DNA of 64,000 nucleotides from Peribolospora baueri (Eukaryota; Basidiomycota; Peribolosporomycetes; Peribolosporales; Peribolosporaceae): NCBI GenBank assembly GCA_029717555.1, contig JAMDHS010000039.1:1-64000 (forward strand). The letters are read 5' to 3'. A program made the translations under genes and the position numbers. Of the stretch, positions 1-64,000 are shown in pieces. Each line of letters starts with the position of its first letter. Position 1 is the first letter of the stretch. Under the pieces are notes generated by a model, which was given only the letters and a program-made list of their open reading frames with translations, did not search any database and was not told where the DNA came from.

Positions 1-50
<50 letters not shown>
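1..50. repeat. poly-A tract at the window edge
   Basis: Fifty uninterrupted A residues open the window. On the minus strand this is a T50 tract lying in what should be the third intron of the DUF1746 gene, about 50 nt past its GTGGGT donor. It may be a genuine intronic poly-T run, or an artefact where contigs were joined or ended. No other mononucleotide run in the window comes close to this length, which makes an artefact credible. Confidence 0.9.
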
Positions 51-52
<2 letters not shown>

Positions 53-625
53 TGGACGGAAAAGGAGGACGTGGCAGGTAGTGAGATATGAGGACCCACC
101 CTGTCCGACAAAGTCCAGAACGATGCTCTTCCTGCCGACGGGGTCGAGCATGTAACCCCAAACGGTCATGAGATGGACAAATAGAAGGAAGAAGACGAAG
201 AAGCGAAGAGACCGGTTGGGATGGATGTGCGCCGAGTTGGAAAATTGGACTTGGCTTATGCATTTGAAGACGAGGGAGACGGTGTGGCCGTCCAGGAAGA
301 ACACATACTGAAGACGAGGGAGGGCGGGAGAAAGGGAGGAGGACCGACGACCGCCCAGGCTGTAAGCTCGCGTGCGTGCATGAAAAGAGCGCGTGGCGGC
401 GTGGAAGCGCTCCCAGCCGTGGGTAGCCAGAAGGTTGCGAGATAAAAAGACCAAACACTCACGACAAACACGCTGTATATGAGGAGATCCAGCTGAGGGG
501 ATCGATCGGGTCGATTCGAGTTGAAGCATCACCTCAATCTCCGCTTTCTTTGGCGCCGCACGACGGGGGCGCCGGGGAGCACTCACCTGCTTCACCACCT
601 CTTTCCGCTCCTTATAGGGAGGCAT
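1..625 (-). CDS. DUF1746 family membrane protein, 5' part (runs off the left edge)
   Basis: Three exons at 625-587, 492-463 and 307-100 join cleanly (GTGAGT/CAG, GTGAGT/CAG, then a GTGGGT donor with its acceptor outside the window). The start is the ATG at 625-623, giving MPPYKERKEVVKQ, then LDLLIYSVFV, then YVFFLDGHTVSLVF. The third exon stays open for 69 codons and contains a hydrophobic stretch (FFVFFLLFVHLMTVWGYML) and ends in SIVLDFVGQ. A dibasic N-terminus, two hydrophobic helices and a conserved (I/V)LDF(I/V)GQ motif fit the fungal DUF1746 family, whose function is unknown to me. The family call rests on motif memory. The C-terminal half is missing. It shares a divergent promoter with the gene starting at 1018. 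Confidence 0.75.
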
Positions 626-1017
626 GCCGCGTTGTCGTTGTCACTGACAACGCATTGAGTAGTGCGACATGCGTTCCCCAGAGGGCGACGGAGGACTGGC
701 GGACGGAGGATGACTTTGACGACGGTGATGATGGTCCGACGACTCCTTCCCCCCCATCGAGCCCATCTTGGCTGGCCTATTAGGACCTGTTGCACGTGAC
801 ACGCATCCAATTGTCCACGTGAATTCCACGTGGCTCTACGACGCGCCCATTTTCGCGGCGTTCCCAGCGGCGCGTCACTTTGGCTCCCTCGTCGATGACT
901 ACTCCACTCCTCCCCTCGCTGGCCAGCTTTTTTATGCTCTTCACCCTCACCATCATCCCTTTCACTCACTGCCGTCTTTGCCTCTCTTCCGCTTCAAACG
1001 GCTTGGCCGCGCTCGCC
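626..1017. promoter_or_regulatory. divergent promoter, DUF1746 gene / Scm3-like gene
   Basis: These 392 bases separate the two divergently oriented start codons. They hold no credible exon. A short palindromic CACGTG-containing stretch (ccacgtgaattccacgtgg) lies at 813-831, a plausible bHLH binding site. No TATA box is obvious. Confidence 0.5.
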
Positions 1018-2157
1018 ATGCAGACTCCAACAAAACCCGCCTTCAGCCTTGTGTCCCGCTCCAAACCCGCCAGCTCTTCCAGCTCCTCCCCTCCTTCCTC
1101 CTCTTCCTCCTCCCGCCATCCTCCCTCTTCCTTCTCCTCTGCCTCTTCCTCCTCCACTCGAAGATGGGCCCCGTATCCCCTCACTCCGCCTTCCTCTGCC
1201 GACCGAAAGGGCAAGTCCCGCGCCTTCGATCCTCCTCGCGTCGCCGATCCAGAGGAGGAAGACGTCTGGCGCCAGCGGTACGCTTCCGCTCTCCGCCTCA
1301 AGCTCACGTGGGAGGACATATGCACTCGCTTCTCCCATCCCAGCCTCAAGGACGACGATGAGATCTACCTTGGAAGACCGGACGTACCTGGGGACGACAT
1401 TCGGATCGTGAGGGATCGAGGCGCGCTCAGAAGGCTCGCCGCGCCGAGGGAGTTCGGAGGGTTCGCCGATCGAGGCCGGGGCCTAGACGGCGAGGAAGGA
1501 CCGGAGACATCTGCGAGGCTCGACACTCCAACGGATCAACGCCCCCCGACGCCGGATCCGGACGGCGACGAGATAGGCGGCTGGGGTCAAGGCGACGATT
1601 TTCTTGAACCTCAATTCGAGCGCCTCCTTCAGATCGAGCAAAGACGAGGAGGGAGGGATAAAATGCTCCGTCCGACACCGATGGATTCCGAGGATGAGGA
1701 GGATCTCAGGCGCTTCCTTGCGGACGAGGCGGAGAGGAAGAAGACGATGGGAGATGTGGACGAGGAGGAGGAGGAGGACATTGTGGATTTTGCCGAGGAC
1801 CTCAGTTTCACTCGGCGAGGTCGGCGACAGAAAACTGACCCTCCACTAATGGACGACTACGGCGGCGGCGACGACGACGACGACGATACCTTGGCATTCT
1901 TCGCAGACATTGATGCGGAGGGCGAGGAGGAGGAGGAGGACGAAGACGACGACGGCGACGGCGACAATGAGAAAGGACGAGGACAAGAGGAGGAGGACGA
2001 TTTTTTCTCTCGCAGTTCCGCACGGGACGAAGGGACGTTCTCCATCAAGGCTCGTCGCGAACGGGCTCTCGAGGAACGGAAACGACGCATAGACGATACT
2101 CTCTCCGCAGCACCGCCGCCGTTCATGCTTGCCGAGGGCTTCACATGGACGCGATAG
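1018..2157 (+). CDS. Scm3/HJURP-like acidic protein (candidate CENP-A chaperone)
   Basis: Intronless 379-residue ORF from ATG 1018 to TAG 2155-2157. I chose this ATG because the upstream in-frame extension (from 880) lies in the promoter and looks non-genic. Residues 1-80 are a Ser/Pro-rich tail. Residues 84-140 carry an ordered segment, RLKLTWEDICTRF, then DDDEIYL, then IRIVRDRGALRRL. This resembles the Scm3/HJURP core of the pattern RLKxxWExIxxKY...DxIDLxTGEIVxDxGHLxxL. Residues 230-380 are strongly acidic (long D/E runs) with basic RERALEERKRR near the end. Scm3/HJURP proteins deposit CENP-A at centromeres. The assignment is inferred from one short motif; an unrelated acidic nuclear protein is the main alternative. 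Confidence 0.55.
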   Translation: MQTPTKPAFSLVSRSKPASSSSSSPPSSSSSSRHPPSSFSSASSSSTRRWAPYPLTPPSSADRKGKSRAFDPPRVADPEEEDVWRQRYASALRLKLTWEDICTRFSHPSLKDDDEIYLGRPDVPGDDIRIVRDRGALRRLAAPREFGGFADRGRGLDGEEGPETSARLDTPTDQRPPTPDPDGDEIGGWGQGDDFLEPQFERLLQIEQRRGGRDKMLRPTPMDSEDEEDLRRFLADEAERKKTMGDVDEEEEEDIVDFAEDLSFTRRGRRQKTDPPLMDDYGGGDDDDDDTLAFFADIDAEGEEEEEDEDDDGDGDNEKGRGQEEEDDFFSRSSARDEGTFSIKARRERALEERKRRIDDTLSAAPPPFMLAEGFTWTR

Positions 2158-3713
2158 CACCAAAGAATTCCGCCCCGATTAGGCTTGACGGGAAGGGGAG
2201 GCGGACGACCGTCCGACTTGTACTGCTATTGTACATCTGCGACCGCGCTGGCCGGCCCGAATGATAGCATGCATGCATCATTCATCGGACCTTTTGGGCT
2301 CCATCCATCGCGGCGCCTTTCGATGCCGCCGCCTGCGACGACCGGCACACCTGCTTGCCGCACGTTGGAAGTTTGGTCCGAATAACCGCTGCTGGTCCGG
2401 TCTCACGCGCTTCTGTTCTTGACTGAAGTTCGATCTAATCGAGTCGGCAGCTGCTGCTCGAGCGACGGGAGTGGAGGTGTCGCCCGATTGCGCGCGTTAA
2501 AGAACGCGATGGGCATTAAGAACTCTACCGGCTAGTAATGCGGAGAGCCTAGGTCTCGGCAGAATTCCCCTTCCCGACCGTTACTTCCACCGCATCTCTC
2601 TCCCTCGACTGGATCGTCAAACCTCCCCCTTCCCGTGACCAAGTTCAGCCGCGTCACCTACGATTCCATTCTTGCGCTGCTAATGCCATATCCAAGGCCG
2701 TCCTCCTCATTCCCGGTCGTGACGATTGGTCTGCCGAGACCTAGGCTCTTTGCATCCTTGGCTGGGAGAGTTCTTAAAACCCATCATGAGTCCGACGAAG
2801 GGGGTAGCCTTGGCAACCGACGGGGGGAGGAGGCGGTAGAGACGAGGGCGCACGGTGGTGGCCCAGCATTCATCGAGGCGGTGGTGGGAATGTGCATGCG
2901 CTCGTTGGCCAGAATTCTATGAGCGGTGCAGGAACAAGAACGGCAGGCTATGGGACACCGCCAACCGCAGCCGCTAACAGAAGAGGTGGGCGAGGGAAGC
3001 ATATACTCTGCTACTACGTTATAGAGGGTGCGAGAATGAAGACAACGACAAGTGTCTTACAGAACGAGGATGGCAGACGGGTGCGCTCGCTTATGGGGGG
3101 TGGGGGTGACGCCGAGGCGCTACGCTACGTGTGGTTGTAGGGTGCGAAACAGAAACAGGAGCGAAAACACTGGAGGGTATCGGATGCCAGACGGCCAATC
3201 CGAAGAGAGTGGGAAACCGACGGAGAAAGCTCACGAGGTCCAAGGATCTGTGAGCAAGTGCTACAGGACAGCGAACGCGGGAGTGGTATCTATGGCTAGT
3301 CGGGCCGCAACAGAAAAGGGCGAGGGAGAGCGGGAGGATGCTAAGATGGTATTATGAAACGGAGCGAGATGACGACGGCTAAGACGAGAAGATGGCGACG
3401 ATAGGACGACGACGGGCGCTAGCGAGAGACGACGTCCAGAGACATGGATGGCCCTTCACCGTCGCAGTCCAAGACGACGCACACCGGAGGCTACAGCAAC
3501 GGCGCTGCGTGCACGACAAGGCAGTCCTCATCGTCACCATCCTTACATCCTTTTGAACATCCTACATGTACATGCGAGAACCATCGGTCTGCCCGGAAAC
3601 ACCACGGAACACGACGAGGGGCAATAACTGGGAGAGAGCGAAAGGGGGAACGAACGAATAAACGAGCGGGTATTTTTTTTTAAAAAGAAAAAAGGCTGGG
3701 CCGCCGCCACATT
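2158..3713. other. intergenic region between convergent genes
   Basis: About 1.55 kb between the stop codons of two convergent genes. It contains only short ORFs without composition or motif support. No repeat, RNA gene or transposon is recognised. It presumably holds both 3' UTRs. Confidence 0.5.
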
Positions 3714-6700
3714 TCACAAGACGGACGACGACGTGGCAGCGGTGAGTTTGAGGGTTCCACCCTCGCGATCGCTCTTGCGCAGCAAGTCTTCAAACTTTTG
3801 CTCCTTGGCTCTCAGCTCGACCAGATCGGAGAGAGCGGTCGGAGGCGAGAGGTCCACCGCCACCGTCCTCTTGCCGTCACGCGGCTTGACGAGCACGGCA
3901 GGCCCGCCGCCTTTGGCCGTGGTGGTGGTGGTGAGCGACGAGTTAGAGCGAGGCGAGCGCAAGAACGTGGACGAGCTGCCCGTGCCGGAAAGGCCGAGTC
4001 CGGTGACGCAGGCCGAGTCGAGATCAGACGACGCCGTGGCACCCATCCGGACGGACTCGGTGCGATTGAAAAGGTTGAGCAGCTTGCTCTTCGAGTCCTT
4101 TTTCCTGACGCAAGCCGACTCGGCGCCAGCTTCGTTGGCGTCTGCGGGCAAAGGCGAGGCTGGCATGGCGATCGAGGCGAGGTCGAGCTGCCAGGCCGAA
4201 GACAGTTCGGGAGACTGAGAGGGCGTGCAGAGGCTCCTCGCCATGCGAGAATACCCAACAGGCTCTTGGTGGAGGGGATCGACGGGACCGGACAGACTTC
4301 GTGTGTGCCCCCCCCCGCCACGTCCGAACCATTCGACGTCGTTCCTGGGAAAATCCACCAATTCAGCTGACAGGCGTCGTTGATGAGCAGAGTCCAGCTT
4401 CGGCGTCGCAGGCAGTGAGACGGAAGGGGCACGATCCAAAGACAGCGATACCGAACGTGGCCTTGCGGTGACGGGAGGGTCAGCACTCGCCGAGTCCAAG
4501 TCCACGTGGGCGACGGAAGACCCATCGGGGGGCCCTGGTGCCACGTCGAACTCGTCTGCATCGTCTTCAGTCGTGATCGAAGGCATCGGAAGAGTGTCGC
4601 TGTCGCCCTGGCCTCCTCCTTCTCCTCCTTTATGGTCAGCACCTTCGACGACTTCAGCGTCACGCTGCTCGACCGCTAGAGTTTTCCGTCTCGGCCGAGG
4701 TGGCGCCGTCAACGGGGTGGGCGTGTAAGTGGCAAAGGGGGTCGTCTGCGAAGCGAGGGCCGCCGCCGTCGGCCAAGGCGTGTTGCCTTCAAAAGACGTC
4801 TTGTCCTTCTGCGCCCTTCCTTGCACCGGCGACGTGCTCGCCGCGTCGACGGCCGGGAACGCGCCGCCGCCGCCGCCGATCGAAGATGCCGTCGTCGAGG
4901 AACCGTCGAGATCCGTGCTCTCGCGCGGCTCGACCGAGGCACCGCGCGTACGAGGGCGTGAAAAAACGCCAGGAGAGAGCGTGTCGACCGCCGCTTCGGG
5001 CGCCGTCAAAGTGGAGCGCGTGTCGGCGGCGGTCGCCCACCCGTCCGACGGCTCCGCAGACCCACCTCGGACGGACCTAGTGCTCGTTTTGTCGTAGTCA
5101 CCGCCGAAGCATTCCCTCGTTAATTCGGGCGAATCGACCACGGCGTCGCCCTCCATGGTCCGGCTGGAGGCTGAGCTTGAGCCATCGGCGGCGGCCCGCG
5201 GGAGCTTGGGGGTGCCGGAACGCGGGAGACTGTACGCCCTCGAAAGTACTGGGACTGGCGACGGTGTGATAGAGTCCCCGTTTGGGCTGCGGCCCAAGCC
5301 AGATGCTTCCGGCTCGCGTCCTCCGTGCGTGGGGGTAAGTCCGTCTCTCGAGAACGACGACGATGTGCTGCCGGACCGGTCAGGCTGGTGTTGCACCGGC
5401 CAAGGAGTTCCTCCTCCTCCTCCGACACTGGACGACCTCCGGCCGTACGCGTCCCGCTCGCCTTCCGCGGTGCGCGAGTCGGGGACGAAAGGAGCTCCAC
5501 GGGGTTTCGGCGAGGCTACCGTATCAAAGGCCTCCTCGGACCGTCTTTGCCGGGCGAGACGACGCTCGCCACCGCCAGCGCCGCCGCTGCCAAAGGATAG
5601 GAACCGACTGAACTTGGACACGGTGGGCGTCTTGACGGGCCTCTCGTAGATGGTATCGTTTTGTTCGTCGTACTGCTGATACGAGCCGACCCGCCCGTGC
5701 TGGCGTTGGTGCTTCTCCTCGCGATCCTTCCTGCCATTCGCACCCGTCTCCATAGAGAAGAAGGGGATTGGACGATGGCGCGGCTGAGGCGGCGGCGATT
5801 GGGGCGTCTTGTGCGTCTTCGATCCGAAGAGACTGTACTGCCTCTGCAAGCCGCGCTGATGCTGATTTTGGTCCTCCCCCTGCTGCCTCTCGTCCGTTCT
5901 CTGCGCCTGCGTGTCGAGGGTCGTCAAACTCGAACTCGACGAGGACGAAGCGGTTGCATCGCCGGTCTTTGTCATCGTCAACGCCAACCGGGGCGTTGTG
6001 ATGCTCGGCAGGGCGACGTCGCCGCTCCTCCTCTGCACCGACGACAACGGCGAAAAAGCGCCAGCGCGTTCGCGCGCCAGGGCAGAGTCGAGGGAGGCCT
6101 TGTTCGCCGTCGCTGTCGACGTCGGCATCGGCATCGAAGAGAGCTCGCGTGTCTCGAAACGTCCGTCTTCTCCCGATCCAGTGCGCCGCGGTGTCTCGTC
6201 CATGCCGTTCCGGGGCCGTTCCGAGGCCGACGCGGGGACGCCCTCGTCGACGCTCTTGGCCCTCGCCCCGGCCCCGGCTCCGATCCCTGACACGCCCTCG
6301 GCGGGCGACTCGGAATTCAGAGGACGCACTCGGGCTTGACTCGGCGATGTGTCTCCCTGTCCCAGTCCCAGTCCCGGCCCGGGTGGTACAAGGGCAAACG
6401 ACATGGAAACGGTATCGGCGTTAGAATCTTGACTCGTGCCAAAGCTGCGCAAATGGAATCGACCTTGCGAAGACGGAGACGGAGACGCCCGCTCTCCGCC
6501 GGTGGGGAAGGTCCGATAGTGTTCGTCTCGCTCAGCTGCGGACGGAAGGCCGGGAGACGTGGCCGGTCGACGCAAGACGGGCTTTTTCCGGACCGAACCT
6601 CTCTTGCCACCGACGCTGACGGTTATAGTGGTGGTAGGGGTCGTCGTCGTCGTCGCTCGGGGGCTCCCATCTTCGGCGTCGAAGAAATTCGAAAACGGTG

Positions 6701-8561
6701 GTGGCGAGGCGCCACCGCCACTACCACGCGCGGGAAAGGGGGCCACGTTGGAGGGAGAAGAGGTTCGATAGGACGGCGGCGGGGCCGAAGTCGAAGTCGT
6801 CGAAACCGACCTCAGCCTGGCCGTCGACGCGTGAAACTGTGACGACGGCGATGGAGCGGCGTGCGACTGTGACGAGGGCGATGGAGCAGCATGAGCCAGC
6901 GTGGGTTCGTCCTCAGGTATAACGACACCGGTGGGCTGCTTGCTCAGCGCACGGTCCTTCCCGAACTGCTTCATGCGGCCGCTGGCCTTTCTCGTGAGCG
7001 AGTGGAGCATCTTTGCCGCCCCCGACGACGAGGGCGGCGGTCTGGTGGAGGAGGAGGAGGCGCCGGCACCGGCGGCGGAGGAGGAGGAGGTGCGGACGGA
7101 GGCCGTCGAGTCCGGGAGCGTCCCGGCCGAGTCGGCGCTGCGCTGTTGCGCCAGCGAGGGCAGGGCCGGCTTGCGATCGTGGAAGGTGGCGGCGACCGTG
7201 GCGCTGCGGGAGGAGCTGGCGGAGAGGGGGACGTTCGAAAAGTCAATGTCACCGTCGTCGTACGGCGGAACAGGGGAGACGGAGCGCGGGGAACGCCCAT
7301 GCTGGAGCGAAGTGGGCGACGCGGGGGGCGAGCAGGGCGACGTTCGGGGGCGTTCGTCACGGCGGCGGCCTCCGGCCGTGGCTGTGACCCATTTACGTCC
7401 GTCTGGCGGCCGACTCGAGGTGCCCGCGGTTGTCGATGGAACGGGCGGACTATTGGGCAAAGCGCGTCCGTTGGGAAGCAAGGCTGCCCGGACGAGGGAA
7501 GGGTCACTGTGAGCGAGCGTGGCGACGGGAAGGGGCGGCCCTCGCTGTTTGGGGACCGCGCTCGAAGACGACGAAGACGAAAAAGCGGAAAGATCCCCGT
7601 GAGCGATGGCCGCGTGGCTCGAGATGTGAAGGAAGCGGCTGCTCGGCGACGTCGGGTTGGTCGTGTTTTCCAAGCCCCGCGACGAGGGCGAAGGCGAGGG
7701 CGAACGTAGTCGTGAGCGGTGGAAGACGTCGTCGGCCGTCGTCGGCCGACGGAGGTTCTTGTGCCGCCGAGGCGGGGGTGGGGCGAGCACGGGCGGGCTC
7801 GAGTGCGAGGGCCGGGCGACGACGTGGACAGCCTGGGATGAGCCGTTGTCATGGACGGCGACGGCGGCTTCGTGATGATCGCGCGCGCGTGCGACGTCGT
7901 CCCGCGAGCGGCGACGGGCGAAGGGAAAGTGAAAGGCGCGTTCTTTGATAGCGTTGGCCTCGGCCAGTACGGCGAGGGCATCTCCGGACAAGCCAACACC
8001 GACGTAGGGGCGCGTGGGCGGAGGAGATACGGGCTTGACAGAGGAAAATGGGTCACCAACGGGCGAGGGCCAGCCGCCGCCGGAGGCGGAGGAGGGAGGA
8101 GAAAGGAGTGCGTTGCGGGTGAAGGATGAGAGGGAAGAGGAGGTGGAAGGCAAAGAAGATGTGGGATCGGCGGAGTAGCCGGTGCCGGACGACCAGGAAG
8201 AGGAAGAGTGGAGGAAGGACGACGCCGAGCGCGGCACGGGCGTCCCGCTCTCGTCTCTCTGATGGTGGACCTGCTGCTGCTGTCTTTGGTGAGCGGGTAA
8301 CGCGCGTCGAGCGAAGATGGCCGATGGGGCGGGAGGGGGCGATGACGGCTCTCCCTCATTACTGGACGGGAAGAGGGCGGTATGGCTTTTGCCATCGGCG
8401 CCTCCGCCGGCGGCGCCTTGTCCGATCGATTCGGAAGCGGAGCGAAGGCGACCGTGGCGAGGGCCGGAAGGGATGGTGCGCGTGGCGGTGGAAGTGTCGA
8501 GAGACGAGGCGGAGGGCAAAGGCGAGGTGTCTCTGCGGGAAAGGGTGGTCGGTCTGATCAT
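3714..8561 (-). CDS. large Ser/Pro-rich disordered protein, unknown function
   Basis: A single uninterrupted frame of 1,615 codons. Almost the whole protein is low complexity: Ser, Pro, Thr, Gly and Arg with many basophilic phosphosite-like RxxS/RRxS patches (e.g. RRDTSP, RSASE, RSRDD). Visible local features are a Q-rich patch near residue 95, a basic stretch LTRKASGRMKQFGKDRALSK near residue 535, two tandem copies of HAAPSPSSQ at about 555-575, and a short helix-forming segment near the C-terminus, LSDLVELRAKEQKFEDLL. No domain is recognised. Such architecture is seen in fungal polarity, septation or signalling scaffolds, but that is only an analogy. The start at 8561 is the first ATG of the frame; further 5' exons cannot be excluded. 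The opposite strand carries long shadow ORFs because of the GC content. Confidence 0.7.
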   Translation of the reverse strand: MIRPTTLSRRDTSPLPSASSLDTSTATRTIPSGPRHGRLRSASESIGQGAAGGGADGKSHTALFPSSNEGEPSSPPPAPSAIFARRALPAHQRQQQQVHHQRDESGTPVPRSASSFLHSSSSWSSGTGYSADPTSSLPSTSSSLSSFTRNALLSPPSSASGGGWPSPVGDPFSSVKPVSPPPTRPYVGVGLSGDALAVLAEANAIKERAFHFPFARRRSRDDVARARDHHEAAVAVHDNGSSQAVHVVARPSHSSPPVLAPPPPRRHKNLRRPTTADDVFHRSRLRSPSPSPSSRGLENTTNPTSPSSRFLHISSHAAIAHGDLSAFSSSSSSSAVPKQRGPPLPVATLAHSDPSLVRAALLPNGRALPNSPPVPSTTAGTSSRPPDGRKWVTATAGGRRRDERPRTSPCSPPASPTSLQHGRSPRSVSPVPPYDDGDIDFSNVPLSASSSRSATVAATFHDRKPALPSLAQQRSADSAGTLPDSTASVRTSSSSAAGAGASSSSTRPPPSSSGAAKMLHSLTRKASGRMKQFGKDRALSKQPTGVVIPEDEPTLAHAAPSPSSQSHAAPSPSSQFHASTARLRSVSTTSTSAPPPSYRTSSPSNVAPFPARGSGGGASPPPFSNFFDAEDGSPRATTTTTPTTTITVSVGGKRGSVRKKPVLRRPATSPGLPSAAERDEHYRTFPTGGERASPSPSSQGRFHLRSFGTSQDSNADTVSMSFALVPPGPGLGLGQGDTSPSQARVRPLNSESPAEGVSGIGAGAGARAKSVDEGVPASASERPRNGMDETPRRTGSGEDGRFETRELSSMPMPTSTATANKASLDSALARERAGAFSPLSSVQRRSGDVALPSITTPRLALTMTKTGDATASSSSSSSLTTLDTQAQRTDERQQGEDQNQHQRGLQRQYSLFGSKTHKTPQSPPPQPRHRPIPFFSMETGANGRKDREEKHQRQHGRVGSYQQYDEQNDTIYERPVKTPTVSKFSRFLSFGSGGAGGGERRLARQRRSEEAFDTVASPKPRGAPFVPDSRTAEGERDAYGRRSSSVGGGGGTPWPVQHQPDRSGSTSSSFSRDGLTPTHGGREPEASGLGRSPNGDSITPSPVPVLSRAYSLPRSGTPKLPRAAADGSSSASSRTMEGDAVVDSPELTRECFGGDYDKTSTRSVRGGSAEPSDGWATAADTRSTLTAPEAAVDTLSPGVFSRPRTRGASVEPRESTDLDGSSTTASSIGGGGGAFPAVDAASTSPVQGRAQKDKTSFEGNTPWPTAAALASQTTPFATYTPTPLTAPPRPRRKTLAVEQRDAEVVEGADHKGGEGGGQGDSDTLPMPSITTEDDADEFDVAPGPPDGSSVAHVDLDSASADPPVTARPRSVSLSLDRAPSVSLPATPKLDSAHQRRLSAELVDFPRNDVEWFGRGGGGHTRSLSGPVDPLHQEPVGYSRMARSLCTPSQSPELSSAWQLDLASIAMPASPLPADANEAGAESACVRKKDSKSKLLNLFNRTESVRMGATASSDLDSACVTGLGLSGTGSSSTFLRSPRSNSSLTTTTTAKGGGPAVLVKPRDGKRTVAVDLSPPTALSDLVELRAKEQKFEDLLRKSDREGGTLKLTAATSSSVL

Positions 8562-9482
8562 CTCGATCGCCGCCCGGCCGTGCGCTCAGCTCGTGGAGCA
8601 AGAGGAGCGCCGGCCCTAGAAGAGCGCCCGTCCGACTGTCGGACCCCGCTGGAGGGACAGACGAAGCCGAGCTAAGCCGACACACAGGAGGGCAGCGAAT
8701 GTCCGAGACCGCCCGCGATCTGGAAACTAAAGGGGAAGGGGGAGATAGGAAGGAGGCAGAGAGGATGGGAAAGAGAATACGACACGAAGACGAAGCTTGA
8801 GCTTCTCGGCCGACCCTTCGAGCCTTGGCCGTCGGCGGAGCACTCGGAACATGTGCCCGCCTCGCTACATCCACTCACCGATAAAGAAGCCGGCAAGGTA
8901 TAGCGATCCGGCAGAGCGTTGAAACGAGACTGAGTGCTGCTCGGTGTGGTGTCAGTGGTCAGACAAGAGTATCGTCTGGGGAAGGAAAAGGGGCCGAAAG
9001 GACGGGCGGTGCGGTGCGTGCACGCCCTTTAAGTGGAGCGCGAGCGGAGCGGCCACCGTCGGCGACTTTACGCGTGCGCTCAGTTGAGGCAAGTCGAGAA
9101 TCCGCGTGGGACCGAGGCGAAAGGCAAGCCTGGAGCCACCATGTATCTAGCCAGACGGGCCCGCGTTGGTGGATGAGGTCGTCAGACAGCGGACAGACGC
9201 ACGGTTGCCCACCGTCCGTGCGGTCGGTGACCCTGGCAGGCACTGTCTGTGCTGTCTGTCTTGTCTGTAGCCGGCTCGCCGAAAAACGGAGGGAGGGATG
9301 AGTTGACGGACCGAAGAAATGAAGGTGGGAGGTGCCGACGCGGGCGGGTGGAGAGGAGGGCAGTTGAGGGGAAGGGGGGTGACGTGCGTGGCGCGGGGGT
9401 GGCTTGTGAGCGAGGGAGTGTCGGTGTGTGTGGGGAGGGCTGAGGAGGTGAGTGGTGGAGGTGGTCGCGAAGGCGCCGGCGA

Positions 9483-9518
<36 letters not shown>
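9483..9518 (+). repeat. (TCG)12 trinucleotide microsatellite
   Basis: Twelve perfect copies of TCG. It lies upstream of the 1,615-residue gene and outside any supported coding exon. Confidence 0.95.
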
Positions 9519-10305
9519 GGTCGGATGGTATAGTGAGAGGGTCAATCTGTCGCATCGACCTCGTCCCGCCTGTCCAGGTAGAGTCAGTAGCCAGCTAGGC
9601 TGGATGGAACTGCATGGGAGGCTCGGGCGTGTCACGACGGTCCCGCTCGCTTGGCTACGCGGGCGATATCGTACATACAGTATGTATATGCAAGCTTGTA
9701 AGCGCTTTGCCGTGATCGGTGGGCGGATAAAAGGACGGATGTATGGATGACGGGCGGATGGAAGTAGAGAGGATGGATGGATGTATGCGGCGGGCGCCGA
9801 CGCTGGCTACCACAAATTGCATGCGGGCCGGTCCGGTGGGTTTGTGCTTTGCTTTGCGGTGCGTCGGCTCGAGGGCTGGTTAGTGAAGGGGGCAGACGTT
9901 AGCTAAGCGACCAACGACGATGGAGCCGCCGGCCGCCCGACGGATGGACGGAGGAGGATGGTGGGATGGGATGGGATGGGATGCGAGATCAAGGTCAGTG
10001 AGCTCGATGAGCGCAGTGGCGCGTGAAGACGAGACGACACGACGACGACAACAAAAACCGACAACGACGTTCGTTGGCGATATCGTCCCGTCCCCGTCGC
10101 CGCCGTCGTCGCCGCCGCTAAGCCTGCCGCCGGTCCAAGCCCGCCTTAGCGATATAAATCGCCGGCGACGAACGGACGAAGGGACGAACGAAGGGACGGA
10201 ATGGAATGCAACTCGTCCCTCCTTCCTTCCTTTCTTCCATTGTCCCCTGGGCCCCGGCGTCGGCGTCGGCGGGCGAAGCGACGACGGCCTAATAGATAGG
10301 TATAC

Positions 10306-10357
10306 AGGACAGGACAAGGACAAGGACAAGGGCAAGGGCAAGGACAAGGACAAGGAA
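10306..10357 (+). repeat. GGACAA/GGGCAA hexanucleotide array
   Basis: A run of about eight imperfect hexamers (acaagg / gcaagg). It sits in the gene-poor region between TEL1 and the large disordered-protein gene. It produces spurious KDKGKGK or PCPCPC ORFs on the two strands. Confidence 0.85.
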
Positions 10358-11178
10358 CGACAACGACAAGCAAGCGCTCGGGCGATGCTAGCCAACCGAT
10401 CCGATCCGACCGACTAGTTACACCAACCCGTGCGCGGACCTGCTGAAGCAAAAAAAAAAAGAAAAAGCTAGCGTAGCGTTTTCGTCTCTCCCATCCTAAT
10501 CCCATCAAGGTCTTCTTCGCCCCGTGACGACCCAATCAATCATACCGCCCACCTCCGGATGCTTTCTCTCCGCGATCCTCCCGTCCCTTCATTTCACATC
10601 CGTCGCCACGTTGCCCTTTCCTTCCCTCCCTCCCTCGCTCCGTCGGCCAGCCGGCCGGCCGGCTTTTCTTTCTTTTTCTTTTTCTTTTTTGGCCGCCGTG
10701 GGACATCCCGCCCATCGCCTGTACGTGCACTCTGCCGCGGACGAACGAACGAACAAGCGCTCGGAACAGGTAGAATCGAATCGAATCGATCGAACGAACG
10801 GTCGATCGAGCCGAGTGGAGCGCCGCAACGGCTCGATCGCGGCGCATTCGTACCAACCTCGCTTAGCAGTGCGACCATTCATGCCACGCGATGTGCTCGA
10901 CCGTCTTGCTTAAATACCCGGACGAGCTGCTGCAACGATCGCGAGCGTTCCTAGGCGCCCCGGGCCAGGCACAGCACGGCGCGCCGCAGTCGGCCCTACT
11001 GTTCCTTTCTTCTCCCTTTCACACTTCTTCCTCTCTCGCACCTCGTCCATCCATCTTACTGCGCGGCGCGAGCGTCGAGTCGGCATACCTCGGTGCATGT
11101 ACGTGAAACGAACAATGAAATGCATGTGTGCAAATGAAGAAACGATCAAGGGACGACGTGACGAAGAGACGACCTCGC

Positions 11179-14100
11179 TCAGAGCCAAGGTTGCCAACCT
11201 GTCAATCAGTCAGTCAAGTCAGTCAATCAATGCTGGGTGAGGAAAAGGAGAGGCAAAAGGAAAGGACAGCCCAGCGCTCACCGCAAAAGATCTGTGCAAG
11301 GTTGCTCCGGTCCGTCGCGCGCTGGATAAGCTCGTTGACCGTATGCTCGATGCTCAGCGATGGCGACAGCTTTGCGGACACGGACGACAACGCCCGGTCC
11401 GCGCTGAGCTCGATCGTATCCGTCTCGCTTACGCCAGCCAGAGCCGAGTCCACGCCCCCTCCCCCGCCGCCGCCCCCCGCAGTCGCCACGCCGTTGTGGA
11501 GAGAGGGGTCCTGAGAAGCGTTCTGGATTCGTAGCACCTTGATCGGGTTCGCCGTCCTGATCCAACCAAGCCGACGATGCGTGCTCGATGAGCGTCGGAT
11601 CGCTCGTCCAGTGGGGTGACAACGACAACATTCCTACTCACCACGAGTGCAGCGGGTCGTATTTAAAGACCTCCAGGACCGTCCTGATGATGTCTGCATG
11701 CTTGCGAAGCACTCGAAGTGTCTCCTCTGAGCACCGACGAAAGACGCCTTCCACCCCTGAAATGCCCATACCGTCGATAATGTCTCGAGTGAGACGGAAA
11801 GGGACGAGCTCCGGAATCGGAAGCAGCATCCCCTGGACGTCGAACGCGAACGCAAACCAGGTCAGCTTCGCGGGGCGTAGCGAGTAATGTCTTTCGTCAA
11901 GCGCCACTTGCCTGCTCGAACGCGATCCCAAAGTCGATGTGCACCACCTCTCCGGAACCCTGGTCGATGAGAATATTAGAAACATGCCGGTCTCCGAGCC
12001 CGAGGATGTGTCCGACAATCGAAGTCGTCGCGACGCTCCGAGTGTAGTTGAGCCTCATCGCGTGCCACCCTGCAGGCAGCCGATGGGCCTCGTAGAAGAA
12101 GTGTCGGAAAGAGGGCGTGATCCGCGAGCAGATCTGCTCAAACACTTCGATCTTCTCTTCCGGCGTGCCGCTCTGAACTTGCTTCAGACGCTCCCGCGCC
12201 TCGCTCGGGCGCATATCCTTGGGCTCGTACCTGGACGAAGAGAACCGGATGTTCAGCGTCAGCGATCCACAAATGTCATCCGCTTGGATAAAACGAGCGA
12301 CTACTGACTTTCCGTGCATCTTGACCATCGCATCGCCTACCGACGTCGTCTTTTTCACATACTCAAGCATACCCGTCTGCGGGCCAAGGGGCAAAACCAC
12401 ATACGTCCTGATGTTTAAGCTTCGCTTTTGTGTCCGCCGATCGCGCCGAAGCAACGAGTTGACCAGGTTGAAGACTTGCTGAATGATCGCATCCTGACGA
12501 ACGTCGTCTTCGCTTTTAAACTGTCCAGCGCACAGCGTCCGATGGGGCAAGTGCACAAGGTCAGCGGCCTGAACAAAATAATAGACAGTGCGAAACGAAC
12601 GACGCACGAGTTGTTTGTACCGTTTCCCGTCGCTCCCGACGCAGTCATTGATTTTTGGAGCGTGCAACCCGCCGGCGATCGAGAAGTAATCGCTGTACCG
12701 GACGACGGCGACAATGTCCTTGTACTGGCAAGCAGGGTCAATCGGCGTTCGGGCAGTCGCAACGGGCACGTCGAGGTTGGAAGGAAGGCAACGCAAAGCG
12801 ACTTGCTCCTTTGGCGGCATCGGCAGTGCTCCTGCCTTCGGAGCGCCATTCGAGCGGTAATAGTCTTTGTTGCCCTTAAGCCGAAATTGCGCCCACTCGG
12901 TACAAGCGGAGCAGAGCAGCTCAAAGTTGGCCACGCGCTGAGCCATGCGGGTGTTACGCTGTTGCACTCGCCGAAAGAGATCCACAGCTGCTTGTGTTCG
13001 TCCTGCTTGGGAATCCGTTGGCGATGATACGCCTCGCCTACTGCGTCTACCCTCCACCGCCGCCGCCGGCGAACCTTGGCGGAGGGCGTAAACCGGGTGA
13101 AGACTGTGGAACGGATGATCGGTACATAATCGCAGCATGACGTTACCCAAGTTCCACTGAAAGCTTGGGCTGTCCGACGATCCTGCTGCACCTTTATTGA
13201 GCCGGGCAGAAAGCTGATGGGCGAGGAAGACAAATTTGTGAGACGGTATGCCCTTCAGATGCGAGGCGAAATTGGAGTTGAGGCTTTCGTTGTGCGAGTT
13301 TTCCAGCCATAGAGATGCCAGCCTGATGACAGCATCGGGTCCGTTGTCAAGCGCCCCGAGCGCCCTCGCATACATCTCTAGAGCCCGCTCCAGGAAAATA
13401 GATCTAGAGCGCTCGTACTCCTCGATCTGTCGCTGATCCTGAGCATGTAACTGCTTGGCCTGGCGGTAGGCAGTATTCAACTGATGCGACTCCTTCGTAC
13501 CCTGAGACCTGCGCAGCGAGTTGTGGAGCTGTCGCACCTCCTCCCCTTTCCTTTCTGCGAACACCCGCAAGCGAGCGATTTCCGTCGATTTAGCCACGTT
13601 GCGATACTGCTCGTCAGCAAAGGTGGCGTACTGGAAGAAAACTGTTGAAGCCTCCGTCGTTGTCTTCACGTCGGACAATAAGCCACTCGCGACCGAGAAG
13701 AACCTGGTTTCGATGTCCAACGGTTTTGCCATGCGTGCGGTCGACGTCCATTCTCCCTAAAGAGATCAACGCACCAAAGAGCACGTCAGCTTTGCCTTTC
13801 GGCCCAACGATTTGGTGACGAAAGGTCTTCACCAATTGAGCTAAGAGAACTGCCCGATGCACTGGCGTTAGCTGCTCAGATACATCGATGGCATTATTTG
13901 CGACATTTTCGAGCGCTCGCATGGCCGCAGAGTGCTCGTCTTGCGCCCAGAGCACGTTGGCAAATTCTTCTTGTACCTCTTGGGAACCGTCAAGCCGCAG
14001 GTCGCATTGGTGGGCCAGCGTGGCTGCATTGATCGCTGCTTGCAGTTGACCATCGAGGCGGGCCCGTCGGCTTAATAGAAGCAGACAAGAGCGCTGGAGA

Positions 14101-17100
14101 CTCGTTGCCAGCGAAGACGAAGCCGACATCAAATCACCGAGTTGTTCTGCATGCTCCCGGGCTGATATCGAGCGGAGCAGAGACGTTCTGGTCGTCAATA
14201 GCCTTTCTGCATCTTTAAATCTGGGTCGCAAAAGGAAGAACACATGTCAGTACAGCTGATCAAGTATGAACACAATGGACACTCACTCGAAGGCAGGGGA
14301 TAGGTTCGTAAAGCCTTCTTGATGGATTTTCCGAAGCGCGTCTTCTACGGAACATGAGTCTCGGAAGCGTTCGTGCCAGCGGCTGACCTCACGCAGGCAA
14401 AGAAGATTGCGCACGGCGTCGTGCAGACCTGACGTAGTCGACAGGGTCTGCGAACGCAGGGACGATAGAGCGTCCTTGGTAGCCTCCTCGACCGTCCGAC
14501 TTGCTGCGTCGACTTGCCTCTCGGTGTGAACGGCCCGCAGGGCAGCGTATAGAGATAGGCTCGGCGAGGCCGAACTTGCAGTGTCGTCGAATGGAAGGTC
14601 CCAAGAGCCCGTACGCCAACCCAATTCGTAGTCGACACGGTTCGGATTGCCGCTGCTCTCCCACTCTTCGTCGACGGCCAAGCCCCCTACGGTCGCCGCC
14701 AGCCGGTTGAAACCGACAGAGTGGAGAGAGAGACGGACGCCAGCAGTAGCCCTCTCGGTAGCGTCACGATCGATCAACGACGGCCCATTCCACCCTTGTC
14801 CCTCAAATTCGGCGCCATGATAGTCGAACGCGCGGCGCCACTGACCTTCATGGTGGAGACGTCGGATGAGTGCGTCTCGGACATCCGTGGTCGGAACGCC
14901 GTAAAAGCCATCAGGTTCATCGAGCTCGCTGTAGACGTTGAAGAGGACAGTCTCCGACACAGCTGCGGGCTCGCGACCTCCCATGAGGCCCTTCTCTTGG
15001 CCCAGGTGAACGAAGAGCAATGCTGTCGTGAAAGCCTTGCAGCGGACCGCGCAGGCAGCCAACCTACTGTAGTCGATTTCAAGCCAAAGCTCGTTGTCCA
15101 AGGGCGTCACTGGATTAGGTGGGTCGTGGCAGCGAAGATAGAGCGCAACATCGAGGATCGCTTCAAGACAAGCCACATCCGCATCTCTGGACCCGAGAAG
15201 GCCACTGAAGTAAGCGGACAAAGTGCTTCTTCCTTCACCTCTACTGATGTGCTCGGCCAGGAGGACGTTGTGTACCAGAGGAGGAAGCAGTCTCCTCGCA
15301 AACGGCGCATCCGCTTCCGTGAGAGCTCTGAGCTGTGCATAGAACGGATCGGATGCAGCGCTGATATCCGCAAGGTGGGTCGCCAACCGACAAACCCAGC
15401 TGGAGTAGTCCTGAGCGATCGAATGCCACGAGTCCGCGAGCAAGTCCTCCATCGTAGCCGAGCCCGTCGTTGAAGGACTGCTTGAATACTCTGCGACCAC
15501 CGTAATTTCTCTGGCAAGTTCGGATGGCCATATGGCGGTCAACGTCACAAGATCGGGTGACAGGGCTAGATTGGCCCGAAGAGAGCGGAAGGCCCGCTCG
15601 ACCAGCTGAAGGTCCTCGCTCCACAGCAGCTCTGCAAGCTCGCGCAAGATGACAGCCTTCGGCGGGACAAGCACATCCGGACGTGACGGCTGACTGAGCT
15701 TTAGCATATCACTCAGAGGTGAGAGCTCCACCAACGTCTCCATGTCGGGGGAATGTAGACGACCCTGGCAGGAGAAGATGATGTCCGCCAGGGCTTTGGC
15801 CATGTCCCCTTCTGTGGAGTTGTCCCTGCAATCTCTTCGCAAGGCCTCAAGAAGGCGCCACAATGATGACGAAGCGAAGTGCTCCCGATCCTCATCGTCC
15901 ACTGTCTCGAGCGCGTCGCGAAAGCGGAAGACTATCGTCGACATGTTGAGGGCGCCCTTGTTGCGCGATAACGCCTCAGTCAATGACTGCAAATCGGCAG
16001 CCTTTGCCACGAAGGCAAGCTCGTCAGGTAGCGGACGAGGCCAGAAGAGAAGAGCGTCTCGAACTTGATATCGAAGAGCGTCGTGGTCAAAGATGTTGCC
16101 AAGCCAGGACTCTAGACGTAGCAAAGCTTGTTGTCCGAGGGCTCGGACCGCAGGATTTGCGCTCCGTGTCTGAACGAGTGCCGCTTCACATGCGCGCACG
16201 AGAATGGCCCCTAAATCCTCCGTGGTTTCCGCCGCATCTTTGCACATCGCGACCGCATCGTCGAAGAGATTGAAAGCAAGCGCGCACAGGTCTGCGTTGG
16301 CGAGGAAGATAACGGAAGCGTGAAGAAGGACGCGTCGACAGAGGTCGTTCCTGGCGATTGTGGATCGAGACATTGCGACGTAGAGACAAATCGAGTACAT
16401 GTGCCTTACTTGGTCGTTTACGATGGACGTGCGATGGATGCGGCTGATCAGCTGCCGTAGAACGTGGTAAATCGTAGGTGTTTCGAAAACACGATGAGAG
16501 ATGGTCTCCAAGAGACGCAACGAATGCACGGTAACACTAGCACCGTAGTAGGGTTTGTTTGGCGAGTGCGGGCGAGGCAGCGAGGTGACCGGTCGCGTCA
16601 TCAGTGAGGTGAACCCTTGTAGGGCCTCGTGGTCGTCATCGAGAGCACGGATAACTGGGCCGCCAGCTGAATAGTCATCTTCGGAAAGCATCTCCAGAAG
16701 TGCGACAACGATTTGATCGAGCAAAGGGTATACGACGTCTCTGGTTGCTTGAGCAGCATCTTGAATCTCGTAGCCCGCAGCGGTGAACCGAGCCATATCG
16801 CCCATGATGGTGGACCATATATCCTTGTAGATCGGAAGCGCCTGCTGATTTTCCTGGACTTTGTCCAAAATCGTAGCCATGACGTTGTGAGCGAGTATAA
16901 ATACGAAGGACTCGCGGACCCCTTCGGAAAAAGTCTTGCGTAAAACCTTGCACAGAGAGTCGAACGCGTCCTCCCTCCCTCGGACGAGGAAAACAGGAGC
17001 AACGTCTTGGAAGGTCGCCTCGGTTGCCTGTTTACGGTTACGAAAGCCAAGAAGGCGAACCGGGATGCGGAAAGGGTCCTCGTTTACCATGAGATGCTGC

Positions 17101-20100
17101 ACGGTCATCTGGCGAGCGAAGGCTTGATACATGCTGGCAATATCGCCAAAGCCGAGACGAACTGCTGTGGCGAGCAGAACGGCATGGATGTGTTCATGGT
17201 AGCGAGAATGGTGAATGGAGAGCTCAAGGAGGTGGAAGTACGGTCCACGCCTGGTGTGAGAGCTCGCGATCATGATGTTGCCCAGACACAGGATCCGCGA
17301 TATTATCGCTTCAAAATCATCGAGGTCCTCGCTTAACGCCTCGCGGACGTCCTTGTACAGCTGGAAAGGGTCCACGGCCTTCCTTGTGAGCCAGTTGAAG
17401 AGCTGCGCGGCTGACGTGGCAACTCGGAAGCGGACGCGCATGTCTTGATCCGCTGCCATCGACTGGATCAAAGCCGATGGGAGGATGCGGGTCTCCTCGG
17501 CCTCGCTCCAGACAAGTTGCCTAGGATCCAGTCGCAGATAATGGTCAAGGAAGCGCAGGAAGTACAGTCGCGTCTTCCAAGACATGACTTGTTCCTTACG
17601 AATATTGTTGCTGAAGAACTGGCACAGCTGACGGACCATTATCACAAGTTCGGAGGACTCGGTCGAGCCGTCCGTCCACAGAGGCGCAGTAGCTTGTAGC
17701 AGACGGAGAGCCAGCAGTTGGGCATGTTCGCTCCGGCCGAACTCATAGCTCGGAAGAATGTCAGAGCCGAGCTTGTCCAGAAGAGCGATCGCATCGCCAT
17801 GGTTGAGATGGAACAAATGCTGGCTGACCTTGCGCAAGAGGCAGGGGCCGACCATAAGGACGTGAGGAGCGGAGGTCTCAAGAATCATATTCAAGAGACT
17901 ATCATCCCTGACAACTTGGTTGGAGTCATAACCCAATGAAGAAAGGCATAGGATGCCGGAGATGCAGATGTCCGTGGATGCGCTTACTGCGAGAGGGGAG
18001 TCGGTCAGGATCTGGTAGGTCCGGCCCATGCGAGAAACGTCTTCGTCTGCCTCCACCTTGACCATGCCAGCAAAGTCGTCTTCCTTGCCCACAACCGGTT
18101 GTGCAGAGTCGACCTCTGTGCACAGCCCACTTTTTAGCAAGTTCCTGAAAGCCTTGGACACTGCGGTCAGAGCCGGCTGAAGCACGGAATCTTGAAGAAT
18201 AAGGACGTTGAACGGCGCTCGCTTGGTACGATGAAAGAGGGCCTGCTGTGCATCCTGCCATTTCCGTAGATCCTCCGCCCGAATGCCTGACTGCTCGCCC
18301 GGCTGCAACAGAGCGGGCCAGATGTCCTGGGGGGCATCATAAGATGCCAGAGCTTCTTCCGCAAAGAGCGGCTCGAAGCCTTGCAGCAGCAGCGCGAGTT
18401 CCACTGGCGTCCATCTCGGTTGCGTGACACATGGGGTGAGAAGGTTGAGAAGTTGACAAGCGCCGAGGAGGACTTCTCGGTCCGGACGAAAGCCATTTAG
18501 AGTGTGTGCCGCCTGGAACGCCACAGCGAGAACGACCAAATCGAGGAGACGGCGGACTTGCTCGACTGTGCAGGTCGCCACAAAGCGCTCGACGGTCGTC
18601 CCGTTGGCGGGGTACTGATGTTCACCGAAAAAAGAGGCCATGGACCGAGAAAGGAAAGCGGAGACGCGGCGGAGACTGGAAGTCGGTGCACGCGATGGAG
18701 CCGAAATTTGAGCAGCAGTCGAAGGAAGAGCACCTCCAGTCCCGACGGCGGGCTCCGCTGATGCTTTTCCCTCTGGCAGCTCGGCGTTAAGCACAAACGC
18801 CTTGATGGGTGAAACGTCGGTCTCCCTCGCTACAGCATGGACTACGGCGCAGTCGGGTAGCAAAGGCCTGGAAGCAAGTGGCGGTGGCTGAACAGGCAGA
18901 CGACAAGCCTCAGTCATAAGGTTGAGGACATGGGAGGGCTCGTGAGCTTCCATCTTCGCAGAGACGTCGAAAGCTCGTGTGGTACCGTGAAAAGGCGACC
19001 AGCTCGCAGATAGCCAGCCGATGACGTGTTCCTCCAAATGTGACCGATGAAGGCGGACGTCTTTGGCGATCATCCGCAACGCCTCGCTGAGAAAGGCACA
19101 CACAGAGTCATACGGGAACGTTGGACCTTGGACTTCGAGATTGACGAGAAAAGGCTCCAAATCTCGCAGGGCAGCCGCTCTCGCGATGAGAGAGTTTGAA
19201 AGTAGGGTGTACGCTGCGTGCGCAGCAGCCCGACAAGTCGTGGACGACGTGATGCGCCTGAGAGCGACACCCCAGAGCGACACCCAGTCCTTCACCACTT
19301 CGGTGCTCGATGAGAACGCGAAAGGCGAGTGTCGCGCACTCTCGGCCCGGGTCACCGCTTCTCCGCTGTTGTAGGAGAGGGAGAGATGCGCCAAGGAAGC
19401 CAAGGTAACAAACGCCCAAGCTTGCATCTCAAAGTCGTTATCGTTCAGCAACCCGAAGAGAGCAGTCGAAATCATGTCCCTGGCGTCCTCGGGGATAAGC
19501 CTCCGGCGCCTCTCGACGAAGAAGAGAATTGTCTGTAACTTGAACAACCTCCCTCGTCTGACGCCGTCGGATCCTCTTTCTGCCGGGGCAGCAATGGACT
19601 GCAGTAGACTAGCAAGGGGTTTGGCAAACAAGTCCAGTTCGTCATGCTCATGCTTGCGCCGTTTTGCAGGACGCGGAGAGCTGTTTTGCGTTATCGTTCG
19701 AATCTTGGACGGCGACGTCGAGAAAGGCATGCTGAGTTGACTGGTTGCGATGAGGCCATCGTTGCTGAACTCTGCCGTGCTCGCAGCAGCATCTCCAACT
19801 GGTGTCCTGCGGACGCCGCCCTCTGATAGCTCGAAAAGCCTCCACAAAACATCCGCCTCCAACTCGAGGGCTGCCCAGCTTGTGGCTCTCGCAGGCGTGA
19901 GTAGCCGACCGTGGCGAATGGTAGCGCTAGAGAAGGCTTGGGGGAGACTAGTGGCGGGACGGTACTCGAAAGCAATGTTGTCCAAGGTGAGCGGTTGAAC
20001 CGATAAAGCATCCGTGCCTCCCCGAAGACTTTCAGCTCCGGGACGAGCTTCAGCATCCTCGGCAATGAGTCGGTAGAGCTTGCCGATATCGTGAGACGAA

Positions 20101-21059
20101 ACATCCGATCTGAGCTCTGCGAGACTGGCCTCGGGCGTTGGCATGCAGACAAAAGGGGCGAGCAAGCGAAAGCCGATGAGAAGTTGCTCCTTGAGAATGG
20201 TCTTGGGTTTCCATTGCTCGAGCAAGAGAGGCCATAGATGCTTCCCGAGCGCCGCCACCGCTCCGCACGCGTTAAACTGGAGCTCTTCAAGCACTCTATT
20301 GAGGCCGTGAAGAGCATCCAAATATGCTGAAGTCTCGCTCCCGAAGGCGCGGAAGAAGCACACAAACTTGGCGAGGATCTTCCTGCCGATCTGCTTCGAC
20401 GTAACCAGCGGCGCACTCGGAGATGACATGAGTGTGCGCACGCATAGCATGGCCGCCTTGTCCTCCTGCCTCACATCGTACCGCCGCGAAGGCCGGCTTG
20501 CACTGTCAGCCGGAGCGTCGACATCCATGTCCCAGTCACCCATCGAGGGCTCAGCCGTGTTCAGGGGCTCGCGCAAAACAATGGCGAAGAAGGTAAACAT
20601 GAGAACGCTCCAAGTGTCCGGGTCGATGTGCTCCAGGTGGGGCGGGTACGAAAAAATGTGATTGAGAGCGTGAAGATAGTCGAGAGCAATGGGTTCGAGG
20701 AGGGAGCCGCGGTAATCGAGCATGTCGAGAAGGTGGCTGAGAAGGGCCTTGACGACCTTGTAGCTGAGATGCGACACAGTCTGGCCGGTTAGCCAACGAA
20801 CGGTGGCGGCGTATTCTCTTAGGCGATTCTTGGCCACCGTCTGAGCATTCTGCAGGCTGCCCCTCTTCAGACACGTCGCCTTCTCTGCCATGACGGCCGC
20901 GAAGAGGGCCTGGAATGTCTCTAGCCATCCCTTCGAATCGAGTGAGCCGACGTTGTGCGTGGACTTGAAGATGTCGCGAATGAGCCCGATACCCTCTTGG
21001 CGGTCCTTGATCTTGTCGCTCCTAAGCAGCACAGTCGCTTCCCTCAACGAAGGCGACAT
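11179..21059 (-). CDS. TEL1: Tel1/ATM checkpoint kinase (PIKK), complete
   Basis: Tel1 senses double-strand breaks with Mre11-Rad50-Xrs2/Nbs1 and supports telomere maintenance. Eight exons (21059-14287, 14220-13809, 13756-12608, 12520-12309, 12230-11912, 11832-11642, 11556-11282, 11198-11179) give 3,116 residues, close to human ATM. The start is chosen because [20 protein letters not shown] places the Tel1 TAN motif at the N-terminus. HEAT-type helices fill exon 1, with FAT before the kinase. The kinase shows [29 protein letters not shown] (about 2929) and [14 protein letters not shown]-type [14 protein letters not shown] and GVEGVFRRC follow. The FATC ends IFCGWQPWL, built only after splicing the last intron. 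The fifth intron (11911-11833) is GC-AG. The second uses GTTGGG. Two kinase introns (12607-12521, 12308-12231) are multiples of three without stops. Exon 1 is 6.8 kb without introns. Confidence 0.97.
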
Positions 21060-21656
21060 CTCGATCCTTGCAGCTGGGAAGGGATGAGGGCGGAGGCAAT
21101 ATGGTCGCGTGGTTAGGCCCATCGCTCGATTGTGAAGATCGTCGCCATTCTCGTCGCCTGAGCACTCATAAAAAAAGCTCACCGCAAGATCCCCCCAAGG
21201 CCTGCAGTCACGCAAACAGCCGAGGAATGAGGTCGCTGGCTAACAGTACGACACCCAAGCTGAGAGCTGGATGAACTACAGACAGCGACAGGGGAAAGAA
21301 GATGTTCCGTGTCTCTGACAATGTCCACACAGTCGCGCTGCCAGCAACAAAAACCCAATGAAGAAAGTTCCGCCTTCGACGGCGTCCAGGCACCAATCCG
21401 GAAGCCCCAATACTACGGGCGCAGCGATGGCTGCGAGTCACCGGGAAGAAGAAGGCAGTCGAATAGAGTCGTTAAACAACATGAATCTCGAACGGACTCG
21501 TTGCTGCCGTTGCTGCGGCACGACGATGATCGACGCACCTCCGGGCACGACTATGGCAGACGACCACCAGCTTGCATTGGCGACCATTCTGTCGGGCGCC
21601 CAGCATATTTCCCAGAGCCCCTATCTTGCTTAGGCAGTATCAGGCATACGTCTGTA
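21060..21656. promoter_or_regulatory. divergent promoter, TEL1 / HSBP1-like
   Basis: 597 bases between divergent start codons. Both strands have in-frame upstream extensions, but neither looks coding. It holds no repeat or recognised regulatory motif. Confidence 0.4.
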
Positions 21657-22448
21657 ATGTCATCGTCGTCCCCAGCACCCCTCAAGGTCAACAATGCGCC
21701 GTCGATAACGACCCCTGCAAGGAAGAAGACAGGCACCAGCGGTAGCGGCGGCGGAGGGGAGACGGGCCCGGGTTCATCCTCTTCTCCTGCAAATGGAGCG
21801 GGAGCTGGGACGAAGAAGACGATGGCGTTTGGGAAGAAGGAGAAGGAGAACAGCGGCGTGCTGGGCAACGAGATTAGTAGTCCTTTGGAGCTTACCACTT
21901 GGGTGAGTGTGTGCTTGACGGTGTTTGGCAGCACCCTGGGCATATATCAGTTTTGTTCTTTCAACTTGGCTGTTTCGAACATTCCGACTGACTCTATCGC
22001 ACCCTCGCTCGTTCAATCACACCCGGGGCTATGCTACGGGCAGGTGGAGAACGCACTTTCGGAACTAGAGTCGCGCTTCGACGACATGTCTTCCCAAATG
22101 GTGGAGCGAAGTGAGCACTTTTTTTCATCGCCCCCTTCGCCCCCTTTGACAGTATTCGATCGCCTTCGATGCTTTCACTCCATCATTGAGTCGCGCTGGA
22201 CTGGGGAGATGCAACTCACGATCTCCTCCCACTTCTCTCCTTCCACCGTCCCTCCCCACCTTTCGACGTCCGCTTTCCCATTTCTTTGACCGCTCACAGT
22301 GAACGAAATGTCATCCAGGGTAGAGACGCTGGAGCAGTCCATCTCCGACCTCATCAACGGCACAGCCGGTCTACCGAGCGCCCCCGCCTCTTCGACTGCT
22401 CGGACGGGCACGGCCAGTTCTGAAGGAGGGGCTAGCGCAGCTGGATGA
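21657..22448 (+). CDS. HSBP1: heat-shock factor binding protein 1-like coiled-coil protein
   Basis: Three exons (21657-21902, 22044-22110, 22300-22448) give 153 residues. The C-terminal half is the HSBP1 hydrophobic heptad coil: VENALSELESRFDDMSSQM, then VERMNEMSSRVETLEQSI, then SDLINGT, matching the family's DDMSSRIDDLEKxIxDL pattern. HSBP1 forms small homo-oligomeric coils that bind and dampen trimeric HSF and also act as a WASH-complex assembly chaperone in other eukaryotes. The classic protein is about 76 residues. Here about 80 residues of Ser/Gly/Thr/Lys-rich sequence precede the coil and a short Ala/Ser tail follows. ATG 21657 is the first in frame after an upstream stop-free stretch with poor composition. 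Both introns are GTGAGT/GTGAGC...CAG. Confidence 0.88.
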
Positions 22449-23106
22449 AGGAGGAGGAGTGGTATTCTAGCCAATGATGTGAGATGTCTAGGAGGGGGTT
22501 GGTCGGCTGGTTGCGCGTAAAGACCTTTCTCACACGCGGGGGCGCTTGAGAGCTGGCGGTGGAGGGAAGGCAGTGCCTCACATTCTCGACAGGTGTGCAT
22601 GACTGGGCCTCTTGGAACCCTGTCCTTTTGATCGCGTTTCGCTCTCGTCTATCTGTATTGTACGCAAGTATATCCATCCCGTTCGGCCGTTTGTCTGCTG
22701 CAGAGGAAGAAGCGGCGGAACGTGCCCTCTCTTCTACTGGACGAAGACGGCCAGCGGCTCTTCATAAGGTCACACGGATCTTATTGAGCAATGCTAGAAT
22801 AGAACGCCGTCCCTGGTCGAGGCCGGTCGCCCCCGCCGGTCGCCGCAGCAAGTTACCGTTGGAAATACAACTTGGGAAGGCCACTTCGGCCATTCTCGTT
22901 TCTACCATTTCCCCTTCCACCCATTCCTGCCCCCACTCTCTTTTCCCTCCTCGTCCCCGTTTTCAGGCCTTTCTGCTCTTCTCTTTCCAGAGCAGTGACG
23001 GCGTCCTCTCTTTTCCTTATCCACAACCGTCCTCGCCGCCTCCAGGCTCGGCCAGGTGACACTCGCTTCAGCCACCGGGGGCCTTGGACCAGCAGCGCAC
23101 CCCGCC
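22449..23106. other. intergenic region, pyrimidine-rich before arrestin A
   Basis: About 660 bases. The last 200 (22900-23060) are strongly CT-rich on the plus strand, typical of core promoters or 5' leaders in basidiomycetes. No ORF here is supported. Confidence 0.45.
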
Positions 23107-25360
23107 ATGCTCGCCTCGCTCGTCTCCTCGTGCACCATCCAGATTCATTTGCTCAACCAGCTCCTCTTCGTCTCACCTCCACCGTCCCTTCCCTCCGTTT
23201 CCGCCCCTCCCGCTGCGACCGCCAGCGATGCCGTCCTCCGCGGCATCGTCGAGCTCCGGGTGCCGTCGCCTCGTAGGATCGGAGGGGTGAAGGTGCGCCT
23301 CAAGGGCATGCTGACAATCGCCGTTCCCGCCGACCCTAACCCTTCTGGGGGAGGGGCGCTGTTCTGGGAGGAGGAGACGGTGATGGACAAGACCGTCGAG
23401 ATCGGTGTCGGCTCCGGTCGACTGGACGGTCGCGGACAGAGCCAGGGTGGTGGGAAGGAGAAGGAGAGGAGCAAGAGCAGGGATCCGGGAGGGATGGAAC
23501 TCGAAAAGGGCGTGCACGCATTCGAGTTTGCCTTCACTATCCCCTCCTGGTGTCCTCCGTACGAGCGCTCTAAGCATGGCAGGACCCGATACGTCGTCAC
23601 GGCCACCGCCCTCGCTGCTGGCCATGCTTGGACTTCCATCACCGCCTGGCGCGAAGTTTTCAGTGAGCACCAAGAAGGAGAAATGGATGGAGCTTTACCT
23701 GGAAGCCAGAGGCAGCTGAACTCCGTCTGCACCTCCCCCCCTTGCTTCACAAGTCATCGCCAACCCTTCGGCGTCAGGACCCAACGGACTTAACCCCCTC
23801 GAGATCACCCATTCGTCGTCCCACGACGGACTCGGAATAGTTTATCTGGCACTGTTGAGCCCCAGTCTGCACGTCTCCGGAAAGATCGTATTCCACGCTC
23901 GACTCGAGGCGCCTGAGCGCGGGATCAAGGTCTGGGAGGCTCGGCTGAGCATCGAGCAGATGTACGAACTCAAGAGCTCGGAGAAGGGTGAGCTCCGCAT
24001 TCTGTTCCGACAAAATGTTTGCTCCGTCGTGGAAGCGCTTCGCTCACTTGCTCCCTCCGACTATATCGTCCGTTCTTTCTGCAAACTATATGCATTTCAT
24101 TTCCACATTTAAAGGTTGGCGAACTATGCCGACGGAGAAGAAACACTTCTGGTCTATGGGCAAGATTCCAGTCCGAGATAAAGACGGCTATGTCCTCAGC
24201 GGACCAGAGCAGACCGTGACGCCGTTGTACGTTGAAGGCGAGGCGTATGAAGACTCGGAGGAGGTATGGGAGATCAGGGAGAGACCACGGTTGCCAGACG
24301 ATAAGGTAATACGGCCATCCACCGGCGAGGGCACCAGAACGTCCATCAGAGTCAAGCACGAAGTTATCATCGAGTTGTTCTACTCGACGGACAAGGAAGG
24401 CAGCTCGTCAGCCGAGAACCCAGATCCGGATCGTGGCCGTTTGAAGGTGTTCGCGTATAGGAGGAAGATCAACATTCCATCAGTCAGTCCAGTCTTCGTC
24501 TCCAGATCCTCTTTCACTTCGGACGCTGTGACTGAGGCTGATGGATCGATTTGTTTTTGCGCCGCTACGAATTCTAGTGTTGTTGCTCCATATTCGATCT
24601 CACCCTTCCGCCCTACTCTCCATCGGCGAATTCGACTCCAATAGGCACGCCTTCGCCAGACGACGCGAAAAAAAACAGCGGCTGGCCAGGCACAGCAGGC
24701 GGGACAGTGGCAGGGCAGGGGTCAGGGACGCGTTCGACGAGCGTCTCGCGCGTCGGCTCGACGTCCTCCTTGACAGCCCTAACGGCTCGCGGACGCACGT
24801 CCCTCCCAGCGACTCCTCCTGCCTCTTCGCGCTCAGGCTCCCCGATGCCTCAGCCGGTGCTCAATACCGACCTCTCCACCTCCGCCCTTGCCCCTTCTCC
24901 CTGGCTCCGCCACCTCGGCCTCTCTCTCGATCCGTTCACCCAGCCGCTCGACACGATCCGCTTCCCCAACCTGACCGCCCCAGATGTGCACCACGACTGG
25001 CAGAACGGAAGCACGACGTGCGTATGCGGTATGGAATTGAGCGCTCTGGACGAGGCAGACCGGCAGGTGCTCGCGGGTTTGGGTATGGATGAGAGCCCGC
25101 TGGGTCCGTCGATCAGTGGGCTTGGCGGGAGGGGCGCGAGCGGTAGTCGGACGAGGGGCAGGAGTACGGTGCGAGATACGGACGGGGGCGGACGGAGCCC
25201 TGCTGGGAGTCGGTCGGGGAGCGCTGCGCCGAGCAGGGAAGCGAGCGAGGAGAGGAGAGCGGACAGAGAGAGGAGGAGGGCGGAGTGGCAGGAGGTGAGG
25301 GGAAGGGCGATGCATCGGGGCAAGATTGGGGAACTCCGAGAGGACGAGCTGAATCGATGA
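23107..25360 (+). CDS. alpha-arrestin-like protein A
   Basis: Four exons (23107-23662, 23754-23987, 24115-24482, 24578-25360) give 646 residues. The start MLASLVSSCTIQIHLLNQLL aligns with both paralogues in this window. The arrestin-N half shows GIVELRVPSPRRIGGVKVRL and PPYERSKHGRTRYVV; the arrestin-C half shows SGKIVFHARLE, VWEARLSIEQ, DDKVIRPSTG, HEVIIELFYS and YRRKINIPS. After the third intron comes CCCSIFDLTLPPYSPS, containing an LPxY motif of the kind that binds WW domains of Rsp5/NEDD4 ligases. Near residue 545 is CVCGMELSALDEADRQ, shared with the paralogues; the tail is Arg/Glu-rich. Family knowledge suggests a ubiquitin-ligase adaptor for membrane-protein endocytosis; substrates are unknown. 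It is convergent with the HIT gene. Confidence 0.88.
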
Positions 25361-25965
25361 TGTCGGTGATGGAAGCGCTCTTGCTGAAGCGCGCGAGGGG
25401 AGAGCTCAACGGAGAGTCCGGGAGGCGGCGTTCCCATAGACATCTCTATTTCCTTTCCTTCTCTCTTCCTCGGGGTCTCAAATTACTTCTTGGGTTGCAG
25501 TCAAAGGTCTTCTCAATTCGGGCTTGCATAAGCCGATCTCTAGATTGGATGGGACGGGCCTCGCCGGCGGATGGGCCGCAAGGAGAAGCGGGATGGCCTA
25601 GATGTGCACGTAGACTATTATGCTCTGCAAGACGAAAGCGAGGTTAAGAAAGAGAAACTTTCAAACTTGAAGTCCCACGCCGACCGAGTCGGATCTAAAG
25701 CGTGCGATGTAGCAGAAATACCATGGCATCCCAACCATCACCGGTGCCTGCAGCCTCAGCTTCAACCCTTGGTGAACAACCACACCAAGGTTATCTAAGG
25801 GGGCGTCGCACCCAAGATAGAGGTAATCGATCCAGAAGGGTGGTGGGGGTGATGGAGAGAGGGGCAGAGGTGTTGACTAGAGCACAGCTCCTGGAGTGCT
25901 ACGACGTCGTAGCATCCTCTCGCTCTCGAGTGAATGGCAGATAGCAAGTCTGGTGGGAACTCGAC
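25361..25965. other. intergenic region between convergent arrestin A and HIT genes
   Basis: About 600 bases holding the two 3' ends. No repeat, ORF or RNA gene is supported. Confidence 0.45.
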
Positions 25966-26952
25966 TCAGAGCTTGCTCTTCCCCTTCTGACCTTCTTGGG
26001 CCGCACCTTCCCTCCCCTTCCCTCTCACTCCACTCTCTTCCTCCCCAGCCTGTGCCCAGCCCATCTCCGCAACGCATTCTCTCACCCTCTTCGCTAACGC
26101 AGTGGCATCCTCATCGTCCAGCTCCGAGCGGCCTGCCATTATCGCAGAGAGGGATGGTGGGTGCTGCTTCGTGGGTGATGATAGGGAGGATGAGGGACGA
26201 AGAGGCGGAGCAGGGACAATGTGAAAGTGAACCTGGATAGACATGTGAAGGAAATAAAAGGTCGACCGAGTGCGGATTGGTCAAGAGCATATCGATGGAG
26301 AGAGGCTGGTGCGCTTTATCCGCGACGGGAACCACCGGAGGAGCTTGACCGCCTCCATGCAGCCTGAGCGGCTTCATGCTCACATGTCCCTCCGCTTGAG
26401 CATACTCCTGGTTGCAGATCACCTGGAGGCGATTGTCTTCAAGAGCTGTTACCCCAGTGATGGTATGGAGGTCGGATAGTAGTGAAGGCGAAGTGGGGCA
26501 AAACAACACGACAAAGGGAACAAGCGTCTGCTTAGCTCGACCGTCCTCCCCAGCACCTCTTTGCACGCGTAACAGCGTTCGTGCTCAAAGGCCTTCACCG
26601 CATCGCCTATTATGGAAAAATAAAACTCACCCATCCCCAACGCCTTAACTACCCTCCTCAGGCCTTTGCCCAACCCCTCCGCCTCGGCGTCCTCCAAGTC
26701 CTCTAGCCTCCTCCGGTGTCTCACCGGAACGACGAGCGCATGTCCCCGGCGAATGGGGAGGATATCAAGAAAAGCATAGACGTGCGCACCAGCGTAGAGT
26801 GCGTGAGAGGGAAGGCTGGCGTTCGGCGGGACGAGGGCACAGAAGGTGCAGTCTGGATCGGGGCTCGGCGGGTCCCCGGCAAGAGGGGAGCGAGCGGTGG
26901 AGGCGGATGAGGCGGGCGAGGCTCTCGGCGAAGCCCTCAACCGCACACTCAT
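25966..26952 (-). CDS. HIT-family nucleotide hydrolase/transferase
   Basis: Three exons (26952-26631, 26445-26384, 26232-25966) give 216 residues. The N-terminal half has the HIT opening CTFCALV and YAFLDILPIRRGHALVVPVRH. Correct splicing of the second intron (GTGAGC...CCAG) creates the catalytic histidine triad HVHFHIVPAP, which is not contiguous in the genome. HIT proteins hydrolyse or transfer nucleoside monophosphates from substrates such as aminoacyl-AMP or dinucleoside polyphosphates; substrate specificity cannot be read here. The Lys/Gly/Glu-rich C-terminal tail looks disordered. The start is uncertain: ATG 26952 (MSVRLRASP) is preferred, but the frame is open to an ATG at 27051, adding 33 residues. 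It lies tandem and close to the 3' end of RQT4/TRIP4. Confidence 0.88.
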
Positions 26953-27164
26953 GCTCTCCCGCTCGGCCTCCGTGGCCCATGTAGAAATGGGGGGATAGGA
27001 AGAAGGCCTCCGAGCGAGCTGATCGAGCGTCCAGGACGTCATCACGAGCATGTCTGCGAAACGCCCGCGCCGTGCGGGGTGTTACTATCTGGCTGCCGAG
27101 GGCTGCTGCGGCTGCAACGCGCGCACGGACCATACAGGACAAACGTAGCTACATCGCCAGTGCG

Positions 27165-29276
27165 TTACACGGAACCCAGCGCACCCACCGTTCCTCTCCC
27201 CTCGCCCTTCCGCTTTCCCTTTCCGCCTCTCCTCTTCCCTCCTCCTCTTCTGCTTTCTCCGCCTGCTTCGTTGGGAGCATCAGAGCCAGGCGTAGAGCCT
27301 GGCGCTGAAGAAATACCGGCGGTGGTGGAACGGCCGCTCGAGTGCTGAGCTGAACCAGGGACGACCCTTCCGGACAAAGGCGTTGCCGGGATGCCTTCGT
27401 CCTCCTGCTCACCCTCCTCGCTTTCTTTCTCGTCAGGAGGAATCCATATCGGCCGCTCTTCCGTTCCCAGCTCCAGGCGGATCCAAGGTCTCGAAAGCTG
27501 GACGCGCTCGTCCTCCGCTCCAATAGAACGTTCGGGGGAGTAGGAGCCGGATGATCCACGCAAACCGTCGTCGTCCCAATCCTGGAACAGTTCCCCTTCT
27601 CGTCCGTCCACGCCGGCAAGGTCGGGCGATGCGGCGACAGGACCCTTTAAGTTCGACGATGGGGGGGCTGTCGGGCGACGCTGCGTAACGGTGACCTTGT
27701 GAGTCTTCATGTCCAAGCTCACCACTCGGGTCGGTTCGCGCTCCGCCGCGTAAGCGCCGCTCAGCCCTCCGCCCGACAACCTCTGGTAGCCTCCAGCGCC
27801 GCCGCCGACAAAAGTGGGAAAGTCACCCATGCCCATCATCTCCTTCTCCCTTCGCCACCGTTCCCTCGCCTCTTCCTCCTCCCTCCTCGCCCTCTCTGCA
27901 TCCACCGCTGCTTGGCGCTTCCGCCGTAGGTCAAGGGTGAGGTCCAGTCGGGCGTCGGTGTTCAGGAGCTGTGTCTGACATGATGGACAGAGGGGCTGTG
28001 CGAACGGAGAGTTGCGGGAACAGAGGACGAGGCCGCAAGTGGTACAGAGCGGTACGTGCACCGAGAGAGGGTGAAGACGCGCTGGGATCGGAAAGCAAAG
28101 AGAGTAGTGGCCGTTGTCCATGCGGGAGACGACGCGCGCATTTTAGTCGGTCGCAGTTCAAAATGGGACTCGTTCGGGCAATACGCACCTTGGCAGAAGC
28201 AACCCCGCGCCTTCGCCACGCTCTCCTTTCCTTTCCTCTTCGTCTCCCCCGAGTCCTGGTTGCTTAGCTCCAACTCTTGAAGGATACGATCGATCTCTGC
28301 AATCTCCGGAGTCCAGATTTTCTCTTTCGCTTTTCCACCAGCAGGCGTCCCCGTTCGAGATGTGCCGGTAGAAGAGAGAGGTGAGGCACGGCGGCTGCCG
28401 CCTCTTGAAGAGAGGAGGTCGGAAGTTAAAGCGCCTCCAGACGCTGCTGGCAGACGTTTGGCTTGCGGTTGCTGTAAAGGCGGCGACGGCTGATGTACGT
28501 CGGCGTTCGAGGAAGGGGAGGAACCCTTCTCCTTCTTCGTCTTCGCTCCGCCAAAATTCCACTCCCCGTCTTCATCCTGCCCCTTCCGGTATAAGCTCCC
28601 ACTGGCCCCGAAGGCGGCACTAAGATCCAATGGCGCCCCCGCCGCCGTTCGAGAGGACTCCGTCCCGGCTTGAGATTTGACCGCCCGTCGCCCGGTCACA
28701 ATAGAAGAACCTCGTCCGCTGCTGGCGCCCGAGCGAGAGGGATCCTTGGGCCGTTTCTCCGTCCCACCGTCGCTCGCCAACACGCTGGACGGTCGCGCCG
28801 GGGTCGAGGCGACGGAGGCTGAAGCGGATTGGGACTGAGATTGGGGGAAGCGCGAGGAAACGTAGGAGCGAATGAAGGCATCTTGCGACGGTCCCGGCCC
28901 AAGCAGTTCCTTTAAATACGAATTGGTTCCCACCAAAGGGATTGTTGAGCGATCAGAAAGACGACCGGGAGGACCCGATTAAAGAGCGCGGCTGAGCGTA
29001 CGCCCATCTCACTCACCCGAAGATGGTTGTCCAGCATGTGAGAATGACCGAACGTCTCAAGGAAGGGCACTACCTGTGTCCTTACCGTCTCCTCATCTGG
29101 ACAGGCACCGGTAAAAAAAGAAACAGGCCCGAGTTCCGCACCGCCCGTGATCAGCGCCCGAGCGCCCTGACGAAACGGGAGGGTGAACGTTGGCAAACAT
29201 GCCAGCTCGGCGCGCGAGCGGGAGACTCACCGAGACCAATGAGTTGGGCCAGCTGGGAAACGTGCTTGCTCTCCAT
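27165..29276 (-). CDS. RQT4: TRIP4/ASC-1 homologue, RQT-complex subunit Rqt4-like
   Basis: Four exons (29276-29231, 29096-29017, 28909-28189, 28081-27165) give 587 residues. Joining exons 3 and 4 rebuilds the C2HC5 zinc finger of the family: CFCQGARLHPLSVHVPLC, then TTCGLVLCSRNSPF, then CPSC. The N-terminus MESKHVSQLAQLIGLDEETV, then QVVPFLETFGHSHMLDNHLR, then ELLGPGP, matches the helical CUE-like N-terminal domain of fungal Rqt4 proteins. The centre is Ser-rich and disordered; a coiled segment (RRKRQAAVDAERARREEEE) follows the finger, and the tail is basic Gly/Lys/Arg. Rqt4/TRIP4 acts with a Slh1/ASCC3 helicase to dismantle collided ribosomes. I see no C-terminal ASCH domain, which the metazoan protein has. 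Confidence 0.9.
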
Positions 29277-29908
29277 GTACCACAAGTGACGTGGTCGTTG
29301 GGAGGAGCGTGCGACAGGCCAAGGTGGCCGAGAGAAGGTTGGGGGGTTTGAGGTGCGCGCCTGAACGATACGATCGTCCACGGATCAGAAGCGAGGTTGC
29401 ATCGCCGCAGCAGACGAACGGCTCTTCCTGCCTTGCCCACGACGACCAGAGCCAACAACCGTGATCCCTGGAGTGCATAGGTAATGCTTACGACGGAATC
29501 TCGTGGCACTGGCTTCACTGGTCGCCTGGATCGTTGTCGGCTCTCCCACCTCGCTGATCGTTCTGCATCTTCGGTCGGCCACGTCGCTGTTACCCCCGCC
29601 CCCGGTCATGCTTTGCTGTGCACCTTCCAGTCATTGCCCGGTTCGAAAAACAGGCAATGTGCGCGGGCGAGGCCAATCGAGTATTTGTCACACGTTCTGG
29701 TACAAAACTCCAAGCAAGCAAGGATCAGGCGTTCACCGTCTGAAAGTTCACGTCATGTTAGTAGAGCATCGATCCGTGACCCTTGGTAAAAGTACATGTC
29801 CAGAGAGGTATAATGCGAGCGAAGGACCAGGACCCCGTCTCTGCGGGGGACGAAAGTCGCAAAAAACCCCGATTCAAACCCGCTTGGCGGTTCGACCTTC
29901 CTCGGGCA
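29277..29908. other. intergenic region upstream of RQT4
   Basis: About 630 bases between the RQT4 start and the arrestin B stop, both genes on the minus strand. It contains no supported ORF and presumably carries the RQT4 promoter and the arrestin B 3' UTR. Confidence 0.4.
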
Positions 29909-32310
29909 TCACCCAAGTGATGCTCCACCGGCGGCGGCTCGGAACTCAAATTCGCCCACCTTCACCCTCCGCCTCCTCGCCCTCTCTCTCCGCCTCCCCC
30001 TGTCAACCTCCCGACCGTGGTCTCCTCGCAAGCCCCCGTACAGCCTCTCGCCGCTCTCCCCTTCTTCGTCCCCATCTTCTTCGCCCTCCCAATCATCCTC
30101 ACCCGCGAGTCCGCTCATCGCGTCCTCGTCCAACCCCCTCCTCTCCTCCTCGCTCAAAGCCGACATGCTCACGCCGCAATTGCAAAATTCGTGCGTTCGG
30201 CCGCCCTTATAGTCGACCGTGACCCTGTGCCAAGGCGACTCGGGAGGGAGGCTGGAGGGGGCGCGCTGGGTGGACCAGTCGACGGCGGCCATGGCGGCGG
30301 CTTGGGTCTGTGCAAAGGCGGAGGCGGAGGCTAACGCCAAGGTGGAGGAAGGATCTGCTTCTTTGACGTTCGGATCCTTCTTGAGGGGGATGGTGGTGAG
30401 GGTCTCGAAGAGAGTCGAAAGGCCTCGACTGGGAGAGGTGGAGGTGGCGCGGCGGTTGGGGGAGTGAGGCCTAGAGGACGGAGAAGGGGAGGAGGGGCGG
30501 GAGGTGGACGGCGTCCCGGTGGCGGAGGCGTTGGCCGACGAGGAGGCCAACCTGGACCATGGCGGAGGGGAGACGGAGCGAGGCGAGCTTCCGGGTATAT
30601 ACGCTGCGGGTGGGGGACTGGGAGGCATGATGGGTTGCGCGACGGCGCTGGTGGCAGTGGGAGAAGAAGATGTTGAAGAAGAGCCGGTGGCCGGGACGTT
30701 GTTCGGGGAGGTGGGCGACGATGGCTGCGACGGCCCAGCGGGTGTCTCTTGCGTCCAGATCGGGTTCGGCTTGGCAGGCATTGAAGGCCGATCAACGCTG
30801 TAGGGAGGGAGGTGGAGGATATCCGGTGTGCGGAGGCACTGTGCGGAAGAAGTGATCATTCAAACGCACGATTGAGTGAGGTACACAGGAATGCGAGCTG
30901 GAGAGAAGAGGAGGCGCTCACAGAAGGGATGACGACCGCCTTCCGAACGGTAAAGACGAGTACTCTCTCTTCCAGCGGCCTGGAATCCAGCACTTGCGCA
31001 CCGGTAAGGGACTCCTCGTAGAAAAGCTCGACGATGAGGTCGTGAGAGAAACGAAGGTCCGACTGGGCGCCGTCTGGAGTGGTCGGACGAATGACGTCGT
31101 CGTCTGCCACAAACGGGGGTTTTCTTCAGCTCACCTCAGAAGGGGAACAAAAAAAACAACGGAAGACATGTGGCCGTCGGGGAACTCACTCGGCAATCTC
31201 GCCCATTCTTTCACTCTCCACGCCCGCTTACCCTGCTCCCCCTCGCCGACGACGAGCAAAGGGTCGGTCGGCGACTCTCTTTCCTCTTCCGCCTTTTCCT
31301 GTCTCGGAATCCGCCCTGCCTTCCAAACCTGTGTCCGCTGCAAAGGCATTCGGATCGTCTTCTGTCGCTCGCGCGAATACGAGGTGGCATTTTGCTCTAG
31401 CAGGACGCGGGCATGGTGGAGAATGAAGGTAGGTCTGGAGCCGGGAGATGGTGGAGAGGAAGGGCTGGAGGAAGGAGGCGAGTTTACGACGACCACAGAC
31501 AAGTCGACAAGGAAGACACCGGCAACGGTAATGCTCCTCGCCGAGAGTCCTGCTTCCGTCCTGACAGCCCACAACTTGTGCGTGTCACCAGATCTCCTCT
31601 CGTTGAGCTTGAACAGCGGCAAGTGCTCCCTTCTGAACACCTCGAGCGGCACAGGCGAGTCTCTGTCAACGCCGGGGTTGTGGATAGGGTAGAGCTCGCG
31701 CCAGACCGAGACGTCCGTGCCCATGCGGCCTCCGCCTAGGACGACGGCGCTGAGGAGGTAGCGCGTTCGACCCCATTTGCACCGTTGGTGAGCTGGGACG
31801 GTGGCCGGGACGAGGAAAGTGAATTCAAAGCTGGAGACACAAGACGACGAAACGAGAGTAGATGCAGATGAGAAGAAACCTAGAGACGGCGAGGGAGCAG
31901 CACCGTCTGGCTAGAGTTATGCGAGGAAAGATGACTGACCCGTGCAGCCCCTTGTCCATCCATATGCCCTTTCCGCCCTCCTTCGTCTTTCCCTTGGCCT
32001 CGTCGTCCGAGCGAGCTCCACGATCCGTGCCGTCCTCACCGCCCCACTCGACGAGGCGCTCGAAAACGGTGTAATCCTCCCATCTCGCTGGACCGTGCTC
32101 CCTGCTCTCGGGGAAGAACAAGGTCTGCAGGCCCCTGAGTCGGACGCGGATACCCAAGACGCGCCGGGGCGTGGGGACAAAGACCTCGACGAGGCCACGA
32201 ACGTGCTCTAGGGAGGTGGGCTCGTCAGGCGTGGTTGGAGGGTGGAGAAAGATGACCTCGTTGAGGAGGTAGAGGGTGGGCGTGCAGGGGTGGATGAGGG
32301 CGTTGAGCAT
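29909..32310 (-). CDS. alpha-arrestin-like protein B
   Basis: Four exons (32310-31940, 31830-31190, 31103-30922, 30838-29909) give 707 residues. The start MLNALIHPCTPTLYLLNEVI aligns with arrestins A and C; an in-frame ATG at 32433 would add a basic/acidic 41-residue leader. Arrestin-N signatures are GLVEVFVPTPRRVLGIRVRL, FEFTFLVPATVPAHQRCKWG and GRTRYLLSAV. Arrestin-C signatures are NDDVIRPTTPDGAQ, FSHDLIVELFYEE and VRKAVVIPS. The last intron sits exactly after IPS, as in A and C. The next exon opens CLRTPDILHLPPYSVD with an LPxY motif. A long Ser/Pro/Ala-rich linker leads to EFCNCGVSMSALSEEERR, the conserved CxCG module, then an acidic and Arg-rich tail. This copy is the most diverged and the longest. 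Role inferred: ubiquitin-ligase trafficking adaptor. Confidence 0.87.
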
Positions 32311-32751
32311 ATTTGGGTAGCTGTCCGAGCTCCCTCTATGTCTCCTGCTCCTCAACGACGTCGTGTCGTCGTCGTCGTCGTCGTCGCTTCTTGCTCGTCG
32401 CCGCCGTCTCCTTCGACGCTCGCCCTCGTGCATTCATTTCGGACATCGTCCCACCTGACTCGGAAAAAAGTTGGCACGTGCGTGAATGTCACGTGACGCC
32501 GATCATCTGCAGGGACGGCGAGCGGGCGAGATGAAGCAGGGTGAGCGGACGACGGTAATGGGCATTACAATGCGGTCTTTGCACTTGGAATTTCATTTAT
32601 CGTAAATGGACCGTCCGCGACGATCGCTGTCTCGCGAACGGTCGTTGGCCGCATCACCGCCGCCTCCTCGGCCTCCTCCCACCATCGCATCTCTCATCCT
32701 TTCCTCCCTCCACTGCTCCATCTCTCCCCCCCAACCGAGATCTGGAAAGAC
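32311..32751. promoter_or_regulatory. divergent promoter, arrestin B / DnaJ
   Basis: 441 bases between divergent starts. A (GTC) run lies near 32365-32386. ACGTGACG-like sequence (cacgtgacgccg) occurs near 32490 and could bind bZIP or bHLH factors; this is inference. Confidence 0.4.
32365..32386 (+). repeat. (GTC)7 microsatellite
   Basis: Short perfect trinucleotide run immediately upstream of the preferred arrestin B start. It encodes the Asp run in the optional N-terminal extension of that gene. Confidence 0.9.
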
Positions 32752-34149
32752 ATGTCCGCAGACTATTACGACATCCTTAACCTACCGCAGGGCGCGACCG
32801 ACGCTGAGATCAGGAGGGCCTATCGGAGGGAGGTGAGCATACGGCGCGTTATGCACCGAGAAGGTCCTGCCAGCGGCAGCTCCTTCCCTGCTCGGGTCGC
32901 CCCCGTGACTGAGTCCTAGTTACTTCTTGCCCGTCCTTCGTCTCCAGGCCCTCAAGACGCACCCAGACCGAGCCTTGCCGGAGCGCAAGGAAGAAAGCAC
33001 ACACAGGTTCAGGCTGGTGGCCGAGTGAGTTCGTGAGCCCGTTCGCCCCTGATTTGTCACGCCGGCCCGCATCAACCGACCTCTTTCTGTCCGTGCTGCC
33101 CCTCCTCTCCGCCCAACAGAGCCTACGAGACCCTGTCCGACCCCGTATCGCGCGCAGCGTACGATCGCTCCCGCACCGCTGCCCACGCCCGCCCAGCTCC
33201 CAGCGCCGGCGCCACTCGCCCCGCCACCGCGGGAAGAGGAGCGGGGCTGGACGACCTATTCGAGGGCGTGTTTGGAGACGACCCGTTCTTTGACCGCTCT
33301 CGCGCCAGGCCTTTCGGTGGCGGAGGTCTGTTCGGCGTCTTCGGGCCGGGTGGCGGCCTCTTCAGCTCTCCTTGGTCGATGGGCCGAGATGGCGGCATGG
33401 GCGGGATGCCGTTGGGCGACGAAGAGCGAGCGTCGCGGAGAAGCGCCTCGCACCTGCCTCCACACCGTCACCCGGATCCCTTCGAGCTGTTCGACGAGAT
33501 GTTCCGCCCGTTTTTCCCCTACCACCGGTTCCGGCACGGCGACCCGGACTCTCCCTTCGATACTTTCGGAGGCTTCGGCTTTGGAAGTGGAAGGGGTGGC
33601 AGACGGTCGCTGTTTAACTTTGAAGACTACCCTCCCTTCTCCAGCGCACAGAACGTCACCCCTCCCCCTCCTTATTCTCTGCCACAATTTGTGCACGGCT
33701 CCTCGCACGACTATCGAACCTACCCGACAGCCGCCGCTGGGACGACGACCGTCCAGCCAGCGACCGCAGAGGCCCCCGGCCAGGCATCGACGTCGCCTCG
33801 CACTCACTCGCGCGCCTTCCAGTGGAGCTTCGGCAGCTCGTTCGGACCCGAGGGGAGCGAGATGAGGCATTCGACTAGGGCGAACATCAATGGCAGGTGG
33901 TCCGGGGAGGCAGTGTATAGAAGCACGGACGCAGAGGTGAGTTAAATCGGTTTGATTTGAATCGATTGGGCGGCGGCGATCAATCGTGGTCATCCTCGCA
34001 TCCCATTCCATGGGCGAGATGTGGGTCCTGACGGCTGTTCGCTCGTTCCACAGGGGAACGAAACCGTCGTTCGCCTGACGCCAGAGGGAAAGACTGTGAC
34101 CGTCAACGGCGTGCCCCAGCCCAATCACCCTCTGCTTCAACGCGGTTGA
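32752..34149 (+). CDS. DnaJ (Hsp40) co-chaperone, class B-like
   Basis: Four exons (32752-32832, 32948-33024, 33120-33936, 34054-34149) give 356 residues. The first three exons encode a J domain: MSADYYDILNLPQGATDAEI, then RRAYRREALKTHPDRALPER, with the catalytic HPD at residues 32-34, then FRLVAEAYETLSDPVSRAAY. The middle is Gly/Phe/Pro-rich (LFEGVFGDDPFF, HPDPFELFDEMFRPFF), typical of a G/F linker. The C-terminus WSFGSSFG...NGRWSGEAVYRST, then GNETVVRLTPEGKTVTVNG, has short beta strands. There is no Cys-rich zinc finger, so it is not a type I DnaJ. J proteins stimulate Hsp70 ATPase; compartment is not evident because I see no signal peptide or membrane segment. Confidence 0.93.
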
Positions 34150-34844
34150 AGCAAAATGTGCGGTCGTCGGCCGTAGGGTGGTGACGTGAGGGCGGCGCGA
34201 CCCCTCTCAAGTGGGAGCTCTTACTCGGGAGCGTTTTGTTCTCCTTCGTGTGCGCCACGACATCCTCTCTTCATCCGGCCTTGCCGAAGTTTCTTCCCAG
34301 TCACCGATACTTGAATCGCCTAGCCTCTTCTTCGTCTTTTCCATTCGCCCGCACCCATGTATTCAATCGCCGGCATTTCAGCCTGTCTCGCGCTTTCTTT
34401 GCGAACTTGTAACCCCTCCGCCGTCTCTTGCCATCCCTCCTGTAACCCCTTCCGTCGTACCATTCCTTCTGCCTATCCTCTCGCTCCGTTCGCAAATCCA
34501 TCATGATCTGAAGATGATTTACACGAAGCGGTGTTTTTCGTCTTTTCCCCCTGTTACGCTCGCCCACCCGCACCGGTGAGCGTCGCGTTCTCTGTGGGGC
34601 CGCGGGGATGTGGCCCGTGCGCGGTTGCGTCAGCGAGTCACATGGCGTATGGTTCGAGTCAGGAACGAGGAGCAACGGCTAAAAGGACGGACAAACGACA
34701 GACAGACGAGAGGAAGACCACCACAACTCACCTCCGCTCGTCTCGGAGCTGATCTGAGCTGGGCTCGCCTTGAACCGGGTTGAATGAACGGTCGTCTGCA
34801 AACCGAGCGCCGAGGTCGCCTCGACAACACCCCCGCCTTGCACC
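34150..34844. other. intergenic region between DnaJ and arrestin C
   Basis: About 700 bases with the DnaJ 3' UTR and the arrestin C promoter. A B-box-like string (ggttcgagtca) occurs near 34650, but no cloverleaf can be built around it. No ORF is supported. Confidence 0.4.
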
Positions 34845-36740
34845 ATGCTCGACAACCTTCTCTCCAGCTGTTCCATCTCCCTCCACCTTCTCAACCAGGT
34901 CGTCTTCCTCCGCCCCTCTAGTTTGCCGCTCCCCTCTCGGCCCGACGACCCCAGTCTGCTCTCGGCCCCGTGCGAGAACGTCTCCGGAAGCCTGCTCCGC
35001 GGCTTCGTCGAGGTGCGCGTACCTTCGGCGCGCAAGCTCGGCGGGGTGCGCGTCCGCATCAGAGGTGTCTCCAGCGTCGCCTTGCCCGCCCTCGTCTCCG
35101 TCGCCGACCCGTCATCGCGGGGCGAGGCGAGGCTGCAGGTGGGCGACATTTCGCGGTACGAGGAAAGGGTCGTTCTCGACGAGTCTGTCGAGACGGCCGA
35201 CAACGGCGTCAGCTTGGACGCCGGCACCCACGTCTTTGCCTTTTCCTTTCCCCTCGCCGCCCATATGCCCCCGTACGAGCGGAGCCGGTTCGGGAGGGTG
35301 AGGTACGTCTGCTCGGCCGTTGCCCGCGGTGCCGGGTACGCCAAGACGGACGTGTCGGCTTGGAAGGAGGTGTTTGTGACCTGCAACCCCAGTCCGGCGG
35401 GCGTCAACGGCCTCAACGCCCTCGAGGTCCTCCACACCGAGTCCTACCACGGCCTCGGCGTCCTGAGGCTTGCCATGCTCAGTCCGAGCCTGAGCGTCAG
35501 CGGCAGCCTGTTGCTTCACATACGATTGGAGGTGCGTCGCTGGCTTTGCGGCTTCGTATCCGATCGTCGTCTCTGTCCCTCCCCGATGTCGCTCACACAA
35601 ATATATACATACATACAGTGCCCGCACCCTCGTGTGCAAATTTGGCAGGCTCGCCTGGTCGTCGAGCAGACCTTTGAACTGCGCTCCAGGAATTCCAAGG
35701 AGACCATGAAGCTCCCCGCGGAGAGGAGGGTGGTGTGGAGCGCGGGCGCGAGGCCGCCGCTGTCGCGGGACTCGCGCGTGCTGCCGTGGGCCGAGGAGAA
35801 GGAGAGCGCGGTGCAGCCGATCTGGAGGCACGACGAGGAGGGCGACACGGGCGACGGGTCGGTCGCTGCGTCCGCGTGGGAGACCAAGGCGATGGTCCGA
35901 CTGCCGAGCGACGACAAGATCCGGCCGAGCACTTCTCCGGGCACGATGACCGACATCCGCGTCGGACACGAGCTGGTCTGCGAGATTTTCTACAGCGTCG
36001 GCGGCGGCGGCGAGTCGAGGGAGAGAGGCGAGAAGCTGAACGTGTTCACGTTGAGGAAGAAGGTGGTCATACCCAGTGTGAGTGGTCAGAGGTCGCTGAT
36101 CTCTTTCGCTTTCGCTCATCCTCACATGACGTCTCCCCGTGTCTTTTCTCGCTCGCTCGACATGGCCGGACGGCAGTGCTGCGTGTCCTTGTTCGATCTC
36201 GAATTGCCGTCGTACGAAGCGGCGACGTCGGCTACGAAAGCGAGACCGCCGTCGCTGTCGTCGTACAGGGCACGGGACGGCACGCCGATCGGGTCCTCTT
36301 CAGCGAGCGCGCAACCGACAGTTTGCACCATGTCGGTGCTCCACGGCATCCTCCACCCCGTCGGCGGCTCGAACCGGTCGTCGTTGTCGTTGTCGTCGTC
36401 CGTCGACCTTCCCCGACTGCCTCACCTGGGCCCATGCCTGCGCGCGCCCGAGACATGTGGCACGGCCGACGAGCCTTGGCCGTGCTACTCGGTGGTGCCG
36501 GTAGCAGACCCGACGGGCCTGCTGTCGCTCGGGGCGGGCGGAAAGGACGAGTGGCCGACGCCGCGGTGCGTGTGTGGGATGAGGCTGAGCACGCTGAGCG
36601 CGCGCGAGGCGGCCGTGTTGGACGGTCTGGGGATCGATTTCGACGGGCCTGGCGGGCTCGGGCGGCCGAGGGGCGATGGAGGTAGGGGTGGGGGTGCGGT
36701 CGAGTCGGGTGGGCCGGAGTGCGGGAAAGGGCAAGGGTAA
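34845..36740 (+). CDS. alpha-arrestin-like protein C
   Basis: Three exons (34845-35531, 35619-36077, 36177-36740) give 569 residues. It opens MLDNLLSSCSISLHLLNQVV. Arrestin-N: GFVEVRVPSARKLGGVRVRI, PPYERSRFGRVRYVC, AWKEVFVTCNPSP. Arrestin-C: SGSLLLHIRLE, VQIWQARLVVEQTFELRS, DDKIRPSTSPGTMTDI, GHELVCEIFYS, LRKKVVIPS. The last intron follows IPS as in the paralogues; the next exon begins CCVSLFDLELPSYEAAT with an LPxY motif. The module CVCGMRLSTLSAREAAVLDG lies near residue 525. The first intron (35532-35618) is 87 nt with no stop codon, so retention would insert 29 residues in frame. Arrestin A is its closer relative in this window, sharing CC..FDL and the EVF...NP(L/A)LE blocks. Likely a Rsp5-type ligase adaptor. 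Confidence 0.88.
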   Translation: MLDNLLSSCSISLHLLNQVVFLRPSSLPLPSRPDDPSLLSAPCENVSGSLLRGFVEVRVPSARKLGGVRVRIRGVSSVALPALVSVADPSSRGEARLQVGDISRYEERVVLDESVETADNGVSLDAGTHVFAFSFPLAAHMPPYERSRFGRVRYVCSAVARGAGYAKTDVSAWKEVFVTCNPSPAGVNGLNALEVLHTESYHGLGVLRLAMLSPSLSVSGSLLLHIRLEVRRWLCGFVSDRRLCPSPMSLTQIYTYIQCPHPRVQIWQARLVVEQTFELRSRNSKETMKLPAERRVVWSAGARPPLSRDSRVLPWAEEKESAVQPIWRHDEEGDTGDGSVAASAWETKAMVRLPSDDKIRPSTSPGTMTDIRVGHELVCEIFYSVGGGGESRERGEKLNVFTLRKKVVIPSVSGQRSLISFAFAHPHMTSPRVFSRSLDMAGRQCCVSLFDLELPSYEAATSATKARPPSLSSYRARDGTPIGSSSASAQPTVCTMSVLHGILHPVGGSNRSSLSLSSSVDLPRLPHLGPCLRAPETCGTADEPWPCYSVVPVADPTGLLSLGAGGKDEWPTPRCVCGMRLSTLSAREAAVLDGLGIDFDGPGGLGRPRGDGGRGGGAVESGGPECGKGQG

Positions 36741-37594
36741 GAGGACGTGACGCGGACGGAGAAGGCCCGCTTTCAAGGCTGTTGGCGGGAGTCCGGCGGT
36801 CGTATGGCGCGGTACATAAAACAGCACTCGCCTCAGGATAAGGGTGTAGTATTCAAGTTCTACTCGACTCGTCTTCTCTTCTCTTCCCATCTCATACCGT
36901 CTCTTCTCTCCGAACGTGCCTGGGATCGTATCCTATCGCTACCCGTTCGCTACTCTTCGATCGGTCGGTCAATCGGTCGGCCGTCGTTTTGTGTTTTCCT
37001 GTTTCTTTCTTTCCTTCTGCGGATCTGCGGAACGGGAACTGGAACTGGACCTGCATCCTCGCGTGGACATCGTGGCCACCGTTGCCGCCGTCCTGTACCG
37101 TAGTGGCCTGGTATGTAAACAAAAGGAGCGGACGGACGACGGACGGACGGAGGGTCGGTAGGGGAACGAAGCGCCATGCAGATCCGGGTGGGGGATGAAA
37201 TCAAACCGACTGACAGATTGACTGTACTGTAGACGGCGTAAACGGGGTCGCGACATGGTGATCACACCTGACGACAGAAGGGATGCGTCGTCACCTTCCC
37301 CTGTTACAGAGCGGGCGTCAAGCTTCGGTCGGACTCTACGCAAATCCCGAGCATTGCTCGAATCGCAGAGTCAGCACTAGTCTTTGTTAATGCTTCCGAC
37401 TTCTGCCGTTGTTCCACGAGCTGACATTATCGCCGCTATCAAGAACCCTACGATGTTGAAAATGGCGGGCGAGGCTGGAACGGAGGCAGTGTGACGCCAA
37501 TCGAGTGGACAGAAGACCTAGAGCCAGCTGAGGACGACGAGTATCAAGCAATCGTCGAGAAACGGTGTCGGATCGCGGGGATCATTCGGAACGG
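36741..37594. other. intergenic region
   Basis: About 850 bases after arrestin C. Only short unsupported ORFs are present and no repeats stand out. Confidence 0.4.
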
Positions 37595-38017
37595 TCACTC
37601 CCTCGCCGTGGCCATTGGCACGCTCGAACGTGCTAGCCCCCTCTTCGTTTGAAGCGGCGCCCACGTCGAGATCCTAGCGCCAGCCTCGTTGTTCCTGATC
37701 CTGGCAAGCCAGACGCCCTGGGCGGTCTTGTCGTTGGCGCCGGTGTCGTCGATATCAGCGAAGGCGCCGACCTGCCAGGTGAACTGAGAGCCGTGGACGG
37801 CCTTGTCGACAGTGGTGAGGGCTTGGGTGGTGAAGTCGTTCCTGCCGGACGCCGAGCTGCCGACCCAGTCGGACCAGCGGTCGTTCTCGATGGAGAAGGA
37901 GACGAGGTCGGGGCGGAGCTGTTCGGCCCAAACGGGGCCGTCGACGGGGACGGCGACGACGACGCTCTCGGTGACGTTGGTGGTGGTGTCCTTGGCCGAA
38001 GACGAGGAGGCGGCGGA
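37595..38017 (-). pseudogene. GH79-like (beta-glucuronidase/heparanase family) gene fragment
   Basis: An open frame of 140 codons starts after a plausible acceptor (AAGGCAG) at 38018 and ends at TGA 37597-37595. It reads TTTNVTESVVVAVPVDGPVW, then RPDLVSFSIENDRWSDWVG, then GRNDFTTQAL. The middle block resembles the N-terminal strand of fungal GH79 enzymes (pattern FVSFSIExDRWxDWxG...RNxFTxxAL). The rest of the barrel, including the catalytic acids and the usual RVGxNSxDR segment, is missing, and residues after about 60 no longer look like the family. No signal peptide exon was found upstream, where a repeat block begins. I read it as a decayed host gene; a small unrelated secreted protein is the alternative. 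Confidence 0.4.
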
Positions 38018-38042
38018 CTGCCTTGCCTCGAGCGGGATACGC

Positions 38043-38390
38043 CGGATAAAGCAGCAAGAAGAAACGGGCCTTCAACGGAGAGGGAACAGAAAGCGGCGGG
38101 AAGAAACGGGTTTTCAACCGGCGAGAAGAAACGGTTGTCAACAATATCGTGCCACGTGGCAAAATGGAAAAGCGTGGACGGAGAATAAGTGGAGGAGATT
38201 AGCGAGGTGAAAAACAAGGACGTTAATTAAAGCAGTAAGAAGAAACGAGTCTTCAACTGGGAGGGAAGATAAAGCGGCGAGAAGAAATGGGTCTTCAACA
38301 AGAAAGAAACGGGTCTTCAACCGGCGAGAAAAAACGGTTTTCGACAAAGTCGTGCCACGTGGCAAAATAACCAGCGTAGACTGCGGAGTA
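38043..38390 (+). repeat. imperfect direct duplication with short internal repeats
   Basis: Two diverged copies (about 38043-38175 and 38226-38390) align with small indels. Each contains several short units of the form agaaacgggtcttcaaccgg and ends in cgtgccacgtggcaaaat. The 12-base palindrome tgccacgtggca (38150-38161 and 38353-38364) is identical in both. On the minus strand the units make Leu/Phe-rich nonsense ORFs. No terminal inverted repeats or coding capacity identify a transposon family. Confidence 0.75.
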
Positions 38391-40111
38391 AAAGGTATAA
38401 TGAAGCGTACATTCCAGCATCTAGTCACATATTATTAGTCTCGCCGTCTTATTAGTTTCGACGATCGAAGGATTGCCTCGCTGAAGCAGGCGTGGACCGC
38501 TGCCAAATACGTAACTAGGTCACTTACGGTCCTGTGCTGACAGTAGGCAAGGAGGACTCCGTGTGTGGTTCGACCGAGGGTTTGGTCAACATCGTGTGCA
38601 CCGGGGTGGAAGTGGAGTGAGTCGGCCGCCATGGAGCTGGACGCCGGCGCGGGCTGTGCGACGTCCAGCCCGTTGCTCAGGCAACCGACGCGGAGTCGTC
38701 GGCGCACTTGCACATCTCCCAAGTCACGACCACCACCCATTTCAACCTCCACCATCCTCCCTCCTCTCTTCCTCTTCTCTTCTCCCTCTCGCCCATCCTG
38801 GCTGACGACCACCTGCGCCTCCGTTGCACTAGACGATCGGTGCCCTCCATCAATCTAATCTAGGCATGCAATCTCATCGATCCGGCGCTGCACGCCGTCG
38901 TCTCCTCGCCCCGCCAGGTGCCCGATTGCTCCCAGCTCTCCGTCGCAACGAGTCCGGTTCGCCGGTCGGCCGTCTGGCGTCGTCGCGGGTGCATGGTCTG
39001 GCTGAAACAGCACATCTGTCTTGCCGTTCGGACCGCCAGCTCACGAGTGGCCACAGTCATGGGCGAAGCGTCGTAAAGGTCTGACACGTTCGTCATCGTA
39101 ATTGTCGGGCAGCGCACACACCTTTAGACTCGAAATGGAGGCTGAGAATAGCCATCGTCGACCGCGAGGAAGGAGGTGGCTACCACGACGAAGCGCAGTG
39201 AGGTACGGTAGCGGTCCTACTTGCAGACGAGTGTGGGCTGCAGGAGGGAGCGTGTGCGATAGCCGTCCTCGCTCGTTGCGACTGTGCATGCTTCCTCATT
39301 CCCCTTGGCCGCCCTGGCATATCCTTCTTCCGCTCGCAAGTCCGCCCACGCTGCTCACAGGCCTCCAGCCCTCCCCGTCGTCGCCATCCGCCCGTAGTGG
39401 TCGCCGTCGTCATCCGTTCCAAGGCAGGCGGTGGGTGGGTGAATTGAAGCACATGTACTCGACCTTAACGCGGCGCCCCGAACAACTTTTCCCTCTCCCT
39501 TCCTTCTTCCCAGTGTCCCTCCCCAGCGCTCTCGTCCCCTCTTCTTTACCCGGCTCGGTCCGTCGTTCTCCCACCCCTCTCACTTCGTCTTCACCTTCGT
39601 TTGCACCGCGAGCACGTAACGCCCCAGCGGCCTCTGCCTGCTCGTTCACTCGCCTTTGAGAGGCCTTCCCCCCTCATTTCCTTCAGTTTCCCCGGTAGCT
39701 CACTTCGCCTCGTCTCGCCGGCCTGTTGGCAGGAACGGTCCCGCTCGATAATCGTCGACCTCCAGCACCTTCCGTCCTTGTTAAGACGATTACGACCACA
39801 TCGACTGCCGCGAATTCACAACGTACACTCCCAGGACGTTATCCCTTCCATTTGGACATTTACTTCCCTAGCTGTCGCTGGACGATCTCTACGCCCCTCG
39901 CTGGTCGATTCGTTCTTTTCACACCCTCTCGCCCCTCGGATCGATTCCGGTCTTGACCACGGCTGGACAACCTGACAAGAAAGCCTCCATTCCACAGTCG
40001 CAGTGAGCCTTTCACAGATCGGCCTTGTCTGTTCGTGATCCCCTCGCATGCGAACATCCTGACCTCTTCGCTCTTTGCTTGTCCTCACTATGTGCCTGCC
40101 CAGCTTTGACC
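38391..40111. other. gene-poor region upstream of the Ser/Thr-rich secreted protein
   Basis: About 1.7 kb with short overlapping ORFs on both strands, none with a family match or consistent splice pattern. The last 500 bases are CT-rich and probably form the promoter and 5' leader of the gene starting at 40112. Confidence 0.35.
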
Positions 40112-42139
40112 ATGCACCTCACTAAGTCCACCACTGGCGTTGCCCTCCTGGCCTCCTTCCTCCTTCCCTTCAGTGCAGTAGCTCAGACATCCGAGGGCCA
40201 GAGCGCCGATGCCGGACCTTCCGCCCCCGGCGTCTCCTTGATGGGTTTCTCCTCTGTCGCCAAGGCTTCGGAATCTGGTATCGAACAGAGCGTCGTCGCC
40301 ACCATCACAACGCCTGCTGCTGCGGGCCCCACTGGAGGAAGCACCAGCGGAGGGAGCGCTGGAGGGTCTGGCGAGTCGTGTCCCTCCGCGGGATGCGCCG
40401 CCGTCGGGCCAAGCCCGACAGCAGCTCCTCAGATTACCTCTTCTGCCATGGCCGCCTCCCCAACTGGTCAGGGGTGCCCTTCCGCCGGCTGCGACTCTGG
40501 CGCCTCTGATTCATCCGGTCCTTACGCGTACACCACCGTCATGCCTTACTCGAGCTATATGGCCGGCGGATATTCGGTGAGCCGGCACACGGCGAGGCTT
40601 GTGCCGTAGGTGCTGAAGGTGGACGTTAGGATCTAACTACTCGCTCTACCCTTGACGTTCGATGATCCTTCCTTGTCTCTGCAGAGCATGGCCTGCGGAT
40701 ACGGCTGGGGCAAAGCCTCGAACGGGTACTGCACCCAGGCGTCCTGGTACACTGCTTCGGCCGACGTCATCGGCTGCCACGTCACCCAGGTCATCTCCGA
40801 GGTTGGCATCACCACCAAGCTCAAGACCATCTTTGAGACTAAGACGCAAACAAAGATCGAAACCGCTCTGGAGGTGAGCACAATGTCTTACTCGGAGAGG
40901 TGGTCGGTGACTGGGCAGGGTTTGGAAGCGTGGTCCCGCTGATGATCAAAGGTCATCTACCTTGTCGCCGTGACATGTGGCGCAGACCGTCGTCGTCACG
41001 TCGGTTGAGAAGATGACCGAGACCATGACGAAGACTATGACCGAGGTGCGCGTCGTCTCCAGCGCCGTCCGTGCTAGCATTTGCGCACCTCTCCTGACAC
41101 GCCGGATCCGCCTTGGCTCGTACCATGTAGACGATGACGTCGACCGTCCAGCACGTCGTGACGCAGACGGCCACTGTGTCTGTACCTGTCACGAAGACGG
41201 TGACCGCCACTTCGATTGAAAAGCAACTCGAGACGCAGGTGAGTCGTCGCGTCGCCCTTTTCCATGGCCACGAAGGAAAGCCGGAAGAACGGAGACGCAC
41301 TTGAAGCGAAGACCTTGTCGCTGATCCTTGGTCGCCTCGCCTTCGTCAATCAGCTCGTCACCAAGGAAGAAACCAAGACGCAGCTCGCTACCGAGACCGA
41401 TATCGCCACGGTCACGAAGGCATTCACGGGTGAGCCGGCGCTGCTTGCTTGCCTCCTTTCGAGGAGCCGGTTTGGCTGACTTTGTGACTTTCTTCGTACA
41501 CGTCCGTACACGTTTTCTTTCCCAGCCACGGGTGAGTTGAGCATGTTCCTCCCTGGCCCGGAGAAGCACTTGACTTACTTCTTCGTGCCCCTTTCTTTTG
41601 TTTGCTTTGCTTCAGCGGTTGAGACCAAGCTTGCTACGGTCACAGACGCAGTCACCAGTGAGTGTCCGACCGACTAGCGGCTTTCTTCGACGTCTCCCAA
41701 ATCAGGACCCTTCGAGCGCTTACGCATCTGAACCATTCCTGTCATCACATCATCGCATCGCTGGCAGAGACGGCCACCGCTACTCAGACGCAGTTCTTCA
41801 CCTGCATCCAGAAATGCTCTCAAACTTAGTGAGCGTTTGACTTTTGAGTTGCACGCTCTCACCTGAGAGGCGATCGGAGATCAGCCACTCACCACTTTTT
41901 CCGTCTACTACTGGGTCTCTACTTGCTTTCCCCCTCGAAGCGCATGGGCCATGCCAAGCGCCACGATGACCCAATACATGAGCTACTACTCTTCCTCCCC
42001 TAAATCGACGCAAGGCTCAGGTTACGGGTCGAGCGGCTCGTATGGGTCTGGGTCTGGGTCGGGGTCGGGCTACGGCTCGGGCGCGGGGTCTGGGTACCGA
42101 AAGCGGATGGTGACGAAGCCACGCAGCCATCCAAGGTAG
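40112..42139 (+). CDS. secreted Ser/Thr-rich protein assembled from nine small exons
   Basis: Exons 40112-40576, 40685-40873, 40986-41045, 41131-41238, 41354-41429, 41526-41531, 41616-41657, 41768-41828 and 41941-42139 give 401 residues. A signal peptide is clear: MHLTKSTTGVALLASFLLPF, then SAVAQ. A Gly/Ser-rich region with two repeats of CPSAGC follows, then MACGYGWGKASNGYCTQASW with conserved Cys. The middle exons encode Thr/Glu/Lys-rich repeats such as KLKTIFETKTQTKIETALE and EKMTETMTKTMTE, likely O-glycosylated stalk sequence. After FFTCIQKCSQT the C-terminus is a GSGSGYGS tract. Exon 6 is only 6 nt (CCACGG) and can be skipped in frame. No enzymatic domain is recognised; a cell-wall or extracellular structural role is inferred. 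The 3' end (TAG 42137-42139) is tentative, because splicing to later exons is possible. Confidence 0.72.
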
Positions 42140-44072
42140 ACGTTTCGCTCTTCAGAAATACCGTCGCCGTGCTGGTCTGGTCACCCGCGCTCGACTCCTT
42201 GTGCCTCTATATAAACCGGCCCACGTACATATGTCTGATGGACCGAATCTCGTGCAGGACTGTGCCGTGGACCAGCGTCGCCCTTATCCCTCCCGCCAAC
42301 TTCGACCGGCTTAGTCTTCGAACATCGCGCGTCCGTACCCCATGGACATTGCGGACGCGGTCTTCTCCACATTGTTCAGAACTACTCCACTTCTTTCTAT
42401 CCCATCTGTTCATCTTTTAACAAGTGCTGAGCAGCCTTCCATTCTCTCACACCTACCTACGTGTATCAGTCTCTACTTGTTCTCTCCCTGCGTTCCCGGC
42501 CTGTACTGTCACGGGTTCCCTCGCTTCCCTCCTCCCCCTCCCAGCCTCCCTCCCGCGCTCGTTCTCTGGTTTGCTCGACGGGAACAACCGCGGCACTGTT
42601 CACCGCCTGTGATCCCAGGTTCTAGGTACACTTGCAACGTCAACGCCTCGGGCTTGCTGCCGACGACCCATAACGACCGCTGCCAGCCGTTCCATGCTGT
42701 ACAGCCCTGTCGAGATCCTACAGATCACTTCCGTCCCTCCGCCATCGCTTTTCCTCGCCCGCTCGTTCGCCTCGCCTCGGCCCTCTCCCTTGAGCACAAG
42801 CACGATGAGGTGAAAGAGCGGATGCACACAGGACAGGGTGCTGCGCATGTAAGCGTTGTGGAACGAGGGTCATGTGCGCGGCATGGGTATCGACGCTGAG
42901 CGCGAGAGGGCAGCCAACAGGCGATTCTAGTTGACAGAGGGCCTGGAGGCCTATCACGCTTCTGTGGTGCAGCGTCTGCTCGAGCTGATTGCGAGGTTGT
43001 CGAGGTCACCGGTACGCTTACTGTACGCGGCTATCAGGTTCGCGGACACAAGCTTGGGCTTGTGGTCCGACGACGCTCATCGAATTGGACGCCGTGGTTC
43101 TCAAGGTCTCGGGGCCGAAGCGACTTGTTCGTATGCGGCTGCGGGCGCCGTGCACAGACCACGCGTCCTATGGTCTGATGGACCTGGGTGGCGGTGGCGG
43201 TGCCGGGCACGCAAACAAAGCCTCGGCATCAACACGCAAAGCACCGTCATCGGCTTGGAGGATAAATGAAGTTTAGAACTCGAGCCCGTACGGGCCCGGC
43301 GCAACGGAACGAAAACCGTGAGTGGCGCGGCCAGCCGGTCGTCTGGCGTCCAAAACGAATCGGCGTTTTTGCAACCTCTCTTCCATCTGACCGAGATGAT
43401 TAATGTAAGCCATGCATGTCGATGGGACTTGCACACTGCTGCGATAGTCATACAGCGAGTGTTCGCGATAAAGAAAGAAGGGGCGGCGATCGAACGGATA
43501 CTAACACTTTTAACTCAGATATTCCGTCATGGGCTCGGTAAGACCCAAGCTAGCTACTTCCCACAGAGAAGGTGGGCGACGCAACAAAAGAGAAGAGTAA
43601 GACGGTTGAGCCGTCTCAGCGTTTGGGCATGCTGCCATCACAGCGGCATGGATGGGGACAGGCGCAAATCCTCCATCCGTACGTCGGACCTTTGGGGTCA
43701 GTGGGAAGACTCGGTTCATTAACGATCTGCGCGGCCTGGACCGCGCGGAGCGTTCAGCCGAGGTCGCTGGCTCGTTCGCGAGGAAGTGATTGACTCACAA
43801 GGACACCTCATGTTTGCGCATCCTCCTGAATTCGGAGGGGGTTTATAAATTGGGCCACTTCCGCGGGTGGTGGTGGCTGCGCTGTGGCCGTTGGCCACGA
43901 GGAGGTTGATCGCGTTCGCTTGATATGGGGACGTCGTGAAGACAAAAGGTGGAAAGGGAAGGAAAAAAAGGAGAGAATGGAAGGGGCGTAAGAGTGTAAT
44001 GTCGAGGGAAGACCGATCAGCTAGGCCAAGAAAGGTTGAGACGACTACGCTTCCTCCAGACCGCTAGCTCAC

Positions 44073-44178
44073 CCTTGCTGGCGTCAAAGACGTAACGGTC
44101 GGAGATGGAGGGACAGCCGTCGGTGATGATCCCCACAGTACTCGCCCATTGTCCAGCGCTGGTCATCTTCGGCATGCC
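44073..44178 (-). other. possible isolated exon, unknown protein
   Basis: Between a plausible acceptor (CCCAGCAG) and a GTGAGC donor the frame reads GMPKMTSAGQWASTVGIITD, then GCPSISDRYVFDASK. The composition is protein-like and unlike the neighbouring repeats. I could not connect it to other exons, and the family is not recognised. Confidence 0.2.
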
Positions 44179-45568
44179 CTGCTGGGCGCCGCGGTGATAA
44201 GAGGCGTGCAAGTACGGTGGAAAAGGAGCGCGGGAACGACTCACCATATCCGCCAGGAGCGAGGGAGGCTAGCGGCTGCCTGAGACGCGCAGAGGACGAT
44301 GGAGAGGGGGGTCAGTTCATGTTAAATAGGCTTCTTCCCACCGTGTCCCTCCCGCCTGGCGCTTGCAGCCTGTGATGTAACAATCCTCGGTCGACATCGG
44401 CGCTTCTTTACCGGTCTGACCAGGGTGACGACCAGGGTGACGACGCCGATGACCGCGCTTGCGCCCATGTTGTGCTTGCAACGTTCAACGTTAGCCCTCC
44501 CACGAACGCCGGAGGCTATGGCGCTGACGGTAGCTGTGCATGACTCGTAGCACTGCCTGCAAGGCCATCTGCGAGGCCATCTGCGAGAACACGGTGGAGG
44601 CGTGGAGTGGAGGAGGCCATCAACGCAGGGCACAAGCACAAGCGCGCCATCGACAGGGCTCCAACGTCGGCGGACCCCATTCGAGATCTCGTCCTGCCTC
44701 GCCGTGTGTTCGCCTCGTGTTGGGAGGCCTAAAAAGAAATTTGGGGAGATGGACGACGTCACGGTTACGAGGCCGCTTTGACGGTACGGCGCGGCTTGGA
44801 GAGCACGGCAAGCTAGCTTGCGGTGCGGTGCGTCTGGCGAACATGCCGATCCGGGCGGATCTCTACTCGGCTCTGCGCTGCCCTTTCTCGTCAGGGCTAG
44901 GCCTGGTCTGCAGCGTGCAGGGTGCGATCGCAGCGGAGTGGTGGTCGGAGCTCCAAGGCGGTGCGTAAAGTCGCGGCGACTCGCACAGGCACATCGTCCT
45001 TGTCATCGCCTCGTTCTCGCCCTCGCCCTCGTCCTCCGAGCCGTCCCCGTCCAACGAAGGGACGCGGTGCGCGCACGGCCGGCCCAGCGAACCTAGTCGG
45101 TCAGCACGTATCTAATCGACGCCGTGTCTCCTGGTCGAGCATGGCGTGGTGTGCAATCGCTCCGGACGCTCGTCACTGCGGATCCAGGTCGGACGCGATG
45201 GAGATGGGCGTCCATCGCTGAGAAGGCCGTCGAGCCAGGCGCGCCAGAGCGACGAGCACTCGGACTCGGACTCGACACATAGTTGCCGCCATCCAGTCTC
45301 CGACTATCGGCCAGAGCCAAGCATCTCTCCGACACGCAAGATGGTGGTCGAGGTCACCCACCACCACCTCATATTGTCTTCTTCCCACCCTTTCTTCTCG
45401 CTCACGTCACTTCTCCGCCTCGACGCGACGCCTTCGGCAACCAAACCTGCCGCAGCTGCCGCAGCAGATGCGACTGCGGCGCCGCGCCCGTGCCGAGTGC
45501 CTGGCGATTGAGCCCGGCGCGTGAGGCCAGCGACAGACAAGCCGCGGCGGGCGGGACGAGGTGCGAAA

Positions 45569-45605
45569 GACGACGACGACGACGACGACAACAACAACAA
45601 CAACA
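45569..45605 (+). repeat. (GAC)7(AAC)5 compound microsatellite
   Basis: Perfect GAC run followed by an AAC run, about 120 bases upstream of the DUF726 gene start. Confidence 0.9.
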
Positions 45606-45726
45606 TCAGAGACGACGACAAAGACGACGACGAGCTCGCCCGCGACGCCAACGACGCCGACTGGCGACCCCGTCTCTTCTCGGCTCGGTCGCCCTTCGCG
45701 TACGCCATAGACGCGGTGGATCAAGG

Positions 45727-48700
45727 ATGGTTAGCAAGCCGCAGGGCACGTCCGCGTCCGCCTTGGACGACGGCGACGGCGAGTGGCAGGAGATGCCGAT
45801 CGTGCGCTCCTCCTCTCCTTCCTTCGGCGACCCTTTTGACCCCACTTCCGACGACTTGGATGAGTCCGACTCGGATTCCGACGGCGTGGCCGCGCCCGGC
45901 GCCGGCCGGCGGAGGAGCTCGACGACCTACCGGAGGAAGATATTGGGGAGGAAGGGAACCGCCGGCTCTGCTGCTGGAGGCTATCGTCGCCCGTCTCTCG
46001 GTTCTGTTCCTATCCCTTCGTCTCCCGCTGGCCATGATAAGCCTAAGGGCGGCACCACGGGCGGTGGGCCAGGGGCGGGCAACGCGACGGGCGACCTTAT
46101 CGACTTCGACGATGAAGGACACGAGTGGAGGGAGAAGAAAACAGACTCGCTGGAGGAGGGCGCGTACACGAGGTTGAGGCTCGACGAGGACGTGGAGGAG
46201 GTGGAGATGGAGGAGAAGACGGATTACCTGTTTCGGAGGAAGAAGAAGGGTAGGAGGAGGTCTACCCCACCTTCGGCCGTCGACGGTGTGGCCGCCACGG
46301 GAGGAGTGCCAGCAGGGAAGGAGACAGGCGAGGGAGCGAACAGCGATTCGGACGGCGATTATGACGACGACGATGACGACGACCTCGCACCCACGCCAAT
46401 CAGCCAGATGCGTGCCACCAAGGACCTCCTCACCGAGGGCCAGCGCGTCGCCTACGTCGGCCTCTGCAAGCTCTGCGGAGACGAGATGGTACGCTCGCTC
46501 ATGCGCATCCGGCCCGCCAAGGACCTCGACCGAGCCATCGAGAGCGCCGAGACATGGGCCGTCAAGGTCATGGCCAGGCTGTATCAGCATATGGATATCG
46601 ACGGCTCTGGTGAGCGCTACTTTCATATGTCCTTCACTGTGGAAATCGATTTTGTTTTTGGCGATCGTGCTGAGATCTTTCCGGCCCGTCCTCCTTTGAA
46701 ACCGTTCGGCAGAGCAAAAGATGATTGAATCCCTCGCCGATCACGGTGTCCAGCCTGAGGACCTTTCGCCCTCTCTCGTCACCACACGCACGGTACCCAA
46801 CCCGAGTTTTGACCCCCAGGCGGCGCGCGAGAAGGAGGGGGAGGAAGCGAAGACGGAGATGAAGGCAGCAGAGGCGGACGCGCTCGTGGAGCCGCCAGAT
46901 GGGGACGTCCATCCGGAGACTGAAACGGAGACAGCGGGTGGCCGAACAGACGAGTACGCTGTTGGCGAAGGACAGGACGAGGAGAGTCGAACGGTGGACG
47001 GTGAGCGAGAGCAGTCGCATCGCGAACGACGGACTGGCTCCTCCGAAACCGCTGCGCAAGAGCTCACCGCCGAAGACCCTTCGACGCCTGCCTATGACGA
47101 CCTGGCCACTCCTCGCCGGTCGCCTTCCCTCCACGCTTCCCGAGCCCCCCCTGAAACACCAAAAGGCAAGGCTTCGGATGTGCCTAATGAGGCCGTGTCG
47201 ACCTCGCTCAACACGACCGACGAGAACCTGGACCTAGACATCCGATGGACGATCCTCTGCGACCTCTTCCTTGTCCTCACCGCCGACAGCGTCTACGACG
47301 CTCGCTCTCGCGTCCTCCTCGAGCGCGTTGCGGAGAGGCTGGACCTGACGTGGATGGACGTGGTCAAGTTTGAAAAGCGAGTTACGGACGCTTTGGAAAT
47401 CCAGGAAGGAATCGAGAGGATGTCCGACGAGGCCATCCTGCAGGCTCGCAAGAAGGCGGGCAGAAACAAGCGCTTTGTCATGATGGGCCTCGCCACTGTC
47501 GGTGGAGGCCTCGTCATCGGCCTCAGCGCTGGCTTGCTCGCGCCCGTCATTGGAGCAGGTTTGGCAGCGGCGGCGGGCGGGATGGGCATCGCTGGCACGA
47601 GCGCCTTCTTCGGTGGCGTCGGTGGCGCGGCGGTCATCACCAGCACCGGTGCGCTGACCGGTTCGGGCCTTGCGGCCAAAGGCATGATGAGGAGGACAAG
47701 GTACGTCAAGACGTTCGAGTACAAGCCCCTTCACAACAACAAGAGGGTGAATTGCATCGGTGAGTCGGATCCATCCATCCCGCCAAGCCTTTTTGTTTCG
47801 CCACGCTCTTGGGATGACTGAATGTGTGCTGCATTGGCGGACATCGGGCAGTCACGATGGGAGGGTGAGTGAGCGATGCTTTTTTTTCTTCTTCATCCTA
47901 CGTCTTGCTCTCCTCTCCACCTGCGCCACGCTCACTCTCACTCGTCCTTCCTCGCCCTAGCTTCCTTGCCGGCAAGTTGGACGACCCACGGCTACCATAT
48001 AGCGTCATCGACCCTCTTTTGGGCGACGTCTTCTCCGTCCTCTGGGAGCCGGACATGATGCGCGAGATGGGAAACGCCATGGGTATCCTTTGGTCCGAGA
48101 CGCTTTCTCAGGTCGGGCAGCAAGTGCTCCAGGCGACGGTCATGACGGGTCTGATGAGGTGAGCGAACCTTGCGGGTCGGGACAGACTTTTGTGGATGCA
48201 GTTGAAACATATCGTTCACCTTCCTAATCGCGCCTTCTGGCAGTGCGCTGGCGTGGCCCCTCGTCCTCACCAAGCTCAGTTACCTGATCGACAATCCTTG
48301 GTCCAACGCGCTCGACCGCGCCAAGGCAGCCGGTCTCGTCCTGGCCGACACGCTGATGCGCCGCCACCTCGGCGTGCGACCCATCACCCTCGTCGGCTTC
48401 TCCCTCGGCGCCCGTGCCATCTTTTACGCCTTGTGCGAGCTCGAGAGGCACAAGGCTTTCGGTATCATTCAAAACGTCTATCTGATGGGCGCTGCCGTCA
48501 CCGCCAATACCAAGACTTGGAGACAAGCGAGGAGTGTCGTCGCTGGGCGGTTCGTCAATGTGAGCTATTGCAGAGACGCTCTGATCTGATCCTCTCTCGC
48601 TCCGGCCTCGTACTGATTGGCTTCTTCGTCGTCCCTTCAGTGCTATGCCCGGAACGATTGGATTCTCGGTTACCTTTACGTGAGTCGCTGTCCGCCACCC

Positions 48701-50329
48701 GCCAGTCGAACGGCCACGGGACTGACACCTAGACGTTTGTTTCCCTTTCAGCGTGCCACGAGCGGCGGCTTCGCAACCGTCGCTGGCCTGCGCCCCGTCG
48801 AACTGGTGCCGGACATCGAGAACGTCGACATCACGGATCTTGTACCGGGACATCTGGCTTATCGTTCCTGCACGCCATCCATCCTAGAAAAGGTCGGCTT
48901 TCGAGTCACGGCGGACTACTTTGACGAACCGGAAGACCTGGTCAAGATGCCGGAACGGGAGGTCGTCCGACCCGGCGAAGAGGAGGTGATGGCCGTTCCG
49001 GAGAAGAAGGGCATCTTTTCCATCTTTCGCAAGAAGAAGAAGGGAACCCTGCCACCAGCGGCGGCGGCGGCGGCGGCGGCGCCGACTTCGTCAGATCGTC
49101 CAGGGAGCGGTTCGAGTTTTCGCGAGAACTCGGTTTCGTCCGATCCAAAGGCCTCTGGAGGGTTCGAGGAGTATGACGAGGACGAGGATGATCTTCCTCC
49201 TCGGCTTGAGCTGGCTCCCAAGCAGGTTCCGACTGCGCCCGCACCGCCCGCGCCATCCGACAAGGTGGCCTCGCCTACGTCTCTTCCCACTGACAAGCTC
49301 TCGTCACCGCGGACTACATCTGGCACCAGCCCGAGCCCGAGCCTCGGCGACAGCCGCAGCAACTCGGCACTGCCGCCGACGGTGCACTTCGATACGGACG
49401 CCATGCTGGAGGAGATCAGGAAGGCCGGCATCGAGGTTAAGGAGCTCGAGAGCTCCTTGCCGCCGCTGGTGGCGAGCGCCGCTCCTCACGCCCCTAGCTC
49501 CGATTCGTCTCCTCCGCCTGCTTCTACGTCCGCTGCTCCTCAGTCGACATCGAGTTCTTTGGAAGCCACCATCTCGGCGTCGCCCTCGCCATCTCCGCAC
49601 GGAAAGCGTGTCCCTGAGCTCAGTTCGCGCTCGATGTCGTATGATGCCAACCCTGGAGCTGCCCACACGCCTATCACGGCCGAGAATGCGTGGGTCGCGC
49701 CCTCCGGCTCGTCCGCCTCCACGTCCTTCGCTCCTCTGTCGGGCGTGTCATCACCACTCGCCCCTGCCACCTTCTCAGCTTGGGGCCCAACGCCAGACTT
49801 TTCTGCTTCCTCTTCAGACTTGTCTGGGCCATCCCTTTCCGCCGGGTTCGGCACCACGCTCGCCTTCGGAACAAGCGACGGAGACATCGATCAGGTCGCC
49901 TCCGTCGCCGCCACCCCGCCGTCCTATACATCGTCCTATCTGCCCGCGCCTTCCTTCGCGAGTAGTCCTCTCAAGCTGTCCACCAATTTCTCAATAGACG
50001 GAAGATCATCTAGCATGTCTTCCGCCGTCGCCTCGCCACCTGCGCTGACATTCGGAGGCACCGACGGCAGTTTGACGTGGGCTGACCAAAACGGCCCAGT
50101 CCCTGAGTCTGATTCTTCCTCTGCACCTGGCGGGGAGGACGCGTTCGGCGGATGGCCTGGCAGAACGCTTAACATGCCCTCTCTCTCCGTGCGACGGGTC
50201 CACGCGAAAAGCTCCGTGACGAATCTGTCATCGGGCGGCAAGGACAGCCAGGTGTCCAATCAAACCGGGAACAAGACCTTGGAGCCGGCGGACGATTGGG
50301 GTGGTATCGCGGCCAACCCGTGGTCTTGA
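45727..50329 (+). CDS. DUF726/TMCO4-family membrane alpha/beta-hydrolase (Mil1-like)
   Basis: Seven exons (45727-46609, 46713-47759, 47852-47864, 47961-48158, 48244-48559, 48641-48679, 48752-50329) give 1,357 residues. An acidic disordered N-terminus precedes TPISQMRATKDLLTEGQRVA. Hydrophobic Gly/Ala-rich helices follow (FVMMGLATVGGGLVIGLSAG, LLAPVIGAGLAAAAGGMG). The 13-nt exon 3 supplies VTMGGFL, the oxyanion-side TGWL-like strand. Then come LWEPDMMREMGNAMGILWSE, ITLVGFSLGARAIFYAL with the nucleophile Ser at about residue 767, NVYLMGAAVTANTKTW, and NCYARNDWILGYLYRAT. These are the hallmarks of DUF726 proteins, related to human TMCO4 and yeast Mil1, which associates with clathrin adaptors in yeast. 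The remaining 500 residues are Ser/Pro-rich and disordered, much longer than usual for the family. Substrate is unknown. Confidence 0.93.
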
Positions 50330-50795
50330 GCCGTTCCATTTCCTCTCTTTTCCCACTATCTCGCCCATGGCCCCATACTCTATATCCTTCTCTTCATTTT
50401 CTCCCATCATCGCATGTACACTGTACGCTTCCGTTTCGATTTGCATTGAGAGCGGGCGCGGAAGGAGAGCATTTCAAACGTTTCCACCCTGATTCACGCC
50501 GGATCTTGTCCTAGATGGCGCCCAGGCGAGCACCTGACCGAATGAGGCAGTTGATCCGTGCACACGCTCTTCACGTGGCCTGACAAACCCAGTGCCGACG
50601 AACGTAAACGCTGCGAGAGCTCGCCGCCGCTCACGCAGCCGGCGGCGTCCTCCTCACTCGTTCCAACGCTTCAGCCGATGACCGTCACGGGCATAGCTGC
50701 CCCTTCCGACACTGCGTGAGGCAAGGTCATACATAGCTTTCGCATCCAACAACAGCAAAGCCTCGCCCCCCCTCCCCCCCCCGGTCTCCGCTGAT
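50330..50795. other. intergenic region
   Basis: About 465 bases between two plus-strand genes. No ORF, repeat or RNA gene is supported. Confidence 0.4.
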
Positions 50796-51980
50796 GTGCT
50801 CATCACCATGCTCCCCGCCCTGCCACCGGAGATCATCGACCGCGTCCTGGTCTTTGCTTCCTTTTGTCAAAGCACCGCCACGGTACTGTGCCTGCTCAGT
50901 CGTGAGATCCGGCCACGGGCCGAGGCGCGACTGTACCGGTGCGTCCGCGTGAGGGAGATGGAGTCGGCCAGCCGGCTTCTGCAGACGTTGTGCGCCAGGC
51001 CCGAGCTCGTCCAACACGTCGAGGCCATCTCTGCTTGGAGGCGTGTAAGGAAGCCGGGATTGCTGTGTCGAGAGATGGTGTCCACGAGGGTCCGGTTGGT
51101 GTTTGATGAGCAGAGGCAGGAGTACACGGTGCGCAGCGAGGAACATTTTGATGACCTCCTCACCTCCATCGTGCTCCTGTGCAGGGAGAAACAGGCGCAG
51201 TTTGAGCACCTCCCCGGCGCGAGGCATCTCTCCAGGTTGAGCGTCAGCTGGGCCCGAGCCTCCGCGGTGCGGATGCATGAGGAGCATCTGGAAGAGCTGA
51301 CATACATATGGAGGCGGCTCGATTGGTCACTCGTGAACGAAGGAAGGGTGTATCACGCCCTGCGTCGTGCCAACATCGTCGGCGCCCCGCTCCGGGAATA
51401 TCAAGAAGGCATGAGACTGCCAAGCCCGGACGAGGACGAGGAAGCGCAGGGGCGAGGGATGGCAATGTCAAAGTGGCCGTGCCTCGAGCACCTCGTCTTC
51501 ACCCATCCCCTCTTTGCCCAGGGCAAACTGTTGACCAGCAAAGAGGTGATGGACTTTGCCGTCGACTTCCTCGCAGGAGTCGTGCGAAGTACGCCCTTTC
51601 TCCGTACGCTCACGCTTGCTTTCGCCAGGCCGGCCGAAGGGGCGCCTAGGTTCCCTCTGCGGACGTTGGTGAGGCTACTTGACTTGGTGTGGGTACGCGC
51701 TCGGCATGGGCGCGAGGGTAGGGGCGAAGACCGAGGGGAAGAAGGAGGAAGAGAAGGGGAAGGAGAGGAAGGGAAGGAGGGAAATTGGCCACTGGAGACA
51801 AGAGTCGTCCAGCTTCCCTGCACCCAGGATGGGCTGATCGACTGGCTCAGCGACGACGCGCACGCGCGGCAGGTCTGGGACATGGAACCGATGCGGCCGG
51901 AGAAAGAGGAAGAAGAAGAAGAGGAGGAGGAGGAGGAGGAGGAGGAGGCGTTCTTGGCTTGGGCGCATCGAAACAGGTGA
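50796..51980 (+). CDS. F-box-like protein
   Basis: Single-exon ORF of 394 residues. Residues 5-50, LPALPPEIIDRVLVFASFC, then TATVLCLLSREIRPRAEARLY, fit an F-box-like domain (LPxEIIxxIL...LCxVSRxxxxxAxxxLY). Family members act as substrate receptors of SCF ubiquitin ligases through Skp1 binding. The middle is helical with Leu-rich segments (LEHLVFTHPLFAQ, FLRTLTLAFARP) that may be degenerate leucine-rich repeats. The end has a basic/acidic Glu-Gly-Arg stretch and a long Glu run (about 16 residues) before AFLAWAHRNR. The start could be ATG 50796 or the internal ATG 50808. It is convergent with DPH7. Confidence 0.7.
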   Translation: MLITMLPALPPEIIDRVLVFASFCQSTATVLCLLSREIRPRAEARLYRCVRVREMESASRLLQTLCARPELVQHVEAISAWRRVRKPGLLCREMVSTRVRLVFDEQRQEYTVRSEEHFDDLLTSIVLLCREKQAQFEHLPGARHLSRLSVSWARASAVRMHEEHLEELTYIWRRLDWSLVNEGRVYHALRRANIVGAPLREYQEGMRLPSPDEDEEAQGRGMAMSKWPCLEHLVFTHPLFAQGKLLTSKEVMDFAVDFLAGVVRSTPFLRTLTLAFARPAEGAPRFPLRTLVRLLDLVWVRARHGREGRGEDRGEEGGREGEGEEGKEGNWPLETRVVQLPCTQDGLIDWLSDDAHARQVWDMEPMRPEKEEEEEEEEEEEEEEAFLAWAHRNR

Positions 51981-52215
51981 GGCAGTGGACGGGAGATGGG
52001 GACGGCCGTTGTGGTCTGTATTCGTGTTTTGAACATCCCGCAATCCCATCACGCGGTGGACGAGCCAGCAGAGCGCCCGGCCCACTCCATTCGCTCGTCG
52101 CGGAAACCGTCACCGCTTGCCATTCCATTCCGTCCTCAAGCCCAGATGGTGGCACACCCTTTGCTCTGCCGAGCGCCTGTTTCTTCCCCCACTATGTGCC
52201 CTGACACGGCCGGCC

Positions 52216-54333
52216 TCAGCCCGTCCACAAGCACATCTTGGCGTCGTAAAATGAGCAGCTCGCCACCATCGTCCTAGCCACAGATCTCTCCTTCTCTTCA
52301 AAGACCTGCGATGCTGCTCCCCTCTCCCAATCGCATCCATATGCCAGGCTCTCATGTCCATCGAACCTGCTCTCCCACACTCCCTCCTCCATCCACCGCT
52401 CCCCCTCGAACCGCAACACCTTGAACCCATCATGCATGCAGGCGGTCAGGAGACGGGTTGGATCGGATGGGTGCCATTTCACTCGCCAGCAGCCTCCTCC
52501 TATGGGCGTGCGCGAGAGGGGACGATGAGGAGAGCGCGCGTCAAAGAGGCACACTGTCGCGTCGTAGCTGATGTGAGAGTTGAAGATGGGAATGCGAAGG
52601 AAAAGACGACGAGGTGGACCAAGCAGATGAAAGGGGACGGGAGTGACGTTGGGATGTGAGTCCGAGCCAGGGAAGTGTCGGCCCGCCCGCCGTCCATGCT
52701 ACGATCGGGAGGGCGAACGGGATGCCAGTAAGAGCGGTCGCCGGGCTGGATTGGGCTCGACTCACCTCCCAACAGCAAATACGTGTTCTCGCAGATGGTG
52801 AGATTGGATGGCCGTCACACCCGCCTCGAAGCTGTGGAGGTAGCGATGAAAAAAGTCCACACGAGGTCGGTCATTGCCCACTTGGAACGCCACGCATGCG
52901 ATCCGACCCGATCCTACCACTCACGTCCGTTTGTTCTCAAACGTCGGCGTCCGACGATCCGTGCGCATGTCCCAACCCTTGAGCCTGCAGTCGTCTCCGC
53001 CTGGTGCGGCAACGAAGCGGATTGGGGCAGGTACGCGGGAGGAAGGAGGCAAGATCGAGAGAGTGTGGAGAGGGAGGGGAGGATTCGTGAAGACAAGAAA
53101 GGATGAATGACATCCCCCCGTTATCAGCGCAAGATCTTTCAAGACGGCCTGCGCCCGTCTCTCTCCTCCGACCTCTGCTCTAGCCCGCATCGCTTCCCGA
53201 CTCACCAGACCAAGCAACCCTTCCATAGCTCCATCGGTCCCACGCGACGATCCACGGCTCAAAGTCGTGCGCATTCCAGGTCTCCATACCTTGCGGTCTG
53301 CCTCGCCATCGCCTCCGTCTCGCGTGCTCGTGCGTTTCGGGATCGGAGACTTCTCCGTCGGAGGAGGAATCGTACATATGTCGGTCGTCGAGGATCGAAG
53401 TAGGCATCACCGTCCGCCTCTCTGTCCGAGAGGCAGGAACTTCCCTCATGGTTGCATCGTCATCCTCGTAGTCGTCGTCATCGCCGCCTCGGGAGGATGA
53501 AGAAGAATGGAGAGAGGCGAGCGCGACTTCCAAATCTGGCACGTACGCCAGCGTCCCATCACTCTGGCTGACAATAAGGCTCTGGAGCGCGGCGGAAGAA
53601 TGCGTGCCCGAACTGTCTCCAGCGTCCGAGGTGGCGGAGGGGTCGGACTGGGACCAGTCGAGGCTTAGACAGAGGGAACGTGTGGTGTTGAGGCGAAAAG
53701 TGGCAGGACTTGTTAGCGATGGGGATGGAGCGGGACCTCCCTCCGGTACCTGCAAGGCGGATGGGCCGGCAGGGAGAGAGAGCGTGTGGATCGAGACGCA
53801 GCCGGTCGCGTCTGCTATTGCTAGAAGGGAGGTTGGGCTCGAAGGTGAAGTGAAGCTAGAGCTCAGTCGGAATGGAGAGGACCATTTCATGTCGAGAATC
53901 GCGGGCGTGGATAAGGAGGTTATCTGGGTGCTGTAAAAGGTGAGCGGGATAGGAAGAGTGAGTGAAGTGAGCGAGCATGGACAGGAACGGTGGACTCACG
54001 CCTGGAGCTGGCCATCGCCGGCCTGGGTCGCCCGATAGATGGCGCATCGTCCGAGACGAGTATAAGCCTTGTCCTTGCTCTCCTGCTCTTCGAAATTCTC
54101 GTCTTCATCGCCCCCCTGGCCCTGTCGTTGCTCGTTCTTCCGATCCTCTTGTGTGATCTGATAAGTGCCCAGAGCCCAGACGCTGGGCAGCTGGGGGTGG
54201 AACTCGATCGAGTCGGCTGATTGGCCGGTGGAAGTGGACCACAGGTTCGGAGCTTTGAAAGGAAGGTGGAAGGCGTAAGAGGAGGACGATGGGCTGGAAG
54301 TCGCCTCCAGCTTGGCTCACCTGTCCTGACCAT
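52216..54333 (-). CDS. DPH7: diphthine methyltransferase (WD40 protein, DPH7/WDR85 family)
   Basis: Six exons (54333-54321, 54252-54000, 53930-53206, 53000-52925, 52831-52766, 52567-52216) give 494 residues. The 13-nt first exon MVRT(G) joins to APNLWSTSTGQSADSIEFHP, then WALGTYQI, the family's opening propeller blade. Later blades give LDMKWSSPF, WNAHDFEPWIVAWDRWSYGR, then WSGGDDCRLKGWDMRTD, then FEAGVTAIQSHHLREHVFAV, then SYDATVCLFDARSPHRPL, then CWRVKWHPSDPTRLLTACMH, HESLAYGCDWERG and VASCSFYDAKMCLW. These are DPH7 signatures. The enzyme demethylates methylated diphthine on eEF2 in diphthamide synthesis in the cytosol. A Ser/Asp-rich insertion (about residues 160-250) loops out of the propeller. 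It is divergent with MTHFR. Confidence 0.95.
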
Positions 54334-54876
54334 TTCTTTCTTCTCTTAGGCGTCCGTCCCCTCCTCTCGCATATTCTCGTCCTTATCCCAGCCGAGTCTG
54401 CGTCGCCTTCCTCGCACGGTCCTCCCGTTCGCTCCGTCCCAGCACGTGCGTCAAAAACGCATACATGGTCACGTGACTCTACAGAACGTGCTCGACGCGG
54501 CAGTTTTTGGGCTCTCCACAGTCAGGCGGTCTATCTGAACGGGCGCGCTGGAGTGAGAAACAGAAAGAGAAGAAGCGGTGCCGGTCTCGGAGGAGATGAA
54601 GAATATGTTGGGAATAGGACAAAGGAGGACAAAAGAGGAGACAAAGGGGCGAAACGTGTGGTGGCAACGCCGCGGTGCGCCGGAGATATGCGGCGATGAT
54701 CAAGGCTGGGCCCGCGAGGCGAGGCGGCGTCGAGAAGAATAATAGATCGAATACGCCGTGGTCGGTCGCCCCTCTCTCTCATAGTCTACCGCATCTCTAC
54801 CTCCATCCTTCCTTCCCTGTTCGGTCGAGGTGGACACATACCGGAGGGAGGACTTCTTCTTCCTTTCCTCGCCATC
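54334..54876. promoter_or_regulatory. divergent promoter, DPH7 / MTHFR
   Basis: 543 bases between divergent starts, including a cacgtgcgtcaaaaacgc stretch near 54440 and a second tcacgtgactct near 54470. CACGTG is the core bound by Cbf1-type bHLH factors that often control methionine-pathway genes in fungi; this link is inference. Confidence 0.45.
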
Positions 54877-57800
54877 ATGGTCAAGGTGAGCAGCTAGCCC
54901 TCATCCTCGCCCAGACGCGAACGTCGGTCTACCTCCCCCTTCTGCCCTCTCTGACCCGCTTCTCGTCCTTGTTTCCCACACCACCTCGACAGATCACCGA
55001 AAAGATCGCTCGTGCTGAGCGAGAGGACAGGACCTGGTGGTCCTTCGAGTTCTTCCCTCCTAGGGTCTGTCTCTTCTTCCTCTTGTATACTTGCTCCTGC
55101 TCCAGCTCCGGCTCAGGCTCAGGCTCAGGCTCAGGGTGTGGCTGCCGAGGCTCATTTCATGCTCCGCGTACTCATACCATGTGCCATTCGTCCCTCTACG
55201 CCCCCTGCACTGCCGCCGGTTCAGACGGCTCAAGTGAGTGCTAGTCTTGGAGACCAAAAAGGATATCCGGTCTATAGAAGGTTTCCGCTCACGTCACCCC
55301 TCTCCTTTGACTACATCTCGCTAAGGGCCTTGCCAACCTGTACGACCGCATCGAGCGCATGGCCGGCTATGGACCAGAGTTTGTAGACATCACTTGGAAC
55401 GCAGGAGGTGAGTCCGAGGACATGGCGTTCGAGATCATGGACGACATTTTCAAATCCCCGTCGCTGAGCGCAAATACTGCCCTCCGCCTCCAGGCCGCAC
55501 GTCGGACCTCACGTCGCAACTGGTCAAGACGGTACACACTTATATGGGACTCGAGACTTGCATGCATCTCACTTGCACCAATATGCCCCGCGAAAAGGTG
55601 GACACCGCGCTCAAGGTGAGTGTTCGGATCGGTGTCGCTCACATGGAACGTGTCCGTCCCGCCTCCGATCGCGAGCCGTCTATCTCAACACTCGCATCTC
55701 TTGTCTCCGACACCACCAGGAAGCGAAACAATTTGGCTGCAAGAACATCCTCGCCCTCCGTGGCGATCCTCCGCAAGGCCAAAACGAATGGGAAGCTTGC
55801 GCTGGCGGTTTTACCTACGCGGCTGACTTGGTGCGCTACATCCGCGAGCAATACGGAGACTACTTCGCCATCGCCGTCGCCGGTTTCCCCGAGGGACATA
55901 TAGAGGCGCACGAGGGACGCGACGTGGAGCTTCACTATCTCAAGGAGAAGATCGAAGCTGGCGCCGATTTTATCTTCACGCAGATGTTCTACGACTTCGA
56001 CATTTTCGCCCAGTGGGTCAAGGACGTCCGGAACGCGGGCATCACCGTGCCCATCGTGCCTGGCATCATGCCCATCCAGACCTACGGAGGCTTTACTCGC
56101 GCCATCGCCCGCTTCCGCACCCGCGTTCCCGCCTATTTCCACGAGACCCTCGACCCGGTCAAGGAGGACGACGTTCAGGTCAGGGCAGTGGGCACGCGTC
56201 TCGTCGCCGATCTCTGCCGCAGGATAGTGGGCACCAAGGAGCTCGGCATTCGCGGATTGCACGTCTATACCATGAACCTTGAGAGGGGTACCAAGATGCT
56301 TCTCGACGAGCTCCAGCTCGTCCCTCCCGTGGAAAATTTGAGCCCTCTGCCTTGGAGGCCGGTGAGTCGGCCGTCGCCTTCGGCTTCTCTCCGCTGCTCC
56401 ACGATCCCGTTGCCGCGGTTGTGCTAGCAAGCTGATGACATCTGTCTGACCCCGACTCGTCTCCGGTCTTGCGGTCACTTGCTCCCTTCCTTCCCGTTTG
56501 CCCTGCATAGTCCCTCACGCCCAAGCGCCGCGAAGAGAGCACCCGTCCTATCTTCTGGGCCAACGTAAGTTCTTCTCTATTCTCGTTTGCCATCGTCGCT
56601 ATCTACGTCTACCTACTCACGCCCTTCTCGCCCGTGCTTGCCGGTCCCTCCCGTCATGCCACAGCGAACGAAGAGCTATATTTCCCGCACGGAGACGTGG
56701 GACGAGTTCCCGAACGGGCGTTGGGGCGACGCTCGCTCGCCCGCCTTTGGCGATTACCAAGCTTACGGCGTCAGTCTGAAGTACGAGGTGAGTCTGTCCG
56801 TTTGGCCGTCCTTCTTGCTTTGAGTAGGCGTCGAGAAGAAGATGAAGTGACTTGTCCACCGCTCTCCCCATCCCCCCATTTTCCTGTCCGCCAACAGAAA
56901 GAGGCCGCAATCGGCCTATGGGGCCACCCGACCCGGCTCTCCGACGTCTCTTCCCTCTTCCGTGATTTCTGTCTCGGTAAAGTCAAAGCCCTCCCTTGGT
57001 CCGATTCGCCGGCCGCGAAGGAGACGCGTGTTATCGATCGACAGCTGGCGAAGATGAACGAGCTGGGCTACCTCACCATCAATTCGCAGCCCGCTGTCGA
57101 CGGAGCCAGGAGCGAAGATAAAGTGCACGGGTGGGGTCCCAAGGGTGGATACGTCTATCAGAAGGTGAGCGGGACGGGCGATGAGCGGGACGGGCGGTGA
57201 GATGGCTGCGGAGCATCTCCGCTGACGCCGCCTTTCATCTTTCCTTGCCGTATCCCCGCAGTCCTACCTTGAGTTCTTTGTCTCCCCCACCCAGCTTGAC
57301 GAGCTCATTCCCCGCATCGAAGCCGACTCCAACGTGACCTACTACGCCGTCAACTGCCAGGGCGATCTGCGCACCAACACCAAGTCCGAAGGCCCCAACG
57401 CTGTCACGTGGGGCGTGTTCCCAGGCAAGGAGATCGTCCAGCCGACGATCGTGGAGGCGATCAGCTTCATGGCTTGGAAGGTGCGTCTCGTCGTTGTCCA
57501 TTGCTTCGTGTGGAGTCTGTAGGGTCGTTGCTCGAGTGCTCATCCTTGCGCACTCGCTTCTTTTTGCAGGACGAGGCCTACGAACTTGGCCGCCAATGGG
57601 CGGCGATGTACGACGCTGACACGCCGAGCCATGCCTTCCTCACCTCCCTATTCGACACGTTCTACCTTGTCAACGTCGTCCACAACGATTTTCGTGATAC
57701 CAACGCCATCTTCACGCCCTTCTTGCATGGTCACACCGTCGACCTTGCCTCTCCGGAGAAAGAGGAGGAGGGCGCGGCGGGAAAGATCGCGAATGGTCTC

Positions 57801-57884
57801 GTTGGAGGCGTCGCTGCCGCTGCCCAGGGCATCAAGGACGTCGCGCTCAACGTTGGAGGTGGAGCCGATGTCAACAAGAACTGA
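54877..57884 (+). CDS. MTHFR: methylenetetrahydrofolate reductase
   Basis: Eleven exons: 54877-54885, 54993-55064, 55225-55233, 55326-55407, 55494-55615, 55720-56361, 56511-56564, 56665-56787, 56898-57164, 57262-57480, 57570-57884; 637 residues. It reduces 5,10-methylene-THF to 5-methyl-THF for methionine synthesis. The N-terminal FAD barrel shows [10 protein letters not shown] with the catalytic Glu, [51 protein letters not shown] and [14 protein letters not shown]. After the linker comes the C-terminal regulatory domain ([25 protein letters not shown]-type [39 protein letters not shown]). That domain binds SAM in mammalian enzymes. The first and third exons are 9 nt each. Fungi usually have two isoforms (Met12 and Met13 types); I cannot tell which. 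It is divergent with DPH7. Confidence 0.97.
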
Positions 57885-59556
57885 TCGGAAGCGTAAGCCC
57901 ATCCGGCAGACGGTCGGAGCCTCACCGGGCTTCGTTCTGTTTGGCCTAGGTGGCGCTCCCCTGCACGTCGCCGTGCCTCTTGCTTCTCCTCGGTCTGCTT
58001 GTCCTCCACAGACTTTGACATTCTCTCACATCCTTCAATTCTCTTCCTCCCCCTAACCTGGGGGAAGCGTATGCCCGCTTTCTTCTCCGCTCTTTTTCCT
58101 CTTCCGGTTCGCCTTGTCTTCCGTCGTGTCGCCTGTCACCCTTTACCGAGACTCGGGCTCTCCCTCTTCCTTTTGACCTGCTTGCTCCTCCTTCCCTCCC
58201 TTTCTCCTGCCCTTTTCTCGCCTGCTTCCTCCCAGGAGCGGACGAAAATAGGACGTTGGGAAGACGGAGAGAAAGGAGGGGGCGAGGAAGGAAGGAAGAA
58301 AAAGGGAGCGCATTCCCGCGGTCCGGTTGTAGCATCAACTGCTGCATTATTTCCTCTGCCTCGGCTGTCCTGTCTTCATTGTCGCATCAGCGTTTTTGTC
58401 CGACCCGTTCTCCGTCCCTCCATTTCATTTCTCCCTTTGACCTTTTGGTCCTTCTTCCCGTCCCTTCTTGCTCGCCTTCTCGACCCGGCTCGAGCCTCTT
58501 CTTGTCCCCCCTGACTTGGTTCCGGATCTTCCCCGCCACCTCCCTACCTACCCTCTTGTTCTTGCCCCATCCGCTTCGCCCGCCCGCCTGGTCATTTCCG
58601 TGAGCCCACTGATCAATCCCGCATGTATTCTATCGCATTCGCAGCTTCAACAGCAGCATCCCCCCTTCATCTTGTCCGTCCCTCATCGTACCCCGCGCCC
58701 CCACACCTAGTTAGTCCGTACCCTGCCACCACCTTTCCTCCATCTCCGCCACCACCCTTCTCGTATGTGTGATGAATACATGTGGTGAAAACATTCTCGT
58801 CTTGCGTGTGTGGTGGTGCATGGCGGGTGTGGAGATAGAAAGCCGTCTCCTCAACCTCTCCACTTCCGCGCGTCCATAACCGCCATCAGCGTGCAAGCGG
58901 TCGAGTTGGGGGGCGTGCGCAAAAGATCCCCAAGCGAGGGCGGCTCGGAGCGCGAAGAGGGGGAGAAAACTTGCAGCTCGCTGAGCCACGAGGTGCAGAG
59001 GCGGCCAAGCTATCCGTCGACCGTTCGTGTTCCGACTCGGATCGGATCGACTTGGACGATGGGCGAGCGAGCGAGTCTTCCCAAAAACCCAGCCGCCGCG
59101 CCCACCGCCAGCCACTCTTATGATCGGTTCGTTTCTGTAGAATGTGTGCGAGCGCGCCCTATCGTCGTCGTCGTCGTTGTTGTTGTTGTTGTGGTGGTGG
59201 TGGTAGTGCTGTTGCTGGATGTTTGTCTTTACAGCGCGCCTCTGTACTGTATACCTCCTTCGCCGAATGAAACGAGCGAAGGGACGGATGGTTAGGGGTG
59301 CGATGGATGGTCACAAGAGGACTTGTTTTGGTTTCTAGGACGGCCCAAGTGGTTCGATTGGGGTAGATACAAGTCGCCTTCTTTCCGCATAATGAGTTTA
59401 TTTACGGGGGCGGGGCCCGAGGGGAAGAAAGAAGCAAGGACGAAGAGAAGCGGCGCGGCGAGCGAGTCCAGTCCATGATGGAGCGTTCGACGTCGTCGGA
59501 CGGTCGGACGGACGAGCGAGCACGACTGGCAGCGCTGGCCAAGCGTCCCGGGATGC
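57885..59556. other. intergenic region, CT-rich, between convergent MTHFR and GH20 genes
   Basis: About 1.7 kb. From roughly 57950 to 58740 the plus strand is strikingly pyrimidine-rich. A compound trinucleotide tract (CGT)n(TGT)n(GGT)n lies at 59161-59213. ORFs here are low complexity and unsupported. Confidence 0.45.
59161..59213 (+). repeat. compound (CGT)/(TGT)/(GGT) microsatellite
   Basis: Consecutive runs of TCG, TTG and TGG triplets, suggesting progressive point change within one expanded tract. It lies between the MTHFR and GH20 3' ends. Confidence 0.9.
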
Positions 59557-62338
59557 TTAGGAAGGCGGCAGGTTGCACTGCTCGGTCGGGCGGAGTGCAC
59601 ACCAGAGCGGCTGGAGGGGGACGGCGGGAATGCCGCGCTGGACCATCCTGAATCGCACATCGTGCATCCTCGCCATCGCCTCGTTCACGCTCCGAAGCTT
59701 GCCGTCCGGACCCGTCGCGCCCGTCCAGAAGACCTCGGCGGGCGTGGCGGCGCGGGGCCTGAGAGGTCGCGACGAGTGGACGTCGATGCGTACGTGATCG
59801 AGACGAGGAGAAAAACAAGTCGCCCCGGTCAGACGGTCGGTTCGGTCTCGATCCCAGAACAAGGCGCACTCACCAAGCGTATTGATGGACGTTGGCAGCG
59901 TCCGTCTGCTCCGTCCAGAGCGCCGCCTCTCCGCCGAGGACGCGCTCTGCGCCGTTGTGAATTCCTTGGGTGCCATTCAGCTGAAGAGGGGAGGGCCGGG
60001 AAGGAGGTGCAGTACGATGTGACGATATCCATTGGAGGGGGAGAGGGGACCGGAGGTGTAAGCAAACAGGCCCATCGGAAGCCCGCGTCAGAGGAAACGT
60101 GTCCAGTCCTCGACGACTCACGGGATCAAAGGTGTACATTCGCTGCCAACTGTTATAGCTGCACCAGCTGGGAAACGGACGCGGAAAAGAGGGTGGCTCT
60201 CACTCAGTCTGCAGGGTAGGGCCCCGGCGATAGACGAGGCGAGGGTGTGGAAGAACGGCCGGCCTCACCTCTGGCCGGCAGGGTCGTTTCCGATCCTGGA
60301 AATGTCATGAGCGTCGTGGGTGGAATGTGTCCCCGAAGGAGGGCAGACACGATGTGAGCGTGTAGTCTCGTCTCTGCGGGCTTGGAAAAAAAGAGATGGA
60401 CACGGCTTGATTAGAGGGAGCTCACCATTCTGTGAGGACGGGATGATAAGACGAAAGGATAACAACAATGTCAGCGATGTGAGCCGGCGGACGTATCATC
60501 CAACGGACGGCCGAACTAGCGAGAAGAAAAAGAGAAAAGAAGGCGCTCACCTCCCATCCCGCAATCGAGATAGAAATGGTCGCTGGGGGCGTGGATGAGC
60601 CTGAGGTTGGGGTTATTGGGGTTGGCGAGCACTTGGGTGACGTGATCGCTGCTGGTCCAAACCTCGACGACGGTATCATTCCTCAGCGCCGCCGCCGTCG
60701 CGTTCCACCCGGCGGTGATGGCCATCTCCTCCCACACGACCGGCGTCCTGCCCTTGGCGGCGATCTTGGACTGGATGCCGGTGATCCATTGCTTGAGGTA
60801 AGGATCGGCGGCGGCAGGATCGGAGGCGCTCAGCCCATAGCAGGGCAGGTTTACCTCGTCCCCTCCGGAGGAAAAGGCCGAGCCGGGGAAAAGGGTGAGG
60901 ACGGCGGAGACGAGCCCTTCTGCGTACGTGCGCGCGGCGGTCGAGTTGAGCGTCAGCTGGCCCGACGGAGGTTCGTTGGCCACGGTCGTCCAGTCGAGGT
61001 TGTCGTGGCAGGAGACGAGATCGGGCTTTGTCTCATATATGATATCGGTGTGGCCGGGAAGGTCGATCTCCGGGATGATGTTGATGCCGCGCTGGAGGTA
61101 GAGTGGAACGAGGTCGAGGAACGGACGGGTAAAGAGATGGGAAGGACGACAAAGGCAAAAATCGTCAGCCGCGGCATCGTCATCCAAAGAAGGAGATGGA
61201 CGACACAGTATGAGACGCACCTCTGCCGCATACTGAACCAAGTCCTTGACGTCTTGCTCGGTGTAGACGTCGTCGGAAGAGTAAGCGCCATTGGTCGACA
61301 GCGCCTCGTATCCGGGCACGACGAGCGGGAAAGACTGAGAGTCGACGACGTGCCAATGGAAGTTGTTCACTTGGGAGCGGGTGACAAGAATAGGAGTGTG
61401 TCAATCGTTCGAACCCTCCTTGACGGGACGGACGACTCACGCTTGACCATGTACATTGCGTCAAAGGTGGTCTTCAGGTCTTTGACGGGAATGTAATTGC
61501 TGTGCGAGAAAGGATGAAGGGTCGTGTAAAAAAGAAAGAAAGAAAGAAAAAAGAAAGAATCAGCCGCCATGTTGCTCGCTGGGCCGACCGACGACGACCT
61601 ATTACTCACCGAGCCGTATCAAGCATGAAACCCCTAAGCGGGGCGGCAGAAAGAAGGGAGACAGACAGACGATCGACGACGTTAGCGGGCCTTGGCTCTC
61701 TCCTTCGGCTCCGGCGGGCACACCTACCTGTACGGGAACGCCGGCTTGTCGTGGATCTGGACGGGAGCGTTGGGGGTATAGACGTTGTTGCTCTTGTTGG
61801 CGGGGGCACGACGCTTGCCGTTGGCGGAGGAGGACGGGAGGGTGTAAAAGAGCTGCTCAAAGGTGGTCAGGCCCCTGAGCGCGCCCACGGCGTTGGCCGC
61901 CTCGAGCGTTGCGGCGGAGCCATCGGCGGGAACGGTGAGGGTGTACGACTCGTCGAGCTCTCCGACGGGTGTCGAGGTGACGAGGTCATACAAGCTCTTT
62001 TGCGCTCCTTGGCCGGTGGTGAGCTTGATCTGAAGCGAGGCGAGCTGGTGGGCGGAGGCAAAAGCGGAGGAGTAGTTGGCGCCCCTTCCGATCTGGAGGA
62101 TCTGGAGGTTGTCGGAGCGGAGGTTGGAAGAGGAGCGGGAGATGGCGGCCAGGAGGTCCGAGGGCGCGCCGGAGGGGGGGTTGATGTTGAAGGAGGGGGA
62201 GAGGGCGACAAGGGTGTGGCCGTAGGAGGCGTTGCGTGGGTTGGGCCAGACGGCCAGCGCGGGAGAGGGGGTGGTGACGACGAGAAGGAGGGAGAGAAGG
62301 GGCGCAAGGAGCGTGAGGGAGAGGACGAGGCGAGCCAT
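59557..62338 (-). CDS. secreted GH20 beta-N-acetylhexosaminidase
   Basis: Ten exons (62338-61728, 61633-61610, 61499-61441, 61369-61221, 61091-60551, 60429-60426, 60295-60269, 60167-60122, 59980-59874, 59758-59557) give 589 residues. It releases terminal GlcNAc from chitooligomers. Signal peptide: MARLVLSLTLLAPLLSLLLV. After the GH20b domain come GFMLDTARNYIPVKDLK, KLNNFHWHVVDSQSFPL, GINIIPEIDLPGHT and SSGGDEVNLPCYG, with catalytic Asp-Glu at about 359-360. VVWEEM, VVEVWTSSDHVTQ and LRLIHAPSDHFYLDCGMG follow. A 4-nt exon (AATG), flanked by TCACAG and GTGAGC, restores frame to give EWIGNDPAGQSWCSYNSW. The end is GGEAALWTEQTDAANVHQYA, WPRAATPAEVFW and FRMVQRGIPAVPLQPLWC. Its start faces GCN3. 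Confidence 0.95.
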
Positions 62339-63104
62339 GACGGGCGCCCGTTGCGTTGCGTTGTCTGTCTGTTTGTCTGTCGTTCGTTCGTTCGTCCGAC
62401 AGACGAATGGTTGGGAGAGGAAGCAGAGGAACAAGTTGAGCGACGGCAAAAGCGTTCTTATGGCGTCTCTCTCCGTCGGTGGGTCGCACAGACAGGGTCG
62501 CACAGACAGGGTCGCACAGACAGGGTCGCACAGCAAGCAAGACAGCGCGCGTGTCTGCAGGTCCACGGCGCATTGCAAAGATATGAGGATGTGGCTAGGA
62601 ACGCATCTGTGCATATGCACCTAGTTAGGACGACGCAGAGGGGAGAGGGGACAGAGCGCTCGGTCGTGCACGAGACCCGGTCTGGTGGGCGTGATAAGAA
62701 GAAAACGCGGGGACGACGCCAAGGTGGACGGAGAGCGGGCCGAGGCGAGGCGAGGCGTTGGACGACGACGCAAGCGGTGGACGAAGGAGATGATGATCCA
62801 AGTCAGGTCAACGCCATGCAAGCAAAGCCAGGACGAGAGCTGCTCATCGCTCTCGCTCGGCCTTCCTTGTCCGCTCTCCCCTCCGTCGAGGCTGATCAGA
62901 TAGATGGATCAGATCAGATGACCCAAGCCGGCACCTCACGCCTCGTCGGTTCGGCCACGAGTAGGGTTATGATCGCTGCGGCCGGCTGTCGAAGAGCGGA
63001 GCGGTCATCGTAAATGGTGAATGGATGACGGCACACAAGGCCGCCTTTCTTCGCACCCTTCCTTCTGGATGAGATCAGGGCGAGGCTCGACTCACCCACC
63101 ACTC
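62339..63104. promoter_or_regulatory. divergent promoter, GH20 hexosaminidase / GCN3
   Basis: 766 bases between divergent starts. It includes the 14-bp minisatellite at 62481-62533 and a TTCGTTCGTTCGTCCG stretch just before the GH20 start. No ORF is supported. Confidence 0.45.
62481..62533 (+). repeat. 14-bp tandem repeat (gtcgcacagacagg)
   Basis: Nearly four identical head-to-tail copies in the shared promoter of GH20 and GCN3. Confidence 0.9.
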
Positions 63105-64000
63105 ATGACGGCCCTCCCCCCCATCACCACCTCCTCCTCCGTCACCTCTTCCCCATCCGTAGCCTCGCCCATCTCCGTCGCCTTTGCGGCCGCCGCGGCG
63201 AGCAGGATGCCGGGCGGGGTCGACGTGGTTAAAGCGTATGAGGAGAGGTGAGCAGACTGGACAGACCGCCGGCCGGTCGGTCGAACCGCCTCATCCCGTC
63301 CTTCTCCTGACGAAAATGCCCCGCTCGCCTCCCGCACGTCTCCCTTCCAGCCTGGTATCGGACCCACAGCTGCCCATGCCCATCGCAGCCATGCTCGCCA
63401 TGGCTGCCTTTGTGGCTGATTCCAAAGGTGCGCCTCCGCCTTTTCTCTTTTCTTCCATTCGTCTCGATCCCACTCACGGCCTCCCATGCCCTCCCTTCCT
63501 TCCACCTGCATATTCGAAACCCAGCCTCGACGATGCAAGAAATGCTGGAAGAGCTTCGATCAGCCTCCCAGTGCCTCAAGGACGCCATCCCCAACCCCGT
63601 CTCGCTGACCGCCGGACTCGACTTGTTCGTGCGGTTCGTCATCACCAAGCGGTGGGAGGGCGATGTGCGTGTCGTTCCCAGCCTTTTTTTCTCTCCTTCT
63701 TCTCCTTCTTCCCTTTTTTTTTGTTTCCACCGGAACGAAGAAAAGGAAGGAGCCGCAGACATCGCCTGACGCCCTCGTGGATCCGCCTTCTGCCTTCTTC
63801 CTCCTCTCTCCTCCCGCATCCCGCACCCACCCCTTGGCAGGACTTTCCATCGCACAAAGCCTCCATCGTCTCCCAAGCTCGTGCCTTTGCCCTCAACGCG
63901 GCACCCAACTGTCGGGAGAAGATTGTGGAGCTGACGATGCCCTTCATTCGGGATGGGGCGGTGAGTCCAGCCCCATGGCGGGGACGAGCGATGTCGTATC
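63105..64000 (+). CDS. GCN3: eIF2B alpha subunit (GCN3), 5' part, runs off the right edge
   Basis: Exons 63105-63247, 63351-63427, 63525-63664 and 63841-63960 are visible; the fourth ends at a GTGAGT donor and the gene continues outside. About 160 residues are present. VVKAYEESLVSDPQLPMPIA, then MLAMAAFVADSKASTMQEML, then AIPNPVSLTAGLDLFVRFVI, then DFPSHKASIVSQARAFALNA, then REKIVELTMPFIRDGA, match the N-terminal helical domain of eIF2B-alpha (DPxLPxPVAAI...PNPISLSAGCDLFxRFVT...IADxGxxFIRDG). eIF2B is the guanine-nucleotide exchange factor for eIF2; the alpha subunit mediates inhibition by phosphorylated eIF2. The N-terminus is longer and Ser/Ala-rich compared with yeast Gcn3. The start ATG 63105 is preferred over 63021, which lies in promoter-like sequence. 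Confidence 0.93.

Follow-up and report, generated by a model that had tools for sequence, protein, structure and literature searches.

Three clustered alpha-arrestin genes and a dispersed fourth in Peribolospora baueri: probable members of an old subfamily of putative Rsp5 adaptors

Three intact, spliced alpha-arrestin genes, here designated A (forward strand), B (reverse strand) and C (forward strand), are found within 13.6 kb (23107-36740) of a 64,000-nucleotide stretch of Peribolospora baueri DNA, that is, of contig JAMDHS010000039.1 from its position 1 (the ‘window’). Together with a fourth gene, D, which is located on another contig, they would seem to represent an old alpha-arrestin subfamily, one that arose by duplication at this locus or close to it, with D dispersed, and whose products are predicted Rsp5 adaptors. 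As a whole, this account is considered to be reasonably probable. It starts from the gene structures, the common descent of the four genes, an unrooted split of A and C from B and D, a set of motifs, and a WW-HECT ligase gene elsewhere in the genome, all of which are established.

Gene A occupies 23107-25360 (+) and encodes 646 amino acids over four exons (23107-23662, 23754-23987, 24115-24482, 24578-25360). Gene B, at 29909-32310 (-), consists of four exons as well (32310-31940, 31830-31190, 31103-30922, 30838-29909), encoding 707 amino acids as counted from a start codon that was picked by homology, with a further in-frame ATG upstream at 32433. Gene C, at 34845-36740 (+), encodes 569 amino acids over three exons (34845-35531, 35619-36077, 36177-36740). 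The spliced frames are full-length in all three genes, and GT-AG borders are seen at eight of eight introns. A cluster of just these genes, employing both strands, had been predicted from inspection of the window, and its ends agree, A beginning with its ATG at 23107 and C finishing with its stop codon at 36740. Also as predicted, unrelated genes interrupt the cluster, each of them matched by Pfam. Between A and B there is a HIT-domain frame (26452-27081, -, PF01230) and then a zf-C2HC5 gene (27168-28978, approximate extent, -), presumably RQT4/TRIP4-like, for which the PF06221 match lies in frame 27168-28142, and frame 27965-28978 of the same stretch is without a Pfam match. Between B and C there is a DnaJ-domain gene (32753-34149, extent by eye, +, PF00226). 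The start context that had been claimed for A, B and C, ML...C....LLN, is loosely borne out, with C9 and LLN15-17 unvarying among these three and D having the LLN without the Cys.

D, which had no place in the original prediction, was found when the organism's genome assembly (22.14 Mb in 178 contigs) was queried with the proteins one by one. It lies on contig C94 (exons 88066-88751, 88838-89891 and 90001-90972; 903 amino acids) and belongs to the same subfamily as A-C, possessing their phase-0 intron (‘IPS|C’), an LPxY motif in the equivalent position, and their tail box, all as described below. Near D, seven frames of at least 200 amino acids were scanned, out of 14 listed, and four of these have Pfam matches, counted as three genes: GPHR_N, elongation factor domains (two frames), and a steroid dehydrogenase. 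As the scanned frames are unlike HIT, zf-C2HC5 and DnaJ, none of which is present among the seven, nothing points to a duplicated block around D. A segmental duplication that carried along neighbours was rejected on that same basis, i.e., no neighbour type of the A-C cluster is seen in the seven frames.

The genome's other arrestin loci are designated here as E, F and G, plus three loci with a match to one domain, H and I, which exceed a Pfam cut-off, and J, which falls below it. At least ten arrestin loci thus are present, with only the best candidates having been scored by the search. Further weak matches to B, on C159 (E 0.0058) and C156 (E 0.95), stand outside of this count. Trees took in E, F and G and left out H (C25), I (C112) and J (C145) as weak or fragmentary. 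F and G are themselves a second sister pair of arrestin genes (L048 and L049, on C155, at approximately 33.7-34.2 kb, -, and 61.5-64.9 kb, +, and about 30 kb apart). Their Arrestin_N is interrupted by a long insert, and P|(V/I)H(L/I)LSC marks a phase-0 intron that they have in common.

A single phase-0 intron placed exactly after IPS had been described for A, B and C, and such an intron is indeed present in each (24483-24577, +, in A; 30839-30921, -, in B; 36078-36176, +, in C). With D included, this IPS|C intron is found in four of four genes. Additional introns number two in A, two in B and one in C, none of them common among A-C. One of those in B, a phase-2 intron (31831-31939, -) within the Gly codon of LHG, nevertheless has the same place and phase in D, and this HG|FEF intron is found, among A-D, in B and D only. 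As judged by eye, a phase-0 intron in F and G precedes the IPS|C place by five codons, and E is without an intron there. Given that five-codon displacement, the intron at IPS|C cannot simply be equated with the general arrestin-family intron, although it may be a version of the latter that has shifted by sliding. Similarly, the outgroup F has an intron approximately 10 bases upstream of that of B and D, in a different phase (also by eye), so that a new gain of the B/D intron is less than certain.

Directly following the arrestin core, each of A-D has one LPxY motif (0.1-0.9 percent in shuffled tails). Per protein, (P/L)PxY is single, with the looser PxY counting three in A, one in B, three in C and two in D. 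Beyond that motif, following a spacing of 117-212 residues, all four proteins have in their C-terminal tails a CxCG[MV] box (no more than 0.42 percent per shuffled tail), after which 53-109 residues lead to the C-terminus. The box reads CVCGM in A (25019-25033, +), CNCGV in B (30170-30184, -) and CVCGM in C (36567-36581, +). It sits in the last exon (24578-25360, 29909-30838 and 36177-36740, respectively), where a short similar stretch then follows, with the tail otherwise poorly conserved. CxCG[MV] was not seen in E-J, for which stretches measuring 5 to 7.7 kb were searched over three frames of the gene strand, with H and I extended. A looser CxCG occurs four times in those stretches (in G, twice in H, and in I), in no case followed by M or V and in no case within the arrestin long open frame. 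A fourth TGYNNNTGYGGNRTG match, at 39988-40002, was rejected as chance, there being no credible frame.

Judged from sequence, the box might bind metal, carry a lipid anchor or dock a partner, and control the adaptor in this way independently of the PY motif, and it represents a concrete candidate element in that regard. That A-D might form a distinct fungal alpha-arrestin class, in which a fast-changing and probably disordered tail keeps one conserved CxCG[MV] island, is put forward tentatively and with considerable doubt.

Common arrestin-N and arrestin-C blocks had been claimed for the three clustered genes. Arrestin_N (PF00339, with a cut-off of 24.9 bits) is exceeded in three of the four proteins, i.e., in A (34.8 bits), C (30.2) and D (26.1), but B falls below it (13.8), and Arrestin_C (PF02752), searched up to an E of 1, has no Pfam match in any of A-D. 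In F and G, Arrestin_C is strong (74.4 and 59 bits). B is counted as an arrestin, its own Pfam score being sub-cut-off, because it is homologous by blastp to A (E 1e-54) and to C (E 6e-53). As A-D can be aligned to one another over the second half, and as a predicted model of C matches two-lobe arrestins, the Arrestin_C domain of A-D looks diverged rather than absent. That model, which is of the core, with the first intron read through and the alignment consisting of window exons only, is of low confidence (mean pLDDT 59.1, pTM 0.45). Its matches are to the arrestin clan, and the top solved one, given this low-confidence model, is C. elegans ARRD-6 (Foldseek E 2.0e-12), below which come VPS26, TXNIP, visual arrestins and ARRDC3. 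TM-scores from the same low-confidence model are only 0.18-0.35 for the two-lobe entries listed, with a TMt of 0.65 for the ARRDC3 N-lobe. Animal ARRDC3, TXNIP and ARRD-6, although among the best fold matches of this uncertain model, have an identity of 12-22% over the portions that align. Solved arrestins are matched only weakly by sequence profile, the best match having an E of 0.014, with ARRDC3 and ARRD-6 being the best of these too (E 0.014 to 0.33). The excerpted text of PMC2699828 gives a (P/L)PxY WW-binding motif as an alpha-arrestin criterion and helix I, missing from the N domain, as separating alpha- from beta-arrestins, the criteria themselves being called not robust.

Identity over 341 gap-free columns of the core is 49.0 percent for A-C, 44.3 for B-D, 42.5 for A-D, 41.1 for C-D, 39.0 for B-C and 38.1 for A-B. 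The unrooted quartet AC|BD was obtained in 100 percent of 500 standard bootstraps, and the 2-2 site patterns number 15 for AC|BD versus 7 and 6. Similarity in DNA is kept by B-D alone (three pieces of 51-172 bases, 70-78 percent). None is seen at E 1e-3 for the other five of six pairs, every pair among A, B and C included, and recent gene conversion within that trio accordingly was rejected. B has the longest branch among A-D, in agreement with its having been named as the most diverged. Versus E, F and G, A-D form a 100/100 clade. The best root lies between AC and BD in four of four outgroup analyses (with E+F+G, or with F+G alone), and one further tree agrees. With outgroups, ultrafast bootstrap for the inner branches is weak (62-75 for AC, 71-86 for BD), and none of the alternative roots, i.e., ABC, ACD, BCD or ABD, is rejected (p-AU 0.116-0.326). 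The AC|BD split, that is, is firm, but the root is not.

The original prediction was of a pure local expansion, to be checked by whether A, B and C group together apart from other arrestins, in which case D would be an outgroup to one local clade. The best trees do not return that grouping, since D, which is on another contig and yet of the same subfamily, pairs in them with B. Neither do they set it aside outright, since an ABC clade is unrejected by the AU test, with forcing A, B and C together costing 1.6 to 3.3 log units (p-AU 0.152, 0.133, 0.226 and 0.159). An expansion exclusive to the locus thus is not shown. The presence of three of four copies within 13.6 kb would fit well with a single local clade, and the HG|FEF intron would then be ancestral and have been lost before the A/C split. 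Such a history nonetheless appears unlikely, given the placement of the root between AC and BD in the best trees, the need of the B-D intron for a gain and a loss instead of one gain, and the keeping of DNA similarity by B and D only.

What can be said in favor of the locus itself comes from the clustering. Given random placement in 22.14 Mb, as estimated post hoc, three of the four genes would be found inside a 13.6-kb span with a chance of 3.8e-6, and three of ten arrestin loci with a chance, likewise post hoc, of 1.4e-4. Non-random clustering combined with paralogy makes duplication at or near the locus likely, and clustering through descent is a sensible reading. Duplication at or near the locus with one copy now elsewhere is likely the best account, then, so that of local duplication as first claimed it is the exclusivity to A-C which the dispersed D puts in doubt. 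The copies are old, not recent, going by their core identity of 38-49%, and because they are old and a fourth relative exists elsewhere, the cluster looks like an ordinary gene-family expansion rather than a recent local burst. An ancestral gene, in which the IPS|C intron, an LPxY and a CxCG box in the tail were already present, would have been duplicated at or near the locus, with one line leading to A and C and the other, carrying the HG|FEF intron, leading to B and D. D, or its copy, would then have relocated elsewhere in the genome; it is from the above trees, introns and positions that we infer this order of duplications and the move of D. The orientation of B may equally be due to inversion, inverted duplication or gene movement.

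That A-D instead are separate ancient orthologue groups, with the cluster a relic from a distant ancestor or a later gathering, is rather improbable. Low identity (38-49% over the 341 core columns) and the lack of DNA similarity at E 1e-3 in five of six pairs are in keeping with such antiquity, but A-D have in common an exact intron place, versus five codons upstream in F and G and none in E, as well as a tail box that was not found in the stretches of E-J searched, and they form a 100/100 clade relative to E, F and G. The assembly is a draft, in 178 contigs, yet assembly artefact, pseudogenes or chance frames can hardly be credited as lying behind A-C, with frames intact, introns GT-AG, motifs conserved, and a divergence far exceeding that of alleles.

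Returning to duplication of an old subfamily, A-D are likely, as read from their sequences, to be putative Rsp5 adaptors for membrane cargo, and this is so because the LPxY follows the core, because the fold matches are of an arrestin type, and because a WW-HECT gene is present in the genome. The latter is a HECT ligase frame that is preceded by three WW domains (C165:6170-8102), a layout like that of Rsp5, which has three WW domains according to the excerpt of PMC2810449; that excerpt also has yeast arrestins recruiting Rsp5 via PPXY/LPXY motifs. The arrestin core thus would bind membrane cargo, the LPxY right behind that core would recruit the WW domains of an Rsp5-type HECT ligase, and cargo and/or adaptor would be ubiquitinated, giving rise to endocytosis. 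We infer ligase binding and cargo here, as well as any division of labour among A-D. The suggestion that local expansion may reflect new transporter control would be a further step, and by way of a recent local expansion it is a claim not to be repeated without sister genomes. A small old subfamily with most genes still clustered supplies a well-delimited group of genes with which to study the division of cargo among Rsp5 adaptors in fungi of this kind.

The nearest described kinds, going by excerpts of the sources cited, are the yeast ARTs and Cryptococcus Ali1-4. Yeast ART alpha-arrestins (Art1-Art10), as portrayed in the excerpt of PMC2810449, are like A-D in arrestin homology and in having a PPXY/LPXY-type motif, but A-D differ from them, so far as that excerpt goes, in matching Pfam weakly (no Arrestin_C), in having one (P/L)PxY each, and in the CxCG tail box. 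Cryptococcus Ali1-Ali4 (PMC6867901, PMC12345238), compared by description only and from partial texts, are fungal arrestin-domain proteins with PxY sites, as are A-D. The same partial texts have four arrestins in Cryptococcus, versus A-D, E, F and G plus the three one-domain-match loci H, I and J in the present genome, and multiple PxY (PMC6867901, in excerpt) versus the single (P/L)PxY of each of A-D. Literature on basidiomycete or Pucciniomycotina arrestins gave no result among the matches listed, and a four-protein alignment found no relative in genome-contig and viral-contig collections, neither of them a fungal one.

The window has additional features on either side of the cluster. At 14286-21239 (-) there is a frame of 2318 amino acids with a TAN domain close to its N-terminus (PF11640, 138 bits), which we take to be of the Tel1/ATM type, and upstream of A, at 21264-22286 (+), there is a weak HSBP1 match (19.7 bits versus a cut-off of 28.6). 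Downstream of C, at 38047-38368, two adjoining stretches of approximately 120-140 bases are 74 percent alike.
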